Part shown: positions 1-64,000 of the stretch, piece by piece
How the letters are laid out: every line of letters starts with the position of its first letter
How positions within the stretch are numbered: the stretch's first letter is position 1
Source: an uncultured Spirochaetales bacterium
Lineage (GTDB): Bacteria > Spirochaetota > Spirochaetia > Sphaerochaetales > Sphaerochaetaceae
NCBI GenBank assembly: GCA_949282255.1
Contig: CASDPA010000001.1
Coordinates: 186,001-250,000 of the forward strand
Direction: 5' to 3'
Length of the DNA: 64,000 nt
Notes under the pieces: model-generated
The model's input: only the letters and a program-made list of their open reading frames with translations
What the model was told of the DNA's origin: nothing
Database searches by the model: none
Made by a program: the position numbers and the translations under genes

Positions 1-1131
1 GTTGTTCTGATCGGAACAGCCCATGTCTCCTCTGGAAGTGTGGAGCTTGTGCAAGAAACGATAGAAAAGGAAAATCCGGACAGGATATGCATTGAACTGG
101 ACAATTCCAGGATGAAGAGCAAAAGCGAAGGCAGTTCCTGGAAAGATATGGATATAAGAAAGGTCATAAGGGATGGAAAAGGATTCTTTCTGCTGGCAAA
201 TACCGCTCTGGCATCTTTCCAAAAACGGATGGGAAACCAGACTGGAATCACACCCGGGGATGAAATTCTGAAGGCGGCATCGATAGCAAAAGAAAAAAAC
301 ATTCCACTCTCTCTGTGCGACAGGGAGATCCAGACCACATTCAAAAGAGCTTGGGCAAAAAGCAGCATTTGGAACAAATGCAAGCTTCTTGCAACCCTGA
401 TTTCAGCTGCATTCTCCAATGAAACACTGACTGAAGAGGAGCTTGAAGAGCTAAAGAAGCAGGACACATTGGAAAGCATGATGAATGAAATTGCAAAGGA
501 ACTGCCGACTGTAAAGGAAGTCCTGATTGATGAAAGAGACCGTTATCTTGCCACAAGTGTCTACCAGGCAGAAGGGAAAAAGAAGGTTGTGGTTATCGGA
601 GCCGGACATACAAACGGAATTATCAAGACCCTTGGAAAACTTGAAAGCGGAGAAATCGGAACCGATATAAATGAAATCAATTCCATTCCCAAGGCAAAAC
701 CATGGGGAAAGATCGCATCATACATCATCCCCTCTCTCATAATACTTCTGGTAATACTGGGAATAGTAAATACAGGCTGGGATCAAGGTATAAGGATGTT
801 CTTATATTGGATGGCCGCGTGTGCGCTTTCGACGGGCATATTTTCAATCCTTGCACTAGCTCATCCACTGAATATTCTCCTTAGTGCTGTCACCGCACCA
901 TTTTTTGCTTTGAATCCTGTACTTGGGATAGGTATGCTTGCAGGTGTTTTGGAGGCCACCTTCCGAAAACCGAAAGTAAGGGATTTTGAAGGAATAAACG
1001 ATGATGCGACATCCCTAAAAGGATGGTATAAGAATAGAATCCTGCATGCTCTTTTAGTGTTTTTGCTTTCAAGTATAGGAAGCATGATTGGAACATTCAT
1101 CGCTTTCCCAATGTTGATATCCCATTTATAA
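1..1131 (+). CDS. TraB/PrgY-family membrane protein, 5' end cut by the window
   Basis: The reading frame is open from base 1, so the start lies outside the window; 376 residues are visible. The first residues contain the GTAHVS signature of the TraB/PrgY family, followed by a conserved ERDRYLA segment and a VVIGAGHTNG motif. The C-terminal third, from about visible residue 230, has four or five hydrophobic segments that should anchor the protein in the membrane. TraB homologues such as enterococcal PrgY are implicated in limiting peptide pheromone activity, and the fold resembles metal-dependent hydrolases. The substrate here is unknown. A hairpin terminator follows the stop. The family call is firm; the role is not. 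Confidence 0.8.
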   Translation, partial: VVLIGTAHVSSGSVELVQETIEKENPDRICIELDNSRMKSKSEGSSWKDMDIRKVIRDGKGFFLLANTALASFQKRMGNQTGITPGDEILKAASIAKEKNIPLSLCDREIQTTFKRAWAKSSIWNKCKLLATLISAAFSNETLTEEELEELKKQDTLESMMNEIAKELPTVKEVLIDERDRYLATSVYQAEGKKKVVVIGAGHTNGIIKTLGKLESGEIGTDINEINSIPKAKPWGKIASYIIPSLIILLVILGIVNTGWDQGIRMFLYWMAACALSTGIFSILALAHPLNILLSAVTAPFFALNPVLGIGMLAGVLEATFRKPKVRDFEGINDDATSLKGWYKNRILHALLVFLLSSIGSMIGTFIAFPMLISHL

Positions 1132-1141
1132 AAACGAAATA

Positions 1142-1169
1142 AAGGAAGCCAAAAAGCTTCCTTCTATTT
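1142..1169. terminator. hairpin terminator between the TraB-family gene and radA
   Basis: An 8-bp stem (AAGGAAGC with GCTTCCTT) closes a six-base loop, followed by a short T-rich stretch on the plus strand. It lies between two convergent genes and could serve both. Confidence 0.7.
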
Positions 1170-1206
1170 TTATCAAATTCATTAATTAGCAACACTAACT
1201 AAATAA

Positions 1207-1222
1207 TGTTTCATGTGAAACA
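1207..1222. promoter_or_regulatory. parS-like site, one pair of changes in the centre
   Basis: The 16-bp palindrome TGTTTCATGTGAAACA differs from the bacterial parS consensus TGTTTCACGTGAAACA only at the centre. It lies just downstream of radA, about 3.3 kb from parAB. Confidence 0.65.
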
Positions 1223-1232
1223 TTTTGCCAAC

Positions 1233-2591
1233 TCATATCAAAAAGGCACTCTTAATAGCTGTCTTTATACTTTTAACTGCTATAAGCCCTTCATCGCTTC
1301 TTATGGTCTTTGCATATGGAGCAACAACTTTCTTAAAGCCCAAGTCCCTGGAGGCTTTCATCTTTCTTTCCATGAAAGGAACATTCCGTACCTCTCCGGC
1401 GAGAGAAAGTTCTCCGAAAGAAACCAAAGAACCAGGCAAGTTGCGATTGATCTTAGAGCTATACAAAGCAAGAGCAAGAGGAAGTTCAATGGATACATCA
1501 TTAAGTTTGACTCCTCCTGCAACATTCACATAAATGTCCTGGTCTGTAAGCCGTAAGCCTACATGACGTTCCAGAATTGCAGCAACCCTTGAAACCCTGG
1601 CATTATCCACCTTATCCGAATAGATACGCTGCAAACCGCTTTTTGCAGGAACGACAAGAGCCTGGATCTCAACAACGAAAGTACGTGAGCCTTCCACAAT
1701 ACTTGTGAAAGCAATCCCAGGTGGCAATTCATCCTCTCCCCTTGAAGATAAGAAAACCTCTGTAGGATCTTTTAATCCATGGAGTCCCTTGGAATCCATT
1801 TCAAACAATCCAATTTCATCAACAGAGCCAAAACGATTCTTCACAGCTCGTAAAAGTCTTATACCATTCTCTGCTGTTTCAAAATAAAGAACGGTATCAA
1901 CCATATGCTCAACTATTTTGGGTCCTGCAATATTTCCATCTTTTGTAACATGTCCAACAAAGAATATTGAAGATCCTATTTTCTTTGCCATCATGGATAA
2001 AGACAGACAACAGGCACGAACCTGATTGGGAGAGCCTTGCAGAGACGCCACAGAGGCCGTAGAAAGCGTTTGAAGACTGTCGACCACAATAACTCTCGGC
2101 TTAAGCTTTTCAATCGTTTGTTCGAGCATTTCAAGCCGTGTATCGCAATATATGAAAATATTTGAAAGCGGAAGGCCTAATCTCTCCCCTCTCTGCCTGA
2201 CCTGCCCCGGGGATTCCTCACCGGAAACATATAAAACATCATTATTCAGAGAAAGATATGACAGCATTTCAAGCATCAATGTACTTTTACCAATCCCAGG
2301 ATCTCCACCTATCAACACCGAGGAGGGAACCATAACTCCTCCCCCAAGAACCCGGTCCAATTCATCATATCCACTGGCCAATCTGACCGCAGAATCGGAA
2401 GAAACTTCCTCTAACCTCTTGATTGAAGAATCTATAACATTTGATACGTTTTTTGTCCCGGTTTTCTTTTCCGGGACAAAAGACTCCTCTTCAAAAGAAT
2501 TCCAAGAACCACACTCTGGGCACCTTCCCGCCCATTTGCTTTCTGTATGACCACATTCGGAACATACATATCTTAGCTGAATATCTTTCAT
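1233..2591 (-). CDS. radA: DNA repair protein RadA (Sms)
   Basis: RadA is a RecA-like ATPase that helps process branched recombination intermediates. The 452-residue protein has the expected order: an N-terminal C4 zinc finger (CSECG then CPECG, about residues 10-30), a RecA-type core with Walker A GGDPGIGKST near residue 95, the RadA-specific KNRFG motif near residue 252, and a C-terminal Lon-like domain. The start ATG lies only 4 bases after the stop of the immunophilin gene, so the two are probably translated as one operon. No Shine-Dalgarno is evident, which fits translational coupling. Length and motifs are normal. Confidence 0.95.
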   Translation of the reverse strand: MKDIQLRYVCSECGHTESKWAGRCPECGSWNSFEEESFVPEKKTGTKNVSNVIDSSIKRLEEVSSDSAVRLASGYDELDRVLGGGVMVPSSVLIGGDPGIGKSTLMLEMLSYLSLNNDVLYVSGEESPGQVRQRGERLGLPLSNIFIYCDTRLEMLEQTIEKLKPRVIVVDSLQTLSTASVASLQGSPNQVRACCLSLSMMAKKIGSSIFFVGHVTKDGNIAGPKIVEHMVDTVLYFETAENGIRLLRAVKNRFGSVDEIGLFEMDSKGLHGLKDPTEVFLSSRGEDELPPGIAFTSIVEGSRTFVVEIQALVVPAKSGLQRIYSDKVDNARVSRVAAILERHVGLRLTDQDIYVNVAGGVKLNDVSIELPLALALYSSKINRNLPGSLVSFGELSLAGEVRNVPFMERKMKASRDLGFKKVVAPYAKTIRSDEGLIAVKSIKTAIKSAFLI

Positions 2592-2595
2592 TGTA

Positions 2596-3546
2596 TCAGA
2601 AACTTAACAGCTCGACCTCAAAGATAAGATAGGAATTGGGTGGAATGACTCCTGGATATCCATACTCACCATAGCCAAGCTCAGGAGGAATGATAAGAGT
2701 GCGCTTTTCTCCCTTACTCATAGTCTGCAAAGCCTCATTCCACCCTTCAATGACTTGTCCGATCTTGAATGTAGCCGGCTCATCACGGGCAATTGAAGAA
2801 TCAAAAACTTTTCCGTTTAATAAGTACCCCTGATAATGCACAGTCACATCCTGTCCATATTTTGGTGATTTCTTACCATCCCCTTCCTTTTGTACCACAT
2901 ACATCAGGCCAGAAGGTGTTGTCTTCGCTTCTGGATATCTATTCCTGATTTCGACAAGAATCTTCTTTTTAGCTTCTTCAATCGCTGCAGCCTGTTTCTT
3001 TTCAACATTTTCGACATAATCGCTGAACGCTTGACCAGAAGTATCGAAAGCTTCGGCATCGGATCCGACTCTGATGATTTTTACAGAATTGATCCTATCA
3101 CCCTGTTCAATCTTATCAACAATCTTCTGTCCTTCGACAACATGTCCAAAAACAGTATGCTTGCCATCCAGCCAAGGGGTAGCAACATGTGTAATGAAGA
3201 ATTGGCTTCCGTTCGTATTTGGCCCTGCATTTGCCATGGATAATACACCAGGCCCTGAATGCTTCAAACTTGGATCAAACTCATCTGGAAAGCGATATCC
3301 AGGACCACCGGTACCGTCACCTTTAGGACAACCACCTTGGATCATAAAATCCTTGATAACTCTATGAAAGGATAAGCCATCATAAAAAGGCTCTCCCTTA
3401 TCTTCCATGTTTAGCTCTCCCTCTGCCAAGCCAATGAAGTTACAAACAGTCATTGGACATTTTTTATATTCCAATGACAGGAGAATTTCTCCCTTTGAAG
3501 TGTCAAATAATGCGTAAATACCATCTTTTAAGTTGTTAGTATCCAT
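2596..3546 (-). CDS. dual-family immunophilin: cyclophilin-FKBP fusion peptidyl-prolyl isomerase
   Basis: Residues about 8-165 form a cyclophilin domain ([13 protein letters not shown], then FFIT and a conserved tryptophan in [12 protein letters not shown]). A charged helical linker of about 45 residues (about 165-210) leads to an FKBP domain at about 210-316 ([31 protein letters not shown]). Both domains catalyse proline isomerisation in protein folding. No signal peptide is visible, so the protein is probably cytoplasmic. Cyclophilin-FKBP fusions of this order are known from Treponema and Flavobacterium. A clear AAGGAA ribosome site precedes the ATG. The gene sits directly upstream of radA. 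Confidence 0.93.
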
Positions 3547-3570
3547 ATGAATTCCTTATATTATATATAA

Positions 3571-4536
3571 TTATTCTTCAAATAAATCAGCTCCATCACT
3601 CAAAAAAGAATAAATCCTTTCCAATTCTTTTTGACTTCGGAATCGAATTTGCAGCTTACCGCGGTTCAGCGTACCCTTTATTTCAACTTTAGCACCTAAC
3701 GCTGTAACAAATTTCTCTTCAACATAGGAAATTTCTTGGTCTTTCTTTATTTCCTTCTTTTTTTGTATGACTTTTCTTCCCTTGTTATATTCCTCAGCCA
3801 AAGATTCTGCCTCTCTGACGCTTAATTCCTGCTCAACAATTTTATTTCTTAATAAAACCTGATCTGACGGATTTACAAGAGAAAGGATTGCTCTGGCATG
3901 GCCTGCCGTCAACAAACCTGAAATGAGATCATCCTTTATATTATCAGGAAGAGAAAGCAATCTCATCGTATTCGCTACAGCAGACCTGGATTTACCGACT
4001 CTTTGAGCTACTTCTTCTTGGGTATATCCGGTCTTCTGAATGAGATACTGATATGCGAAAGCTTCTTCTATTGAGTTTAGATTCTCACGCTGCACATTCT
4101 CAATTAAAGAAACTTCAATTCTATTCTGCTCATTAAGGTTTCTGACAATAACAGGAATCTCAGAAAGCCCTGCCATTAAAGAAGCCTTATATCTGCGCTC
4201 GCCTGCAATGATGGAGTATTTTCCTGGAGCATATTCTTCAACAATCAGCGGTTGAATAACTCCTTGATTTTTTATTGACTCAGCCAACTCTTTCAAAGTT
4301 TCCTCGTCAAAAGACTTCCTTGGTTGATTAATATTAGGAGTTACAACCGAAATAGGAACACTTAATATCTTATCTCCCGTATCCTTTTCAACGATATCCA
4401 GTTCAGATGCAGAATATGGAATATCCTTAGTTTGAAGAGTTGTAGAAATTACATTATCAATTTGGGCATCGTAGTCAAATCCGGATAAAAGGGAGCCCAT
4501 ACCTTTTCCCAATCCATGTTTTTTCTCACCAGGCAC
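3571..4536 (-). CDS. parB: chromosome partitioning protein ParB (Spo0J)
   Basis: ParB binds parS, loads SMC and spreads as a CTP-dependent clamp. I place the start at a GTG so that the protein begins VPGEKKHGLGKGMGSLL, matching the usual GLGKGMG N-terminus. An AAGGAGG ribosome site lies 9 bases upstream, inside parA, and the genes overlap by 11 bases; an upstream ATG would add 22 residues unlike the family. The ParB/Srx core has the INQPRK and IAGERRYKA motifs, followed by a helix-turn-helix (YTQEEVAQRVGKSRSAVANTMRLLSLP) and a C-terminal dimerisation domain. Two perfect parS sites lie about 1.1-1.5 kb away. Confidence 0.95.
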   Translation of the reverse strand: MPGEKKHGLGKGMGSLLSGFDYDAQIDNVISTTLQTKDIPYSASELDIVEKDTGDKILSVPISVVTPNINQPRKSFDEETLKELAESIKNQGVIQPLIVEEYAPGKYSIIAGERRYKASLMAGLSEIPVIVRNLNEQNRIEVSLIENVQRENLNSIEEAFAYQYLIQKTGYTQEEVAQRVGKSRSAVANTMRLLSLPDNIKDDLISGLLTAGHARAILSLVNPSDQVLLRNKIVEQELSVREAESLAEEYNKGRKVIQKKKEIKKDQEISYVEEKFVTALGAKVEIKGTLNRGKLQIRFRSQKELERIYSFLSDGADLFEE

Positions 4537-5287
4537 GAGATACCACCTCCTTGGCAAAAGCTTGATATGCTTTACAACCTGCATTCGATTTATCATAGAC
4601 ATTTATTGGTAAACCATGGCTAGGCGCTTCAGAAAGACGTACAGAACGTGGAATAATTGTTTTAAAAACCAAATCCTTAAAATAACCAGAAACATCATCA
4701 ACAACATCCTGATTTAGCAATGTACGCTTACTATACATGGTAAATAAAATACCCATTATATTAAGCTCTGGATTCAAGCTTTTTTTTACGTTGGTTATGG
4801 TTCTCATCAAAAGATTCAACCCTTCCATTGCCATGTATTCACACTGAAGGGGAATAATGACATAATCAGCCCAAACCAATGCATTCATGGTTTCCAATCC
4901 CAAAGCAGGAGGACAATCCAAAAGAATGAAATCGAATTGATTATCCAAATCTCTTAAAGAGTGTTTCAGATAAAATTCTCGATTATCTTCATCTACAAGT
5001 TCTATGGATAAGCCTGCAGTATCGACAGAACCTGGAATCAAATAAAGATTTTGTACAATTGTAGGCTGTACAGCATCCACTGCACTCTTTTGCCCAACAA
5101 CAACCTGATAGATGCTGGCTTTTCTACTATCTCCTGTCACAGCTCCAGTAAGATTCGATTGAGAATCGAAATCAATTAAAAGAACTTTATACCCCATCTC
5201 AGCCAGACAAGAGCCAAGATTAACACAAGTAGTAGTCTTACCAACACCTCCTTTTTGATTAAAGAAGATGATTTTATGAGCATTCAT
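4526..5287 (-). CDS. parA: chromosome partitioning ATPase ParA (Soj)
   Basis: ParA is a Walker-type ATPase that moves ParB-parS complexes over the nucleoid. The 253-residue protein has the deviant Walker A motif KGGVGKTT at residues 12-19, IDFDSQ near residue 39 and FILLDCPP near residue 120. It is the first gene of a parA-parB pair that overlaps by 11 bases. No Shine-Dalgarno precedes the ATG; a good -10 box ends exactly six bases before it, so the mRNA is predicted to be leaderless. Confidence 0.95.
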   Translation of the reverse strand: MNAHKIIFFNQKGGVGKTTTCVNLGSCLAEMGYKVLLIDFDSQSNLTGAVTGDSRKASIYQVVVGQKSAVDAVQPTIVQNLYLIPGSVDTAGLSIELVDEDNREFYLKHSLRDLDNQFDFILLDCPPALGLETMNALVWADYVIIPLQCEYMAMEGLNLLMRTITNVKKSLNPELNIMGILFTMYSKRTLLNQDVVDDVSGYFKDLVFKTIIPRSVRLSEAPSHGLPINVYDKSNAGCKAYQAFAKEVVSRAW

Positions 5288-5293
5288 AATTTT

Positions 5294-5322
5294 AATATAA
5301 GTAATTAATAAATCTTTGTCGA
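5294..5322 (-). promoter_or_regulatory. promoter of parA, predicted leaderless
   Basis: TCGACA, 17-base spacer, TATATT, then AAAATT and the parA ATG. Normal spacing puts transcription start at the A of the start codon. Confidence 0.7.
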
Positions 5323-5338
5323 CAAATTTCTGTTAAAC

Positions 5339-5367
5339 TTGACCTATGTAAACACATAAAGTATATT
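5339..5367 (+). promoter_or_regulatory. promoter of the NifU-like gene
   Basis: TTGACC, 17-base spacer, TATATT. The spacer holds an inverted repeat (TATGT-aaac-ACATA) that could be an operator. It is divergent from the parA promoter, with the -35 boxes 16 bases apart. Confidence 0.7.
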
Positions 5368-5390
5368 TTAGATGCGGAGGAAGCAGCTAT

Positions 5391-5624
5391 ATGGAAGAAA
5401 AAATCAAGGATGCAATCAATGCAATTCGCCCTGCTCTGCAAAACGACGGTGGAGATATCGAGTTCATAAGAGTGGAAGGAAAGAATGTATATGTCAGATT
5501 AGTTGGTGCATGCGCCGGCTGTCCAATGAGTCAAATCACACTTTCAAATGGTGTTCAAAGATATGTCAGAGAAGTAGTTGATCCAGAATTAGTTATAATC
5601 AACGAAAATGCTCCAGCTTTTTGA
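5391..5624 (+). CDS. NifU C-terminal-domain Fe-S cluster carrier protein
   Basis: A 77-residue single-domain protein of the NifU-C/Nfu type. The CAGC motif (residues 44-47) provides the two cysteines that bind a [4Fe-4S] cluster at a dimer interface for transfer to target proteins. GGAGGAA precedes the ATG at a suitable distance, and a consensus promoter lies upstream. The gene is monocistronic, ended by a strong terminator. Which Fe-S proteins it serves cannot be told, although the window encodes several (serine dehydratase, glutamate synthase, endonuclease III). Confidence 0.9.
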   Translation: MEEKIKDAINAIRPALQNDGGDIEFIRVEGKNVYVRLVGACAGCPMSQITLSNGVQRYVREVVDPELVIINENAPAF

Positions 5625-5651
5625 CAATAATAAAACAACTCCTTACAAAAG

Positions 5652-5682
5652 TATCCAGCCTAACAAGCTGGATATTTTTTTG
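5652..5682 (+). terminator. terminator of the NifU-like gene, abutting parS
   Basis: An 8-bp stem (TATCCAGC with GCTGGATA), a 7-base loop and eight T. The T tract runs into the parS site that begins at 5681. Confidence 0.85.
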
Positions 5683-5696
5683 TTTCACGTGAAACA
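5681..5696. promoter_or_regulatory. parS site, perfect consensus
   Basis: TGTTTCACGTGAAACA, a perfect 16-bp palindrome identical to the canonical ParB binding site. Confidence 0.93.
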
Positions 5697-6395
5697 TCAA
5701 AAAAAAGACAAAACTAAAAAAGAACATAAGAAGCCTATTTAACAGTATATAAATATTTATTCTATAATTTATCCTTTATCCAGATAAAAATATCCTATTG
5801 AATAGAATAAATAAGTACCAATAAGTGTATTGAAACATAGTAACACAAGATAATTTTAAAATATATATTTTATTTCAGTATAATAAAATCAATCACTTAA
5901 TTAAAATGCTTTTTACTGAAAAAATTTTAAAACATACAGAACTAAGTATTATAAAAATTACCTTTTACAGATTTTGAAATTTAAATTATAAGTATTGTAC
6001 ACTTCTGTTTCACGTGAAACATTTTAAATCCACAAATTGAAAAAACAAAAATAATTAAGTTATCAATCAATTGTTCTTTATTAAAGCTTCGAATAAATTT
6101 TATTCATATCTGTGTTCTTCCTTTGTTAGTATCTGTTTCACTAAAAACCCCATTTAAGCGCGTGAAATAAAGGTTTTTTTAATCGGATTCTATATATAGA
6201 AACATTTTCATGTGAATATCATGCTCCATTTTTACCTATTAAATAGGGTAGTTTTTTTTGTTTATCTTGAGCTTAATATTGTTTTATTTTTCTAAAAAAA
6301 CAGGATTCTTATCAAATTTTTATTATTCAATGAGTTTTCAATAAAAAATGAACCTGATTCATAAAAAAAGATTCCTAAACATTCATTTTGATATA
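5697..6395. other. gene-free AT-rich centromere-like spacer
   Basis: About 700 bases with no credible ORF between the NifU-like gene and gyrA. The stretch is very AT-rich, with runs of A and T, and holds one perfect parS plus a parS half site (TGTTTCAC near 6134). I see no promoter, tRNA or structured RNA I would defend. It looks like the centromere region flanking parAB. Confidence 0.5.
6006..6021. promoter_or_regulatory. parS site, perfect consensus
   Basis: A second TGTTTCACGTGAAACA, 325 bases from the first and in the same intergenic region. Confidence 0.93.
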
Positions 6396-6421
6396 AAAAT
6401 AGCCCATGCTAGGCATGGGCT
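6393..6421 (-). terminator. terminator of the gyrBA operon
   Basis: A 9-bp stem (AGCCCATGC with GCATGGGCT), three-base loop, followed on the minus strand by a T-rich tract just after the gyrA stop. Confidence 0.8.
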
Positions 6422-6439
6422 GTAAATGAAACTACAAGA

Positions 6440-8959
6440 TTACTCTTCAGAATTCGTCATTCCTGCTGTTGTTTCCACAACATTTCCAGAATCATCAAAT
6501 TCATCCTCAACATCTTCCTGATATCCAGTGATTGCCATGGCATTAATCGAGTCTCCAGCCTTTTTAAAGGCAGCAACCTTAACACCACGGGCACTTCTTC
6601 CTTGAGTGGAAACGTCTTTACAATGAACTCTGATAGCCTGACCTTTCTTTGTAATGAAGATCACATCACAATCATCATCAACAGCAAAGGCATCGACAAT
6701 ACCGTTTTCTCCTTTTTCAATTGTATAAATCTTTTGACCCATAGTGCCTCTGCCATGGTTCATGAATTCATTGAAGAGAACCTGCTTGCCTTTACCTTTT
6801 TCGGTAATCATAAGGATTTTCTTTCCTTCTTCAACCTTTACAAGCCCAACAAGCTCATCTTCTCCCATAAGTTTGATACCACGGACACCATGAGTGCTTC
6901 TTCCCATTGTCCTGACAGAGCTGGCTGTGGTTCTAAGTCCCTTGCCGTCTTTTGTAACAAACATCACATCATCTTCTTCTGCAACGAAAATAGATTTTGC
7001 AAGTTCATCACCTTCATCAAGAATGATAGCTTTAACACCCTTAACCTTTGCATTGATGAAATCATTCAGTCGGACCTTTTTAGAAACTCCATACTTGGTT
7101 CCCATCAGAATATACTTATCTTCAGAGAATTCAGAGAAAGAGATTATTGATGTAATCTTTTCATTGTTATCAATCTGCAATACGCTCTTAACGCTTGTAC
7201 CTTTTCCTGTTTTTGTATTCTCCGGAATATCGAAAGCCTTCACATAATACGCCTTGCCAAAATTGGAGATGAAAAGAATATAGTCATGACTGTTGCAGAT
7301 AAATAGATGTTGAACAAAATCATTATCAACAAGCTTTGCTCCGATTGTTCCTTTTCCACCTCTTTTCTGAGCTCTATACTCATCAATTGGTATTCTCTTT
7401 GCGAAGCCTTTGTTGGTAATGGAAATGACTACCTCTTCCTTCTTGATGAAATCCTCAGGTGAAGCATCCTCAAGTTCCCGTTCATTGATCTCGGTTCTTC
7501 TTCTATCCCCATAAGTTTCACCAATCTTTTTCAATTCATCTTTAACGACACCAAGAATCTTCCTTTCATCTGCAAGAAGTTCTTTATAATACTGTATCTT
7601 TACTTCAAGATCGGCAAGTTCCTGAAGAATCTTCTCTGTTTCCAGATGAGAAAGCCGACCAAGTTTCATATCAATGATGGCATCAGCTTGAACTTGAGTA
7701 AGGCTAAATCGCTTCTGAAGCTCAAGAGAGGCTATCGTATTATCTTCAGACTCCTTGATGATCCTAATAACCTCATCAATATTGTCAAGACCGATTTTAA
7801 GACCTTCCAAGATATGAGCCCGTTCTTCAGCCTTTTTCAGATCATACCTGGTTCTTCTTTCAACAACCTCTTTTCTATGATCTACGTAGGCAACGAGCAT
7901 TTCCTTCAAATTGAACAGCTTTGGAGCTCCATTATATAGGGCCAGATTATAAATATTGAAGTTGGACTGCAAAGGAGTTCTTGTGAAAAGCATATTCAAA
8001 ACAATATTTGGAACAGCATCCTGTTTGAGCTCTATAACAATCCTGATGCCGTCACGTCCAGATTCATCCCTGACAGCACTGATACCTTTTATTATTTCAT
8101 CCTTTCTCAGCTCATCAATTTTCTTGACAAGTTCGCTCTTGTTTACCTGATAAGGTATTTCAGTAAATACGATCCTATCATGACCTCTGTCATTCTCTTC
8201 TATCTCGTATTTGCTCCTGATTACAACCTTTCCCTTTCCAGTAGTATAGGCATCAAATATTCCCTTTTTGCCGCATATAATACCATAAGATGGGAAATCA
8301 GGACCTTTGATATACTCCATAAGCTCGGGAATGGTTATATCAGGGTTGTCGATCAAAGCTGAAATACCATCTATGACCTCACCTAAATTATGAGGAGCAA
8401 GATTGGTAGCCATACCTACAGCAATACCACTTGATCCATTCACCAGAAGGAATGGAAAAGCTGAAGGCAAAACCGAAGGTTCTTTAAGCGATTCATCATA
8501 ATTTGGGCCAAAATCGACAGTATCCTTACCAATATCAGCAAGCATTTCTTCGCCTAAACGGCTTAATTTTGCCTCCGTATAACGCATTGCTGCAGGAGGA
8601 TCTCCATCAATACTTCCAAAGTTACCCTGAGGCTTGACCACAGGATAACGCAAAGAGAAATCCTGTCCCAAACGCACAAGCGCATCATAAACAGACGCAT
8701 CACCATGAGGATGATACTTACCGAGTACATCACCAACAACACGTGCACATTTCTTTGTCTGAGATGTGGATTTCAATCCTATATCCCACATATCATATAG
8801 GATTCTTCTATGTACCGGCTTAAGACCATCCCTCACATCCGGAAGCGCTCTGGATACGATGACGGACATCGCATAATTCAGATAGCTTGTCCTCATTTCG
8901 GTTGAAAGATCTGCTTGTATGACCTTACCGAGATGTTCTTCCTGTATGTTATCGTCCAT
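6440..8959 (-). CDS. gyrA: DNA gyrase subunit A
   Basis: The breakage-reunion subunit of gyrase, 839 residues, of normal length. Motifs include the N-terminal [20 protein letters not shown], the active-site AMRYTEAKL containing the catalytic tyrosine, and the GyrA box QKRGGKG at about residues 528-534, which marks gyrase rather than topoisomerase IV. Six beta-propeller repeats and an acidic tail follow. In the quinolone-resistance region the sequence is [12 protein letters not shown], so the residue matching E. coli Ser83 is alanine. A strong AAGGAAGG site precedes the ATG. It lies 11 bases downstream of gyrB in one operon. Confidence 0.97.
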
Positions 8960-8970
8960 AAAAACCTTCC

Positions 8971-10986
8971 TTAAACGTCGAGCATGCTTACATATTTGGC
9001 ATTTTGCTCGATATACTCTCTTCTGGGCTCAACATCTTCTCCCATGAGCATTGAGAACACCCTGTCAGCCTCTTCCGCATCTGAAAGATGGACCTGGCCT
9101 ATCATTCTCGTCTCCGGATTCATGGTTGTTTCCCAAAGCTCTTCTTTTTCCATTTCACCAAGACCTTTATAACGCTGGGCAAGAACCTTGCCTTCATCTC
9201 CCTGCGCATATTGGTTTATGATCTGTGTTTTTTCCTCTTCCTGATAAGCATAGAAAACTTTTTTTCCTATGGTGATCTTGTAAAGGGGAGGCATGGCAAA
9301 ATATACATAACCAGCTTCAATCAATGGCTTCATATATCTGAAGAAAAAAGTAAGCAGAAGTGTCCTGATATGCGATCCATCGACATCAGCATCAGCCATA
9401 ATGATAACCTTATGATACCTTACCTTGCTCAAATCGAATGTACTTTCCTCTCCAGAAGCTGCTTTTTCATCTTGAGTAGCTTTATCTTCGTTATACCTTG
9501 TTATACCTGCACCAATGGTTTGGATAACAGGATGAAGCTTTTCGTTGTTAAGAACTTTTGCTTCCTGGGCCTTTTCGACATTAAGCATTTTACCCCAAAG
9601 AGGAAGAATGGCCTGGAATCTGCTGTCACGTCCCTGCTTGGCCGTTCCGCCCGCAGAATCACCCTCGACTATAAACACCTCACACTTGGCAGGATCCTTT
9701 TCAGAACAATCTGCAAGTTTGCCAGGAAGACCGCCACCTTCTGTTTTTTTTCTTATGTTTTCTCGTGCTTTTCTTGCGGCAATCCTTCCTATAGCAGCAT
9801 TCGTCACTTTATCAAGCAGCTTGTCCAGATCTTCTGGGAATTCATCAAAATAATTTGTTAGATTTTCATAAACCAAAGAGTCTACAATACCTCTAACGGC
9901 GGAGTTACCAAGCTTCATCTTGGTCTGTCCCTCAAACTGTGGTTCAGGCAATTTTACGGAAATTATAGCGGTAAGACCTTCCGAAATATCTGAAGCCTCA
10001 AGGCTTTCAGAATACTTCTTCATGTATTTCACGCTCTTCTTAAGCTGGTTGTTCAGACACCTGGACAAAGCAGTTCTGAAACCTACAAGATGGGTTCCTC
10101 CTTCACGAGTATTGATATTGTTAACAAACGTATAGATCTTCTCATCGTATTTATCGTTATACTGGATCGATACTTCTACAGATACCTCTTTCTTTGGATT
10201 CTCGATTATACGCTTACCTTCAAATGAAATCGGTTCAAAGAGCGTGGTCTTATACTCATTGAGATATTTGACAAAAGAAGAAAGCCCACCTTCAGCATGA
10301 AGATGATCTTTTCTTATCAGCTCTCCTCTCCTGTCTTCAACATCGATGGATATGCCTTTGTTCAAATAAGAGAGTTCCCTGAACCTTGTAAGCAGAGTAT
10401 CATAGTTGAAGCTGTTTCTTTCCATAATGGAAAAATCAGGTGAAAATCTTACAAGGGTTCCTGTATTCGAACATTCACCTATACACTCAACCGGTTTCTC
10501 AGGAACACCTTTATGATAAACCTGCCTATAAACCTTTGGAGACCTGTATACTGTCACTTCCATCCAATCGGAAAGGGCATTAACGCATGATACGCCGACA
10601 CCATGAAGACCTCCGGAAACCTTGTAGGCGTTTTCATCGAACTTTCCACCGGCATGCAGCTGGGTGAGAACGACCTCGAGAGAACTCTTCTTTTCTGTTG
10701 CATGAATATCTACCGGAATTCCTCTTCCGTTATCAAGGACGGAACAGATTTCTCCATATTCGCCATTCTCAAGCGTTACGACAATCTTATCGCAATAACC
10801 TGCCATAGCTTCATCGATGGAGTTGTCAACAACCTCGTAAACAAGGTGATGAAGACCATCTATACCTGTAGATCCGATGTACATTCCAGGACGTTCACGT
10901 ACCGGTTCCAAACCTTTGAGAACTTTGATTTCTCCGCCAGTATAATGTCTGCTGGCTTCTTCTTTTCTTTCTTCTTCTTCGTTCAT
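8971..10986 (-). CDS. gyrB: DNA gyrase subunit B
   Basis: The ATPase subunit of gyrase, 671 residues. The GHKL ATPase part shows [21 protein letters not shown] and DNGRGIPV, then GLHGVG; the TOPRIM part shows VEGDSAGG and [19 protein letters not shown]; the C-terminus has the conserved RYKGLGEM segment. It is the first gene of a gyrB-gyrA operon facing away from dnaA across 235 bases. An AAAAGGAC ribosome site precedes the ATG. The N-terminus carries a short, highly charged extension (EEEERKEE) before the family homology starts. Confidence 0.97.
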
Positions 10987-11221
10987 GTTTGTCCTTTTGA
11001 ATACATTTTAAAAAAACAATATCCAGCATAAAAAATTACAATGCCGGATAATATTGAAATTATAACTTTTTTACAAAATAAATGCAATAAAACCAGCTTT
11101 TTTTATTGTATATGCAAGTATTTGCCATAAAAAGAGTTAATTAATAAAATCAAAGAAGGCGAAAATATATCTTGAACTCATCGCTTTTGACGGTTAACAT
11201 TAATGGCACGGTACATTGAAA

Positions 11222-12568
11222 ATGCTTAAGGAAATATGGGAAAAATCTAAGGAACAGATAATGGAAAGTCTTCCTGCATCAAAAACGATGTGGTTAAAAA
11301 ATGCAGAATATGACAGCGAAGCGGATAACGTGCTGACTTTATCCGTAACCAGCTCTTTTTACCTTGATAATCTCAAGAAAAACTGTCTGAGCCAAATGGA
11401 AAACACAGTATCAGATTATGCTGGACAACCTATAAAAATTGAATTGGTCATAAATGCCAACAGAGTAAAGACAACAGAAGATGAAAAGAAAGTTAGTAAA
11501 ACTAACAATGGCTTGGATATAAAGAAAAAAGAAAAAAATGAAACTTTAAATCAAGCATATACCTTTGATAATTTCATAATAGGGGAAAATAATATTTTTG
11601 CCTGCAATGTGGCCAAAGTAATAGCAAAAAACCCCGGAACAAGCTATAACCCATGTCTTATATATGGCGGTGTAGGCCTTGGAAAAACACATCTGACCCA
11701 AGCAATAGGAAATTATGTATATGATCATAATCCTAGGATGAAGGTTATTTATGTAACTGCGGAAACATTTACAAACGAATTGATACAATCCATAACAACA
11801 AGATCTGCAAATAATAAGTTCAAATCAAAATACAGATCGGCAGATGTGCTTTTGATAGATGATATCCATTTCATCGCAAATAAGGAAACAACTCAGGAAG
11901 AGATTTTTCATACATTCAATGAGCTTACCGAAAACTATAAGCAGATAGTCGTAACATGCGATCGTCCTCTTACGGAATTGACAGGCATAAATGAACGCCT
12001 CATCACAAGATTCAGAAAAGGTGTGAGTGTGGATCTCCAACCTCCACAATATGAAACAAGAATGGCAATAGCACAAAGGATGTGTAAAGATCTTGATTTC
12101 GCAATTTCAAATGATGTTCTTGAGTTTATCTGCCTTACGATCAAAACGAATGTCAGGGATCTCCAGGGAGCCATAATGACACTCAATTCTTTTTCAAAAC
12201 TGGTTGGAAAAACAATAACAAAAGACATTGCAGCTGAGCATATAAAAAACTTCATTCCAACCCAGTTGATAAAAAATAATGATATAACTATAGATCAGAT
12301 AGTCCATCATACATCAGCCTATTTCAATGTCAACGATTATGAGTTGAGAGGAAAAGGAAGAAATAAAACCTTGACCATAGCACGTCATATATCGATGTAT
12401 CTTGCAAACGAGCTTACAAATCTATCCCTTACCGAAATAGGAAAATATTTCAACAGCAAGGATCATACAACAGTAAGTTATGCATTGAACAAGATCAAAA
12501 GCATAATCAATACTGATGAAAGTGTTAAAATTGCCATCGATAACATTTCCGAAAATCTAAAGAAATAA
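11222..12568 (+). CDS. dnaA: chromosomal replication initiator DnaA
   Basis: DnaA binds DnaA boxes and melts oriC. The protein has domain I (DnaB/partner interaction, about residues 1-85), a short linker, an AAA+ domain with Walker A GGVGLGKTH and Walker B LLIDDIHF, and a C-terminal domain IV whose DHTTVSYALNKI segment is the box-reading motif. I chose the ATG at 11222; a TTG two codons upstream is possible. No convincing Shine-Dalgarno is present. TTGACG lies about 30 bases upstream, but the -10 box is poor. The origin follows directly. Confidence 0.96.
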   Translation: MLKEIWEKSKEQIMESLPASKTMWLKNAEYDSEADNVLTLSVTSSFYLDNLKKNCLSQMENTVSDYAGQPIKIELVINANRVKTTEDEKKVSKTNNGLDIKKKEKNETLNQAYTFDNFIIGENNIFACNVAKVIAKNPGTSYNPCLIYGGVGLGKTHLTQAIGNYVYDHNPRMKVIYVTAETFTNELIQSITTRSANNKFKSKYRSADVLLIDDIHFIANKETTQEEIFHTFNELTENYKQIVVTCDRPLTELTGINERLITRFRKGVSVDLQPPQYETRMAIAQRMCKDLDFAISNDVLEFICLTIKTNVRDLQGAIMTLNSFSKLVGKTITKDIAAEHIKNFIPTQLIKNNDITIDQIVHHTSAYFNVNDYELRGKGRNKTLTIARHISMYLANELTNLSLTEIGKYFNSKDHTTVSYALNKIKSIINTDESVKIAIDNISENLKK

Positions 12569-12998
12569 TGCTCTGCCTCTGAAATTCAGAGGTAGATAGA
12601 TTCATTATCGAAATTTTTTTATAACAGGCAATATTATTTATCAATTTTGTATTGTTATTAAATCTTATAAAAAAAATTAAAAATATTTTTACGTAATAGG
12701 TGTGAAAAACCTGTGGAAAACTAGTTAGAAACCCGTTAAAAAGTGGTGTAAAAACACTGCATTTCGGTTAAAAACCAGGAGAAAAACACGAAAATTTTTG
12801 TGGAAAACTTTGCAACATTGTGTTTAAAATTAAGCGTGAGTGTGAAAATGGTGAAAAAAACCTTTATTTTTTCACGGAGTTTTCCACAACGTAAACAACG
12901 TTTACAAAAAAAATTAATATAGGTTATTCACGTTTTCACATGCACTACTACAACTACTGATATTGATATATAATAACAGTTATAAGGAGAGAAAAAAC
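12569..12998. other. replication origin oriC
   Basis: The 430-base gap between dnaA and dnaN holds no gene. It has an AT-rich stretch (about 12605-12695) suited to unwinding and three exact TTTTCCACA-type boxes: 12712-12720 and 12799-12807 on the minus strand, 12880-12888 on the plus strand. Related words TGTGAAAAA (12701-12709), TTTTTCACG (12868-12876) and TTATTCACG (12924-12932) surround them. The dnaA-dnaN setting and these boxes make it the natural origin. The GGAG ribosome site of dnaN lies at its right end. Confidence 0.85.
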
Positions 12999-14102
12999 AT
13001 GAAATTCATCTGTTCATGCGAAAGCCTTAAAAAAGAAATTGGATACGCAATAAATTTCACAACAAAAAGAAATGCACTTGCCATAACAAGCAACGTACTT
13101 CTCGAGAACCAAAATAATATCCTTACAATAAAAAGCACTGACGGAAAAAATGGTTTCGTGGGAAGAATTGAAGTAGAAACAATAATTCCTGGTTCGACAA
13201 CAGTAATATGTGAAAAGCTGTTCGATGTTCTTAAAAATATCTCTTCTGATATTTCCTTGGAATTCTCAGAAGAAAATGAAAAGCTTTCCATAAAAAACAG
13301 TACAGACAGCAAATTCCTGATAAACATAAGAACAATATCTTCTGAAAAATTTCCTGATATGCAGGAATTTGTTGAAGATGATTATTTTACAATAGGACAA
13401 AGCGATTTCTTCGATATGGTTGACAAGACAAGCTTTGCTGTAAGTCGTGATGAATCCAGATATTTCCTTACCGGTGTTTATATGGAAAAGAAGGATGACA
13501 AAGTTGTAATGGTTGCAACCGACGGAAAAAGACTTGCCTGTGTTAAAAGGGTTTTTGAAAATGAGATTCCTACTTTTACCCCTTCAATCCTTTCCACCCA
13601 ATTCTTATCCAATTTAAGGATGATAGGATCTGGTGATGGTGTGATGAGTCTTGCATTCAAAAATTCTTATGCATACGCAAATATAGAAGGTCATTTCATA
13701 TATTCTCTAATAATAACAGGAAACTATCCCAATTATGAAAGAGTCATACCGAAAGAATTTTCCAGCAGATGCAGGCTGAACACTTCCGATATGCTTGATG
13801 CAATAAATCTTATTTCTGTCATGATAGAAATGAAAAGTAAAAAAATCTTTTTCGATATAAATCATGATGGTGTGATGGTATCTGGCGAAGACAATGACGG
13901 AGACAGCAAGAACATAATAAAATGTGATTATGAAGGCCCTGAAGTAAAGCTTAGTTTCAATTACAATTTTCTTCAGGAATCAATAAAGAAAATCGATAGC
14001 GAAGAGTTTAATCTCTGCTTTAATTCCAGTAATTCCGCAATCGGTCTTCTTAGTGAACCTGAAAAAGATTACATTTTCATAATAATGCCGATGCAGGCAT
14101 GA
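12999..14102 (+). CDS. dnaN: DNA polymerase III beta subunit (sliding clamp)
   Basis: A ring-shaped processivity clamp of 367 residues with the three repeated clamp domains of the family. The C-terminus ends YIFIIMPMQA, close to the usual I-M-P-M-R clamp ending. The start is set at ATG 12999 because AAGGAG lies 8 bases upstream; an in-frame codon 12 residues earlier has no ribosome site and adds residues unlike the family. recF follows 7 bases after the stop, so dnaN, recF and the DUF721 gene form one operon downstream of oriC. Confidence 0.96.
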   Translation: MKFICSCESLKKEIGYAINFTTKRNALAITSNVLLENQNNILTIKSTDGKNGFVGRIEVETIIPGSTTVICEKLFDVLKNISSDISLEFSEENEKLSIKNSTDSKFLINIRTISSEKFPDMQEFVEDDYFTIGQSDFFDMVDKTSFAVSRDESRYFLTGVYMEKKDDKVVMVATDGKRLACVKRVFENEIPTFTPSILSTQFLSNLRMIGSGDGVMSLAFKNSYAYANIEGHFIYSLIITGNYPNYERVIPKEFSSRCRLNTSDMLDAINLISVMIEMKSKKIFFDINHDGVMVSGEDNDGDSKNIIKCDYEGPEVKLSFNYNFLQESIKKIDSEEFNLCFNSSNSAIGLLSEPEKDYIFIIMPMQA

Positions 14103-14109
14103 ACCTCAG

Positions 14110-15192
14110 ATGAGATTCAAATCAGTAAAAATTGAAAATTTCAGAAACATATCCTCCGTGTCAGTTGAAACCGATGCAGAGGATATAGTTCTTATAGGTT
14201 CCAACGGTCAAGGAAAAACAAATTTTCTGGAAGTCTTATATGTCTTATGCTATGGATCATCATTCAGGACATCGTATCTTAAGGAAGCTGTGAGACATGG
14301 TGAAGAAGGATTTCTTCTTGAAGCTAAATTCCAAAATGATTTTGAAGAGATTCAAAACATTAAATTTGTATTTGAAAAAAATAAGAGATATATAGAAATA
14401 GATGGTAAGGAAGTAAAGGATAGGAAGGAGCTTATATACCAATTTCCTTGCATAGTTTTTTGCCACGAAGATATAGATTTTATAAAAGGTGAACCGGAAA
14501 CCAGAAGAAAATTCTTCGATCAAACAATGAGCCTCTATTCACCTTTGTTCTTTGATGATCTCAGATCATATAGAAATGTTCTTGCTAAACGTAATGCTGC
14601 AATAAAAAATTGCCAATACGATATTATTCCAATATATGACATCAAGCTTTCAGATATAGGCTTTTCTATAATGAAAGAAAGAAAAAAAGCTGTGGAGGAT
14701 TTCAACAGCATATTTCCTTATTTGTATAAGAAGGTATCAAAAGGGGATGACGACCTTTGCATAGTTTATCAAAGCTCATGGATGGATGTAAAAGATAAGG
14801 ATGAGATCATTAGGCTTCTTGATGAAAAAAGAGAAGTCGATATCAAAATGGCTACAACCACATCCGGAGTGCACAGGGATAGGTTTCTTGTAAAAAACTC
14901 ATATGGCATATTTAGTCAAATAGGATCCACTGGACAATTGAGATTATGTTCCCTGATATTCCGCATAGCAGAAGCAGAATCCTTTTATAGGATGACTGGT
15001 AAAAAGCCTATATTGCTTTTGGATGATGTATTGTTGGAATTAGATGATGAAAAGAGAGCTTTATTCTTAGATAATCTTTCAATATACAGCCAATCATTCT
15101 TTACATTTCTTCCCAGGGAAAATTACTTTAATGACGAACATAAGAAGCCTATGTGCTACAATGTCAAAAACGGAGGTTTTACACTTGTCTGA
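14110..15192 (+). CDS. recF: DNA replication and repair protein RecF
   Basis: An SMC-like ATPase that loads RecA at gaps. The 360-residue protein opens with the RecF pattern LKIENFRN-like KSVKIENFRNISS, then Walker A GSNGQGKTNFLE near residue 34. The signature-type STGQLRLCSLIFR occurs near residue 277 and the Walker B region LLLDDVLLELDDEKR near residue 301. It lies between dnaN and a DUF721 gene whose start overlaps its last codons. Length matches the family. Confidence 0.95.
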   Translation: MRFKSVKIENFRNISSVSVETDAEDIVLIGSNGQGKTNFLEVLYVLCYGSSFRTSYLKEAVRHGEEGFLLEAKFQNDFEEIQNIKFVFEKNKRYIEIDGKEVKDRKELIYQFPCIVFCHEDIDFIKGEPETRRKFFDQTMSLYSPLFFDDLRSYRNVLAKRNAAIKNCQYDIIPIYDIKLSDIGFSIMKERKKAVEDFNSIFPYLYKKVSKGDDDLCIVYQSSWMDVKDKDEIIRLLDEKREVDIKMATTTSGVHRDRFLVKNSYGIFSQIGSTGQLRLCSLIFRIAEAESFYRMTGKKPILLLDDVLLELDDEKRALFLDNLSIYSQSFFTFLPRENYFNDEHKKPMCYNVKNGGFTLV

Positions 15193-15487
15193 TAAGCTTT
15201 ATAAAGATGCTAAGGAAGTTGTATCCTCGGTTTTGGAAGAAGTCATAGGCAATATAGAAAAAAGGCCTTTTAGAATATGTGAAAGATGGAATGATGTAGT
15301 TGGTCCGAATCTTAAGGATTTTTGCGAATTCGAAAAAGTTTCCAAAAAAACGCTTTATATAAACGTATTCAGCCATAATTATACAACTTATGTTCTGATG
15401 AACAAAAATTCGATAATAAGAAAATTCAATTCTTTTTATCCTGATCTCAAAGTGGGCAGCATAAAGGTATTTTGCAATCAGGATTAA
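15185..15487 (+). CDS. DUF721 (DciA-like) protein
   Basis: A 100-residue protein matching DUF721, the family that includes the DciA helicase loader-like proteins that interact with replicative helicase DnaB. The start is a TTG at 15185 because CGGAGG lies 8 bases upstream and the gene then overlaps recF by 8 bases; longer in-frame versions would extend inside recF. The core pattern RICERWNDVVGPNLKDFCEF-like segment near residue 40 is the DUF721 hallmark. The neighbourhood dnaA-dnaN-recF-DUF721 is common in spirochaetes and actinobacteria. Function here is inferred from family and context. Confidence 0.8.
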   Translation: MSDKLYKDAKEVVSSVLEEVIGNIEKRPFRICERWNDVVGPNLKDFCEFEKVSKKTLYINVFSHNYTTYVLMNKNSIIRKFNSFYPDLKVGSIKVFCNQD

Positions 15488-15517
15488 TTTTTTGAATAAA
15501 AAAGAATAGAATATCTA

Positions 15518-15546
15518 TTGACCTGTATCCTAACAGTCTGTAAAAT
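15518..15546 (+). promoter_or_regulatory. promoter of rpmH-rnpA-yidC-jag
   Basis: TTGACC, exact 17-base spacer, TAAAAT, about 75 bases before rpmH. Confidence 0.75.
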
Positions 15547-15620
15547 TCAATGACTGGACACCTGTGTCTTTTTAAAAATGAAAAAAATTAACGCATAAGC
15601 GGAAATATTGGAGATTACCC

Positions 15621-15788
15621 ATGAGTTACAAAGGCAAGAGAACTTATCAGCCAAGTAAGATGAAGAGAACCAGAAAGTTTGGTTTCCGTGCAAGAATGGC
15701 TACAAAGGGTGGACGTCTGGTACTTGCTCGCAGAAGGGCAAAGGGCAGATACAACCTCACTGTCAGCGATGAGAAAAAGCCTTACTAA
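15621..15788 (+). CDS. rpmH: 50S ribosomal protein L34
   Basis: A short gene encoding 55 residues. The protein starts [19 protein letters not shown] and continues [20 protein letters not shown], which is the L34 pattern, with a longer C-terminal tail ([12 protein letters not shown]) than the usual 44-46 residues. GGAG lies 8 bases before the ATG. It is the first gene after a strong promoter, and its last 20 bases also encode the start of rnpA in another frame. Confidence 0.95.
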
Positions 15789-16134
15789 GACTGAAATCAT
15801 CAGAAAAAGAGACGATATTGATCGCATTTTCAAGCAAGGAAAGCGTTTTTCTTGTGAGGGAATGCGATTAATTGCTCTTTATAACAATCTTGGTTTCGAT
15901 AGGTTTATCGTTATTCCTGCAAAGCATTATGGGAATTCAGTAGAAAGAAATCTTGTAAGACGTAGAGCTAAAGAGATATTCAGATGCTGGCCAAACAGAT
16001 TGTTTAAGGATCAGTCCTCTTCTAAATATTCAGGCTTAGATTTGGTCTTGGTGGTGTATCCAGGAAGGGTTTCCGATTTTTCCTTGCTTGAGTCCAATTT
16101 CAATCATCTGTTGGACAGGTTGGATCGGAAATAG
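15769..16134 (+). CDS. rnpA: ribonuclease P protein component
   Basis: The protein subunit of RNase P, which matures the 5' ends of tRNAs. The chosen start is ATG 15769, giving 121 residues that begin [16 protein letters not shown]; this overlaps rpmH by 20 bases. A longer in-frame ORF begins inside rpmH but encodes residues unlike the family. The RNR signature reads [18 protein letters not shown] near residue 56. yidD, often found next, is absent: only 83 bases separate rnpA from yidC and they hold no ORF. Confidence 0.92.
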
Positions 16135-16217
16135 TTCCTTTTTCCTCTTCATGCAGAGTTCCTATTCCTACCTTCTAAATACACGACTTCACTTTTTTCA
16201 TCAATAAAGGAGAAAAA

Positions 16218-18041
16218 ATGGATAGGAATACTGTTATTGCAATCGTTTTATCAGCAATTGTAATCATAGCAGCAACAACAATACAGGCAGTGTTTTTCAC
16301 TCCTGAAATCGATTATGAAGCACTGGAAACCCAGCAGACGGTTGAAACCGATACTGCTGTTGTTTCCTCTTCCACTGAAGCATCTAAAGCTTATGGAACT
16401 TTATTCAAAGAGGTTGGGGACCAACCATCCATTGATAAATTCCATATAGAAAACGATGTTATAGATGTAACATTCGATCCATCAGGTGCAACTGTAAGCA
16501 GCGTCAAACTCAAGGAGCATAAAACAAATGGACAGCCTTCAGAGTTCATATTCAAGGATGAAGGTTCTGTTGGTGCTTTCATGCTTTATGCCGGAAATGA
16601 TAGGACCAATCCCATAGATGCAGCTTTCAATTATGATGTGAAGCAGATATCCGTTGATGACGGAAATATAATCCAGGTGACTTTCTATCGTGATTTCATG
16701 GATACGGAAACAGGTGGTATATTCACTATAAGAAAGATTTTTGCAATACCTCAAAATGATGAATACATGATTCAGCTTGTTGTCGATATAGATACTGCTG
16801 ACGGATCTTCCATTCCACTGAGTTTCAATGGTGATTGTTATAGTCTAAGCTTCGGACCACAGGTTGGACCTGAGTTTGACAACCTCACAAGTAATTATGA
16901 TTATAGAAGGGTAAGCGTTCTCAGAAACGACAAAGGAAGCAAAACCAATGTCAAATACGATAAGAGCGGCGTATATACCTATGTTCCTGAAAAAGAGGAT
17001 GAATATCTCGATTGGATGAGTCTTGGTGGAAAGTATTTTGTTGCAATCGCAATTCCTGAGACAGATGGCATAATAAGTGAATATACTGCTACAAACACTA
17101 CAAAAGAAGAAGGTGTAAGCCAAGAAAATTATATTTATCTCACAAGAGAAGCGACATCAGCTTCTTCAGTGAAAGATGTCTATTCCTATTATCTTGGACC
17201 TCAAAGCAGCAGCGATCTTGTAAAATATGACAGAGCGCAGGACAATATATTCGGATTAAGCGAGCATAGGCTGAAGAAGGCATCCGATACCAGCTGGCTT
17301 GGCTGGCTTGAGACAATACTCAAATGGTGCCTTACCTTGATTTACAAGGTTATTCCAAATTATGGTGTCGCCATAATAATCATGACCATCATAATCAAGC
17401 TTCTTCTTCATCCTCTTACAAAGAGAAGTATGGAATCGACAGCCAAGATGGGAGCTCTTCAGCCTAAGATAAATGAGATAAAGGAACGTTTCCCTGATGA
17501 TCCCCAGGCTCAGAATCTTGCTATGGCCAAGCTTTATAAGGAAGAGAACATCAAGCCTATGAGCTCATGCTGGCCAATGCTGATCCAGTTCCCGATCCTT
17601 ATCGCTTTCTACGGCCTTCTTAATAACAATATAGATCTCCGTGGAGCAATGTTCATTCCTGGATGGATCACAGACCTTTCCATACCTGAAACCGTCTATA
17701 CGCTTCCGTTCAATATTCCATTCTTGGGAAACAAAATCCATTTGCTTCCGATACTTTATACTGTAAGCATGATTTTCAGTATGAAGATAACCCAGCAGGG
17801 TACTTCGGCTGCAGCAGGTCAAGCTGGAATGATGAATTTCATGACATATGGCATGCCTATAATATTCTTCTTTATTCTTTATAATGCACCTTCCGGTCTC
17901 CTTGTTTATTGGTCTGTGATGAACGTAATCTCGATTGGAACGCAGATTTATGTCAATAAGAAGAAAGGAAGCCAATTCAAGCTTGAAGAAGCAAAGAAGG
18001 AAGCTGATAGGCTTGCATCAAAGAAGAAAAAGAGAAGGTAA
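16218..18041 (+). CDS. yidC: membrane protein insertase YidC
   Basis: YidC inserts and folds inner-membrane proteins. The 607-residue protein has the layout of diderm bacteria: an N-terminal membrane helix (about residues 7-27), a large periplasmic domain (about 50-360), and a conserved C-terminal core of five helices with the hydrophilic loop RSMESTAKMGALQPKI. The lysine- and arginine-rich tail KKEADRLASKKKKRR can contact the ribosome. AAAGGAG precedes the ATG. It lies between rnpA and jag. Confidence 0.96.
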   Translation: MDRNTVIAIVLSAIVIIAATTIQAVFFTPEIDYEALETQQTVETDTAVVSSSTEASKAYGTLFKEVGDQPSIDKFHIENDVIDVTFDPSGATVSSVKLKEHKTNGQPSEFIFKDEGSVGAFMLYAGNDRTNPIDAAFNYDVKQISVDDGNIIQVTFYRDFMDTETGGIFTIRKIFAIPQNDEYMIQLVVDIDTADGSSIPLSFNGDCYSLSFGPQVGPEFDNLTSNYDYRRVSVLRNDKGSKTNVKYDKSGVYTYVPEKEDEYLDWMSLGGKYFVAIAIPETDGIISEYTATNTTKEEGVSQENYIYLTREATSASSVKDVYSYYLGPQSSSDLVKYDRAQDNIFGLSEHRLKKASDTSWLGWLETILKWCLTLIYKVIPNYGVAIIIMTIIIKLLLHPLTKRSMESTAKMGALQPKINEIKERFPDDPQAQNLAMAKLYKEENIKPMSSCWPMLIQFPILIAFYGLLNNNIDLRGAMFIPGWITDLSIPETVYTLPFNIPFLGNKIHLLPILYTVSMIFSMKITQQGTSAAAGQAGMMNFMTYGMPIIFFFILYNAPSGLLVYWSVMNVISIGTQIYVNKKKGSQFKLEEAKKEADRLASKKKKRR

Positions 18042-18048
18042 TATATAA

Positions 18049-18753
18049 ATGTGCAAAGAATTTGAAGGGAGGACCGAAGCAGAAGCCTTGCAGAAGGCTC
18101 GTGAAGAGCTGGGTCTTAAAAATGATGATGTATATGTGGAGGTTCTTGAAGAGGTCAAAAAGACCATCTTCAAGAAAGGATATGTCAAAATCCGCGTATA
18201 TTACGGGGAAGATGGTGATTCTTCAGGATCCGATTTGGAAGATAATTCCAAGGATGGTGATATGATACCTGGACAGGTGCTTGAAGCGGAAAACGATTTT
18301 GAAAGGAAAACAATAGATTATATTTCCACTTTGATAAAGAAAATGGGTTATGAAGCTTCAGTAACTATAAATTATAGAAAGGATAACAAGATTGGAATCA
18401 ACATCGATAGTCCTGATTCAAGCATCATAATCGGAAGAAAGGGAAAGAATCTTGATGCAATACAGCTTCTTGCCAACGTATATGCCGGTAATATAGATGA
18501 GGATGTCAAAATCGTAATCGATAGTGAAAATTACAGAATGCGTCATGAGGAACAGATTGTAAGGAATGCATACAAGGCAGCCGAATATGTGAAAAGGACA
18601 GGAAGAAGCAAGCTTCTTGATCCAATGAATCCTTTTGAACGCAGACTTGTGCATACTGCATTGAATGATTTCAAGGGCGTCGATACCAAAAGTGAAGGGG
18701 AAGGCCTTTATAAGCAGGTTAGGATAATTCCTTTCAAGGAAATCGAAAAATAA
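18049..18753 (+). CDS. jag: Jag/KhpB-type RNA-binding protein
   Basis: A 234-residue RNA-binding protein with the Jag N-terminal domain (FEGRTEAEALQKAREELG), a KH domain carrying the GxxG loop as IIGRKGKNLDAIQ near residue 126, and an R3H domain with NPFERRLVHTAL near residue 199. In Gram-positive bacteria Jag/KhpB partners KhpA and affects cell division and envelope gene expression; the role in spirochaetes is not known to me. It starts 8 bases after yidC, with only a weak ribosome site, so translation is probably coupled. A terminator follows. Confidence 0.92.
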   Translation: MCKEFEGRTEAEALQKAREELGLKNDDVYVEVLEEVKKTIFKKGYVKIRVYYGEDGDSSGSDLEDNSKDGDMIPGQVLEAENDFERKTIDYISTLIKKMGYEASVTINYRKDNKIGINIDSPDSSIIIGRKGKNLDAIQLLANVYAGNIDEDVKIVIDSENYRMRHEEQIVRNAYKAAEYVKRTGRSKLLDPMNPFERRLVHTALNDFKGVDTKSEGEGLYKQVRIIPFKEIEK

Positions 18754-18766
18754 ATTACTGGTTATT

Positions 18767-18799
18767 TTTCTCCGGTATGGATGCCGGAGAAATTTTTTT
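18767..18799 (+). terminator. terminator of the rpmH-jag operon
   Basis: A 9-bp stem (TTTCTCCGG with CCGGAGAAA), an 8-base loop and a run of T. Confidence 0.85.
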
Positions 18800-18813
18800 A
18801 CTTGGTATGCTTA

Positions 18814-18848
18814 TTAAAAAAAGGTAGGACGAACCTACCTTTTTTGAT
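18814..18848. terminator. bidirectional terminator below rubrerythrin
   Basis: A 10-bp stem (AAAAGGTAGG with CCTACCTTTT) around a five-base loop, with A and T tracts on both sides. It ends the perR-rubrerythrin transcript on the minus strand. Confidence 0.8.
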
Positions 18849-18865
18849 TTTCATTATTACTCAAA

Positions 18866-19408
18866 TCAATAGTTCTTTCCGAGAAGCTCGAAATATGCCT
18901 GAGGATGAGCACATACAGGGCAAACTCCAGGAGCAGCCTTTCCTACATGGATGTGTCCGCAGTTTCTGCACTTCCAGATCATTTCTCCATCTCTTGAGAA
19001 TACTAATCCTTCTTCAACATTCTTTAAGAGAGCAAGATATCTTTCCTCATGCTCCTTTTCAATCTTTGCAACACCCTTGAAAAGAGCTGCGATCTTTGTG
19101 AAACCTTCTTCCTCGGCTTCTTTTGCAAATGTTGCATACATATCGGTCCATTCATAGTTCTCACCAGCTGCAGCATCCTTCAGGTTCTCTGTTGTTGATG
19201 GGATCTCTCCGCTGTCATGAAGAAGCTTGAACCAGAGCTTTGCATGCTCTTTCTCATTCTCTGCTGTTTCAAGGAAGATTGCAGCAATCTGCTCATATCC
19301 TTCCTTCTTTGCTTTGGAAGCATAGTAGGTGTACTTATTCCTTGCCTGGCTCTCGCCTGCAAACGCCGTCTGAAGATTCTTTTCAGTCTTTGATCCTTTC
19401 AGTTCCAT
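18866..19408 (-). CDS. rbr: rubrerythrin
   Basis: Rubrerythrin is a di-iron NADH peroxidase that detoxifies hydrogen peroxide in anaerobes. The 180-residue protein has the ferritin-like domain with [12 protein letters not shown] and ENEKEH, then [10 protein letters not shown], and a C-terminal rubredoxin domain with CRNCG and [12 protein letters not shown] start it at ATG 19408, two bases after the perR stop, where AAGGAG inside perR serves as ribosome site; eight extra upstream residues are not supported. The partner gene is its likely regulator, which supports a peroxide-defence role and an anaerobic lifestyle. Confidence 0.95.
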
Positions 19409-19410
19409 TT

Positions 19411-19812
19411 TTATATCTCCTTGGCATTGCATTTAGTGCATATGCCTTCAAAAACCAGTTGATAGGAAGACAGTTTGAAATCATCGTCTCCCATTACATT
19501 GACCTTTGAAACAACAGAATCATCGACGGGAAAATCCACATCGAAAACTCTTCCACATTGAGTGCATTTTGCATGGAAATGCGGCTGTGTGTTCATATCA
19601 TACCTATCGGAGCCGTTACCGATTTTGGGAATTCTTCTTATTTTGCCCTTTTCTTCAAGCTCAGAGAGGTTCCTGTAGACGGTAGCCTTTGAAATATGAG
19701 GAAACGATTCATGAACTTTCTCATATAATTCCTCGGCTGTAGGATGTCCCATGAACGTCTTGAGACTGTTATAGGTCACTTCCTTTTGAAGAGTGTTTCT
19801 GGTCTGTTTCAT
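19411..19812 (-). CDS. perR: Fur-family peroxide-type regulator (PerR-like)
   Basis: A 133-residue Fur-family repressor. The winged helix shows [27 protein letters not shown]; the metal-binding hinge has [10 protein letters not shown] and the structural zinc site is completed by CTKC at the C-terminus. Length, two CxxC motifs and the co-transcribed rubrerythrin point to PerR rather than Fur, but the sequence cannot prove which signal is sensed. Its own promoter contains a near-perfect 7-1-7 operator over the start site, so it is probably autoregulated. Confidence 0.88.
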
Positions 19813-19824
19813 CCTTATCCTTAT

Positions 19825-19870
19825 TGATAATTATTACCAATATAATATTATTATCAGTAACATATGTCAA
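19825..19870 (-). promoter_or_regulatory. perR-rbr promoter with Fur/PerR-type operator
   Basis: On the minus strand TTGACA (19865-19870), 17-base spacer, TATTAT (19842-19847). The operator at 19825-19839 reads TGATAATTATTACCA, 14 of 15 positions of the 7-1-7 Fur/Per motif, and covers the transcription start. A second, half-conserved copy ends at 19856 and overlaps the -10 box. Confidence 0.82.
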
Positions 19871-19920
19871 TAGAATTCATCTGTCATTTATAAATAATAT
19901 AACACCAAATATAAAAAGTA

Positions 19921-21237
19921 TTAAATCGTTCCTTTATCTGTTTCCTTTTTATCCTTGTCTTTCGGAAGTATTATATTCAAGATCACAGCCACTATTGTGG
20001 CAACGACTACAGGTGATTTTGCAAATACCATGGTAACCCATTCAGGAAATTGGCTTAAGGCCTCTGTGACTTGGCTTATTCCGACTCCAAGCGCGGCTGA
20101 AAGCCCCACTATGGATGTGTTTCTGTAATTCATCGGTTGGGAAACCACCAGCTTCATTCCTGTCATTGCTATTGATGCGAAAACCGAAACAGTAGCTCCT
20201 CCTAATACGCACTGCGGTATTGTAGTTAAAATTGCACTGAATTTTGGAATCAAACCTGCAACCACCAATAAAAGGGCGGTTATTGAAATTACTTTTCTGT
20301 TTACTACTTTTGTAGTCGATATTATGCCGACGTTTTGACTGTAGGTTGCTGTAGGCAATCCTCCAAAGAGGGCTGATACGATATTTGAGGCACCATAGGA
20401 TAATATGCCTCTTTTGAGCTCGTTGCCTGTAGGTTCTCTTGATAAGCCTCCGACGGTTGTTGCAGTCATATCTCCTATCGCCTGAATGGAGTTTATGGCG
20501 AATAGAATGGAAAATGCAAATATGGCTGAAAGTTCAAATCTGATACCAAACGGTGCTATTTTTGGAAGTGAGAATATGGAAGAGGTGGAGATGCTTGAAA
20601 AATCCACCATTTTGAAAGGAAGGCTCAATATATATCCGGATGCGATTCCTATAAGTATGCTTGCAAGTTTGATTATTCCTTTGCCAAAATGGTTGCATAC
20701 TGTAACGATGATAAGAGTTGCAACCGCTATGATCCAGTTCTGCCATGAACCAAAATTCGGATTACCGCTTCCTCCGGCCATATAGGTTATCGCTGTTGGG
20801 TATAATGATAATCCTATTGTGAATACGACAGTTCCTGTAATCAATGGAGGAAACAGTTTCTGCAGCTTTTTGGCAAACATACCGATGATCATTGCAATAA
20901 GTCCACCGATTATCTGAGCTCCGAATATTTCTGCTATTCCAAATCCGGAAACGATTGCTTGCATGCTCGATAGATATGCAAATGATACACCCATTATCAT
21001 TGGAAGCCTGGATCCTATAAATAGCTGGACAAAGGTTGAAAAGCCTGCTGTCACCAATGAGGTTTGTATAAGCAGTACGCTTTTTGCATTATCAAGCCCT
21101 GCCATATTTGCGATTATTATCGAAGGTGTCACACATCCGACAATCATTGCAACCAGGTGTTGCATGGCCATCGGCAATGAATACTTCAGATTTGGGAATT
21201 TCCCATCAAGCTCGAATAACAGATCTTTTTCACTCAT
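19921..21237 (-). CDS. NCS2-family nucleobase permease (uracil/xanthine type)
   Basis: A polytopic transporter of about 438 residues in the NCS2/NAT family that imports uracil, xanthine or uric acid by proton symport. Visible family signs are PMAMQHLVAMIVG at the N-terminus, ATTVGGLSREPTG in the middle and the NAT motif region ATYSQNVGIISTTKVVNR near residue 300. The substrate cannot be fixed by eye. An ATG seven codons upstream exists, but neither start has a Shine-Dalgarno. A candidate promoter places transcription one base before the ATG at 21237, so I use that start. Confidence 0.85.
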   Translation of the reverse strand: MSEKDLLFELDGKFPNLKYSLPMAMQHLVAMIVGCVTPSIIIANMAGLDNAKSVLLIQTSLVTAGFSTFVQLFIGSRLPMIMGVSFAYLSSMQAIVSGFGIAEIFGAQIIGGLIAMIIGMFAKKLQKLFPPLITGTVVFTIGLSLYPTAITYMAGGSGNPNFGSWQNWIIAVATLIIVTVCNHFGKGIIKLASILIGIASGYILSLPFKMVDFSSISTSSIFSLPKIAPFGIRFELSAIFAFSILFAINSIQAIGDMTATTVGGLSREPTGNELKRGILSYGASNIVSALFGGLPTATYSQNVGIISTTKVVNRKVISITALLLVVAGLIPKFSAILTTIPQCVLGGATVSVFASIAMTGMKLVVSQPMNYRNTSIVGLSAALGVGISQVTEALSQFPEWVTMVFAKSPVVVATIVAVILNIILPKDKDKKETDKGTI

Positions 21238-21244
21238 TATTATG

Positions 21245-21272
21245 ATGGTACTACACATTCCCGTAAATTCAA
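21245..21272 (-). promoter_or_regulatory. candidate near-leaderless promoter of the NCS2 permease
   Basis: TTGAAT, 16-base spacer, TACCAT, then seven bases to the ATG. The -10 box is weaker than in the other leaderless cases. Confidence 0.4.
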
Positions 21273-21340
21273 GTGAAAATAGCCATATTTATGAAAATAT
21301 TTAGTATTTGCTCAAAATTTTGATAATATGAATTATTATA

Positions 21341-22327
21341 TTAGAAATTATCCTTTAAATATTTGATGAGTTCCTCAGTTTTATCCTTAGAAAATTGGGC
21401 TCCCAATTGGCTTATGATTTCCCCAGCAAGGAAGCTTGCAATCTTTGCAGATGTCTCCACATCATAACCTTTTGCGATTCCAAACAGAAAACCTGATGCA
21501 TATGTATCTCCAGCTCCTGTAGTATCTATCGGATTATCCGTACCGTATAAAGGTATCTGGTATATCTTTCCCTCATGTGATACATAAGAACCTTTCTTTC
21601 CGTTTTTTACTACAGCAGTGCGGCAAAGCTTTCCCAGTGATTTGCAGCACTCATAGGCATCATAGTTGTCGATAAGGTTTCTTGCTTCTTCACTGTTTGC
21701 AAAAACCACATCCACATATCCTTTGATGATATCCAAAAATGTCTGCCTGTATCTTCCGACTGCAAAAGGATCCGCTATATCGAAAGCGACTTTGAAAGAG
21801 CATTCTTTTTTCATTTCAAGAACACTTTTTATAGCTTTTTTCTGAGGCTCTGTGTCCCACATGTATCCCGTGAAATAGAAAATATCCGCTTTTCTTACAT
21901 GCTCTTTTTTAACATCGCTGCTGTCAAAAAACCTGTTGGCTCCCAAATAGGTGCACATTGTGCGTTCCCTGTCTTCTGTTACAAGAATTATGCTTGTTCC
22001 CGTAGGCTCGTTTTTTTCAACCAGACCATTTATGACGCCGAGTTCGTCAAGTTTTTCAGCATACATTCTTCCATGCTCGTCAGATCCTATGCCTCCTGCT
22101 AAGATTGTGGAGATTCCAAGACTTTTCAATGTCACCATGGTATTGGGGCAGGAACCGCCGCAGGAGTACCTTATATCCTTATTTTTTATATAATCAAGTA
22201 TTTCGATCCTTTTATCTTTATCTATCAGATTCATCGTGCCCTTATGAAGGCCTAAAGCTGTGATATCCTCATCGTTGATGAAGCATAGATAATCTATCAG
22301 CGGGTTTCCTATTCCATATACAACCAT
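21341..22327 (-). CDS. PfkB-family carbohydrate/nucleoside kinase
   Basis: A ribokinase-fold kinase of about 328 residues. It begins MVVYGIGNPLIDYL, has the N-terminal substrate region CGGSCPNTMVTLKSLG and the C-terminal PfkB signature DTTGAGDTYASGFLFG with the catalytic aspartate. The overall pattern, including GSDEHG and TYLGANRFF, resembles adenosine-kinase-like members, but the substrate is not certain. The start is moved 11 codons in from the longest ORF because a TATAAT box ends seven bases before this ATG and no Shine-Dalgarno exists. It stands alone between two AT-rich gaps. Confidence 0.85.
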   Translation of the reverse strand: MVVYGIGNPLIDYLCFINDEDITALGLHKGTMNLIDKDKRIEILDYIKNKDIRYSCGGSCPNTMVTLKSLGISTILAGGIGSDEHGRMYAEKLDELGVINGLVEKNEPTGTSIILVTEDRERTMCTYLGANRFFDSSDVKKEHVRKADIFYFTGYMWDTEPQKKAIKSVLEMKKECSFKVAFDIADPFAVGRYRQTFLDIIKGYVDVVFANSEEARNLIDNYDAYECCKSLGKLCRTAVVKNGKKGSYVSHEGKIYQIPLYGTDNPIDTTGAGDTYASGFLFGIAKGYDVETSAKIASFLAGEIISQLGAQFSKDKTEELIKYLKDNF

Positions 22328-22334
22328 ACTAAAG

Positions 22335-22362
22335 ATTATATCTTTTTTAGCGTCCAGCACAA
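22335..22362 (-). promoter_or_regulatory. promoter of the PfkB gene, predicted near-leaderless
   Basis: TTGTGC, 16-base spacer, consensus TATAAT, then CTTTAGT and the ATG. Transcription would start one base before the codon. Confidence 0.65.
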
Positions 22363-22844
22363 AGCATATTCATTCATTTTTGCATAACACCATATATGGG
22401 ATAAAACAGAGTTTTTCACAGGTTTTTCACGGGGTCGTGAAATGCCGTGGAAAACCATCATTACCACTGCTTTTCCCGTATTTTTCATACAAAGGTATAT
22501 AAAAAGTTAAGTTATTATATTATAAAAAAATATAATAAGACAACATGTCCAAGATTAAATGAAAGTTATATAATAAATTAATAATTTTCCTATATGTGAA
22601 AAAACCTGTTTTTCTGCAGTTTTTCACGAGTTATTCACTAAATCGTACATTTGTATGATTTTGGTGTAAATATAGGTATGGAATGAAGTTAAATTTTAAT
22701 TAAATATTCTATATATAACACTATATATGGTGTATTAATTTTATTTTATGAAAAATTCCCCGCCATATATATCAAATAGAAAAACATATGTTTTTTTTAT
22801 GAAAGGAGTTGCATATATTTTTGATGATTACAAGGGTTTTTGTA
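22363..22844. other. gene-free region with DnaA-box-like word cluster
   Basis: About 480 AT-rich bases with no credible ORF. Words close to those of oriC recur: TTTTTCACA at 22412-22420, TTTTTCACG at 22423-22431 and 22620-22628, CGTGGAAAA at 22446-22454, TGTGAAAAA at 22595-22603 and TTATTCACT at 22631-22639. An inverted CACCATATATGG pair also occurs (near 22389 and 22720). No terminator or structured RNA is clear. See findings. Confidence 0.45.
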
Positions 22845-23582
22845 CTATCTGTTTTTTATGCTTTGTATGGCACCCATCATATATATACCAGCTGTTTCCG
22901 CCCTTAGGATGTTTGTATTCAATATGACTGGATGAAATCCGGCATTCTCCGCACTTTGGCATTCCTCATCTGTGAAGCCTCCTTCGCTGCCTATGAAAAC
23001 GCTTATCTCATCTGCATCTGTATTATTTTCCAAAAGGGTGAGTATGTTCTCACTTTTTTTTCTTTTGCCCTGGTGAAGAATGATTTTTAAACCCTTTGCC
23101 TCATCTATGGCTTTTGAAAACGGAACATTGAAAAAAAGATGGCACAGTTTCGCACCAGATTGCTGGACTGCTTCATTTCTGATGGTTTCAAGCCTGTTCA
23201 TTTCATGGATATCGATTTCTTTCTGCTGGACAAGGGAGCTTTCGATGAATGTCAATTGTGTTGCTCCAGCTTCCTGGAGCTGTCTGGTTATCTGTGCGTT
23301 CTTTTTTCCTTTGCAGATGCATTGGTATATGTATATCTTTACAAAATCACCTGAATACGATGGCATGGCATCAAAATAATTGCTATTGTCGAAAGATTCT
23401 TCAAGAATCAGGGTATCGTTTTTGTCTAGTAATGCATCATAAAGGTTTTCTTTATGATCTTTTGCTTTGAAGACAGCTCCTTCTTTTATTCTCAGAACAT
23501 TTTTTATATAGTTCCTTTCTTTTTCAGAAAGAGGGTAGATGCGTCCATCAACCTTGTTGCCGTTTAAAAGAAAAATCCTCAT
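22845..23582 (-). CDS. rsmE: 16S rRNA m3U1498 methyltransferase RsmE
   Basis: A SPOUT-class methyltransferase of 245 residues that modifies U1498 of 16S rRNA. The C-terminal knot carries VFIGSEGGFTDEECQSAENA and the closing LNTNILRAETAG, both hallmarks of RsmE; the N-terminal PUA-like domain contains the NVLRIKEG segment. It overlaps the end of the S41 peptidase gene by four bases (ATGA), so it is translated as the second gene of that operon. Confidence 0.93.
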   Translation of the reverse strand: MRIFLLNGNKVDGRIYPLSEKERNYIKNVLRIKEGAVFKAKDHKENLYDALLDKNDTLILEESFDNSNYFDAMPSYSGDFVKIYIYQCICKGKKNAQITRQLQEAGATQLTFIESSLVQQKEIDIHEMNRLETIRNEAVQQSGAKLCHLFFNVPFSKAIDEAKGLKIILHQGKRKKSENILTLLENNTDADEISVFIGSEGGFTDEECQSAENAGFHPVILNTNILRAETAGIYMMGAIQSIKNR

Positions 23583-25015
23583 TTTTCTTCCTTTATGAAT
23601 TCGATAGCGGCTGAAAGCACAGGATCATAATCAGGAGTGGCTACAGGTCTTTCCGAGATATCCATCGAATAAATGTATTCGTTTCTCATGAGAAGGCAGA
23701 GTATATCGTGAGGCACTCCGGTATCAGCATACATTTCGGCAAATTTCTCTATATTTTCAATGCTGTATTCAGGATTGTCATTCATAAAAGAGGTTATGCT
23801 GCCGGTATGCATGAAATCCTCATATGCCTGCATTTCCTCATCCGTATACTCTTTCTCTTCTATTATTATATCCGGTTGTATACCTTTCTTGTTTATGTTG
23901 TTGCCTTTGGGGGTGTAATAGTCTGCTGAAGTGAATCTTATGAATCCCCCTGCATACGGGATCACAGATTGCATGATACCTTTTCCAAAGGTTTGGGAAC
24001 CAATAACTGTTGCTCTTCCATTTTCTTTAAGTGCCGCTGTCATGATCTCACTGGAAGAAGCTGTTCCTCCGTTTACAAGTATAACAACCGGGATATTGTT
24101 ATCTATCACAGTTTCCTTGTCCGCTTGATATGTTGTATTAGGCATTCCCGAGGTATCCTTGTATTTCAAACTTACCATGTCTCCTTCTGATAGGAACATG
24201 TCCGCAATCTCGAGACAGGAATCGACAATACCGCCTCCATTGTTCCTTAAATCTATTATTATTGCGGTCGGATTTTCATTTTTTATTTCCAACAAAGCTT
24301 CTTTGACACTCTTTGAGCTTGCTTCTGTGAATTCATATATTCCCAGATAGGCTATCCCGTCTTCAAGCATTCCGTGAACGCAGGTGGGTATTATCACTTT
24401 CTCAGGTATGAGCTTGATTTCAAAGGAGCTCGTTCCCCTTAGCACGGAAAGGGTCATTTCCTCTCCTTCCTTGCCCCTTAAAAGCCTGGAAGCTTCTGTT
24501 GCATCCATGCTGGATACATCGGTCCCATTTATTGAGCTGATAAGATCGTTTGCCCGTAAGCCGGCCCTGTCCGCAGGTCCTCCAGGAAAAGGAGACACTA
24601 TTATCAGCATATAGGTCTCAGGATCTGAATAATCTGCAAGGGCTGGATTGACCTTGGATACATATGTGCCTATCCCGACATACTCGCCTTGGACATCTTC
24701 TTCAAAAGCTTCTGCATCCTTTGCAGATATGTAGTATGAGTATTCATCTCCAAGGCTGTTGACAAGCGCCGATATAAGCTGCTGGGATACCTCTTCGTTA
24801 TCTATTTCATATAGGAAGTTCTTATCAAGATATGCATACAGATTGCTTATCGAATAAAGTATTTCGCTTATGCTCTTTTCCTTCATTTCAGAGCTTTGGA
24901 GCATGTTTGAGGCGACAATGCCGGCGCTTATGGGATTTTCCCTGTTTCCTCCTGCGGTAAGAGTTGAGAGACAGGCAAGAGCCAGGAGGATAGCGGAAAT
25001 AAGTTTTTTCATCAT
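23579..25015 (-). CDS. S41-family C-terminal processing protease
   Basis: A serine protease of the Ctp/Tsp type, about 478 residues from the MMKK start. An N-terminal signal sequence (KKLISAILLALACLSTLTAGG) directs it to the envelope. A PDZ domain follows (FPGGPADRAGLRANDLI, about residues 140-165), then the peptidase domain with LRNNGGGIV, the nucleophile region NGGTASSSE and the lysine region GSQTFGKGI. The longest ORF would add 14 residues, but a TATATT box ends six bases before the chosen ATG, predicting a leaderless mRNA. It is divergent from lgt. Confidence 0.9.
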   Translation of the reverse strand: MMKKLISAILLALACLSTLTAGGNRENPISAGIVASNMLQSSEMKEKSISEILYSISNLYAYLDKNFLYEIDNEEVSQQLISALVNSLGDEYSYYISAKDAEAFEEDVQGEYVGIGTYVSKVNPALADYSDPETYMLIIVSPFPGGPADRAGLRANDLISSINGTDVSSMDATEASRLLRGKEGEEMTLSVLRGTSSFEIKLIPEKVIIPTCVHGMLEDGIAYLGIYEFTEASSKSVKEALLEIKNENPTAIIIDLRNNGGGIVDSCLEIADMFLSEGDMVSLKYKDTSGMPNTTYQADKETVIDNNIPVVILVNGGTASSSEIMTAALKENGRATVIGSQTFGKGIMQSVIPYAGGFIRFTSADYYTPKGNNINKKGIQPDIIIEEKEYTDEEMQAYEDFMHTGSITSFMNDNPEYSIENIEKFAEMYADTGVPHDILCLLMRNEYIYSMDISERPVATPDYDPVLSAAIEFIKEEK

Positions 25016-25021
25016 GTAAAT

Positions 25022-25050
25022 AATATAACCTAAAAGGAAAAAGGTGTGCA
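25022..25050 (-). promoter_or_regulatory. promoter of the S41 protease operon, predicted leaderless
   Basis: TGCACA, 17-base spacer, TATATT, six bases, then the ATG of the protease. The -35 match is modest. Coordinates may be off by one base. Confidence 0.5.
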
Positions 25051-25072
25051 CCTCCATAAAATATCAATTTTA

Positions 25073-25102
25073 TTGACCATGCCATCATGTAGAATCTATA
25101 CT
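25073..25102 (+). promoter_or_regulatory. promoter of lgt, predicted leaderless
   Basis: TTGACC, 18-base spacer, TATACT, then CAAGCC and the lgt ATG. Two upstream in-frame starts lie before the predicted transcription start and cannot be used from this promoter. Confidence 0.7.
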
Positions 25103-25108
25103 CAAGCC

Positions 25109-26122
25109 ATGACCCTCTATATTGATTATCCTTCATGGATAGACCCTTATGTGGTTTCGTTTTTACCTGTCAGGTGGTATGCGGTGATGTACCTGGTTGC
25201 GTTTTTCATCACTTATCTGCTTTTCAGATATCAGGTATCACATGACAAGATCATAAAAATGACCGGAGATCAGATCGAGGGGCTCTTTTTTTGCTGTATA
25301 ATCGGCCTTTTTTTGGGAGCAAGGATTTTTTCCTGTATTTTTTACAGCGATACTGTTTATTACCTCACTCATCCCTGGATGATGTTCTGGCCTTTTGAGA
25401 ATGGGAAATTCACAGGTCTTCCTGGAATGAGTTATCACGGAGGAGCTGTCGGCTGCTTTTTGGGAGGATGGATTTATGCGAGGAGAAATAAAGGATCCAT
25501 TCTTTTGTTCACGGACATGATGTGTGCGGGAATACCTTTGGGGTATACATTCGGCAGACTTGGAAATTTCATAAATGGAGAGCTTTACGGTCGTGTGACG
25601 TCTTCTTCCATAGGAATGGTTTTCCCTCTTGCTGAGCGGTTTTCAACAACTCATGCATGGGTCAGGGAAATAGCGGATAAGATCGGAATGAACTACAGCT
25701 ATGGGGATATGTTGAACCTTCCAAGGCATCCGGCCCAATTATATGAGGCACTTTTCGAAGGTATTTTCCTTTTTCTAATACTTTGGTTTTTGATAAGGCC
25801 TTTGAAATATAAGAAAGGGTGGAAGGATGGTGTCATCTTTGCCTTCTATCTCATTGGTTACGGTCTTGTGCGTTTTATAATAGAATATTTCCGTGAGCCT
25901 GATGCTTATCCCGGATATGTCATTAAATTGGGGGAAGGAAGCGGAAATATAGCTGTTTTCACATCATTTTTGAATATAAGCAGAGGACAGGTGTTCTGTT
26001 TTCTGATGATTTTAGGCGGTCTTGCACTGCTCTTGTTTCTTAAATTATGGAGGAATGATTATGAAGGAAATAGACCAAAGAGTGGAAAACCTGAGAAAAA
26101 TTCTAAAACAAAAAGGGTTTGA
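25109..26122 (+). CDS. lgt: prolipoprotein diacylglyceryl transferase
   Basis: Lgt attaches diacylglycerol to the lipobox cysteine of prelipoproteins in the inner membrane. The 337-residue, multi-helix protein starts MTLYIDYPSWIDPYVVSF and has the essential YHGGAVG and the Lgt signature GRLGNFINGELYGR, plus HPAQLYEA. The start is set by the promoter, which puts transcription at this ATG. The gene runs 62 bases into the next gene in a different frame, an unusually long overlap. The lipoprotein found at 39.4 kb would be a substrate. Confidence 0.94.
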   Translation: MTLYIDYPSWIDPYVVSFLPVRWYAVMYLVAFFITYLLFRYQVSHDKIIKMTGDQIEGLFFCCIIGLFLGARIFSCIFYSDTVYYLTHPWMMFWPFENGKFTGLPGMSYHGGAVGCFLGGWIYARRNKGSILLFTDMMCAGIPLGYTFGRLGNFINGELYGRVTSSSIGMVFPLAERFSTTHAWVREIADKIGMNYSYGDMLNLPRHPAQLYEALFEGIFLFLILWFLIRPLKYKKGWKDGVIFAFYLIGYGLVRFIIEYFREPDAYPGYVIKLGEGSGNIAVFTSFLNISRGQVFCFLMILGGLALLLFLKLWRNDYEGNRPKSGKPEKNSKTKRV

Positions 26123-27821
26123 TGCTTATTATGTCTCCGGGTCCGATCCGCATCAGAGCGAATATGTGGCTCCCCGTTGGAGGACAAGACATTTTATTTC
26201 AGGTTTTTCCGGTTCTGCAGGAACGGTTCTGATTACAATGGATGATGCTGTTTTATGGACCGACAGCAGATATTTCATACAGGCTGCCAATGAGATAAAG
26301 GATACCTGTTTTAAAATGCTGAGACAGGATACGGAAGATCCTGATATGATTTCTTGGATACTGTCCAATTTGAAGAAGGATGCCAAAATAGCTGTTGAGG
26401 CTTCTGAGATTTCAATCGCATCTTTCAATGAGTTGAATTCCAAATTGGAGGGTAGCGCCTGTTTTGTACCTGTGGAGGGGATTTTGGATCAAGTATGGTC
26501 CGGCCGTCCTTCGGTTCCTGAAACCGCAATTACTCAGATGAAATTGGAATATGCTGGGAAAACAGCGGAGGATAAAATAGCTTCTGTCAGGGAAAGCTTA
26601 AAAGAAAAGGATTGTAATTGGACGTTTATCGCCAGTTTGGATGATATCGCCTGGCTTACGAATCTCCGTGCAGACGATATAATGTATAATCCTGTTTTCT
26701 ATTGCTACATGTTCATATCTATGGAAAGGGCTGTATTGTTTACATCAAAAAAACGTTTCGCTGGGTTTGATACATCCTCTTTGCCCTTTGAGATCATGGA
26801 TTATGAAGAAGCATGTGATGTACTAGCCCTTCTTGCTGATAAGAAAGGATATTACAATCCGGAAAGGATTGTTATGTCTTTTGAAAGTGCTTTGAACAGG
26901 AATCCTTGCTTGACAGGAGCTGATATCACAACCTTGATGAAGGCGAAAAAGAATGCCTTGGAGATGGAGGGGATGAGAAGGGCGCATTTTGAGGATGCTG
27001 TAGCCTTTGTCAATTTTCTTGCCAAGCTTGATCCAATGAAAAAAACAGATGAACTTGAAATTGAGGAAAAGCTGGAAAATGAAAGGAAAAGAAGACCTTT
27101 ATATCTCGGTCCATCATTTTCAACAATTGCAGGATTTAAAGAGAATGGTGCCATGTGCCATTACCGCGCATTGAGGGATAACTATAAAATAATAGAAGGA
27201 AACGGCCTTTTGGTATTGGATTCAGGTGGACAATATGAATGTGGTACCACCGATATAACAAGGACCCTTTTGTTCGGGCAGGCGGGAGAAGATGAAAAAA
27301 GGGATTATACCTTGGTTTTGAAGGGGCATCTTGCTTTAGCCTTCCAGCGATTTTATAAGGGGACCAGAGGTGTTCAGCTGGACGTTCTTGCCAAACAGTT
27401 TTTATGGCAGTCAGGACAAACATTCTATCATGGTACAGGTCATGGTGTAGGTTGCAGGCTTAACGTGCATGAAGGTCCGATGAGAATTTCTGCCGCTCTG
27501 ATCGATGTCCCTCTTGAGGAGGGTATGGTGATTTCCGATGAGCCGGGGCTTTACAAGGAAGGACGGTACGGCATAAGGATTGAGAATTTGATTGCCGTAA
27601 AAGACGATGTGGAAACGGAGTTTGGAAAATTCCTGAGTTTTGAGGTGTTGACCATGGTGCCATATGAGAAGAGGCTCATCGATACAAGATATCTGAGCGA
27701 TGTGGAGATAAATGCTATCAACAGCTATCATAAATGGGTTTATGAGACACTAAAGGATCATGTTGATGAGACTTCTGTGCCGTATCTTGAAAGTGCCACT
27801 TCACCGATAGTGAGAAAATAG
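26061..27821 (+). CDS. pepP: Xaa-Pro aminopeptidase (M24B)
   Basis: A cytoplasmic metallopeptidase of 586 residues that removes N-terminal residues preceding proline. Two creatinase-like N-terminal domains (starting GFDAYYVSGSDPHQSEY) precede the pita-bread M24 domain with metal ligands in VLDSGGQYECGTTDITRT, HGTGHGVGCRLNVHEGP and DEPGLYKEGRYGIRIENL. The length matches the long, eukaryotic-like subfamily. GGAGG lies 10 bases before ATG 26061, which is inside the end of lgt, so the genes overlap by 62 bases. Confidence 0.93.
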   Translation: MKEIDQRVENLRKILKQKGFDAYYVSGSDPHQSEYVAPRWRTRHFISGFSGSAGTVLITMDDAVLWTDSRYFIQAANEIKDTCFKMLRQDTEDPDMISWILSNLKKDAKIAVEASEISIASFNELNSKLEGSACFVPVEGILDQVWSGRPSVPETAITQMKLEYAGKTAEDKIASVRESLKEKDCNWTFIASLDDIAWLTNLRADDIMYNPVFYCYMFISMERAVLFTSKKRFAGFDTSSLPFEIMDYEEACDVLALLADKKGYYNPERIVMSFESALNRNPCLTGADITTLMKAKKNALEMEGMRRAHFEDAVAFVNFLAKLDPMKKTDELEIEEKLENERKRRPLYLGPSFSTIAGFKENGAMCHYRALRDNYKIIEGNGLLVLDSGGQYECGTTDITRTLLFGQAGEDEKRDYTLVLKGHLALAFQRFYKGTRGVQLDVLAKQFLWQSGQTFYHGTGHGVGCRLNVHEGPMRISAALIDVPLEEGMVISDEPGLYKEGRYGIRIENLIAVKDDVETEFGKFLSFEVLTMVPYEKRLIDTRYLSDVEINAINSYHKWVYETLKDHVDETSVPYLESATSPIVRK

Positions 27822-27856
27822 AGTATATTTTAAGTAGAGTAAGGAGATAGGTAATT

Positions 27857-29506
27857 ATGGTTGAACCACTTAAGAAAAATGGCAAGATAGTCCGCAAGGG
27901 TCCTGTTGTTCTTGTGATCATGGACGGAGTGGGCTATGGCAAATACAAAGAAGGCGATGCAGTTGCTGCCGCAATGACAAAGAATCTCGATAAGCTTCTT
28001 GCAACTTGTCCCAACACAAAGCTCAAGGCGCATGGTCTGGCTGTGGGACTGCCAAGCGATGCCGATATGGGCAACAGCGAAGTAGGGCATAACGCAATGG
28101 GTTGTGGAAGGGTCTTCGCCCAAGGTGCTAAGCTTGTGGCCAATTCCATAGATTCAGGAGCGATGTACGAAGGGGAAACCTGGAAGAGGATTGTGAAAAA
28201 CTGCTTGGATAATGGATCCACCCTTCATTTCATCGGACTGTTGAGCGATGGAAACGTCCATTCCCATATCGACAACCTTAAGAAGATGGTGGTTGAAGCA
28301 AAGAAAGAAGGAGTCAAGAAAGTCAGGGTTCATGCTCTTCTTGATGGAAGGGATGTAGGAGAGATGTCCGCACTGGATTATTTCGATCCTTTTGCTGAAT
28401 TCCTTGCAGATCTTTCCAAGGATGGCTCTTTCGATGCGAAGATTGCAAGCGGCGGTGGAAGAATGGTAATCACAATGGACCGTTACAATGCCAACTGGGA
28501 TATGGTGAAGAACGGCTGGTATACCCATGTGCTTGGTGAAGGCAGGCAATTTTCATCCGCTCATGAGGCGATCGAAACTCTTAGAAAGGAGACAGGGGCT
28601 ATAGATCAGGATCTTCCTGCGTTTGTGATTGCAGAAGATGGAAAACCGGTTGGAAATATAGAAGATGGGGATAGTGTCATACTTTTCAATTTCCGTGGAG
28701 ACAGGGCGATCGAGATTTCCAGGGCTTTTGATGAAAAGGATTTTTCAGAGTTTGACAGAAAGAGATACCCGAAGGTTCAGTATGCAGGAATGATGGAATA
28801 CGATGGCGATCTTCATATTCCTAATCAGTATCTTGTTTCTCCTCCTGCCATCGATAGGACTATGGCTGAGTATCTTTGCGCTTCCGGTGTCAAGCAGTTC
28901 AGCATTTCAGAGACACAAAAGTTTGGACATGTCACATATTTCTTCAATGGAAACAAGAGTGGCAAGTTTAACGATAAGCTGGAAGAATATGTCGAGATAC
29001 CTTCGGACAAGGTTCCATTTGAGCAGAGACCATGGATGAAGTGTGCAGAAATTGCAGATCGCGTAATCAGTGAAATCGAGAGTGGAAAGTGGCAGCTCAT
29101 CAAGCTGAATTTCCCGAACGGAGATATGGTTGGACATACAGGCGTTTTCGAGGCTGTCGTATGTTCGATGGAGGGAATGGATCTTCAGATCGGAAGGATC
29201 AAGGATGCGGTTGCCAAGGCCGGTGGCGTGATGGTTGTCACTGCCGATCATGGAAATGCCGATGACATGTACGAGCATGACAAGACTGGTGCTGTAAAGG
29301 TTAAGAATGATGGTGAGCCAAAGGCAAAGACCAGCCATTCTCTCAATCCTGTTCCCTGCATCATCTTCGATCCTTGCTATGATGGTGAGTATTCAAAGGA
29401 GCTCAATACAGGTCTTGGAATTTCATCAATTCCTGCGACACTGATGAATTTCCTTGGTTTCGATGCACCTGCCGATTATGACAAGAGCGTCATAAATCTT
29501 GCTTAA
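27857..29506 (+). CDS. gpmI: 2,3-bisphosphoglycerate-independent phosphoglycerate mutase
   Basis: Interconverts 3- and 2-phosphoglycerate in glycolysis using a phosphoserine intermediate and two metal ions. The 549-residue protein has VIMDGVGYG near residue 22, the nucleophile serine in MGNSEVGHNAMG near residue 75, DGRDV and the closing metal site VTADHGNADDM. A loop near residue 175 and the length are slightly above the usual 510-515. AAGGAG precedes the ATG and a clear terminator follows, so it is probably transcribed alone or after pepP. Confidence 0.95.
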   Translation: MVEPLKKNGKIVRKGPVVLVIMDGVGYGKYKEGDAVAAAMTKNLDKLLATCPNTKLKAHGLAVGLPSDADMGNSEVGHNAMGCGRVFAQGAKLVANSIDSGAMYEGETWKRIVKNCLDNGSTLHFIGLLSDGNVHSHIDNLKKMVVEAKKEGVKKVRVHALLDGRDVGEMSALDYFDPFAEFLADLSKDGSFDAKIASGGGRMVITMDRYNANWDMVKNGWYTHVLGEGRQFSSAHEAIETLRKETGAIDQDLPAFVIAEDGKPVGNIEDGDSVILFNFRGDRAIEISRAFDEKDFSEFDRKRYPKVQYAGMMEYDGDLHIPNQYLVSPPAIDRTMAEYLCASGVKQFSISETQKFGHVTYFFNGNKSGKFNDKLEEYVEIPSDKVPFEQRPWMKCAEIADRVISEIESGKWQLIKLNFPNGDMVGHTGVFEAVVCSMEGMDLQIGRIKDAVAKAGGVMVVTADHGNADDMYEHDKTGAVKVKNDGEPKAKTSHSLNPVPCIIFDPCYDGEYSKELNTGLGISSIPATLMNFLGFDAPADYDKSVINLA

Positions 29507-29529
29507 GAAAAAATACTGTTATGATGCAG

Positions 29530-29564
29530 AACCCACCGCAGAAATGTGGTGGTTTCTTTTTTTT
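29530..29564 (+). terminator. terminator of gpmI
   Basis: An 11-pair stem with one mismatch around GAAA (CCACCGCA with TGTGGTGG at its core), followed by nine T with one C. Confidence 0.85.
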
Positions 29565-29604
29565 AAGAGGATTCAAATGTTTTTATGGAAGCATAATGCT
29601 TATT

Positions 29605-30366
29605 TCAGAAGGTTTCCTTGCTTGTGATTATGAGCATGATGAAGCCTATGATGAAAAACAGGCATACAGTTATGATCAATAATGGATTTGTTGCAGAGAA
29701 CATTCCGTAGTTTCCTATTATCAGCAGAATATAGGATATGCTTCTCTTTATGTTATGTGCGGTTTTTTCATTGACAGCCGCTATTATGAAAGTTGCTATC
29801 GATGCCAGATTGATCAGTCCTATGGCAAAGGAAAAATAAACATCGTAGATCGACCCGAAATATCTTATTTGCTCATGGGCCGCGGATGTGTTTGGAGCCA
29901 TTACCGATAGGGCGAGAGAGCATATCAAGGCGATAAGCACATAGGTTCCCATCTGGGTTATATTGGAGCCCATATATAACAGGCTTGTAAAAATGAATAG
30001 CACAGCACAGGAAAGGAAAGAAAATCTTATCAGTACGTTTATCGTTGTGGGTGCGAAGATAAGTATCCCCGTTTCATAGAAATAATCCGGAATGAAAGCT
30101 ACGCACTGCAGGCTCATGAACAGAAACAACAAAGGAAGTATGCCTCCTTCCGGAGTATGGCTGCGGTGTCTGATCTTAATCAGGAAGCTTGAAATAAGAG
30201 AGAAAAAAAGCACAATCGCTTCCTGCGCCGTCTCAAGATATAATGAGAGGTCCAAAGCCCGTCCGTTTCCGATTCCAAGGGAGAATGTATGGATTACAAG
30301 AGCTCCAAGAATGAACGTGATTATGCATTGCATCAGCAGGATTATCCTGGAAACGATTTTATCCAT
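29605..30366 (-). CDS. uncharacterised membrane protein coupled to an SDF symporter
   Basis: I do not recognise the family. The 253-residue protein is almost entirely hydrophobic, with about seven or eight predicted helices, short loops, and no large soluble domain. Its ATG overlaps the stop codon of the upstream symporter gene (TGATG), which implies coupled translation and a shared job. It could be an accessory or sensing subunit of the transporter, or simply a neighbour; nothing in the sequence decides. No terminator is obvious before gpmI's own terminator on the opposite strand. Confidence 0.75.
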   Translation of the reverse strand: MDKIVSRIILLMQCIITFILGALVIHTFSLGIGNGRALDLSLYLETAQEAIVLFFSLISSFLIKIRHRSHTPEGGILPLLFLFMSLQCVAFIPDYFYETGILIFAPTTINVLIRFSFLSCAVLFIFTSLLYMGSNITQMGTYVLIALICSLALSVMAPNTSAAHEQIRYFGSIYDVYFSFAIGLINLASIATFIIAAVNEKTAHNIKRSISYILLIIGNYGMFSATNPLLIITVCLFFIIGFIMLIITSKETF

Positions 30367-31610
30367 CAGATGAGATCCTTATAAGGCGCTTCGGTATCGA
30401 TGTTGATATTTGCTGCCGTTATTTTGCAGGCAAAAAAGGCGATTGCCGTATCGAGCATTGCCGCAAGACCTCCAACAAGAGGTACTATCGATATGATTGC
30501 CGCCTCAGCTCCGTACAGGTTTATATTGAGAATCTTGAGCACAAGAAATGTTCCTATGACTGTTTCCATGGATGAAAAGAATGAAAGAGAAAAGGAGACA
30601 AGGCTTGATGCGAAAGCTGTCAGCAAGGCAACATTTATATCAATATTTCCTGTAATTGCATAAATCATGGAAAGAGTCACCGAAGTGATTATTGCTGCGC
30701 TGCCTCCTCGGGAAATTATGAAACTGAATGTGCCAGCCTCGCTTGCAATCCTTTTCTGCACCCCTTGGTTGGTCCTTGAAATGGACAGCATGGCTGGGTA
30801 GCTGAAAAGGATATCAGCGCTGGTTGCTGCCATTATCAGGGCTGCCAGCTGCTGATGAAGACTTCTGTATGGATTTCTTTTGAAGCCGGTCATGAAAGAG
30901 AAAAGCAGAGGTAGAAGGAGAAGCAATATGATCAGTACTGTTATGCACAGGCAGATCATAAACAATGGTGCGGCAAGAATGGTCTTTTCTTCATAGAGGC
31001 TGATGAACAGATTGCTGGATGTGAAGAAAACCATTATATAGCCGTATATTGCATAGAATTTTGCAACCCTGTACATAACTTCAGAAAATGAATTCATTAC
31101 AGCGTATGCCGGTCGTATTGTGTCTGAGCTTGGTTTGAGAAAACAGCCGGATATCCACATGATCAATACGAGAGCAGCAATCATTTTTGATGATATTGTC
31201 ATCGTATAGAACGGATTTATCGGAGAAAATGAAGACAGCGAGCTTTCCGTCAGGTATAAAGCATAGGTCCCGACGATATCACCGGAAGAGCCTGCGCTTG
31301 CTGTCACAGGAAATGCAAATGGAAATGCGATATATAGCAGGCTTGATACCAAAGGAAGAAGCAAAGAGGTGAGCACCGTCCAAAGAATGAGGTTTTTTGC
31401 ACATTTTACTCCTATACCATCTTTTCTTATTGAAGCTATTGCGCTGGAAAAGGAAAAGACTATCATCGGTATTGTGATGAACATACCAAGATTGATCAGA
31501 TATGATGAGATTGCGCCGATTACATCGGATGCACCGGCCATGTTTCCGAACAGCAAAGCCACGGCAAGTCCCATCAACAGTGCTGTGGTATAGGTGATCC
31601 AGGTTTTCAT
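30366..31610 (-). CDS. SDF (DAACS) family dicarboxylate/amino acid:cation symporter
   Basis: A 414-residue transporter of the sodium:dicarboxylate symporter fold. The N-terminal pattern (LINLGMFITIPMIVFSFSSAIASIRK) matches the family's LFLRLIKMIVVPLVF segment, and a serine-rich re-entrant loop region (ISRGGSAAIITSVTLSM) and the C-terminal VPLVGGLAAMLDTA fit HP1/HP2 and the substrate-binding helices. The substrate is probably a dicarboxylate or acidic amino acid. No Shine-Dalgarno is present; the promoter predicts transcription at the ATG itself. The next gene is translationally coupled. Confidence 0.8.
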   Translation of the reverse strand: MKTWITYTTALLMGLAVALLFGNMAGASDVIGAISSYLINLGMFITIPMIVFSFSSAIASIRKDGIGVKCAKNLILWTVLTSLLLPLVSSLLYIAFPFAFPVTASAGSSGDIVGTYALYLTESSLSSFSPINPFYTMTISSKMIAALVLIMWISGCFLKPSSDTIRPAYAVMNSFSEVMYRVAKFYAIYGYIMVFFTSSNLFISLYEEKTILAAPLFMICLCITVLIILLLLLPLLFSFMTGFKRNPYRSLHQQLAALIMAATSADILFSYPAMLSISRTNQGVQKRIASEAGTFSFIISRGGSAAIITSVTLSMIYAITGNIDINVALLTAFASSLVSFSLSFFSSMETVIGTFLVLKILNINLYGAEAAIISIVPLVGGLAAMLDTAIAFFACKITAANINIDTEAPYKDLI

Positions 31611-31616
31611 AAGAAA

Positions 31617-31645
31617 ATTTTACTTCAGCCGTTTGATATAGTCAA
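31617..31645 (-). promoter_or_regulatory. promoter of the SDF symporter operon, predicted leaderless
   Basis: TTGACT, 17-base spacer, TAAAAT, then TTTCTT and the ATG. The -35 box starts just after the terminator of the upstream GH13 gene. Confidence 0.7.
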
Positions 31646-31647
31646 CA

Positions 31648-31676
31648 AAAGCAAAGAGGACGGCTAGCCGTCCTCT
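31648..31676 (-). terminator. terminator of the GH13 gene
   Basis: A perfect 22-base palindrome (31655-31676, 9-bp stem around CTAG) followed on the minus strand by a broken T tract. It insulates the symporter promoter. Confidence 0.7.
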
Positions 31677-31699
31677 AAAAGGTGGTCATGCACAATCGC

Positions 31700-34600
31700 T
31701 TATTCTTGTGTTTCGTTTTCTTCTAAAAGCGTTTCTACCTGGTATGCACTCTTTAATTCCCTCTCAAAGAGAATTTTGATGAATGCATCTTCCTCAAAGC
31801 CCTTTTTGTGGTATTTTACAGCAATGGAAAGTGCGGATATGAGCATCAGAAGCTGCATCTTTTCCTTGTTGTACCAGGTTTTACCGTTGTAAATGTTGAG
31901 GCCTGCAAAGTCTTTTGCACCTTCATCCTCCAAAATGAGAGAAAGCGCCTTTACAGGATTCTCGGCATCTTTTGCTTTTATAATCTGTGCTGCAGTCAAA
32001 AAGAGCGCTGCACCATGGGCTATGAGCCGGGCCTCATCCTCGCTTAAAGCAAGTCTGACCACTTCTTCCTCGAATAAGTACGGAAGAAGCATCTCATCTG
32101 CACATTCCATGGCTTCCTTTATTGTTCTTCCAGTCACAAAAGGCTTGAGGCATGTGGCTTCTGCGAGCATGAGAGGCAGGACCTTCTCCATGCTTCCCCA
32201 GGTATTGAATGCATCTCCTGTTCTCTTTTTAAACAAGGTGGAGAGCATCTTGACCTCATTGACCATCTTCTTCGGATCTATATCGTCGATAGGTCCGAGC
32301 ATCGCTTTGACCACATCATCAAAGGACGGATAAACTTCGGAAAGTTTTGTGTAAATTTCCGCAATCGAAAGCAGTATCTGCCTTTCTGCCACAGGGTTGG
32401 ATTCCCCTTGTGTTATCTGTTCCAGTGTTTTGATGAAAGGCTGTCCCTTGAATGTCTCATATAGTTTGAATAACCCTTTGAGCCTTATGAGGGAAACTGC
32501 CACCTTCAGATTTTTGACACCTTTTGTGCCATAGGTGTTCCATAGGATTTCATAGGATCCATCGGTATCCTCGACCTCTCGTATATTCCAATACACCCTC
32601 GCTTCATAGCCATCCAAGGCGAAGTTGAAGCCTTCTTCGAAAAGCTTTATCGATGGCATGAGATATACCAGGCCGTCGCTGAAGCATTCGAGGATGACAT
32701 ATCGGCGGGATCTGAAGGAAAGTCCGAGGTTGTCTGCAAGCTGCATGGTGACCGTTGTCTTTTCCTCTCCTTTCTTCTTGAGCTTCGGAACAGACTGCTT
32801 TATGTTACCCCAGATCCTTTCATATTGGTTGTTGAACAACACAAGCGTCCTTTCGCTTCCCTGTCCGTTGACGAATGCGAAGACACTTTCAATGACCGAT
32901 CCGTTGTTATAGCAATCATACAGGTTGAAATGTTCCACATTGCTGAAAAGATATCTTCTTCTGAAAAGCGGGAATATCTTTCTGTAATGCTCTGCAATGA
33001 GTCCTTCGTTTGGAGTCTCATTCCAATAGGCTCTCTTATATTCCATTCCGTATTTTTCATGGAAGCCTTCTATTTGTCCATGCCCGATCATCGGAAGACC
33101 CGGCAGGGTGGCAAGAAGGGTGCAAATTCCGAAATACCTTCCCCCGTCACCGAATTGTGCGATTGCAGTCTCTTCATCCGGGTTGTTCATGAAATTCACA
33201 TACCGCTTAAGGATTTCCGGTTCGAATACCAAAGTATTTTTGATGCCGAGCCTGTATTTCTCATTCTCCTGGTTCTTAAGCATGTTCATGAATGCGGAGT
33301 TGTATACACGATGCATTCCAAGAGTTCTTACGAAATAGCCTTCCATCATCCAGAATGCTTCTGCCAGTAAAAGTGTATCCGGAACCTCTATTGCGATCCT
33401 GTCGACTACCTCTCTCCAGAATTCCTGTGGAATGCGGGCATTGAATTCGCTTTCGCTCAATGCATGTCCGGCTCGTCCTGCTATATCTCCCGCCTGTCCC
33501 GGTTTTGGATACCAAAGCCTCTGTATATGCCTTTTTGCCAAGGTCATAGCTGCATCGAAACGTATTATCGGGAAATTTTTGGCAACGTGGATGATTTTCT
33601 GAATAACAGCCTCACGAGTCGTCGGATTAAGATAATCAAGCTGGGCCGTATCATTCCAAGGCATCGTTGTACCATCATTACCATGGAATATGTACCTTAC
33701 CTGTCCGTTTCTCCTGTCAATAAGACGGAAGGTGACAGCCGCATCGGTCCTATCATAATAATGATCTTCGATTTTCACCTCAAAATCTGGATTTGTCGAG
33801 AGATCCGGTCCGTTGTATGTATACGATGGGAACGGCGGCCAATCCTGGCTGATGTAGTAATCCGGATGCTCATAAACCCAGTTGCCATCTATGCCTGTAT
33901 GGTTTGGAACCATGTCCGATGCAAGGCGTATGCCTCTTTTTTGACAGCGGATGCGAAGATTTTCAAGTGCTTCCCATCCTCCGATCTGATAGGAGATGTC
34001 ATAATCTTTCAATGAATAGGCTGATGCCTCTGCATCGGGATTGCCGCAAAGGTTCTTTATTGTCTTCGAAGCGGTGCTTCTTTCCCAAAGGCCGATCAGC
34101 CAAAGGGCTGTGAAACCCCTTTCCTGAAGAAGATCGAGCTCGCGGTCAGGTATCTGGTCAAGCCTGGTTATCTCCTTTTTGTATTGCTTTGAAAGCTGGT
34201 CGAGCCATACGAGGGTACATTTTGCGATCATGACAACCCGCGGCATCCAGTTAGAATCATCGCTGAAGGCTTCGTATTCGTATGCTTCGCTTGAAAAATC
34301 GGTTACCGGCATCGGTCCGGGAGGTCCGGGCATTCCCCGGTCTTTCTCTTCTTCCCTTATATAATCCAGCGACTGCTGAAGAAGGGTCAGCAGCTCTGCT
34401 GGAAGAAGGTATGCCCATTCCTTCAATATGTACCTGATCTGGTCTGTCAGGGAATTCGGGTAGATGCGTGCCGGTTTTGTCAGTAAGGTGAAGATATCCT
34501 CATCTTCCAGGCTTTTGCCGTTTCTCGACTCATCTTTTATATATGCGCTCAAAAGCGAGGCAAGGGCTGAAAACCCTTGTGGATATGTCAGGCCGTCCGG

Positions 34601-35065
34601 CTGCACGAACGGTTTGGATGCCGAAACCAAGGCCGGGTTGTTGATCATGACCTGATGTACAAAGAATGATCTTGCATTCTCCTCTTCTCTCGGTTCCCCA
34701 TATTTTTTCTCCTCATCGAGCAACGGGGAAGGGAAGTGCATATTGTAGAACATAAGAGATTCTTGAAGTTCCCCATTGCTCCTTATCGCTTGGAGCTTCC
34801 TGGAAAAAAAATCCGTATGCCCGGCATTCATACAGGAGGTCAGGACCACCTGGTAAAGAAGATGCAGAACTGCTGTGGCATGCAGCTTTGCAGCCGACAC
34901 AAAATCGGATTTACCCTTGTTTTTTGCATCCGTATTATATCTGTAAGAAATCACAAGCGCTTCCTTGTAGAGCGCAGAAATACCATCATCTGTTTTAAAC
35001 ACAGGTTCTTTGAGCTGAAGTTCGTCCCTGACTATATCGGAAATTCGGAAATCCCGCTTGTCCAT
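31700..35065 (-). CDS. very long GH13 alpha-amylase-family protein
   Basis: A 1121-residue protein with a GH13 catalytic domain in its middle. Region I reads SDMVPNHTG, region II FDAAMTLAKRHIQR with the nucleophile aspartate, region III LAEAFWMMEGYF with the general acid; region IV is atypical, NNPDEETA instead of the usual NHD. About 290 residues precede the domain and over 400 helical residues follow it without recognised motifs. There is no signal peptide, so it should act inside the cell, perhaps on glycogen or maltodextrins. AAGGAGGG precedes ATG 35065. Activity (hydrolase or transferase) is not determinable. Confidence 0.85.
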   Translation of the reverse strand: MDKRDFRISDIVRDELQLKEPVFKTDDGISALYKEALVISYRYNTDAKNKGKSDFVSAAKLHATAVLHLLYQVVLTSCMNAGHTDFFSRKLQAIRSNGELQESLMFYNMHFPSPLLDEEKKYGEPREEENARSFFVHQVMINNPALVSASKPFVQPDGLTYPQGFSALASLLSAYIKDESRNGKSLEDEDIFTLLTKPARIYPNSLTDQIRYILKEWAYLLPAELLTLLQQSLDYIREEEKDRGMPGPPGPMPVTDFSSEAYEYEAFSDDSNWMPRVVMIAKCTLVWLDQLSKQYKKEITRLDQIPDRELDLLQERGFTALWLIGLWERSTASKTIKNLCGNPDAEASAYSLKDYDISYQIGGWEALENLRIRCQKRGIRLASDMVPNHTGIDGNWVYEHPDYYISQDWPPFPSYTYNGPDLSTNPDFEVKIEDHYYDRTDAAVTFRLIDRRNGQVRYIFHGNDGTTMPWNDTAQLDYLNPTTREAVIQKIIHVAKNFPIIRFDAAMTLAKRHIQRLWYPKPGQAGDIAGRAGHALSESEFNARIPQEFWREVVDRIAIEVPDTLLLAEAFWMMEGYFVRTLGMHRVYNSAFMNMLKNQENEKYRLGIKNTLVFEPEILKRYVNFMNNPDEETAIAQFGDGGRYFGICTLLATLPGLPMIGHGQIEGFHEKYGMEYKRAYWNETPNEGLIAEHYRKIFPLFRRRYLFSNVEHFNLYDCYNNGSVIESVFAFVNGQGSERTLVLFNNQYERIWGNIKQSVPKLKKKGEEKTTVTMQLADNLGLSFRSRRYVILECFSDGLVYLMPSIKLFEEGFNFALDGYEARVYWNIREVEDTDGSYEILWNTYGTKGVKNLKVAVSLIRLKGLFKLYETFKGQPFIKTLEQITQGESNPVAERQILLSIAEIYTKLSEVYPSFDDVVKAMLGPIDDIDPKKMVNEVKMLSTLFKKRTGDAFNTWGSMEKVLPLMLAEATCLKPFVTGRTIKEAMECADEMLLPYLFEEEVVRLALSEDEARLIAHGAALFLTAAQIIKAKDAENPVKALSLILEDEGAKDFAGLNIYNGKTWYNKEKMQLLMLISALSIAVKYHKKGFEEDAFIKILFERELKSAYQVETLLEENETQE

Positions 35066-35132
35066 CAATACCCTCCTTGTGCTTCTATTAGTTTAGCATG
35101 AAAAACTTGCTTTTAGATAGATAAAAATAAAC

Positions 35133-35633
35133 TCATTGAATATGTTTTAGCAGTCTTTCCGCTTCAGAAAACGCTTTTGACATCTCAATGAGCTCGTCTC
35201 TTGTGAAAGCGGTTGTCACATACAATCTGACATCGTTGTGCACAGGTCTTCCTATTCCAAGTCTGAGGCGGTGGAAATCCTTGCTTCCCAAGCGTTCCGA
35301 AATGCTTTTCAAACCTTTATGCCCCTGTAATCCTCCTCCTTGCTGAAGCAGTATTTTCCCAAGAGGCAGTTCCAGATCATCGTGGCATACCAGTATCTCC
35401 TCCGGCTTTAATTTGAAAAAGGAAGCAGCTTCGCTTACTGCTGTTCCTGAAAGATTCATATAAGTGAGCGGCTTTAACATTTTGATTCCGTCTTTTTGCA
35501 GGAATAGGGAATGGAATTTACTTTGCATCACCTCATTACCAAACATATGGTCGAAAAGCATAAAACCTGCATTATGACGGGTATTTTTATATTCCTGTCC
35601 CGGATTTCCGAGAAAAGCTATAAGTTTTATCAC
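35133..35633 (-). CDS. pth: peptidyl-tRNA hydrolase
   Basis: Releases peptides from stalled peptidyl-tRNA. From a GTG start the protein is 166 residues (VIKLIAFLGNPGQEYKNTRHN), with the Pth signatures GNPGxxYxxTRHN, the catalytic histidine in RHNAGF, HDDLELPLG, and GHKGLKSI. The longest ORF adds 49 residues of unrelated sequence; I reject it because a TATAAT box ends six bases before the GTG, so transcription should begin at that codon. The protein is somewhat shorter than the usual 185-190 residues. Confidence 0.93.
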   Translation of the reverse strand: MIKLIAFLGNPGQEYKNTRHNAGFMLFDHMFGNEVMQSKFHSLFLQKDGIKMLKPLTYMNLSGTAVSEAASFFKLKPEEILVCHDDLELPLGKILLQQGGGLQGHKGLKSISERLGSKDFHRLRLGIGRPVHNDVRLYVTTAFTRDELIEMSKAFSEAERLLKHIQ

Positions 35634-35639
35634 AAAAGT

Positions 35640-35669
35640 ATTATAATGGAGTGCAAGAACAATATACAA
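35640..35669 (-). promoter_or_regulatory. promoter of pth, predicted leaderless GTG start
   Basis: TTGTAT, 18-base spacer, consensus TATAAT, then ACTTTT and the GTG start codon. Confidence 0.7.
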
Positions 35670-35685
35670 GTTCGGAGGTTTCTTT

Positions 35686-36117
35686 ATGGCAACAAAAGCT
35701 TCAACTGTGGCAAAAGCGAAGGTTGTAGGGGATTTCGGTCTCCGCCTTCTCGTCGGACTTCTCTTCATCTGTATCGGCATACAGGGAATTGCAACGACAA
35801 ATTCGAATGATCTTTATAGGGCGATCGATAATGATACCGTCAATATCCTTTTGGGTATTGTGCTCCTCGTCTGTGGTCTTTTGATTGCGGTTCCTCTGTT
35901 TATCAAGGGAATCAAACCGATATTCACAAAGTATTCTTTGATAATCGTTTCGGTTGTCTGGATTCTCGTGATCATCTTCTCTGATTTCGTTTATGGATTC
36001 AGGAATATCGATGGCATGGGCATTTTCGAATGGCTGGAAGCTTTCATTTATCATCTGCTCATTCTGTTTTCCATTCTCAAGGCTTCCAAGGGTGCTTTGA
36101 AAGGGGTAATAAAATAA
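35686..36117 (+). CDS. uncharacterised small membrane protein
   Basis: I do not recognise the family. The 143-residue protein has a short charged N-terminus (about 15 residues) and four predicted helices, roughly residues 17-37, 52-76, 84-103 and 116-135. CGGAGG lies about 7 bases before the ATG, so it uses conventional initiation, unlike the divergent pth gene. A strong terminator follows, so it is a single-gene unit. Homologues may be common in spirochaetes but I cannot confirm that here. Confidence 0.75.
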   Translation: MATKASTVAKAKVVGDFGLRLLVGLLFICIGIQGIATTNSNDLYRAIDNDTVNILLGIVLLVCGLLIAVPLFIKGIKPIFTKYSLIIVSVVWILVIIFSDFVYGFRNIDGMGIFEWLEAFIYHLLILFSILKASKGALKGVIK

Positions 36118-36161
36118 TCCGGATGATGGCTTGATTTCAAGATTTCGGAATAAATTTGCAG

Positions 36162-36189
36162 CGGTATGGCCAGATCATACCGTTTTTTT
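36162..36189 (+). terminator. terminator of the small membrane protein gene
   Basis: A 7-bp stem (CGGTATG with CATACCG), 7-base loop and seven T; the T tract reaches the stop codon of the convergent nth gene. Confidence 0.85.
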
Positions 36190-36850
36190 ATCTGCTTTTT
36201 TTAACTCCTTTTTTAGGACACCATGAACAGGCAGGGCATTGTGAGCACCATGGTGAGATGGGTGTGCATATTGATTGTCCATATCTGACAAGGACCTCGT
36301 TCAAAGGGATCCAGAATCTTTTTGGCAGTATTTTTCTCAGTTCCTTTTCTGTTTCCTCCGCGGTTTTTGTATCAACTACGGCCAGGCGGTTTAAAATTTG
36401 ATGTACATGGCAATCCACGCATATGGCTTGCTTGTTGAACCCGAGATTAAGAGTTAGGGATGCAGTTTTTATTCCTACTCCTGGAAGCGCCAGAAGGCTT
36501 TCCAGGTCGGAAGGGACACTTCCATCATGCTTCTCATTTATTATTCGAGCTATATTTTTTAAATCTGAAGCTTTTTTGGTATAAAATGCCACCGGTTTTA
36601 TGATTTCAGCCAATTCTTTTTCATCCATGGCCTCGAGCTCTTTGAGGTTTTGAGCTTTTTCAAAGAGTGCATTGCTTCTCTCGAGTGTCACCTTATCCCG
36701 AGTACGTAGCGACAGAATGGTTGATACCAGGATCCTATATGGATCATTGTTTTCTTCTGCAACGATTGAAACAGAGGGCAGTGGATGGCCTATCTGTTCA
36801 AGTTTTTGAGAAAAGGAATCAAATAATTGTTGGAAAAACTTTTCATCCAT
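36188..36850 (-). CDS. nth: endonuclease III (DNA glycosylase/AP lyase)
   Basis: A base-excision repair enzyme that removes oxidised pyrimidines. The 220-residue protein has the helix-hairpin-helix LLALPGVGIKTAS with the catalytic lysine, the conserved aspartate in CVDCHVHQI, and the [4Fe-4S] loop with cysteine spacing C-x6-C-x2-C-x5-C near the C-terminus. ATG 36850 follows AAGGATAAGG; a TTG nine codons upstream is possible but less likely. It is divergent from the aroF-pheA fusion gene, with 50 bases between them. Confidence 0.94.
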   Translation of the reverse strand: MDEKFFQQLFDSFSQKLEQIGHPLPSVSIVAEENNDPYRILVSTILSLRTRDKVTLERSNALFEKAQNLKELEAMDEKELAEIIKPVAFYTKKASDLKNIARIINEKHDGSVPSDLESLLALPGVGIKTASLTLNLGFNKQAICVDCHVHQILNRLAVVDTKTAEETEKELRKILPKRFWIPLNEVLVRYGQSICTPISPWCSQCPACSWCPKKGVKKSR

Positions 36851-36864
36851 AGCCTTATCCTTTG

Positions 36865-36893
36865 TTGACCAAACCAACTAAAAAGCTTAGTTA
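36865..36893 (+). promoter_or_regulatory. promoter of the AroF-PheA gene, predicted near-leaderless
   Basis: TTGACC, 17-base spacer, TAGTTA, then seven bases to the ATG. No Shine-Dalgarno lies between. Confidence 0.55.
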
Positions 36894-36900
36894 GTTAATC

Positions 36901-38811
36901 ATGATAATAATCCTCAAGCAGGGTATAACACCCGAAGAAAAAAATAATGTCAAATCTGTTTTAAAGGAAAACGGTTTTATTGTAAAGGAAATCAAGGGAG
37001 AGCAGGATACCGTATTAGGTGCGGTAGGCACATCCCGTATCGATCCCAGAATGATAGAAATAATGCCCGGGGTGTCCTCCGTGGTTCCGATTTCCAAACC
37101 ATATAAACTGGCTTCCCGTGAGCTGAAAAAGGACGATACCATAGTTTCTGTCGGCAAGGTGAAAATCGGTGGCAACCGGATTGCGGTTATTGCCGGTCCT
37201 TGTGCTGTTGAATCCTGTGACCAGATACTCCGCATAGCCGAAAAAGTCAGGGAAGCGGGTGCTGTCATCCTCAGGGGAGGAGCCTATAAGCCAAGGACCA
37301 GTCCGTATTCTTTCCAAGGACTTGGAGAAGAGGGGCTCAAGCTTCTTAGAAAGGCCGGTGATGAATTTGAAATGCCTGTTACAACCGAAGTTGTTTCCCC
37401 TCGTGATGTCGAGGTGATGAAGGGTTATATCGACATGTTCCAGATCGGTGCGAGGAACATGCAGAATTTCGAGTTGTTGAAGGAGGTTGGAAAAACCGGT
37501 ATGCCTGTCCTCCTTAAAAGAGGACTTTCCGCGACGATAGAGGAATGGTTGATGGCTGCCGAATATCTAATGGCATCGGGCACGGATCAGGTTGTACTTT
37601 GCGAAAGAGGAATAAGGACATATGAAAAAGCTACCAGGAACACATTGGATTGCTCTGCTATTCCCGTTGTCCAAAAGCTTACGCATCTTCCCGTGATAGG
37701 AGATCCTTCCCATGCCACAGGAATAAGGGATATGGTTTCACCAATGGCTCTGGCGCTGGTTGCTGGAGGTGCGTCCGGCATCATGGTCGAAGTTCACGAT
37801 CATCCCGAGCTGGCTTTGTCCGATGGCCCCCAATCCCTTTATCCCGAGCAGTTTGAGCGTTTGATGAGAGATATAGAAGCACTTGCTCCCGTAGTTGGAA
37901 AAGCGGTTGAGAAAATGCCTCGTCTGGTTCCTTCGACAATCAAGGATAAGACGGCTGAAACAGATGGGGATGCATCTCATACAATCGCTTTCCAAGGTGA
38001 GAGGGGTGCTTTCAGCGAGCTTGCTGTCAGAAGGGTTTTCAGCGAGGATGAGAAGGTGCTTCCCTGCAAGGAGTTCAAAAATGTTTTTGATGCCGTTGCA
38101 TCCGGAAAGGCCATTTACGGAGTGGTTCCGATTGAAAACACATTAGGTGGGACTGTATTTGACAACTATGACCTTTTGAAGATGGAGGAAAACATCACGG
38201 TGGTAGGTGAGGTTCAAGTCCGGATCATCCATAACCTGATTGTTAATCCCGGTGTTGTTTTATCCGATATCAAGAAGGTCTATTCCCATCCGCAGGGCTT
38301 GGCGCAGTGCAGGGAGTTTTTGGACCGGGAGCTTCCTGATGCAGAAAGGATTCCGTTCTTTGATACTGCCGGTGCCGTATCTTATTTGAAGGAGATCGGA
38401 TCAATGGATTCCGCGGCAATCGCAGGAAGTCCTGCAGCCGTATACAACGGAATGGAAATACTCAAGCAAGGAATAGAAACGAACGTAAGGAACTATACCA
38501 GGTTTTTTGTGATATCCAGGGAGGAGAATGCCCCGATGTTCAAGAGCCGGGCTCATATAAACAGGGCTGCTGTGACCTTCAGCGTCCAGGATCGTCCCGG
38601 TTCCCTTTTTCAGGTTCTTGATATCCTTCAAAAGCATGGATTGAATATGAAGAAGCTTGAGTCCCGTCCCATTCTCGGCAAGCCATGGGAGTATTCATTC
38701 TTTGTTGAGACGGAACTCTCGGATGAAAAGGATCTCGGGAACATCATTCCGATGTTGAAGGAGAACACCACTTCCTTCCGCGTGCTCGGAACATATACGG
38801 CGGCGCATTGA
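36901..38811 (+). CDS. bifunctional DAHP synthase - prephenate dehydratase (AroF-PheA fusion)
   Basis: One 636-residue polypeptide joins the first step of the shikimate pathway to the phenylalanine branch. Residues about 1-70 form a ferredoxin-like regulatory domain as in Thermotoga-type DAHP synthase. Residues about 95-340 are the synthase, with AGPCAVES, LRGGAYKPRTSPYSFQG, QIGARNMQN and GDPSHATG. After a linker, residues about 360-540 are prephenate dehydratase with ERGAFSE, VPIENTLGG and the NYTRF motif. A C-terminal ACT domain carries the phenylalanine-binding ESRP motif (KLESRPILG). Feedback by aromatic amino acids is therefore likely. Confidence 0.92.
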   Translation: MIIILKQGITPEEKNNVKSVLKENGFIVKEIKGEQDTVLGAVGTSRIDPRMIEIMPGVSSVVPISKPYKLASRELKKDDTIVSVGKVKIGGNRIAVIAGPCAVESCDQILRIAEKVREAGAVILRGGAYKPRTSPYSFQGLGEEGLKLLRKAGDEFEMPVTTEVVSPRDVEVMKGYIDMFQIGARNMQNFELLKEVGKTGMPVLLKRGLSATIEEWLMAAEYLMASGTDQVVLCERGIRTYEKATRNTLDCSAIPVVQKLTHLPVIGDPSHATGIRDMVSPMALALVAGGASGIMVEVHDHPELALSDGPQSLYPEQFERLMRDIEALAPVVGKAVEKMPRLVPSTIKDKTAETDGDASHTIAFQGERGAFSELAVRRVFSEDEKVLPCKEFKNVFDAVASGKAIYGVVPIENTLGGTVFDNYDLLKMEENITVVGEVQVRIIHNLIVNPGVVLSDIKKVYSHPQGLAQCREFLDRELPDAERIPFFDTAGAVSYLKEIGSMDSAAIAGSPAAVYNGMEILKQGIETNVRNYTRFFVISREENAPMFKSRAHINRAAVTFSVQDRPGSLFQVLDILQKHGLNMKKLESRPILGKPWEYSFFVETELSDEKDLGNIIPMLKENTTSFRVLGTYTAAH

Positions 38812-39353
38812 TGGTAAGCAAAGAATACGAGAAAGTGCTCCTTTTCATGGGAGTGCTTTCTTCCGTCGGATTTCCGGATCGGTTGAGATCCTGTCTTGAG
38901 GAGAAATTCGGCAACATAGTTTTCTCCTCATCGCCAATCCCCTTTGATTTCACTTCCTATTATGATGAGGAGATGGGGGAGGGAATAAAGAGATTTTTCA
39001 TCGCTTTTTCCCATCTTGTCGATCCCGATGCGCTCAGGGATGCAAAGCTTTTCACGAATGCTGTCGAGTTCGAGTATGCCGAAGGGGACAACCGCAAGAT
39101 CAATCTCGATCCGGGGACACTCAGCGTATCGAATATTATTCTTGCCACGACAAAAAACAGGGCTCATAGAATTGCAATCGGCAGCAATTTGTATGCTGAA
39201 GTCACTCTCATATACCATCATAAGGGATTTGAAAGCTTTTCTTGGACCTATTCAGATTATCGCAGTCCTGAAGTGCAGGATACCCTTTTAAAGATGCGTA
39301 AAAAATATCTTGAGCTGCTAAAGGCTGAAAAAACTGGACAAGAGCTGGATTAG
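38811..39353 (+). CDS. DUF4416 family protein
   Basis: A 180-residue soluble protein matching DUF4416. Family signs are DFTSYYDEEMGEG near residue 43, NLDPGTLS near residue 99 and WTYSDYRSPE near residue 144. Its function is unknown; it is seen in spirochaetes and other anaerobes. Its ATG overlaps the stop codon of the AroF-PheA gene (TGATG), so translation is coupled, but I see no biochemical link to aromatic synthesis. The TTG one codon upstream is an alternative start. Confidence 0.85.
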   Translation: MVSKEYEKVLLFMGVLSSVGFPDRLRSCLEEKFGNIVFSSSPIPFDFTSYYDEEMGEGIKRFFIAFSHLVDPDALRDAKLFTNAVEFEYAEGDNRKINLDPGTLSVSNIILATTKNRAHRIAIGSNLYAEVTLIYHHKGFESFSWTYSDYRSPEVQDTLLKMRKKYLELLKAEKTGQELD

Positions 39354-39368
39354 AAAGATTTCATCTTC

Positions 39369-40094
39369 ATGATGAAAGTCCCTTTTATTCTAGCAGTTCT
39401 CATTTCTCTTTTTTCCTGCAGCTTTTTAGTGGAGGATGAGATTCTTTTGATCCTTCCTTATGAAACACGTTTGGAAAGCATTACAGGAGAAAGTCCTTAT
39501 TACATACTTCAATATTTTGATGGTTATAAAGTATCTTCCTTGTATATTCCGATGGGCACTTATGATTTGCACATTAAGGTCAGAAAGGCTTCCCTTGCCG
39601 TTTTTTCTCTTCAGCCTGTCGGCTATTACAGCTCTTTTGGCGCATATTATGAGCCGGGATCGCATAAAACGGTTCACTTTAATCAGGAAGATGGCGACTT
39701 CTGTTCCTTTCTCATCGATATAGCCAGCTATAACGCAAGGCCGGTTGCAAATCTCAGCCTTTCTTCCTTGAAGAGGCTGCATGGGGATTTTTACAAGATC
39801 GACAAGGAAATTTTTTTAAATCTTCTTGAGGCGGGAGCTTTAAACGGAGCTTCTGCAATAAAGGCAAAAGAGCAGGCTGTGGTTCTTGAAAATCTTCCGT
39901 CCGGGCTATGGGAAAGCGATAAATGGTGGATAGGGGATATCCATGTTGAAAACAGCGGAGAAGAAATCCATCTCGATCTTTATGAGGGGACTTATCTGTT
40001 TTTGAATATTGATAGGAATATGCTTCTCATCCTTTTAGTCATGAAGGACGAGAAGCATACAATGAAGATAGAGAAGCTCCGAGCTTGGTATTAG
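39369..40094 (+). CDS. putative lipoprotein of unknown family
   Basis: A 241-residue protein with a clear lipoprotein signal: a hydrophobic stretch (FILAVLISLFSCS) with cysteine after LFS near residue 17, so it should be lipidated by Lgt and exported. The mature part is mostly beta-strand-like, rich in tyrosine, with no domain I recognise. It begins 15 bases after the DUF4416 gene. The last four bases overlap the stop of the convergent asnB gene. Confidence 0.7.
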   Translation: MMKVPFILAVLISLFSCSFLVEDEILLILPYETRLESITGESPYYILQYFDGYKVSSLYIPMGTYDLHIKVRKASLAVFSLQPVGYYSSFGAYYEPGSHKTVHFNQEDGDFCSFLIDIASYNARPVANLSLSSLKRLHGDFYKIDKEIFLNLLEAGALNGASAIKAKEQAVVLENLPSGLWESDKWWIGDIHVENSGEEIHLDLYEGTYLFLNIDRNMLLILLVMKDEKHTMKIEKLRAWY

Positions 40095-41677
40095 ATGCCG
40101 CTCTTTCCATAGTTGGAAAGGACTCTTGCCGATGGGTCGTCCACCTTGCAGCCTTCCCACGATGGGTTTGGCATCCAGAAGCCAGGAATCATGCCATCCT
40201 GTCCCGGATAGTATTTTTCAAATATGCTTCTGTAAAGAAGGGATTCCGGGGTGAAAGGCCTCCCTTTTTCCGGATATTTGAGACATTCCTTTTTCCAATC
40301 CTGACCATCATATAAAAGATAAGCGTATTTTTTCAGCTCGTCGACAAGGCTATGTCCGACGGCATCGCTGAATGCCGCCTTATCCCGCCACAATATGTTT
40401 TGCGGAAGCCAGTTTCCTTCCTCAAAAGCCTTTCGTAATAGATATTTACCATGTCCGGTATGGTTAATTTTCATTTTTGGGTCTATGGAAAGGACATAGG
40501 ATGCGAAATCAAGGTCTCCAAAGGGCACCCGTGCTTCAATGCTGTTATCCGCTATACATCTGTCTGCACGTAGAACATCATATGCATAAAGCTCCCGCAC
40601 CCTTTTCTGGCTTTCCTTTTCGAATTCCTTCTCATCCGGTGCAAAGTCTGTATACTTGTATCCGAAAAGCTCATCGGAAACCTCTCCTGTCAGAAGAACC
40701 CTCACATCCGTATGCTCATGTATGTACTGGCACAAAAGATACATTCCCATGCTTGCTCTTATGGTGGTTATGTCATATGTCGCCAAATCATATATGACCT
40801 TTTCAAGGCATTTGGTCACATCATCCATTTTTATAAGCACTTCAGTATGTTCGGCATCAAGATGCTTTGCTACAAGGCGCGCATATTTTGCATCAATTGC
40901 ATCTTTCTCCATGCCTATAGAGAAAGTCCGTATTCTTTTTTTCATTTTTCTTGCGGCTATTGCGCACACAAGGGAGCTGTCCAGACCTCCTGATAAAAGG
41001 AATGCCAGAGGGGCATCCGAATCAAGGCGCTTTTCAACGGCTGCAATCAATTTCTTTCTTATGCTGTCCGTAATTGTTTTCTCATCACCGCGGATGAATG
41101 TTTTGACTTCTCCGATATCCTTGTAACGATATATTTTTCCTCCCTGATAATAGCAACCAGGAGGGAATGGGAGAATTTTCCCATCAATAAAGGAAAGAAG
41201 TTTTGCCTCGCTGGCAAAGGCTATTTTTCCATCCTTGTCGTAGCCATAAAACAGAGGTCTGATGCCTATCGGGTCCCTTGCGGCTATAAGTCCTTTTTGG
41301 GGATCGTATATCAAGGTCGCATATTCCGCATCAAGCATGGAAAATAGGGAAAGTCCGTACTTTTGATAAAGAGGTATGATTATTTCGCAATCGGAGCCGG
41401 ATAAAAATGATGCTCCTTCATCCTCAAGTTCCTTTTTGATTTTTCTGAATCCATATATTTCACCATTGGTGCAGCTGATTAGCCCATCTTTTTCAAACGG
41501 TTGCATTCCATTTTCCTCGAGACCCATTATTGCAAGACGTTGGAAGGCCATTGTTCCTGAATCTCCGAAATGGATTATTCTTTGTCCGTCAGGACCTCTT
41601 CGTATCGTTTCTTCAAGCAGCGCCCGCATTTTTTCTTCTGTAAGCAGTTTTCCCTCATATGCAAAAATGGTACACAT
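40091..41677 (-). CDS. asnB: glutamine-dependent asparagine synthetase
   Basis: Makes asparagine from aspartate, ATP and glutamine. I start it at ATG 41677 so that cysteine is residue 2 (MCTIFAYEG), the N-terminal nucleophile of class II amidotransferases; AAGGAGG lies 7-8 bases upstream. The glutaminase domain runs to about residue 190, and the synthetase domain has the PP-loop LSGGLDSSLVCA near residue 227. The 528-residue length is typical. An intrinsic terminator with an overlapping ANTAR-type hairpin lies in the leader, matching three other glutamine-related genes nearby. Confidence 0.94.
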   Translation of the reverse strand: MCTIFAYEGKLLTEEKMRALLEETIRRGPDGQRIIHFGDSGTMAFQRLAIMGLEENGMQPFEKDGLISCTNGEIYGFRKIKKELEDEGASFLSGSDCEIIIPLYQKYGLSLFSMLDAEYATLIYDPQKGLIAARDPIGIRPLFYGYDKDGKIAFASEAKLLSFIDGKILPFPPGCYYQGGKIYRYKDIGEVKTFIRGDEKTITDSIRKKLIAAVEKRLDSDAPLAFLLSGGLDSSLVCAIAARKMKKRIRTFSIGMEKDAIDAKYARLVAKHLDAEHTEVLIKMDDVTKCLEKVIYDLATYDITTIRASMGMYLLCQYIHEHTDVRVLLTGEVSDELFGYKYTDFAPDEKEFEKESQKRVRELYAYDVLRADRCIADNSIEARVPFGDLDFASYVLSIDPKMKINHTGHGKYLLRKAFEEGNWLPQNILWRDKAAFSDAVGHSLVDELKKYAYLLYDGQDWKKECLKYPEKGRPFTPESLLYRSIFEKYYPGQDGMIPGFWMPNPSWEGCKVDDPSARVLSNYGKSGI

Positions 41678-41692
41678 CAAAATCCTCCTTCG

Positions 41693-41752
41693 AAAAAAAG
41701 AAAGGCGTCCTGCATTTCCGTCAGTAACGGATTTGCAGGACGCCTTTGTCCC
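41693..41752 (-). promoter_or_regulatory. asnB leader: terminator with overlapping AAAGGC hexaloop hairpin (ANTAR-type attenuator)
   Basis: Minus strand. Terminator: a perfect 14-bp stem (AAAGGCGTCCTGCA and its complement, 41701-41747) topped by a 5-bp stem, then a T tract (41693-41699) and the asnB ribosome site. Alternative hairpin at 41737-41752: GGGAC, loop AAAGGC, GUCCU. The loop and 3' arm are also the 5' arm of the terminator, so the two structures exclude each other. The promoter is uncertain; TTTTGA-17-TAGAAA ends four bases upstream and TATGCT lies a little further. Confidence 0.78.
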
Positions 41753-41827
41753 TTATTTCTAATTGGTGCCAGCATACATCAAAAATCTGCGATGAAAAAG
41801 AGGTTTTATGATTTTTTCTTTTTCTGA

Positions 41828-41856
41828 TTGACAGCAGTGCGGTTTAAGATTATAAA
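41828..41856 (+). promoter_or_regulatory. promoter of pyrG
   Basis: Consensus TTGACA, exact 17-base spacer, TATAAA. Predicted start near 41863. Confidence 0.8.
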
Positions 41857-41867
41857 TTTCAACAATC

Positions 41868-41911
41868 AAGACAAAGACGTCTTCCATCAGGAGGGCGTCT
41901 TTTCTTTTTTT
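41868..41911 (+). promoter_or_regulatory. pyrG leader: terminator with overlapping AAAGAC hexaloop hairpin (ANTAR-type attenuator)
   Basis: Terminator: a 13-bp stem at 41873-41902 (arms AAAGACGTCTTCC and GGAGGGCGTCTTT, with wobble pairs) around ATCA, then a T tract to 41911 just before the pyrG ribosome site. Alternative hairpin at 41868-41883: AAGAC, loop AAAGAC, GUCUU, a perfect 5-bp stem. The hairpin starts about five bases after the predicted transcription start. Confidence 0.8.
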
Positions 41912-41927
41912 GTCAGGGAGGAAAGAG

Positions 41928-43535
41928 ATGGCGGCAAAACATATTTTTGTCACAGGTGGTGTGGTGTCAGGCTTGGGCAAAGGCGTTACGGCGGCGAGTT
42001 TGGGCCGTCTTTTAAAGCAAAGGGGATTGAAGATAGCGGCCCAGAAACTGGATCCGTATATGAATATAGATCCCGGTACCATGAGCCCATACCAGCATGG
42101 GGAGGTGTTCGTTACAGAAGATGGAGCAGAAACAGATCTGGATCTCGGTCATTATGAGCGTTTCATGGATGAGAACCTCAACCGCCTTTCCAATCTTACA
42201 AGCGGAAAGGTATATTGGAATGTCCTGCACAGGGAAAGATCCGGCGGCTATCTGGGAGGTACCGTCCAGATAATACCGCATGTGACCGATGAAATCAAAA
42301 AGGCAGTATATGATGTCGCCTCATTAACAGGTGCGGATGTCGTCATAACTGAAATCGGTGGAACGATAGGGGATATTGAAAGCTTGCCGTTTTTAGAGGC
42401 TGCGCGCCAGATAAGATCCGAGCTTGGGCGGGAAGAATGCATGTTCATCCATGTTGTTCTTGTGCCGTATCTTGCGTGCTCTGGAGAATACAAAACCAAA
42501 CCGGCACAGCATTCCGTGCATGAGCTGCAGGGAATGGGCATCATGCCTGATTGTATAATCGCACGATCTGAGGAGAATCTCGATGCCGCCATTCTTGATA
42601 AGCTTGCTCTCTTTTGCAATGTCGAAAGAAAGGCGGTGATATGCAATGAGAACATCAGCCCAATTTATCGTGTTCCACTTGTTTTGCATGAACGCGGGTT
42701 TGATGATTATGTATCTTGCCGGCTGGCCCTTCCTTCCAATGGCCCGGATCTTTCTGAATGGAAGAATAGTGTGGAGAGGATGATGGATGCAAATAAGCAT
42801 GTCAAGATCGCAATATGTGGAAAATACGTAAGGCTTAGGGATGCCTACTTATCGATTAACGAGGCTTTGCTGCATGCTGGCTATGCCAATTCCACAGTTG
42901 TGGATCTGGTTTTCATCGATAGTGAGGAAGTGCAGAAAAATGGTGCCTCATCACTTTTTTCCGATGTCGATGGGATTCTGGTTCCCGGAGGATTTGGGGA
43001 AAGGGGGATAGAAGGCATGATTGCCGCCGCAAAATATGCAAGAGAAAACGATATTCCATATTTTGGCATTTGTCTGGGAATGCAGGTGGCGGTGATGGAG
43101 GCGGCGAGGAATATGACAGGGCTTGCCGGTGCATGCTCAAGGGAATTCCATCCCCAAAGCGATGTGTGCGTTATCGATCTTATGGAAGATCAGAAGGATG
43201 TGACGCAAAAAGGAGGCACGATGAGGCTGGGAGCTTATCCTTGCAAAATCAAAAATGGCAGCCTGCTTGGCAAAATATATTCCGAGACCCTGGTCTATGA
43301 AAGGCACCGGCACAGATATGAGGTTTCCAATACGTTCAGAAAGCGTATTGAAGAATCCGGAATAGTTTTTTCAGGAACAAGTCCGGATGGAAGACTGGTC
43401 GAAGCGATGGAAAATCCCAATTGCCGTTTTTTTGTTGCGGTACAGTTCCATCCGGAATTCAAAAGCAGGCCGAACAGGGTACATCCCTTATTCGACCATT
43501 TCATAAAAGCGGCTTTGGAAAAAGAATTGGTTTAG
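41928..43535 (+). CDS. pyrG: CTP synthase
   Basis: Converts UTP to CTP with glutamine as nitrogen donor. From ATG 41928, preceded by AGGGAGGA, the protein is 535 residues. The synthetase domain opens KHIFVTGGVVSGLGKG and has KLDPYMNIDPGTMSPYQHGE; the class I amidotransferase domain has the nucleophile in YFGICLGMQ and the closing FHPEFKSRP. A TTG six codons upstream lies in the terminator tail and is not credible. Leader control resembles that of asnB, glnA and glutamate synthase, not the G-addition attenuation known for Bacillus pyrG. Confidence 0.96.
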   Translation: MAAKHIFVTGGVVSGLGKGVTAASLGRLLKQRGLKIAAQKLDPYMNIDPGTMSPYQHGEVFVTEDGAETDLDLGHYERFMDENLNRLSNLTSGKVYWNVLHRERSGGYLGGTVQIIPHVTDEIKKAVYDVASLTGADVVITEIGGTIGDIESLPFLEAARQIRSELGREECMFIHVVLVPYLACSGEYKTKPAQHSVHELQGMGIMPDCIIARSEENLDAAILDKLALFCNVERKAVICNENISPIYRVPLVLHERGFDDYVSCRLALPSNGPDLSEWKNSVERMMDANKHVKIAICGKYVRLRDAYLSINEALLHAGYANSTVVDLVFIDSEEVQKNGASSLFSDVDGILVPGGFGERGIEGMIAAAKYARENDIPYFGICLGMQVAVMEAARNMTGLAGACSREFHPQSDVCVIDLMEDQKDVTQKGGTMRLGAYPCKIKNGSLLGKIYSETLVYERHRHRYEVSNTFRKRIEESGIVFSGTSPDGRLVEAMENPNCRFFVAVQFHPEFKSRPNRVHPLFDHFIKAALEKELV

Positions 43536-44260
43536 ACGGCGGCATACAGCTGCCGGCATGCCTTGAGGGGATCTGCCTCAATTGCAATGAAATCCCCTTC
43601 GAGGCAGTCTTTCACCTCCAGCGAAAAGGTTTCTGCAAATGAAGTTATTATGGGTCGCAGTTTTTTCTCCTTCTCTTCTTCTTCCACTTTTCTTGTGATC
43701 AGATACTTTGACAATCCCATTGGAATTTCGGAAGTTCTGAGATAAATACAGCCTGCATACATTCCGTTGCCGCAGAAATATCCTGTAACAGGAGATGCCT
43801 TCTTTTTTCCTAAACCAAGGACAATGATGGTACCTCCAGCAAGATATTCACCAAGAAATGAGCCTGCAACTCCACCAATTACCATCAAGCTTGTCTTATC
43901 TTCATATGCTTTCATATGCACGCCCGCTCTATATCCGGCATCGCCGAGAACGAATACCCTTCCTCCTCTCATTGCATATCCAAGGGCATCTCCGGCAGAG
44001 CCTTCGATAGCTACGAGGCCTTCGTTCATCGTATCCGCAACCGCATCCTGTGCATTTCCCTTTACGAAAACAGATCCTCCATCAAGATACGAGGCAAGTC
44101 CATTCCCCGGGGTTCCTTCGATCAAAAGCCGGGCTTTTTTCATTCCACATCCCAAATATCTTTGCCCAAGACAGTTTTTGACTGTCATATCTCCGGTTTC
44201 CTTCCTTATCTCCTCGATAAGGGTTTTTTCATTTTCTTTCGCCGCGTCCAGTATTCTCAT
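43532..44260 (-). CDS. glutamate synthase GXGXG-domain protein (third part of a split GltB)
   Basis: A 242-residue protein equal to the C-terminal beta-helix (GXGXG) domain of the large glutamate synthase subunit. The glycine-rich repeats are plain: YLDGGSVFVKGNAQDAVAD, AGDALGYAMRGGRVFVLGDAG and GEYLAGGTIIVLGLG. The start is ATG 44260, one base after the stop of the synthase-domain gene, with AGGAG in that gene's last codons. The domain is thought to couple the other two parts. Its stop overlaps that of the convergent pyrG gene by four bases. Confidence 0.9.
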   Translation of the reverse strand: MRILDAAKENEKTLIEEIRKETGDMTVKNCLGQRYLGCGMKKARLLIEGTPGNGLASYLDGGSVFVKGNAQDAVADTMNEGLVAIEGSAGDALGYAMRGGRVFVLGDAGYRAGVHMKAYEDKTSLMVIGGVAGSFLGEYLAGGTIIVLGLGKKKASPVTGYFCGNGMYAGCIYLRTSEIPMGLSKYLITRKVEEEEKEKKLRPIITSFAETFSLEVKDCLEGDFIAIEADPLKACRQLYAAV

Positions 44261-44261
44261 A

Positions 44262-45767
44262 TCATTCTCCTGCATGCTTTATTCCCAGTATTTCCAATTC
44301 CTTGGCGTTGAGTCCTATACCTCTCAGGGCAAGCCTGTTCCCTTTCAAGGCTTCTATGCTGTTTATTCCCATACCGCCCATCATTTCCTTTATTTCTTTA
44401 GTCCATGCGGAAACAAGATTGATGAGAGCGTTTGCCCCTTTTTCCGGATCCAGGCGTTTTACGAGCTCGGGATCCTGGGTGGCTATCCCCCATGCACATC
44501 TGCCGCTATGGCAAGAGGCGCAAACATGGCAGCCAAGGGCACAAAGTGCAGCCGTTCCGATTGAAACGGCATCGGCGCCAAGGGCGATGAGCTTTGCCAC
44601 ATCTGCAGAATTGCGTATGCCCCCGCTTGCAATTATGCTGACCTCGTTCCTTATCTTTTCTTCCCTTAGTCTTTGGTCCACAGCTGCGACCGCAAGCTCG
44701 ATTGGGATACCGACATTGTCCCTGATCCGTTTTGGAGCAGCTCCTGTTCCACCTCTGAAACCATCGATTGCGATTATGTCTGCGCCGCTTCTTGCTATTC
44801 CAGAGGCTATTGGTGCGATGTTGTGCACGGCTGCCACTTTAACGATCACCGGTTTCTTGTGCCCGGTGGCTTCCTTTATGGAGGATACCAGTTGTCTGAG
44901 ATCTTCAATGGAGTAGATGTCGTGGTGCGGTGCTGGGCTGATGGCGTCAAGTCCTTCAGGCACCATCCTCGTCTTCGATACATCCCCGATGATCTTGCTG
45001 CCTGTAAGATGGCCGCCGATTCCCGGCTTTGCCCCTTGACCTATCTTTATTTCCACAGCGGAACCTGAATTCAGATATGTTTCATGAACGCCGAAACGTC
45101 CGGAAGCAACCTGCACGATCGTATTGTTTTTGAAATCATACAAATCCTCGTGCATTCCTCCTTCCCCGGTATTCCAATATGTTCCCAGATGTTTCGAGGC
45201 AAGGGCAAGGGCCTTTTGGACATTAAGACTGACAGCGCCATAGCTCATTGCTGCGAACATTATCGGACTTTTCATTTCAAGATGGGGTGGAAGATTATCC
45301 ACTATTTCACCATTTTCATCCCTGGTTATGCCTTTTGGCCTCCTGCCCAAGTAGGTTACTGTTTCCATAGGCTCCCTGAGCGGATCGATCGAAGGATTTG
45401 TTACCTGGCTTGCATTCAAAAGCAGCCTGTCGAAATATACCGGTATGCGTCCTTCTCCGCTTCCCATGCTGGAAAGGAGGACTCCTCCTGTTACAGCCTG
45501 CAGACCGATTTCTTTTATTGCATCCATGTCGAAAACCTGGTTTTTGCGGAAGGTGTTTTCATTCTCGGTTATGAAAAGCACACCCATGGGGCATTTTTCA
45601 ACACATCTCTGGCAGTCTGTGCAAAGGGAATGGTTGAAAACCAGGCGCTTTTCCTCCTTGCTGCAGCTTATTGCCCCAAAGGAACACTCGGTGCAGCATC
45701 TGAGACACAGGATGCAGCCGTCATACTTTCTGATCCTGAATTTTGCTGGAAGTCTGAAATCAGCCAT
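44262..45767 (-). CDS. glutamate synthase FMN/Fe-S central domain protein (second part of a split GltB)
   Basis: The 501-residue protein reduces 2-oxoglutarate plus ammonia to glutamate. Residues about 17-62 hold two ferredoxin-like clusters (CILCLRCCTEC, CTDCQRCVEKC). The FMN-binding synthase barrel follows, with GEGGMHEDLY, KIGQGAKPGIGGHL, AIDGFRGGTGAAPK and CALGCHVCASCHSGRCAWGIAT. It overlaps the amidotransferase gene by eight bases. No GltD-type NAD(P)H subunit is present in the window, so electrons may come from ferredoxin or from a reductase encoded elsewhere. Confidence 0.92.
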   Translation of the reverse strand: MADFRLPAKFRIRKYDGCILCLRCCTECSFGAISCSKEEKRLVFNHSLCTDCQRCVEKCPMGVLFITENENTFRKNQVFDMDAIKEIGLQAVTGGVLLSSMGSGEGRIPVYFDRLLLNASQVTNPSIDPLREPMETVTYLGRRPKGITRDENGEIVDNLPPHLEMKSPIMFAAMSYGAVSLNVQKALALASKHLGTYWNTGEGGMHEDLYDFKNNTIVQVASGRFGVHETYLNSGSAVEIKIGQGAKPGIGGHLTGSKIIGDVSKTRMVPEGLDAISPAPHHDIYSIEDLRQLVSSIKEATGHKKPVIVKVAAVHNIAPIASGIARSGADIIAIDGFRGGTGAAPKRIRDNVGIPIELAVAAVDQRLREEKIRNEVSIIASGGIRNSADVAKLIALGADAVSIGTAALCALGCHVCASCHSGRCAWGIATQDPELVKRLDPEKGANALINLVSAWTKEIKEMMGGMGINSIEALKGNRLALRGIGLNAKELEILGIKHAGE

Positions 45768-46857
45768 TTGTCGCCTCCCTGTTCAATCTTACGATTACCG
45801 GTTCTCCTCCTCTGGGAGCCCAAATGCGGTCCAGATCGGGCTCTATCGCCCTTATCGCGGCTTCTTCCGAACTGAAATATATGGTGTTTCCTTTTTCTGC
45901 TGCGACAAGGCTCCTGAGCTTGAGACGATCGTTTAATGCCATCATTCCTCCTTTGAAGCCTACAAGGATGGAAAACGGTCCTGTTATAAGGAACGAAGAA
46001 TACATTTTTCTCAGGTATGCAAGTTTTTCAGCCTCTTTTTTCTCTTTCATTGCTATTGTGGACCAGAAGGGGGCTGCAATTACTGAGGCACATTCCTCTA
46101 GTGTGAGATGCTCTTTCCTTAAAAGCAAATCAAGGATATATGTTATGACTTCGGTGTCCGTAAGCAGGTTGCATGAATAGCCATACATCTCTACAGATCT
46201 GCGGTTTGCATCATAAGACGAAATTTCTCCATTATGAACGACGGACAGGTCTAAAAGTGCAAAAGGATGTGCTCCTCCCCACCAGCCTGGAGTGTTTGTC
46301 GGATATCTGCCATGGGCGGTCCATGCATAGCCTGAATATTCCTCAAGACGATAGAAATCAGCAACATCCTCAGGATATCCGACTGCTTTGAAAACACCCA
46401 TGTCCTTTCCACAGGAAAAAACATACGAGCCTGTTATCGTATTGTTTATTCTGATCATGCACCTTGCCGTATACTCATCTTCGTCAAGACGGCTGTCCTG
46501 TATCTTATGGGGCAGGGGAAGGACAAAGTAACGCCATATGAGGGGCATGTCCGTTATCCCTTCTGTCTGCCTGACCGGGATTTTGGAAAGGTTGATTATG
46601 TCAAAATGCCTGTCCAGGAATCTTTCCGTTTCCTCCCTGGATGATTGATTGTCGTAGAAGATATGTACCGCATAGTAATTCTTATATTGCGGGTAAATGC
46701 CGTAACCGGCGAAACCTCCGCCCAGTCCGTTTGATCTGTTATGCATCACTTTGATGCTTTTGGCGATCCTGTCTCCTGATACAGGAGATGCGTCCTTTGA
46801 AAAGATGCCGCATATCGCACAGCCTGAAGGAATCCTCACTTCCCCTTCCTTTCTCAT
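45760..46857 (-). CDS. glutamate synthase glutamine amidotransferase protein (first part of a split GltB)
   Basis: A 365-residue class II amidotransferase that supplies ammonia to the synthase. The nucleophile cysteine lies in IPSGCAICGIF near residue 13, so a propeptide of about 12 residues must be removed; this is usual for the archaeal and clostridial stand-alone form. Other signs are RSNGLGGGFAGYGIYP and WTAHGRYPTNTPGWWGGAHPF and HNGEISSYDANRR. AAGGAGG lies 5 bases before the ATG. It leads a three-gene operon and has a leader terminator with an ANTAR-type hairpin. Confidence 0.92.
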   Translation of the reverse strand: MRKEGEVRIPSGCAICGIFSKDASPVSGDRIAKSIKVMHNRSNGLGGGFAGYGIYPQYKNYYAVHIFYDNQSSREETERFLDRHFDIINLSKIPVRQTEGITDMPLIWRYFVLPLPHKIQDSRLDEDEYTARCMIRINNTITGSYVFSCGKDMGVFKAVGYPEDVADFYRLEEYSGYAWTAHGRYPTNTPGWWGGAHPFALLDLSVVHNGEISSYDANRRSVEMYGYSCNLLTDTEVITYILDLLLRKEHLTLEECASVIAAPFWSTIAMKEKKEAEKLAYLRKMYSSFLITGPFSILVGFKGGMMALNDRLKLRSLVAAEKGNTIYFSSEEAAIRAIEPDLDRIWAPRGGEPVIVRLNREATNG

Positions 46858-46875
46858 GCATTCCTCCTTGGAAAT

Positions 46876-46926
46876 AAAAAAAAGGCGTCCAGGGAGAGAT
46901 GTCCTCTCCTTGAACGCCTTTGTTCA
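46876..46926 (-). promoter_or_regulatory. glutamate synthase leader: terminator with overlapping AAAGGC hexaloop hairpin (ANTAR-type attenuator)
   Basis: Minus strand. Terminator: an 18-position stem with one mismatch (46881-46921, five-base loop GACAT), then eight T and the ribosome site. Alternative hairpin at 46911-46926: TGAAC, loop AAAGGC, GTTCA, a perfect 5-bp stem that shares its loop and 3' arm with the terminator. Confidence 0.82.
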
Positions 46927-46933
46927 TGTTTCT

Positions 46934-46962
46934 GATTATTGGAAATAAGGAGTTTTTGTCAA
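46934..46962 (-). promoter_or_regulatory. promoter of the glutamate synthase operon
   Basis: TTGACA, 17-base spacer, ATAATC. Predicted start near 46927, at the very base of the leader hairpin. Confidence 0.6.
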
Positions 46963-46998
46963 GGAGGAAAAAATTTTTACATTTGTTTATGTTTGGTA

Positions 46999-47028
46999 TT
47001 GACCAAAAAAAAAGTACGGTTTTATAAT
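46999..47028 (+). promoter_or_regulatory. promoter of glnA
   Basis: TTGACC, 18-base spacer with an A9 run, consensus TATAAT. Predicted start near 47035. Confidence 0.78.
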
Positions 47029-47042
47029 CCGGGACAAGAAAA

Positions 47043-47091
47043 CAGCAAAGGCGCTGCAGATAAGGGCTATCTGCGGCGCTTTTCTTTTTTT
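47043..47091 (+). promoter_or_regulatory. glnA leader: terminator with overlapping AAAGGC hexaloop hairpin (ANTAR-type attenuator)
   Basis: Terminator: a 16-bp stem at 47047-47083 with two wobble pairs around AGGGC, then a T tract to 47091, directly followed by the GGAGG of glnA. Alternative hairpin at 47043-47056: CAGC, loop AAAGGC, GCUG. The same mutually exclusive arrangement as in the other three leaders. Confidence 0.82.
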
Positions 47092-47101
47092 GGAGGTTCC
47101 C

Positions 47102-48412
47102 ATGTCTAAGGATTTATCGGATATCAAGGCAATGCTGGAGGATTACGAAATCAAATTCATACGTCTCGCTTTCTTCGATATCTTCGGACAACAGAAGAAT
47201 ATAGCCATCATGGCCGACCAGCTTGACCATGCTGTGGAATATGGGGTTTCCTTTGACGCTTCAGCCATAGGTGGTTTTATGAATGTTAATGAATCGGATC
47301 TGTTTCTTTTCCCTGATCTTGATACATTTTCCAGCCTTCCATGGAGACCGTCCCAGTCTGGGGTTGCAAGATTTTACTGTTATATAAAATATCCTGATGG
47401 ACGTCCGTTTGAAGGAGATGGCAGGTATCTTTTGGCAACGATGGAAAAGAAGGCGAGAGCTGAAGGGTATTCGTTTCTCGTCGGGCCAGAATGCGAATTT
47501 TATCTTTTCGAGACGGACGATAAGGGCTTTCCGTCACGTATTCCGTTTGACCGGGCCGGATATTTCGACATGGCGCCTTTGGACAGGGGGGAAAATGTGC
47601 GCAGGGAGATTTGCTTTGCTCTTGAGAATATGGGCATAAAGCCCGAACGCAGCCATCATGAGCATGGACCGGGACAGAATGAGATAGATTTCAGATGTTC
47701 CTCACCGTTGAAGGCGGCAGATGATTTGATGTCTTTCAAAACAGCGGTTAAGGCGATTTCACAGGCTCATGGCCTTTTTGCCTCATTTCTTCCAAAACCG
47801 ATAAAGGGGGCGAGTGGAAACGGCCTTCACATGAATCTTTCCCTGTTTGAGAGAGGGAATAATCTGTTTAAGGATTTTTCCTCTTCTCATGATAGCAAGG
47901 CTTCTTCGTTCTTATCAGGAGTCCTCAGAAGGGTTAAGGAGATATCCGCATTCTCCAATCCTCTTGCAAATTCGTATGAGAGGCTTGGTATGAACGAGGC
48001 CCCATCGACTGTCAGCTGGAGCTGCCAGAACCGCTCCACTCTCATCCGTGTACCCTCTGCAAGGGATATGGACAGCCGGATGGAGGTCAGAAATCCGGAT
48101 CCTGCGGCAAATCCCTATCTTTTGATTTCCCTTCTGCTTGCTGCGGGCTTTGAGGGAATATCCGATGGGCTTGAGCTTTCCTCTCCTTTCGAGGGTAATG
48201 CCTATGAGGTAAGAAAGGATGGTGTTGAGATGCTTCCCAAATCCCTTGAGGAGGCTGTTGCCATAGCAGGAGCAAGCAATTTTGTAAGTTCCGTGCTGCC
48301 TAAAAGGATTTTGGATTCATACCTTGAAGAAAAGAGGCTTGAAGCTGAAGCCTATGATAATGCAAAGGATTCGCATCAATTTGTGATGGATTCGTTTTTC
48401 GATTATGTCTGA
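47102..48412 (+). CDS. glnA: glutamine synthetase type I
   Basis: Makes glutamine from glutamate, ammonia and ATP. ATG 47102 follows GGAGG by five bases and gives 436 residues, the short GSI-alpha size. Active-site motifs are GPECEFYLFE, EHGPGQNEIDF, GASGNGLHMNLSLF, the glutamate-loop region SCQNRSTLIRVP and RNPDPAANPYL. I see no insertion typical of GSI-beta and no adenylylation tail, so control is probably at expression level. It leads the operon glnA-ANTAR regulator-glnN. Confidence 0.94.
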   Translation: MSKDLSDIKAMLEDYEIKFIRLAFFDIFGQQKNIAIMADQLDHAVEYGVSFDASAIGGFMNVNESDLFLFPDLDTFSSLPWRPSQSGVARFYCYIKYPDGRPFEGDGRYLLATMEKKARAEGYSFLVGPECEFYLFETDDKGFPSRIPFDRAGYFDMAPLDRGENVRREICFALENMGIKPERSHHEHGPGQNEIDFRCSSPLKAADDLMSFKTAVKAISQAHGLFASFLPKPIKGASGNGLHMNLSLFERGNNLFKDFSSSHDSKASSFLSGVLRRVKEISAFSNPLANSYERLGMNEAPSTVSWSCQNRSTLIRVPSARDMDSRMEVRNPDPAANPYLLISLLLAAGFEGISDGLELSSPFEGNAYEVRKDGVEMLPKSLEEAVAIAGASNFVSSVLPKRILDSYLEEKRLEAEAYDNAKDSHQFVMDSFFDYV

Positions 48413-48435
48413 GGTCCTTGGACGGGAGGACGGCT

Positions 48436-48993
48436 ATGGAGAATATACTGCTGGTATGCCCTGTTTGCAGGCAAAGGGAGCTTGAGAAGCTTTTTGCCCC
48501 TTTGGGTGCGACCATCTTCATTGCCCATGGTGTTTGCGAGGCAAGAAAAAATTTATGTGACATGTCTTTTTCCCTTGTTGTGATCGAATCTCCTCTTGCT
48601 GATGGATCTGCCAGGGAATTGGCAGTTCAGGCTTCTGCTGATTCTTGCTCTGATGTCGTGCTTCTTTCTCCTCCTGTCCAGGTGGGACATTTTGTGCAGA
48701 CCCTTGGAAAATATGGGATATATACGGTTTCAAAGAATATCGGAGAAGAGGATTTATGGTTCCTTATAAATGTATTGAAGACAGCAAGAGGCAGGCTTGC
48801 GGCTTTGGAAAAGAAGAATCTTAAGCTGATGAAGAGGTTATCCGATGAGCGTATGCTCACAAAAGCCAAGTGTGTCCTTGCAAAAGAGCAAGGATTGACT
48901 GAAGAAGAGGCCCATCGCCTGATTGAGAAAAAGGCGATGGATGAAAGGATAAGCCTTTTGGATGCCGCAAGATATTTTATAAACGGATTTTGA
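48436..48993 (+). CDS. ANTAR-domain RNA-binding antiterminator with a degenerate receiver domain
   Basis: A 185-residue regulator. Residues about 1-115 have the shape of a response-regulator receiver, but the acidic pocket near the N-terminus is replaced by LLVCPVCRQ and the phosphoacceptor position reads VVIESPL, with glutamate where aspartate would sit. A coiled-coil (LAALEKKNLKLMKRL) leads to the ANTAR three-helix domain with AKCVLAKEQGLTEEEAHRLIEKKAMDERISLLDAA. Such proteins bind hexaloop RNA hairpins to block terminators. GGGAGGA precedes ATG 48436. Relatives encoded beside glnA occur in clostridia. Probable targets are the four leaders in this island. Confidence 0.9.
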   Translation: MENILLVCPVCRQRELEKLFAPLGATIFIAHGVCEARKNLCDMSFSLVVIESPLADGSARELAVQASADSCSDVVLLSPPVQVGHFVQTLGKYGIYTVSKNIGEEDLWFLINVLKTARGRLAALEKKNLKLMKRLSDERMLTKAKCVLAKEQGLTEEEAHRLIEKKAMDERISLLDAARYFINGF

Positions 48994-49018
48994 ACTTATT
49001 TCATCTGGAGGGATGATC

Positions 49019-51097
49019 ATGGAAAATGTACCGGCTATGTTCGCAAGCATGGTTTTTGATGACCATGTGATGAGGCAGATGTTGCCTAAAGGTGTCTATC
49101 TTTCGCTTAAGAAGACCATGTCCGAAGCAAGTGCTCTTGATGAGGATGTGGCTGATGTGGTTGCGGCCGCTATGAAGGATTGGGCCGTATCAAAGGGTGC
49201 CACGCATTTCACTCATTGGTTCCAGCCCATGACAGGAGTGACGGCGGAAAAGCATGACAGTTTCCTTTCGCTTGATAAGAACGGTTCAGTGATAATGGAT
49301 TTTTCCGGCAAGGAACTTATCAAAGGGGAACCCGATGCATCCTCATTTCCATCCGGCGGCCTCAGGGCGACGTTTGAGGCTCGCGGTTATACGGCCTGGG
49401 ATCCGACCAGCTATGCTTTCATCAAGGATGATACCCTCTGCATTCCCACGGCTTTCTGTTCTTATACTGGACAGATTCTCGATAAGAAAACCCCTTTATT
49501 GAGGAGTATGGATGCAATCAGCCGTCAAGCCGTCAGGGCGCTTGCTCTTTTTGGAAAGAATGTAAAAAGGGTAAGTGCGACGATAGGAGCGGAGCAGGAA
49601 TACTTTCTGATCGATAAGAAGGACTATGCAAAAAGGCTGGATTTGAGGCTGACCGGCAGAACTGTCATAGGAGCCCCTGCTGCAAAGGGTCAGGAGAAGG
49701 AGGATCATTACTTCGGATCCATCCGTCCTCGGGTAAAGGCCTTCATGGCCGATCTCGATCAGGAGCTTTGGAAGCTTGGCATTCCTGCCAAGACGGAGCA
49801 TAACGAAGTTGCCCCATGCCAGCATGAGATGGCCCCGATCTTCGATACGGCAAACAAGGCTACCGATGCCAACCAGCTTACCATGGAAGTTATGAAGAAA
49901 GTTGCGGAGCGTCATGGCTTTGCCTGTCTTTTGCATGAAAAGCCTTTCGATGGTATCAACGGATCGGGAAAACACAACAACTGGGCTCTTTCAAGCGATG
50001 AGGGTGAAAACCTCTTGGATCCTGGAAAAACTCCTGGAGAGAATGCGCAGTTTCTTCTTTTCTTAACTGCCATAATAGCCGCAGTGGATGAGTATCAGGA
50101 CCTTCTTAGGATAAGCGTTGCAAGTGCCGGAAACGATCATCGACTGGGAGCAAACGAGGCCCCTCCCGCCATCGTATCGATTTTTGTCGGGGAGGAGCTT
50201 GATGATGTGATCTCCTCGATAGTTGGGGATAAGACCGTTGCCACAGGAAAAACCTCGGGGCATATCGATATCGGAACAAGTGTTCTTCCAAAGCTGTCAA
50301 AGGACAATTCCGATAGAAACAGGACGAGCCCCTTTGCCTTCACCGGTAACAAGTTCGAGTTCCGCATGCCAGGATCCTCCTTCAACATTGCATGTACGAA
50401 TGTCATGTTGAATACTGCAGTGGCTGATTTTTTGGAGAGGTTCTGTACCGAGCTAGAAGAAGCTCACGATTTCAAACAGGCTTTGAACAAATTGGTTAAA
50501 AGGGAACTTATTGCCCACCGTCGAATTCTTTTCAACGGCAACGGTTATAGCAAAGAATGGGAGGAGGAAGCAGAGCGACGTGGACTTTCCAACTATAAAA
50601 AGACTCCAGAGGCGCTCATCCATTATTGCGATGATAAGAATGTCGGGCTGTTCAAAAGGCATGGCGTTTATTCCAAGCAGGAAATGGAATCGAGGATGGA
50701 GATAGGTCTGGAGGAATATCGCAAGGCCATACAGATCGAGGCTGCAGTGATGCTCGAGATGTTGAAAAGACAGATATTGCCCTCTGCCGTCGCATTTTCC
50801 AAGGATGTTACGCTTTCAATCAGTGCCAAGGATTCCATCGGGATACCCGCAAACGGAGAAAGGAGTCTTTGTACAAAGCTTTCTTCCGATATCGATTCTC
50901 TTTATGAGCGTATCGGTATTTTGGAAAAAGATCTTTCCGATGTCCCTTCGGGAATATATGAATCCGCCCGATGGTGTGCAGACAAGGTTGTTGCAAGCAT
51001 GGAGGCATGCAGGGAAAAAGCCGACGATCTGGAAAGGATCGTGGATAAGTCATATTGGCCTGTTCCCACATATTCCGACATCCTTTTTTATGTTTGA
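49019..51097 (+). CDS. glnN: glutamine synthetase type III
   Basis: The large GSIII form, 692 residues, found in anaerobes such as Bacteroides and clostridia. Motifs include HFTHWFQPMTG, EQEYFLID, KTEHNEVAPCQHEMAP, FDGINGSGKHNNWAL and NEAPPAIVSIF. The start is ATG 49019, seven bases after GGAGG; an ATG two codons earlier is too close to that site. It is the last gene of glnA-ANTAR-glnN. Two different glutamine synthetases under one leader is unusual. A terminator follows. Confidence 0.95.
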   Translation: MENVPAMFASMVFDDHVMRQMLPKGVYLSLKKTMSEASALDEDVADVVAAAMKDWAVSKGATHFTHWFQPMTGVTAEKHDSFLSLDKNGSVIMDFSGKELIKGEPDASSFPSGGLRATFEARGYTAWDPTSYAFIKDDTLCIPTAFCSYTGQILDKKTPLLRSMDAISRQAVRALALFGKNVKRVSATIGAEQEYFLIDKKDYAKRLDLRLTGRTVIGAPAAKGQEKEDHYFGSIRPRVKAFMADLDQELWKLGIPAKTEHNEVAPCQHEMAPIFDTANKATDANQLTMEVMKKVAERHGFACLLHEKPFDGINGSGKHNNWALSSDEGENLLDPGKTPGENAQFLLFLTAIIAAVDEYQDLLRISVASAGNDHRLGANEAPPAIVSIFVGEELDDVISSIVGDKTVATGKTSGHIDIGTSVLPKLSKDNSDRNRTSPFAFTGNKFEFRMPGSSFNIACTNVMLNTAVADFLERFCTELEEAHDFKQALNKLVKRELIAHRRILFNGNGYSKEWEEEAERRGLSNYKKTPEALIHYCDDKNVGLFKRHGVYSKQEMESRMEIGLEEYRKAIQIEAAVMLEMLKRQILPSAVAFSKDVTLSISAKDSIGIPANGERSLCTKLSSDIDSLYERIGILEKDLSDVPSGIYESARWCADKVVASMEACREKADDLERIVDKSYWPVPTYSDILFYV

Positions 51098-51115
51098 ATT
51101 CCTTTTCTTTTTTTT

Positions 51116-51145
51116 GGGGTCTGGAAGCTTTCCCGGCCCCTTTTC
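51116..51145 (+). terminator. terminator of the glnA-glnN operon
   Basis: An 11-position stem with one mismatch (GGGGTCTGGAA with TTCCCGGCCCC) around GCT, followed by TTTT. Confidence 0.75.
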
Positions 51146-51201
51146 TCGTTCATGGATGGACACAATGCAAATTGCATAATATTTTTATCATGGGTGGTCG
51201 A

Positions 51202-51711
51202 ATGATGGAAATTGTACCGGCATATGGAAGGATTGAAGATTTGAGACCTCTTTTTTCAGAGTATACGCAGATGCTCGTAAAAGGGGATCCTGGATTTTCC
51301 AAATATCTTGAGATGCAGGGATATGACGACGAGCTTTTGGATCCGGAGAAAAAATATGCCTTTTCCGATGGACGACTTTATCTTGCCTGTCAGGATGATT
51401 CTGTTGCAGGATGCATAGCTTTGAAAAGGTTGGATGAAGAAAGTTGCGAGCTCAAGCGGCTATATGTCCGGCCTTCTTTCCGGGGCAGGGGTATTGCCAA
51501 GGCCTTATGCCTAAAAATTATTGCAGATGCACATGATATAGGTTATCGGTGCATGTATCTCGATACTCTTCCTTTCTTGCAGGAGGCCGTAAGTTTGTAC
51601 AGGAAGCTGGGCTTTGAGGAAACGTCACAGTACAATGATAATCCCATCGTCGGTTCCATATTCATGAAAAAGATGCTTTCTGATATTTCTCACCAAGCAG
51701 TCTGTAAATGA
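51202..51711 (+). CDS. GNAT-family N-acetyltransferase
   Basis: A soluble acetyltransferase of about 169 residues. The acetyl-CoA site is visible as LKRLYVRPSFRGRGIAKALC, followed by LDTLPFLQEAVSLYRKLGF. The substrate is unknown. ATG at 51202 or 51205 seems best, with GGGTGG a few bases upstream acting as a weak ribosome site; an ATG at 51190 is possible. The last 50 bases overlap the end of the convergent AI-2E-family gene on the other strand. Confidence 0.85.
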   Translation: MMEIVPAYGRIEDLRPLFSEYTQMLVKGDPGFSKYLEMQGYDDELLDPEKKYAFSDGRLYLACQDDSVAGCIALKRLDEESCELKRLYVRPSFRGRGIAKALCLKIIADAHDIGYRCMYLDTLPFLQEAVSLYRKLGFEETSQYNDNPIVGSIFMKKMLSDISHQAVCK

Positions 51712-52771
51712 TCGTGCATACGGGTACAGCAAAAAGCATGCCCGCCAGTCCGAATATCGCACCTGAGATGGTGACAGCCAGAAATACGTATACGGAAGGA
51801 AGCCCAAGGGAAGATCCTACGACCCTTGGATAAATCAGATCTCCCTCAAGCTGCTGGAGCACGATGATAAAAATAAGGAAGAATATTCCTTTCAATGGAG
51901 AGATCACTGCGATCATGAACGCACCTATGACTGCGCTCAGCAGTGCCCCGTATATGGGAATCAATGCGGCGACTCCTGTAAGTGCTCCTATCATTGGTGC
52001 GTAAGGAAGGCGGAATATGAGCATTCCGACAAAACATATGCTTCCAAGTATCATTGCCTCAAGGCATTGGGCTGTGATGTATTTTGCAAAGATTTCGTTG
52101 GATAGTCTTCCCAAATGGGCCACCTTTCCAATTGTGTCCTCCTTCATTGTCATTTCCATAAGTTTTTTGATATGGGAAAGTATCCTCTCTTTTCCGGCTG
52201 TGAAGTATATTCCGAAAACAAGTGAGATGAAAAAGGTTATTATCGACCTTATTGTCAGAAGCATGGCAGAAAGGGTGCGGGATATCAGGGAAGGATATTC
52301 CCCTTTAAGCCAAATGGAGAATGTTTGCATCAGGTCAAGAAGATTGTCTTCAACCGATTTTACAGCCTGGAACAATACTGGATATTTTTCAAAATGCTTC
52401 TCAAGAGCATTGTAGTCTTCAAGAAAACTTGTGATTGATGAGGCTAGGATGGCTGTGGCCTTGATGAATTCCGGTATGACAATGACTATTACAAGTATGA
52501 GGACGATAAAGATTGAAAAGATGCCCAGTGCTATTGCAAGAGGTCTGACAGCTTTTGCATGTATGTTTATCTTTTTCAGCAGCTTTTCAAATTTTGTTGC
52601 AACCATGTTGATGATGAAGGCTATGCATATTCCTGCCGCTATCGGTATGACCACACCGTTTTTGATTGTTTTCATGAAAGGCGCAAATAAATTGAAATTG
52701 GTGAGCATGACATAAAATGAAATCAATAGTATTCCCAATAGCAGGTACGAAAGGAAGTTTTTTCTGGTCAT
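51662..52771 (-). CDS. AI-2E transporter (PerM) family membrane protein
   Basis: A 369-residue polytopic protein of the AI-2E/PerM family (former UPF0118). The signature C-terminal stretch is present: GALTGVAALIPIYGALLSAVIG, then QQLEGDLIYPRVVGSSLGL and FAVPVCTIIYRL. Members export autoinducer-2 or act in cation or proton antiport; the role here is not known. The start is ATG 52771, six bases after a TACATT box; an in-frame ATG five codons upstream lies before the predicted transcription start. It is divergent from sdaA. Confidence 0.88.
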   Translation of the reverse strand: MTRKNFLSYLLLGILLISFYVMLTNFNLFAPFMKTIKNGVVIPIAAGICIAFIINMVATKFEKLLKKINIHAKAVRPLAIALGIFSIFIVLILVIVIVIPEFIKATAILASSITSFLEDYNALEKHFEKYPVLFQAVKSVEDNLLDLMQTFSIWLKGEYPSLISRTLSAMLLTIRSIITFFISLVFGIYFTAGKERILSHIKKLMEMTMKEDTIGKVAHLGRLSNEIFAKYITAQCLEAMILGSICFVGMLIFRLPYAPMIGALTGVAALIPIYGALLSAVIGAFMIAVISPLKGIFFLIFIIVLQQLEGDLIYPRVVGSSLGLPSVYVFLAVTISGAIFGLAGMLFAVPVCTIIYRLLGEKYQKASFS

Positions 52772-52777
52772 ATCAGA

Positions 52778-52806
52778 AATGTACAAAAAAAGATTTTTGT
52801 ATGCAA
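52778..52806 (-). promoter_or_regulatory. promoter of the AI-2E-family gene, predicted leaderless
   Basis: TTGCAT, 17-base spacer, TACATT, then TCTGAT and the ATG. Confidence 0.68.
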
Positions 52807-52855
52807 TCCTTCAGCTTTTGACTTACTGTCGTCTCATCTTTTTGGTTCTGCGATA

Positions 52856-52885
52856 TTGTGATTAGTACGGTTTCGTTTTTATAAT
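52856..52885 (+). promoter_or_regulatory. promoter of sdaA, predicted leaderless
   Basis: TTGTGA, 18-base spacer, consensus TATAAT, then ATTGTC and the ATG. Confidence 0.7.
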
Positions 52886-52891
52886 ATTGTC

Positions 52892-54094
52892 ATGGAATCT
52901 TTGAGAGAGCTTTATAGGATAGGTTACGGGCCTTCCTCCAGTCATACAATGGGACCACGCAAGGCGGCGGAGGATTTCATTTCCAGGTATCCTGAGATAA
53001 AAGGGGTGAAAGCCGAGCTTTTCGGCTCCCTTGCAGCTACAGGGAAGGGGCACCTTACCGACAGGGCCATTCGTGAAGCTTTCAGCGAGAAAGGTATAAA
53101 TGTCGAAATATTTTGGTATCCCGACGTTTTCAAGAGCTTCCATCCTAATTGTCTGGGCATATCCTCTGCAGACGGAGAAATTTATGAAACGTATTATTCC
53201 GTGGGTGGAGGTAAGATCGTCCGCGAAAACGGGGGAGAGGCTGAAGCATCCGAAGTGTATCCTAACGACAAGCTTGGCAGCATGAAGAAACTTCTCGATT
53301 ATTGTGATACCGAGGGGCTGCAGCTGTGGGAGGTCGCATTGGATTTCGAAGGCCAGTGGATATTGGATTATATGAAAGAGGTCTGGGCAGTGATGCGGGA
53401 TGCCATAAACCGGGGGCTTGACAACGAGGGGGTTCTTCCAGGAGGGCTGAAGCTTGCAAGGAAGGCCTGCTTGGTGCATGAGCAGGCGCTTGCAACAAGC
53501 GGCGCTTTGGGAAATACGCTTATTGCCCATTCCTATGCATTGGCAGTAAGCGAGGAGAATGCTGGTGGGGGAAAAATTGTAACCGCGCCTACCTGTGGGT
53601 CCTGTGGAGTTCTTCCCGGTGCCCTATATTACATAATGCAGGAATATAAGATACCTGAAAAAAGGGTTCTGCGGGCTCTTTTGACCGCAGGTCTTGTAGG
53701 TAATATTGTGAAAACAAACGGTTCTATAAGCGGAGCGGAGGTTGGGTGCCAAGGAGAAGTCGGTGTCGCTTGTGCCATGGCCGGAGCTGCTGTTGCCCAG
53801 CTTCTCGGGGGGACGATACATCAGGTCGAATATGCCGCAGAAATGGGACTTGAACATCATTTGGGACTTACCTGCGATCCATTGAAAGGGCTTGTCCAGA
53901 TACCTTGCATCGAGCGCAATGGATTTGCCTGCATGAGAGCCGTCGATCATGCTTCCTATGCCCTGGTGGGTGATGGTAGGCATAAGATCAGCTTCGATGA
54001 TGTCGTTGAGGTGATGATGGAAACAGGGCATGCTCTTCCGTCTCTTTATAGGGAAACCAGCATGGGAGGACTCGCTAGGGTCTATGGAATCTAG
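52892..54094 (+). CDS. sdaA: iron-sulfur L-serine dehydratase, single-chain
   Basis: Deaminates serine to pyruvate and ammonia with an oxygen-sensitive [4Fe-4S] cluster. The 400-residue protein fuses the beta part (GYGPSSSHTMGPRKAA at residues 10-25, GSLAATGKGHLTD) and the alpha part, with cluster cysteines in APTCGSCGVLPG, VGCQGEVG and LTCDPLKGLVQIPC. No Shine-Dalgarno; the -10 box ends six bases before the ATG. Ammonia released here would feed the glutamine genes just upstream. The stop overlaps that of the TOPRIM-like gene. Confidence 0.95.
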   Translation: MESLRELYRIGYGPSSSHTMGPRKAAEDFISRYPEIKGVKAELFGSLAATGKGHLTDRAIREAFSEKGINVEIFWYPDVFKSFHPNCLGISSADGEIYETYYSVGGGKIVRENGGEAEASEVYPNDKLGSMKKLLDYCDTEGLQLWEVALDFEGQWILDYMKEVWAVMRDAINRGLDNEGVLPGGLKLARKACLVHEQALATSGALGNTLIAHSYALAVSEENAGGGKIVTAPTCGSCGVLPGALYYIMQEYKIPEKRVLRALLTAGLVGNIVKTNGSISGAEVGCQGEVGVACAMAGAAVAQLLGGTIHQVEYAAEMGLEHHLGLTCDPLKGLVQIPCIERNGFACMRAVDHASYALVGDGRHKISFDDVVEVMMETGHALPSLYRETSMGGLARVYGI

Positions 54095-54810
54095 AGGTTC
54101 TCTGGAGCATGGAGATATCCGAATTCCCTGAATAAGAGATTTATGTTGGTATGCCTTTCCAAGCTTCTTGTTTCTTTTCTGATTTCATCCCATGACTGTT
54201 GGAAATTTTCTCCAAGAGGCTGACCTTCATTTTCAATATAGTATAGAAATGCTTCCCAATCCTTGTTAAAGCGTGAAGAGAAGCTGTCGGCAAGGCTTGT
54301 CTTTCTGCTGTCGTTCATGCTTTCCTCTTTTCCATAGAGCGCATGTTCCAGATTGCGGGACATGTAATAAAGCCTGTATGGCGTCTCATCGTTGATGCTT
54401 CTTTCTTCTGAAAGGATGTTCATATTCTTTCTTTTCTTATGGTTCCTGGCTTTGATCGATGAGACATATGCTGTTTCAATATGATCGCAATGGTATACTA
54501 TTTTTTGTGCCTCAGGGTTTTCCACTATATTTTCGTTACTTATGAAAACCCCGTCAGTATCGGTTATTTGGAACACTGCAAGGATATCACTTTTTTTTAA
54601 TGCATAGCGCTTCATCTCCATTCTTACGATATCGCGGACATCGTCCATGACCGATCCCTTTTCTTTATCGTGGGTGAGTATCGGATCCCCATGGGCAATG
54701 TGGAATTTTATTTCGTTATGGTTGAAGAAGGCCTTCATTATGTAGTAGAGGGCGTTCTCATCGGTCTGGCCCTCGCATATGAGCAGTACGAGCTTCTTAC
54801 TTCTCTTCAT
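54091..54810 (-). CDS. TOPRIM-like partner of an AAA/ABC ATPase (candidate defence effector)
   Basis: A 239-residue protein of a family I do not know by an accepted name. It starts MKRSKKLVLLICEGQTDENALYYI, where LICEGQTDE resembles the glutamate motif of TOPRIM and RloB-like proteins, and has an aspartate pair in QITDTDGVFI near residue 83 that could complete a metal site. A conserved-looking YYMSRNLEHALYG lies near residue 150. Its ATG overlaps the end of the ATPase gene by 14 bases. ATPase plus TOPRIM pairs occur in OLD/Gabija, PARIS and RloAB-type systems. Function is inferred from architecture only. Confidence 0.6.
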   Translation of the reverse strand: MKRSKKLVLLICEGQTDENALYYIMKAFFNHNEIKFHIAHGDPILTHDKEKGSVMDDVRDIVRMEMKRYALKKSDILAVFQITDTDGVFISNENIVENPEAQKIVYHCDHIETAYVSSIKARNHKKRKNMNILSEERSINDETPYRLYYMSRNLEHALYGKEESMNDSRKTSLADSFSSRFNKDWEAFLYYIENEGQPLGENFQQSWDEIRKETRSLERHTNINLLFREFGYLHAPENL

Positions 54811-56182
54811 CCTCCCTCCATGCCTTTCTCAAAGCCATACCGATCTCATGGCTGTCTGTTTCCTCGTAGATGTTCTCCTTTGTGCCACCAAGCAGAATAC
54901 TCCTGATGTAGACGTCCCTGAGGTTGTTCGTGTTCTTGATGTTTGTCATGCGGATATATCTGTTATCGGGATTTGAAGTGCTGAAAATGACGGAATCCTT
55001 ATCGATCATCTCCAATATCCTGAGATTATGGCTTGTGAAGATCATCTGCCCCTTCGCTCCCTGGCTGAATACCGATATGAGCTCTCCTAAAAGGTATTCG
55101 AAGATGCTTGCATCAAATTCATCGATCACAAGGCATACCGACGGGTTGTTGTATACGCATAGCAGTATGTTGAGTATCGAGATTATTTTTATTATTCCCT
55201 CCGACTCGAATCTGAGCGGGATAGCTTTACCGTTCTTGAGGGATACTATTTCTATCCTGACCCCTTTCTTGCCGCTGTCGGTAAGCTCTTCTCCCGCGGT
55301 ATACAGTCCAAGCTCAAGGTGTGGGACTATTGCCGACAGCACGGTGTTCATTTCCTTGATCATGCGCCTTAGTTGTTTTTCTTCCTCAATTGTCAGCACC
55401 TGGCTATGCCTTAAATCGATTGTAAGCTGTCCAAGAGAAGCCATCCCTTGTGTATTTTTCTTTTGGAATGAGAGGTGGAGCTTGTCATCCTTTCCGATTC
55501 CTGATTCCCTCGTGCTCAGGACCACAAGCGAGGTTTCCGCATAGCTTCTTATCGTCGAGATAGGCATTGCATAATCTTCTTTGAAATCGCCTTCTAGCCT
55601 AGAGAAGACATCAAAACCACCATCCCTACCGAAGATGAATGAGCTTGCTGTCCGTTCGGCCATGCGGGAGGCTACCATCAGATCCAAGGCTGTGTTTTTT
55701 GATGCTTTGACTATTCTTTTGAACGTTGCCTCCGGCTTGAAATCAAGGCTGCCCTGTTCATAGCGTATCAGAACCTTCTCCCTGCCATATCCATTTTCCT
55801 GTTTTTTTCTGACACTGAGGATCTCCGAATCGATAAAAGCCTTGCCGTCTTTTGATGCGACCGATATGCGGTAGGTGTAAAGACCCAGCGTCTCCATTCT
55901 TGAATCAAGAATCCGGAGGGTTAGGCTTATCGTTGCTTTGGAGCTGTCGACGTTTATATAGGAGGCGGCATCATCTTCCAATGCTTTACCGCAGAGGATG
56001 CGCTGTAGCATGCAGAAGGCATCTATTACTGCTGTCTTTCCACTGCCGTTCTGCCCGTATATCCCAAGTATGTCTGCTGTCCTTGTTTCCTTTTTCAATG
56101 CAGAAGGCATCTGGAATTTTCCATGCCTCACATTCTTGAAATCCTCAAGTTCCATTTCTTCAAGTCTGACTGTCATATTCAT
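54797..56182 (-). CDS. AAA-15/21-type (OLD/RloA-like) ATPase
   Basis: A 461-residue ABC-type ATPase. Walker A reads GIYGQNGSGKTAVI near residue 40, a signature-like RFESEGIIKII lies near residue 330, Walker B VCLVIDEFDASI near residue 355 and the switch histidine in IFTSHNLRIL near residue 387. About 270 residues of insert separate the two halves. AGGAG precedes the ATG by six bases. The downstream TOPRIM-like gene overlaps by 14 bases, so the two are a translational unit. The family is common among chromosomal defence genes, but housekeeping roles are possible. Confidence 0.8.
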   Translation of the reverse strand: MNMTVRLEEMELEDFKNVRHGKFQMPSALKKETRTADILGIYGQNGSGKTAVIDAFCMLQRILCGKALEDDAASYINVDSSKATISLTLRILDSRMETLGLYTYRISVASKDGKAFIDSEILSVRKKQENGYGREKVLIRYEQGSLDFKPEATFKRIVKASKNTALDLMVASRMAERTASSFIFGRDGGFDVFSRLEGDFKEDYAMPISTIRSYAETSLVVLSTRESGIGKDDKLHLSFQKKNTQGMASLGQLTIDLRHSQVLTIEEEKQLRRMIKEMNTVLSAIVPHLELGLYTAGEELTDSGKKGVRIEIVSLKNGKAIPLRFESEGIIKIISILNILLCVYNNPSVCLVIDEFDASIFEYLLGELISVFSQGAKGQMIFTSHNLRILEMIDKDSVIFSTSNPDNRYIRMTNIKNTNNLRDVYIRSILLGGTKENIYEETDSHEIGMALRKAWREDEEK

Positions 56183-56367
56183 GGATATCTCCTAATATAA
56201 TAATAACTAAATTTTTGAAATTAGCAAAATTAATTGCAAAAAAGGAATAAAAAATACCGTTTTTACATATTGATTTTAAATTATTTCACAGCTTTGATGT
56301 CGGTTCCTATTATTTATCTGTGCATTCAATCGAATTTGTATGATGGATGCACCGGCTGTTTTGAGCA

Positions 56368-56396
56368 AAAAAAACCCGGATATGTTCCAATCCGGG
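56368..56396 (-). terminator. terminator of leuS
   Basis: A 7-bp stem (CCCGGAT with ATCCGGG) around eight bases, followed on the minus strand by seven or eight T. Confidence 0.85.
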
Positions 56397-56414
56397 CATC
56401 TATGAAAAGGCTTG

Positions 56415-58931
56415 CTATTTTACAACAATGTTGACAAGCTTATTAGGAACTACGATTTCCTTTACAATCGTCTTTCCCTCGGTCCATTGCTTTGTCTTCT
56501 CGTCGTTTCTGACGGCTTCCAGCACGGCATCCTTTTCCGCATTATGCGGCATCATTATCCTGCTTCTGAGCTTACCGTTGATCTGTACAACGATCTCCAC
56601 CTCGTCATCGAGACATTTCTTCTCATCCCATGTTGGCCATTTTTCTTTGGAGATGCTGGGCTCGTGACCAAGCAGGGCCCACATCTCCTCTGCAATGTGC
56701 GGAGTGTAGGGGCTCATAAGAAGGGCAAGGATCTCAAGGGTTTTCTTCGGCACGGTCTCAAGCTTGTTGAGCTCGTTGACGAACACCATCATCTGGCTGA
56801 TTGCCGTGTTGAAGTTGAGAGTTTCCGTATCCTGGCTGACCTTCTTAATGGTCTTGTTCATGAGCTTGTCCAGCTCTTTGTCCAGCTCTTTGTCCTCGAT
56901 GTTCTTCTCGGTAATGATCCTCCAAACCCTATCTAGGAATCGGTAGACTCCCATAAAGCCTGCAGTGGCCCAAGGCTTGCTTTCTGTGAGCGGTCCCATG
57001 AACATCTCATACATCCTTACCGAATCGGCACCGTAGTCGCGGATGAAATCATCCGGATTGATGACGTTCTTGAGACTCTTGCTCATCTTTGCAGTAACCT
57101 GGGTTACCTCTTCACCAGTTTCGGTTTCAATGAATTTACCGGGTGAAATTTCGCTTACCTTATCCACAGGTACTAGGGATTTGTTCTTTTTCTGGTATGC
57201 GAAACTTGTGATCATGCCCTGGTTGACAAGCCTCTGGAACGGCTCCTTGGTGCTTACAAGTCCGAGATCGTAGAGCACCTTGTGCCAGAACCTTGAATAG
57301 AGCAGATGCAGCACGGCATGCTCGGTTCCTCCGACATAAAGGTCTACAGGCATCCAGTACTTTTCTTTTTCAGGGTCTATGAACCTATCCTTGTTCTTGG
57401 GATCGATATATCTGAGATAGTACCAGCAAGAGCCTGCCCACTGAGGCATCGTATTGGTCTCCCTCTTTGCATCGGCTCCACATACGGGGCACTTGGTATT
57501 TACCCATTCCGGGACGTTGACAAGTGGACTCTCGCCGGTTCCCGACGGTTCGTACTTTGTGACCTCAGGCAGGGTGAGGGGAAGCTCTTCGTCAGGAACA
57601 GCCACCGTTCCGCATTTCGGACAGTGTATGAGAGGAAGGGGTTCTCCCCAATACCTTTGGCGGCTGAAGATCCAGTCGCGGAGCTTGTAGTTGACAGCCT
57701 TGTGCCCGCACTTATGCTCCTCAAGCCATGAAATCATCTTGTTGATTGCATCTTCCTTGTTGAGTCCGTCGAGCCATTGGGAATTGACATGTATCCCGTC
57801 TTCGGTCCAGGCCTGGGTCTGCACATCAACATCGCTCTTTAAGACCTCGATTATCGGGAGACCGAATTTCTTTGCAAACTCCCAGTCCCTGTCATCATGT
57901 GCAGGAACAGCCATGATTGCACCGGTGCCGTAGCTTATGAGTACATAATCGGCAATCCAAATCGGAATCCTCTCCCCGTTGACGGGATTGATGGCATATG
58001 ATCCGGAGAATACACCTGTCTTATCCTTTGCAAGGTCCGTCCTTTCCAAATCACTTTTGTGTTTGGTATCCTCAAGATACTTTTCGACTGCAGCCTTCTG
58101 CTCCTTTGTGGTGAGCTTGGAGACGAGAGGATGCTCTGGAGCGATGACCATGTAGGTTGCACCGAAGAGGGTATCACAGCGGGTGGTGTATACCTCGAGG
58201 GTATCGTCGAAATTCTCAAGTTTGAAGAATACAGCAGCCCCTTCGCTCTTTCCAATCCAATTGCGCTGCATCGTCTTTACGCTTTCCGGCCAGTCGAGAG
58301 TGTCGAGATCCTCGAGCAGACGGTCGGCATAAGCTGTGATCTTCAATATCCACTGCCTAATGTTCTTTTTCTCAACCTTCGTTCCGCATCTCTCGCAGTG
58401 TCCTTCCTTAACTTCCTCATTGGCAAGTCCTGTCTTGCAGCTGGGACACCAATTGATCGGTGTGCTCGCTTCATAGGCCAGCCCCTTTTCAAAGAGCTTC
58501 TTGAAAATCCACTGTGTCCAGTGATAATACTCGGGATCACAGGTTGCTATCTCCCTGTCCCAATCGTATGAGAACCCGAGGCTCTTGAGCTGACGGGTGA
58601 AGTTCTCCATGTTCTTCTTTGTTGTTGTGTACGGATGTGTGCCGGTCTTGATTGCATAGTTTTCCGCAGGGAGTCCGAAAGCATCAAAGCCCATCGGGTG
58701 AAGTACATTGTAGCCGTTCATCCTGAGATATCTTGAATAGATGTCGGTCGCTGTATAGCCTTCGGGGTGTCCCACATGGAGTCCTGCTCCGGATGGGTAG
58801 GGGAACATGTCGAGGACGTATTTTCTCTTTTCCTCCGGCACCGATTCATCTTCGATGGTTCTGAAAGTCTTATTTTTCTCCCAGTATTTCTGCCACTTTT
58901 TTTCTATTTCGTTGAAAGGATACTTGCTCAT
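56415..58931 (-). CDS. leuS: leucyl-tRNA synthetase
   Basis: Charges tRNA-Leu; 838 residues, normal bacterial size. The HIGH motif is GLHVGHPEG near residue 50, the editing domain follows with its conserved threonine-rich [15 protein letters not shown], a zinc-type insert has CPKCG and CPVCG, and the KMSKS motif is AKMSKSLKN near residue 610. No Shine-Dalgarno precedes the ATG; a TATCAT box ends seven bases upstream, so the mRNA should be leaderless or nearly so. It is transcribed alone. Confidence 0.97.
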
Positions 58932-58938
58932 ACGGCTA

Positions 58939-58967
58939 ATGATAATGTCTTACCCTTTTTTATTCAA
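58939..58967 (-). promoter_or_regulatory. promoter of leuS, predicted near-leaderless
   Basis: TTGAAT, 17-base spacer, TATCAT, then seven bases to the ATG. Confidence 0.6.
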
Positions 58968-58989
58968 TAAACGCCGCATGGGGGATGTT

Positions 58990-59952
58990 TCATTTCTTCC
59001 CCATGGCTTCGATCTGGCGCTTTATCCTTGAAGCGTTGAATCCCGAAAATGGATAGAAAGGCAAAAGGGCATCCATCAAGAGAAGAGGAAGGGTCAGATC
59101 CGGTCGTCCGGAGATTGTCGCCAATACCGCTTCCACGGCTATTGCAGCACCTCCTGCTGCTGCAAGAATAAGGCGCTTTTCACCCATTTTCCAATTTCCT
59201 CCCTTTACATACACCCCGGCAATCGGAGGGAGGAAAAATGGCAATGCGAGAGCTGATATCAGGCTGTACAAAAGACTTGTGTCCCAGTTTATAAGTATTG
59301 AGTATCTCCATCCGAGCACAAGTTTCATCACAAGGCACCGGCCAAGCGAAAGGATAAGCGTTATGCAAAGGCTTTCGAGTATCGGCGCTTTTGTCCTGAA
59401 AGCGAATATGAGCGTGGATGCGATGGAGAAAAAAGCCAGGTAGAGCCAATCTGCAATGCTTTCCTTTTTGATGCTTCTTCCTTTTCCGCGATGCCATAAA
59501 AAGTAGCCGAAATCAAAGAAATGGCTCATGCGCTTCCATACTTTCACCATACCGATGCCAAAGGTCCTGATTTGTGAAAAAAGGCCCATTATCCTCATGT
59601 CTGTGCAAAAGAGCTTGAATGAAGAGGGGTTGTCCCCCTCGATCAAAAGCAGGATTTCGTCGCATCCTTCTTTTTCAAGGTGTGAAACCATCTCTTCTTT
59701 CAGTGCTGATGCAGTTCCTTTACCCCTCGCTTCCTTTTGGGTGTACAGCCATCCTATATAGCCGATTTTCTTGCCACCTGGTATGGTGAATACATCGGCA
59801 TTGCAGCCACCTGTGATTCTTCCGTATTCTCTTGAAACGACAGTATGTTCCTTCTTCAGAAAGAAGATGCTGTGGTATGACGGGCTGAAACATGATGCCA
59901 TCAGATCTGCCGTCTCTTCAATTTCATCATCCTTGATCAGGGAAGTGTCCAT
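58990..59952 (-). CDS. GNAT acetyltransferase fused to a multi-helix membrane domain
   Basis: A 320-residue protein in two parts. Residues about 1-135 are a GNAT fold (ITGGCNADVF, then YIGWLYTQKEARGKGTASALKEE as the acetyl-CoA loop). Residues about 165-320 have five or six hydrophobic helices and end LMDALLPFYPFSGFNASRI, a stretch loosely like the third motif of site-2 proteases; no HExxH is seen. The start ATG 59952 is chosen because a CATAAT box ends six bases before it; ATGs upstream would lie before transcription start. Substrate unknown. Confidence 0.75.
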   Translation of the reverse strand: MDTSLIKDDEIEETADLMASCFSPSYHSIFFLKKEHTVVSREYGRITGGCNADVFTIPGGKKIGYIGWLYTQKEARGKGTASALKEEMVSHLEKEGCDEILLLIEGDNPSSFKLFCTDMRIMGLFSQIRTFGIGMVKVWKRMSHFFDFGYFLWHRGKGRSIKKESIADWLYLAFFSIASTLIFAFRTKAPILESLCITLILSLGRCLVMKLVLGWRYSILINWDTSLLYSLISALALPFFLPPIAGVYVKGGNWKMGEKRLILAAAGGAAIAVEAVLATISGRPDLTLPLLLMDALLPFYPFSGFNASRIKRQIEAMGKK

Positions 59953-59958
59953 GTCCAT

Positions 59959-59987
59959 ATTATGACTTCTTACATGGTTTAAGGCAA
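59959..59987 (-). promoter_or_regulatory. promoter of the GNAT-membrane gene, predicted leaderless
   Basis: TTGCCT, 17-base spacer, CATAAT, then ATGGAC and the ATG used as start. This promoter lies inside the longer ORF. Confidence 0.58.
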
Positions 59988-60057
59988 TATCGGAGAATTT
60001 ATGGCCCATACGTAACTTGCTGCATGTATGCAGTTATATAAAATATATAAGCGTTGT

Positions 60058-60087
60058 TTGCATTTATACGGTTATTTAGGGTATAGT
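60058..60087 (+). promoter_or_regulatory. promoter of parE-parC
   Basis: TTGCAT, 18-base spacer, TATAGT. Predicted start near 60094, two bases before the second in-frame ATG. Confidence 0.55.
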
Positions 60088-60095
60088 TTATGAAT

Positions 60096-61898
60096 ATGGG
60101 CACAGCAAAATATACGGAAGCGGACGTATTGTCCCTCTCTCCGCTGGAGCATATCAGGCGGAGGCCTGGGATGTACATCGGCCGATTGGGAAACGGATCC
60201 CATATCGACGATGGGATATACATCCTTTTGAAGGAAGTCATAGACAACTCGATAGATGAATTCGTGATGGGTTATGGCAGCAAGATAATCATCACCGTTC
60301 TGGATAACAAGGTTACGGTGCGCGACTACGGAAGAGGCATACCACTGGGTGCTGTTGTTGATTGCGTCAGCAAGATAAACACAGGTGCAAAATATACGGG
60401 GGATGCTTTCCAGTATTCCGTCGGCCTCAATGGGGTCGGAACCAAGGCAGTGAACGCCTTGAGCTCCTATTTCCTGGTCACATCCTTCCGTGACGGCAAA
60501 TCCATGACTGCCTCTTTTGGACGTGGTGTTCTCAAAAGCAAGAAGGAGGCGAAGACCGAGGAGCCGAACGGCACATATTTCGAGTTCATCCCCGACAAGG
60601 AGATTTTCGGCGATTACCAGTTCAACGATGATTATATAAGAAGCAGGTTGAACAACTATGCCTATTTGAATACTGGTCTTGTGCTTTCGTTCAACCGGGA
60701 GATCATCAAAAGTCAGAACGGACTGATGGATCTTCTGGCAAAGGAGCTCGGGGATGTGGCGCTTTACGATGTGATCCATTATAAGAGCCAAAGGCTTGAA
60801 ATCGCTTTTACTCATACCTCCAGCTACGGAGAAAACTATTTTTCTTATGTCAACGGGCAGCACACCTCCGATGGGGGAACACATCTGGCGGCTTTCAAGG
60901 AAGGCTTCTTGAAAGGCATCAACGAATATTTCAAAAAGAATTGGGCGGCCCCCGAGATAAGGGATGGCATTGTCGGAGCGATAGCCATCAAGCTCAAGGA
61001 TCCGATTTTTGAAAGCCAGACGAAGAACAAGCTTGGTAACACCGACGTCAAGAGCTGGATCGTGCCTGAGGTCAAGGAGGCTGTTGTCGATGCGTTGATG
61101 AAGAATACCAAGACGGCACAGGCGATGCAGGCAAAGATCGTTTCCAACGAACAGGTCCATAAGGAGGAGCAGACGGTCAGAAACGGCGCGAGGGAGAAGG
61201 CCAAGAAGACAAGCATAAATATCCAGAAGCTTAAAGATTGCAAATATCATCTTTCGGACCGTTCCAACGCCCATAGGGAAGAGGCTGAAAAGTCGATGAT
61301 TTTTTTGACCGAGGGTGATTCTGCCTCAGGAACGATCACAAAGACCAGGAAGCCCGAGTACCAGGCTGTTTTCTCTCTCCGCGGAAAGCTTTATAACGTG
61401 GAAGGTCAGAAAAGAAGCATCATCTACAAGCATGACGAGCTGTACAACATCATGGCCGCCCTTGGCATTGAGGAGGATCTTGAGAACCTGAGGTATGCCA
61501 AAGTCGTCATCGCAACCGATGCGGATAACGACGGCTACCATATCAGGAATCTGATAATGACATACTTCCTCACTTATTTTGAGGAGCTTGTCACACAGGG
61601 GCATCTGTATATTCTTGAGACGCCTCTTTTCAGGGTGCGCAACAAGCAGAAGGTCATCTATTGCTACAGTGAGAAGGAAAGGGATGAGGCTGTGAGCAAG
61701 ATGAAAGGAGCCGAGATAACCAGGTTCAAGGGCCTTGGAGAAATAGACCCCAAGGAGTTTGGACAGTTCATCGGCGAGGATATCAAGCTCATTCCTGTCT
61801 CCATTTCCTCCATAAAGGAAACCAGGGAAGTCATGGATTTCTGCATGGGAGACAATACCCCTAAGAGAAGGGAATACATCATGGAGAATCTTATCTGA
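60096..61898 (+). CDS. parE: topoisomerase IV subunit B (ParE)
   Basis: ATPase subunit of the chromosome decatenase, 600 residues. It has RRRPGMYIGRLGNG, KEVIDNSIDEFVMGYG and GLNGVGTKAVNAL, and in the TOPRIM part TEGDSASGTITKTRKPEYQ and DADNDGYHIRNLIMTYFL. The EGDSASG variant and GDGSHIDDGI-like opening resemble Bacteroidota-type ParE more than GyrB. ATG 60096 is favoured over 60090 because the promoter would start transcription at about 60094; neither has a clear ribosome site. parC overlaps its stop codon. Confidence 0.92.
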   Translation: MGTAKYTEADVLSLSPLEHIRRRPGMYIGRLGNGSHIDDGIYILLKEVIDNSIDEFVMGYGSKIIITVLDNKVTVRDYGRGIPLGAVVDCVSKINTGAKYTGDAFQYSVGLNGVGTKAVNALSSYFLVTSFRDGKSMTASFGRGVLKSKKEAKTEEPNGTYFEFIPDKEIFGDYQFNDDYIRSRLNNYAYLNTGLVLSFNREIIKSQNGLMDLLAKELGDVALYDVIHYKSQRLEIAFTHTSSYGENYFSYVNGQHTSDGGTHLAAFKEGFLKGINEYFKKNWAAPEIRDGIVGAIAIKLKDPIFESQTKNKLGNTDVKSWIVPEVKEAVVDALMKNTKTAQAMQAKIVSNEQVHKEEQTVRNGAREKAKKTSINIQKLKDCKYHLSDRSNAHREEAEKSMIFLTEGDSASGTITKTRKPEYQAVFSLRGKLYNVEGQKRSIIYKHDELYNIMAALGIEEDLENLRYAKVVIATDADNDGYHIRNLIMTYFLTYFEELVTQGHLYILETPLFRVRNKQKVIYCYSEKERDEAVSKMKGAEITRFKGLGEIDPKEFGQFIGEDIKLIPVSISSIKETREVMDFCMGDNTPKRREYIMENLI

Positions 61899-63892
61899 TG
61901 GCACACGCGGACGAATTATACAAGATAAATTTTTTGGAATATGCGAGCTATGTTATCAGGGAGAGGGCCATCCCTGATATCGAGGATGGTCTCAAGCCTG
62001 TCCAGAGGAGAATCCTCCATACGCTTTTTGAGATGGATGATGGCCGGTTCATGAAGGTTGCGAACGTCGTTGGAGCAACGATGAAATACCATCCTCATGG
62101 AGACAGCTCCATATATGAGGCCTTGGTGAATCTCGCCAATTGCGATCTCTTCATAGACCGCCAGGGTAATTATGGTAACTTCCTTACCGGTGATGGTGCG
62201 GCCGCGGCCAGGTACATCGAATGCCGTCTTCTGCCATTTGCCCGCAAGGTGCTTTATTCTCCGGAAATCACCGAATATATAGATTCATACGATGGCAGGA
62301 ACAAGGAGACCGTGGTGTTTCCTGCAAAGATTCCAGTAGTGGTCATCCAAGGTACTCAGGGAATTGCCGTCGGAATGTCCACTCAGATACTTCCACACAA
62401 TCTTGTGGAGGTTTTGGAAGCACAAAAGGCGGCCCTGAGAGGGGAGGAGTTCCAAATCTATCCCGATTTTCCAGGTGGAGGCATTTTGGATGTCTCGGAT
62501 TATGCAGATGGAACGGGAAAGGTCGTGATACGTGCAAAGCTCAATGCCAGCGATCCTAAAAAGCTTGTTATCGAGGAACTCCCGTACGGGGTTACTTCGG
62601 AGCGGATGATCGCCAGCATAGAGGAGGCCAATAAGAACGGTCAGCTCAAGATAGACAAGATAGAAGACTATACCGCTGACAAAGCCTGCATTGAGATCAA
62701 ATGGCAGAGAAACACCTATTCCAAGGACATGGTGGATGTGCTTTATGCGACCACCGATTGCCAGGTGAAGGTCAGCCTTAATCCTCTTGTGATAAAGGAC
62801 GGTCTGCCTCATGTGGTCCCGATTTCGGAGCAGATAAAATATCATGCCGATCATCTTATCAAGGTCCTTACGGCAGAGCTTAATATCGAGAAGGGACATC
62901 TTGAGGACAAGCTCAGGATGCGTACCCTTGAGCGCATATTCATCGAGGAGCGGGTTTATAAAAAGATTGAGAACAAGACCACACAGGAGGCTGTTGAGAA
63001 AGCTGTGATTTCCGGCATGCAGCCGTTTATGCATGAGGTTGGTGATATTCCTCTTTCTGCAGAGGATATCGACCGTCTCTTGAAGATCCCAATCCGTAGG
63101 ATTTCATTGTTCGATATCGATAAGAACCGGGAGGAGATAAATGAGATCAATGCCCGTATAAGCGCTGTTGACGACCACCTTGCACATATTGTCGATTATG
63201 CCGTTTCCTATATCGACGAACTGCTCGACATGGTCGATAAGCAAGCCCATGAACGGAAGACTGTCGTATCTTCCTTCGAGTCCCTTTCCGCAAAGCAGGT
63301 CGCTGTAAGGAATATGGACCTTAGGTATGACAAGGAAACCGGATATATCGGAACCAATATCAAGACTGGAGAGGTTCTGATGAAGGTCAGCCCGTTCGAT
63401 AAGATATTCTATATGAAGAATAATGGTGAATACCGGGTTACAAACGTCAGCGACAGGGAATTCATCGGAACAGATGGCTTGGCTTATTTCAATTATGGCG
63501 AGAAAGAGATCATAGTTAAAGAGATCTTCACCATCATTTATACGGAGAAGTCAAAGCTGGACCAGAAAAAGATATGTTATATAAAGAGGTTCCAGATTTC
63601 ATCCTTCACCACAGGAAAGCTTTACTCTGTGCTTAAAAACCCGAATGCTAAGATCAAGAAGTTCTCCCTCTATCCGGCTGCGGTCATCTTCCTGCAGTAT
63701 AAGAAGGGCAAAGGCTACAAGATGCTCGAGGAGAAGATGCGTTTTGCTGATTTCCGGGTCCAAAAAAGTCCGAGCGGAGGAGGTGTGCGCTTGACTGCAA
63801 AGGAAATAGAAAAGATTGCAATCAGGCAGACTAAAGACACCTCGACATCAGAAGAGGCATCTCCCGATCTTTTCGAGGAGGATGAGGATTGA
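61898..63892 (+). CDS. parC: topoisomerase IV subunit A (ParC)
   Basis: Breakage-reunion subunit, 664 residues, shorter than the gyrA product at 6.4-9 kb. It has DIEDGLKPVQRRILH, the quinolone-region HPHGDSSIYEAL with serine kept, and the active-site AAARYIECRL with tyrosine. No GyrA box is present, which separates it from gyrase; the C-terminal domain is short. Its ATG overlaps the parE stop (TGATG). The C-terminus is rich in acidic residues. Pairing with parE supports topoisomerase IV function. Confidence 0.92.
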   Translation: MAHADELYKINFLEYASYVIRERAIPDIEDGLKPVQRRILHTLFEMDDGRFMKVANVVGATMKYHPHGDSSIYEALVNLANCDLFIDRQGNYGNFLTGDGAAAARYIECRLLPFARKVLYSPEITEYIDSYDGRNKETVVFPAKIPVVVIQGTQGIAVGMSTQILPHNLVEVLEAQKAALRGEEFQIYPDFPGGGILDVSDYADGTGKVVIRAKLNASDPKKLVIEELPYGVTSERMIASIEEANKNGQLKIDKIEDYTADKACIEIKWQRNTYSKDMVDVLYATTDCQVKVSLNPLVIKDGLPHVVPISEQIKYHADHLIKVLTAELNIEKGHLEDKLRMRTLERIFIEERVYKKIENKTTQEAVEKAVISGMQPFMHEVGDIPLSAEDIDRLLKIPIRRISLFDIDKNREEINEINARISAVDDHLAHIVDYAVSYIDELLDMVDKQAHERKTVVSSFESLSAKQVAVRNMDLRYDKETGYIGTNIKTGEVLMKVSPFDKIFYMKNNGEYRVTNVSDREFIGTDGLAYFNYGEKEIIVKEIFTIIYTEKSKLDQKKICYIKRFQISSFTTGKLYSVLKNPNAKIKKFSLYPAAVIFLQYKKGKGYKMLEEKMRFADFRVQKSPSGGGVRLTAKEIEKIAIRQTKDTSTSEEASPDLFEEDED

Positions 63893-64000
63893 TGCTTTCT
63901 AAAGAACGCATCCTTTATGAGGATAACCACCTCATTGTGATAAACAAGCTTGTCGGTGAGCTTTGCCAAGGTGATGAGACGGGAGATAGGACGCTTCAAG
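63892..64000 (+). CDS. RluA-family pseudouridine synthase, 3' end cut by the window
   Basis: Only 36 residues are visible. The protein begins MLSKERILYEDNHLIVINKL, the start pattern of RluA-type RNA pseudouridine synthases (YEDxxLxVxNKP), and continues VGELCQGDETG. The usual NKP is NKL here, and QGDET resembles RluA-like bacterial members. The ATG overlaps the parC stop codon, so translation is coupled. The catalytic HRLD region lies beyond the window. Confidence 0.7.
   Translation, partial: MLSKERILYEDNHLIVINKLVGELCQGDETGDRTLQ

Follow-up and report, generated by a model that had tools for sequence, protein, structure and literature searches.

A conserved two-module DnaA-box element outside oriC in spirochaetes: a candidate site of DnaA capture

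Why does a gap between two genes, about 10 kb from dnaA, carry the DnaA-box words of the replication origin? What is understood of how DNA elements outside the origin control initiation comes for the most part from E. coli and to some extent from B. subtilis. The window analyzed here, meaning the whole stretch of 64,000 nt, covers positions 186001-250000 of contig C1 in the 2.35-Mb genome of a gut spirochaete, and its nearest pfkB relatives are uncultured Spirochaetales. A sequence-only reading of the window had pointed to a gene-free region with the word set of oriC. Three roles had been offered for it: titration of DnaA in the manner of datA, one part of a bipartite origin, or regulation of the pfkB gene.

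The gap lies between a pfkB-family carbohydrate kinase gene (21341-22327, minus strand, ATG at 22327; Pfam PF00294, E 4.3e-46) and, on the other flank, an rsmE-like RNA methyltransferase gene (22845-23582, minus strand, stop at 22845; Pfam PF04452, E 4.6e-32). The gene-free gap was confirmed, but its extent was corrected from 22363-22844 to 22328-22844, because the pfkB start kept in relatives is the ATG at 22327-22325 and not an upstream GTG. The gap is about 75% AT. All of the oriC words were found in it where they had been read, with five exact DnaA boxes versus six in oriC. Judged by sequence, the true oriC is the dnaA-dnaN intergenic region (12569-12999, plus strand), in which the trio-like run CACTACTACAACTACTGATATT stands before dnaN.

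The whole element spans 22387-22733 on the minus strand, in the orientation of pfkB, as supported by the match to model R1 (see below) and by an alignment of 38 elements. On this strand the order is distal boundary motif, distal double box, AT-rich centre with TTATATAA, proximal double box, and proximal boundary motif. The proximal double DnaA box, TTTTTCACA-GG-TTTTTCACG, is located at 22412-22431 on the plus strand. It had been described as a mirror of oriC, and the corresponding minus-strand pair, TTTTCCACA-GG-TTTTTCACA, was indeed present at 12701-12720. The distal double box, TTTTTCACG-AG-TTATTCACT, is located at 22620-22639 on the plus strand, 208 bp from the proximal one; its plus-strand words are TTTTTCACG at 22620-22628 and TTATTCAC at 22631-22638. 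Inside each of the two modules, the exact-box scan found a single box with the opposite orientation. These minus-strand boxes are TTTTCCACG at 22446-22454 (plus-strand letters CGTGGAAAA) and TTTTTCACA at 22595-22603 (plus-strand letters TGTGAAAAA). Relatives likewise have a box of this orientation directly inward of the proximal module.

Three further motifs, all unstranded, complete the element. The central palindromic motif TTATATAA (22566-22573) lies closer to the distal module (66 bp) than to the proximal one (142 bp), and the element centre has a mean of 81% AT over 80 bp. The proximal boundary motif ACACCATATATGGGAT (22387-22402) reads TGGTGT on the minus strand, 39 bp from the start of the proximal double box, and is supported by the recurrence of TRGYGT in relatives. 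Similarly, the distal boundary palindrome ACACTATATATGGTGT (22718-22733) is supported by the recurrence of ACRCYA; in the minus-strand reading, the palindrome ACACCATATATAGTGT begins 94 bp ahead of the first double box.

Exact boxes of the form TTWTYCACR occur 16 times in the window: six in oriC, five in the gap, and five singly elsewhere. At least five exact boxes were reached by none of 500 order-1 and none of 500 order-2 Markov sequences (means 0.09 and 0.33). When boxes with one mismatch were included, the gap held eight, and 12 of the 500 order-2 sequences reached this number, which is a weaker excess. The words might have occurred at a similar density in many other intergenic regions, which would have spoken against the sequence-only reading, and this was not the case. 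With intergenic regions defined by ORFs of 100 aa or more, 58 regions with a minimum length of 100 bp were compared in 213.4 kb of the contig. Six exact boxes were counted in oriC, five in the gap, one in a single further region, and none in the other 55.

The words were also counted genome-wide, as had been proposed. The double box at 2-bp spacing had only two perfect matches in the whole genome, one in oriC and one in the gap (the proximal double box). With up to one mismatch there were four places, namely oriC, both gap modules, and C14:32603, and with up to two mismatches there were 17 versus 7 for the reversed control. The single word TTTTTCACR was not rare, with 124 matches in the genome (100 of the 124 listed) versus 64 for the reversed control. 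In E. coli, DnaA is reported to prefer box pairs spaced 2-3 bp in vivo (PMC11317965). Elsewhere in the window, a 1.8-kb stretch at 4603-6439 has 30% GC, no ORF of at least 100 aa by a crude call, and 14 one-mismatch DnaA-box words, with no exact box.

Conservation was measured with R1, a model of the sequence built from 38 of a set of 50 elements, for which E-values are rough. The set consists of the window element and 49 of 80 loci, with both modules in the same orientation. Forty-eight of its loci came from the module-pair scan, and L050 (232 bp) was added by hand from single boxes. L056 (170 bp) and L076 (210 bp, other strand) were omitted despite their module pairs; also outside the set are loci at contig ends and those, such as L011, that may hold diverged copies. 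In this genome (G000), R1 matched the window element at C1:208377-208664 (window 22377-22664) with 114.5 bits (E 4e-33). The next-best match, at 19.8 bits, was in oriC, which leaves a single strong copy.

The gap was also found to be conserved in relatives, where the sequence-only reading had suggested looking. At E <= 1e-4, R1 matched 132 of the 139 genomes of the order, including 73 of 75 good-quality genomes and 21 of 22 genera, and 128 of the 132 matched at E <= 1e-8. In the class sample, 127 of 297 genomes matched at E <= 1e-4. A count of the rows puts 42 of these in the family (of 44 genomes) and 85 outside it (of 253), where some of the weaker matches are partial or adjoin dnaA. A profile HMM from the same alignment was run on 2.0 Mb of fetched loci, among them its training loci and chosen matches. 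It gave 169 matches at E <= 1e-3, and none when the loci were reversed. Twenty far loci were hand-picked from among the stronger matches outside the family. Two of them are directly upstream of dnaA, and in 15 of the other 18 a homologue of murA and/or of a sigma-54 activator is present in the fetched stretch.

One metagenome-assembled genome, G044, has two strong R1 matches (C138:2964-3254 and C142:30665-30954; 145.9 and 131.3 bits), so the rule of one element per genome is not without exception. This bin probably gave the two pfkB loci L023 and L040, and may be a mixed bin or hold a true duplication. In the window genome, the element is non-coding, strongly conserved, distinct from oriC, and found once.

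The spacing of the parts is constrained across the 50 elements. The distance between the modules is 208 bp in 10 elements (including the window), 222-223 bp in 6, 228-231 bp in 33, and 232 bp in 1. The centre motif, with up to one mismatch and at 60-90 bp, was found in 45 of 50 elements versus 18% of shuffled stretches. Among the 46 elements that have the motif (up to one mismatch), 42 carry it 66/67 or 76/77 bp from the distal module, and in 41 it is 142 or 153-156 bp from the proximal module. TRGYGT was present in the interval from +15 to +50 relative to the proximal module in 41 of 50 elements versus 1.6% of shuffles, and it starts 18, 27/28, or 38/39 bp from the module start in 40 of these 41. 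In the 130 bp upstream of the distal module, 31 of 50 elements have ACRCYA versus 11.7% of shuffles. The shuffles in these tests, and in the trio and IHF tests, preserve base composition only.

In three spacers, the main length classes are set apart by roughly one turn of the helix. This suggests a need for the sites to lie on one face of the DNA; inside the family, the one-turn steps represent few independent events. A strict helical periodicity across the class was not seen, as the distances outside the family range from 198 to 258 bp under a looser rule, with no clear period. An IHF-like site in the element centre was not clearly enriched. IHF-like words with up to one mismatch lie between the modules in 35 of 50 elements versus about 27 expected for one consensus, and in 29 versus about 22 for the other, at most slightly above the composition-only shuffles. 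In the right half of the centre, a TTGACA word follows an AT-rich stretch in some members of the family (L029, L031, L034, L035, L038, L041, L043, L053-L055, and L060), as if another protein bound there.

The boxes of the element also follow those of oriC in their spelling. Among the 31 genomes with both regions at hand, the box dialects of element and oriC covary (Spearman 0.62, 0.65, and 0.75, kinship ignored), with L007, L021, and L029 as exceptions. TTTTTCACR is common in the window lineage, and TTATCCACA is common in Sphaerochaeta-like genomes. The unusual box TTTTCAACA predominates in both element and oriC of L017, L018, L025, L026, L033-L035, and L046, and in these genomes the recognition by DnaA domain IV may have changed. 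The joint shift of the two dialects points to the same protein acting at both places.

We read the gap as a non-coding, non-origin control element that would capture DnaA and play a negative role in initiation, and we assign this reading a probability of roughly 0.6. The element probably has a part in setting the frequency of chromosome replication. The double boxes are predicted DnaA dimer sites, placed at a fixed distance on both sides of an AT-rich and probably bendable centre. DnaA dimers or short oligomers on both modules would join into one stable looped complex, and the loop would lower the free DnaA pool, alter the nucleotide state of DnaA, or both, through titration, ATP hydrolysis, or reactivation. 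Initiation at oriC would thereby be restrained. That DnaA occupies the element, that a loop forms, and that initiation is affected are inferences, and the negative sign is taken by analogy with datA and the B. subtilis clusters. No Hda was detected above the curated cut-off in this genome, which would make control by DnaA capture plausible. Of the three roles first offered, titration of the datA kind is the best supported, the element being a conserved group of boxes, single-copy in this genome, that is neither coding nor oriC.

Among the other readings, the one that survives best is that the gap holds a DnaA-controlled promoter for the neighbour gene, here pfkB, by which metabolism would be coupled to the cell cycle. 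In the window lineage, the element is near enough to the pfkB promoter for regulation. The proximal module lies 84 bp from the pfkB ATG, and a TATAAT at 22340-22335 stands 7 nt ahead of this ATG. TATAAT or TATACT is found near the pfkB start in many aligned relatives, which suggests that pfkB transcription is possibly leaderless. Furthermore, Borrelia DnaA is reported to bind upstream of dnaX-ebfC, dnaE, holA, and dnaA in gel shifts (PMC9879097). The flanking genes were tallied for 92 of 97 loci by a crude ORF-based method. Tandem flanks, which would suit a promoter, were counted in 54 loci, but 37 loci were convergent and only 1 was divergent, miscalls occurring in both classes. Five loci were unclassed (three at contig edges, two without a module pair), and L095-L142 repeat in part the species already among L002-L061.

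The deeper relatives speak against this promoter as the general role. There, the element is flanked by murA and a sigma-54-activator-type gene, both with their 3' ends towards it, and murA separates it from pfkB. In L045 the element is inverted between unchanged neighbours. The window lineage appears to have lost the sigma-54 activator and murA at this place, which would have put the element before pfkB. Joint conservation of the element with pfkB adjacency was therefore not observed: the two are adjacent in the window lineage, and murA is between them in deeper relatives. The 340-bp layout also seems larger than a promoter and operator would need. Regulation of pfkB, as had been suggested, may take place in the window lineage, but it is unlikely to be the ancestral role because the element sits between convergent genes, with murA before pfkB, in the deeper relatives. 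As an explanation of the element as a whole, the promoter is unlikely.

The closeness to oriC leads to another reading, in which oriC is bipartite and the element, about 10 kb from the dnaA-dnaN region, is its second half, competent for unwinding. The two share identical words, and the element has an AT-rich centre. The element is 9.8 kb from dnaA in the window genome and 6.9-48 kb from it (median 10.2 kb) in the 90 of 132 matched genomes of the order that have both on one contig. Among the others is G034, which has the two on separate contigs, with each match more than 130 kb in. A DnaA-trio run was detected in 25 of 31 oriCs, so that the test misses 6 of 31, versus 20 of 620 shuffled oriCs, and in none of the 50 elements examined. 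A count of at least three CTA triplets, too crude as a trio measure, was reached by 14 of 31 oriCs versus 1 of 50 elements. The cumulative GC-skew minimum over 213.4 kb is at window position 11094, just left of dnaA, and not at the element. AT skew at 4-fold sites changes between the two sides of oriC, and the eight ORFs that separate the element from oriC show right-replichore signs; in GC skew, the 4-fold sites gave no clear switch there. For Borrelia, the origin has been placed between dnaA and dnaN, where DnaA bound in gel shifts (PMC9879097).

The distance in family f24 weighs further against a bipartite origin. In four genomes with long contigs, the element is far from dnaA: it is 473 kb away in G291 and 561 kb in G265, and, counted around the presumed circle, 389 kb in G346 and 863 kb in G374. 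In three of these four genomes, homologues of murA and of the sigma-54 activator are within the fetched 15 kb. A bipartite origin is unlikely because the element lies about 0.4-0.9 Mb from dnaA in f24; with the lack of trio runs in the 50 elements and the strand switch near dnaA, this second of the proposed roles was rejected, and we consider its chance small.

The gap could also encode a small structured RNA or a terminator. In favour are its length and conservation as an intergenic region, the conserved TTATATAA, and the TTGACA-like word of several relatives. However, Rfam gave no match at gathering scores in 11000-26000, and no consensus fold was predicted from the 38-element alignment. No terminator-like sites were found in the gap, and its promoter-like sites numbered 2 versus 5.3 in shuffles; a sigma-70 promoter inside the gap was rejected on this count. 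The RNA reading is thus highly improbable. Finally, that the boxes are a functionless by-product of AT-rich composition has next to no chance, since the AT content of the gap, the frequent TTTTTCACR, and the one-mismatch counts are outweighed by the Markov sequences, the intergenic comparison, the conservation and constrained spacing throughout the order, and the empty reversed loci.

Returning to DnaA capture, its history can be drawn only tentatively, and we hold the following account to be somewhat less than an even bet. The element may be old, inherited vertically as a DnaA-control element from a common ancestor of a large part of Spirochaetia, and as a rule present once per genome. Its two double boxes, a set number of helical turns apart, would form a DnaA loop. 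It would mostly have kept its old neighbourhood (sigma-54 activator, STAS, murA), while drifting to positions between about 7 kb and several hundred kb from oriC. A two-module layout of 215-245 bp also stands immediately upstream of dnaA in several other families (L168-L173, L177, L185, and L189), so the architecture is not specific to the pfkB-side locus. G259, G251, G233, and G311 have a remote element as well as the dnaA-upstream layout, and the latter may be a dnaA autoregulatory loop.

If the ancient reading is true, the element would be, to our knowledge, the most widely conserved of the datA/DARS kind, and in at least the window genome it occurs without an Hda above the cut-off. The presence of a compact DnaA-box element throughout the order and in many further families of the class would point to an early origin and a wide distribution of this type of control. 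Its constrained spacing is a direct handle on DnaA looping as a mechanism. Searches of an open-access library for papers on spirochaetes, Treponema, or Sphaerochaeta with DnaA listed none with such an element in its title or abstract opening.

Among the closest known systems is E. coli datA. Like datA, the gap holds an intergenic, non-origin box cluster outside oriC. In datA, the boxes are described as placed around a bend site with fixed spacings; the locus is reported to promote ATP hydrolysis, and its deletion to raise origins per mass (PMC10950094, PMC5295017, PMC4585315). The points of comparison are that in datA boxes flank a central protein site, that their spacing matters for function, and that datA is near oriC (same sources). 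The gap element has TTATATAA at constrained distances in its centre, but the IHF consensus is not clearly enriched between its modules. It differs in having two double boxes about 208-233 bp apart, in another phylum and another gene neighbourhood; the likeness is drawn at the level of sequence.

DARS1 and DARS2 are similar in being non-coding, with conserved boxes, spacer lengths, and loci, and a double box is reported at DARS2 (PMC4585315, PMC11317965). datA and DARS are reported to be conserved over E. coli strains (PMC4585315). The effect of a DARS would be positive, in contrast to the negative role proposed here. In B. subtilis, joint removal of six DnaA-box clusters is reported to cause early initiation (PMC5295017). 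The gap resembles these clusters as a group of boxes outside oriC, here 9.8 kb from dnaA. The six clusters have a strong effect only if all are removed, whereas here there is one strong, two-module copy that is found order-wide. Several clusters per genome were not seen: this genome has one strong R1 match and one further one-mismatch double-box place. Near the E. coli origin, an accumulation of boxes is proposed to favour DnaA titration (PMC12371093); that region is a broad density bias over many boxes, while the gap holds one compact element. We assign the element to none of these classes, since it shows no clear enrichment of IHF sites and its copy number differs from that of the B. subtilis clusters. 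By analogy, the element more probably than otherwise works as datA, DARS, and the B. subtilis clusters do, in a role of the capture type.
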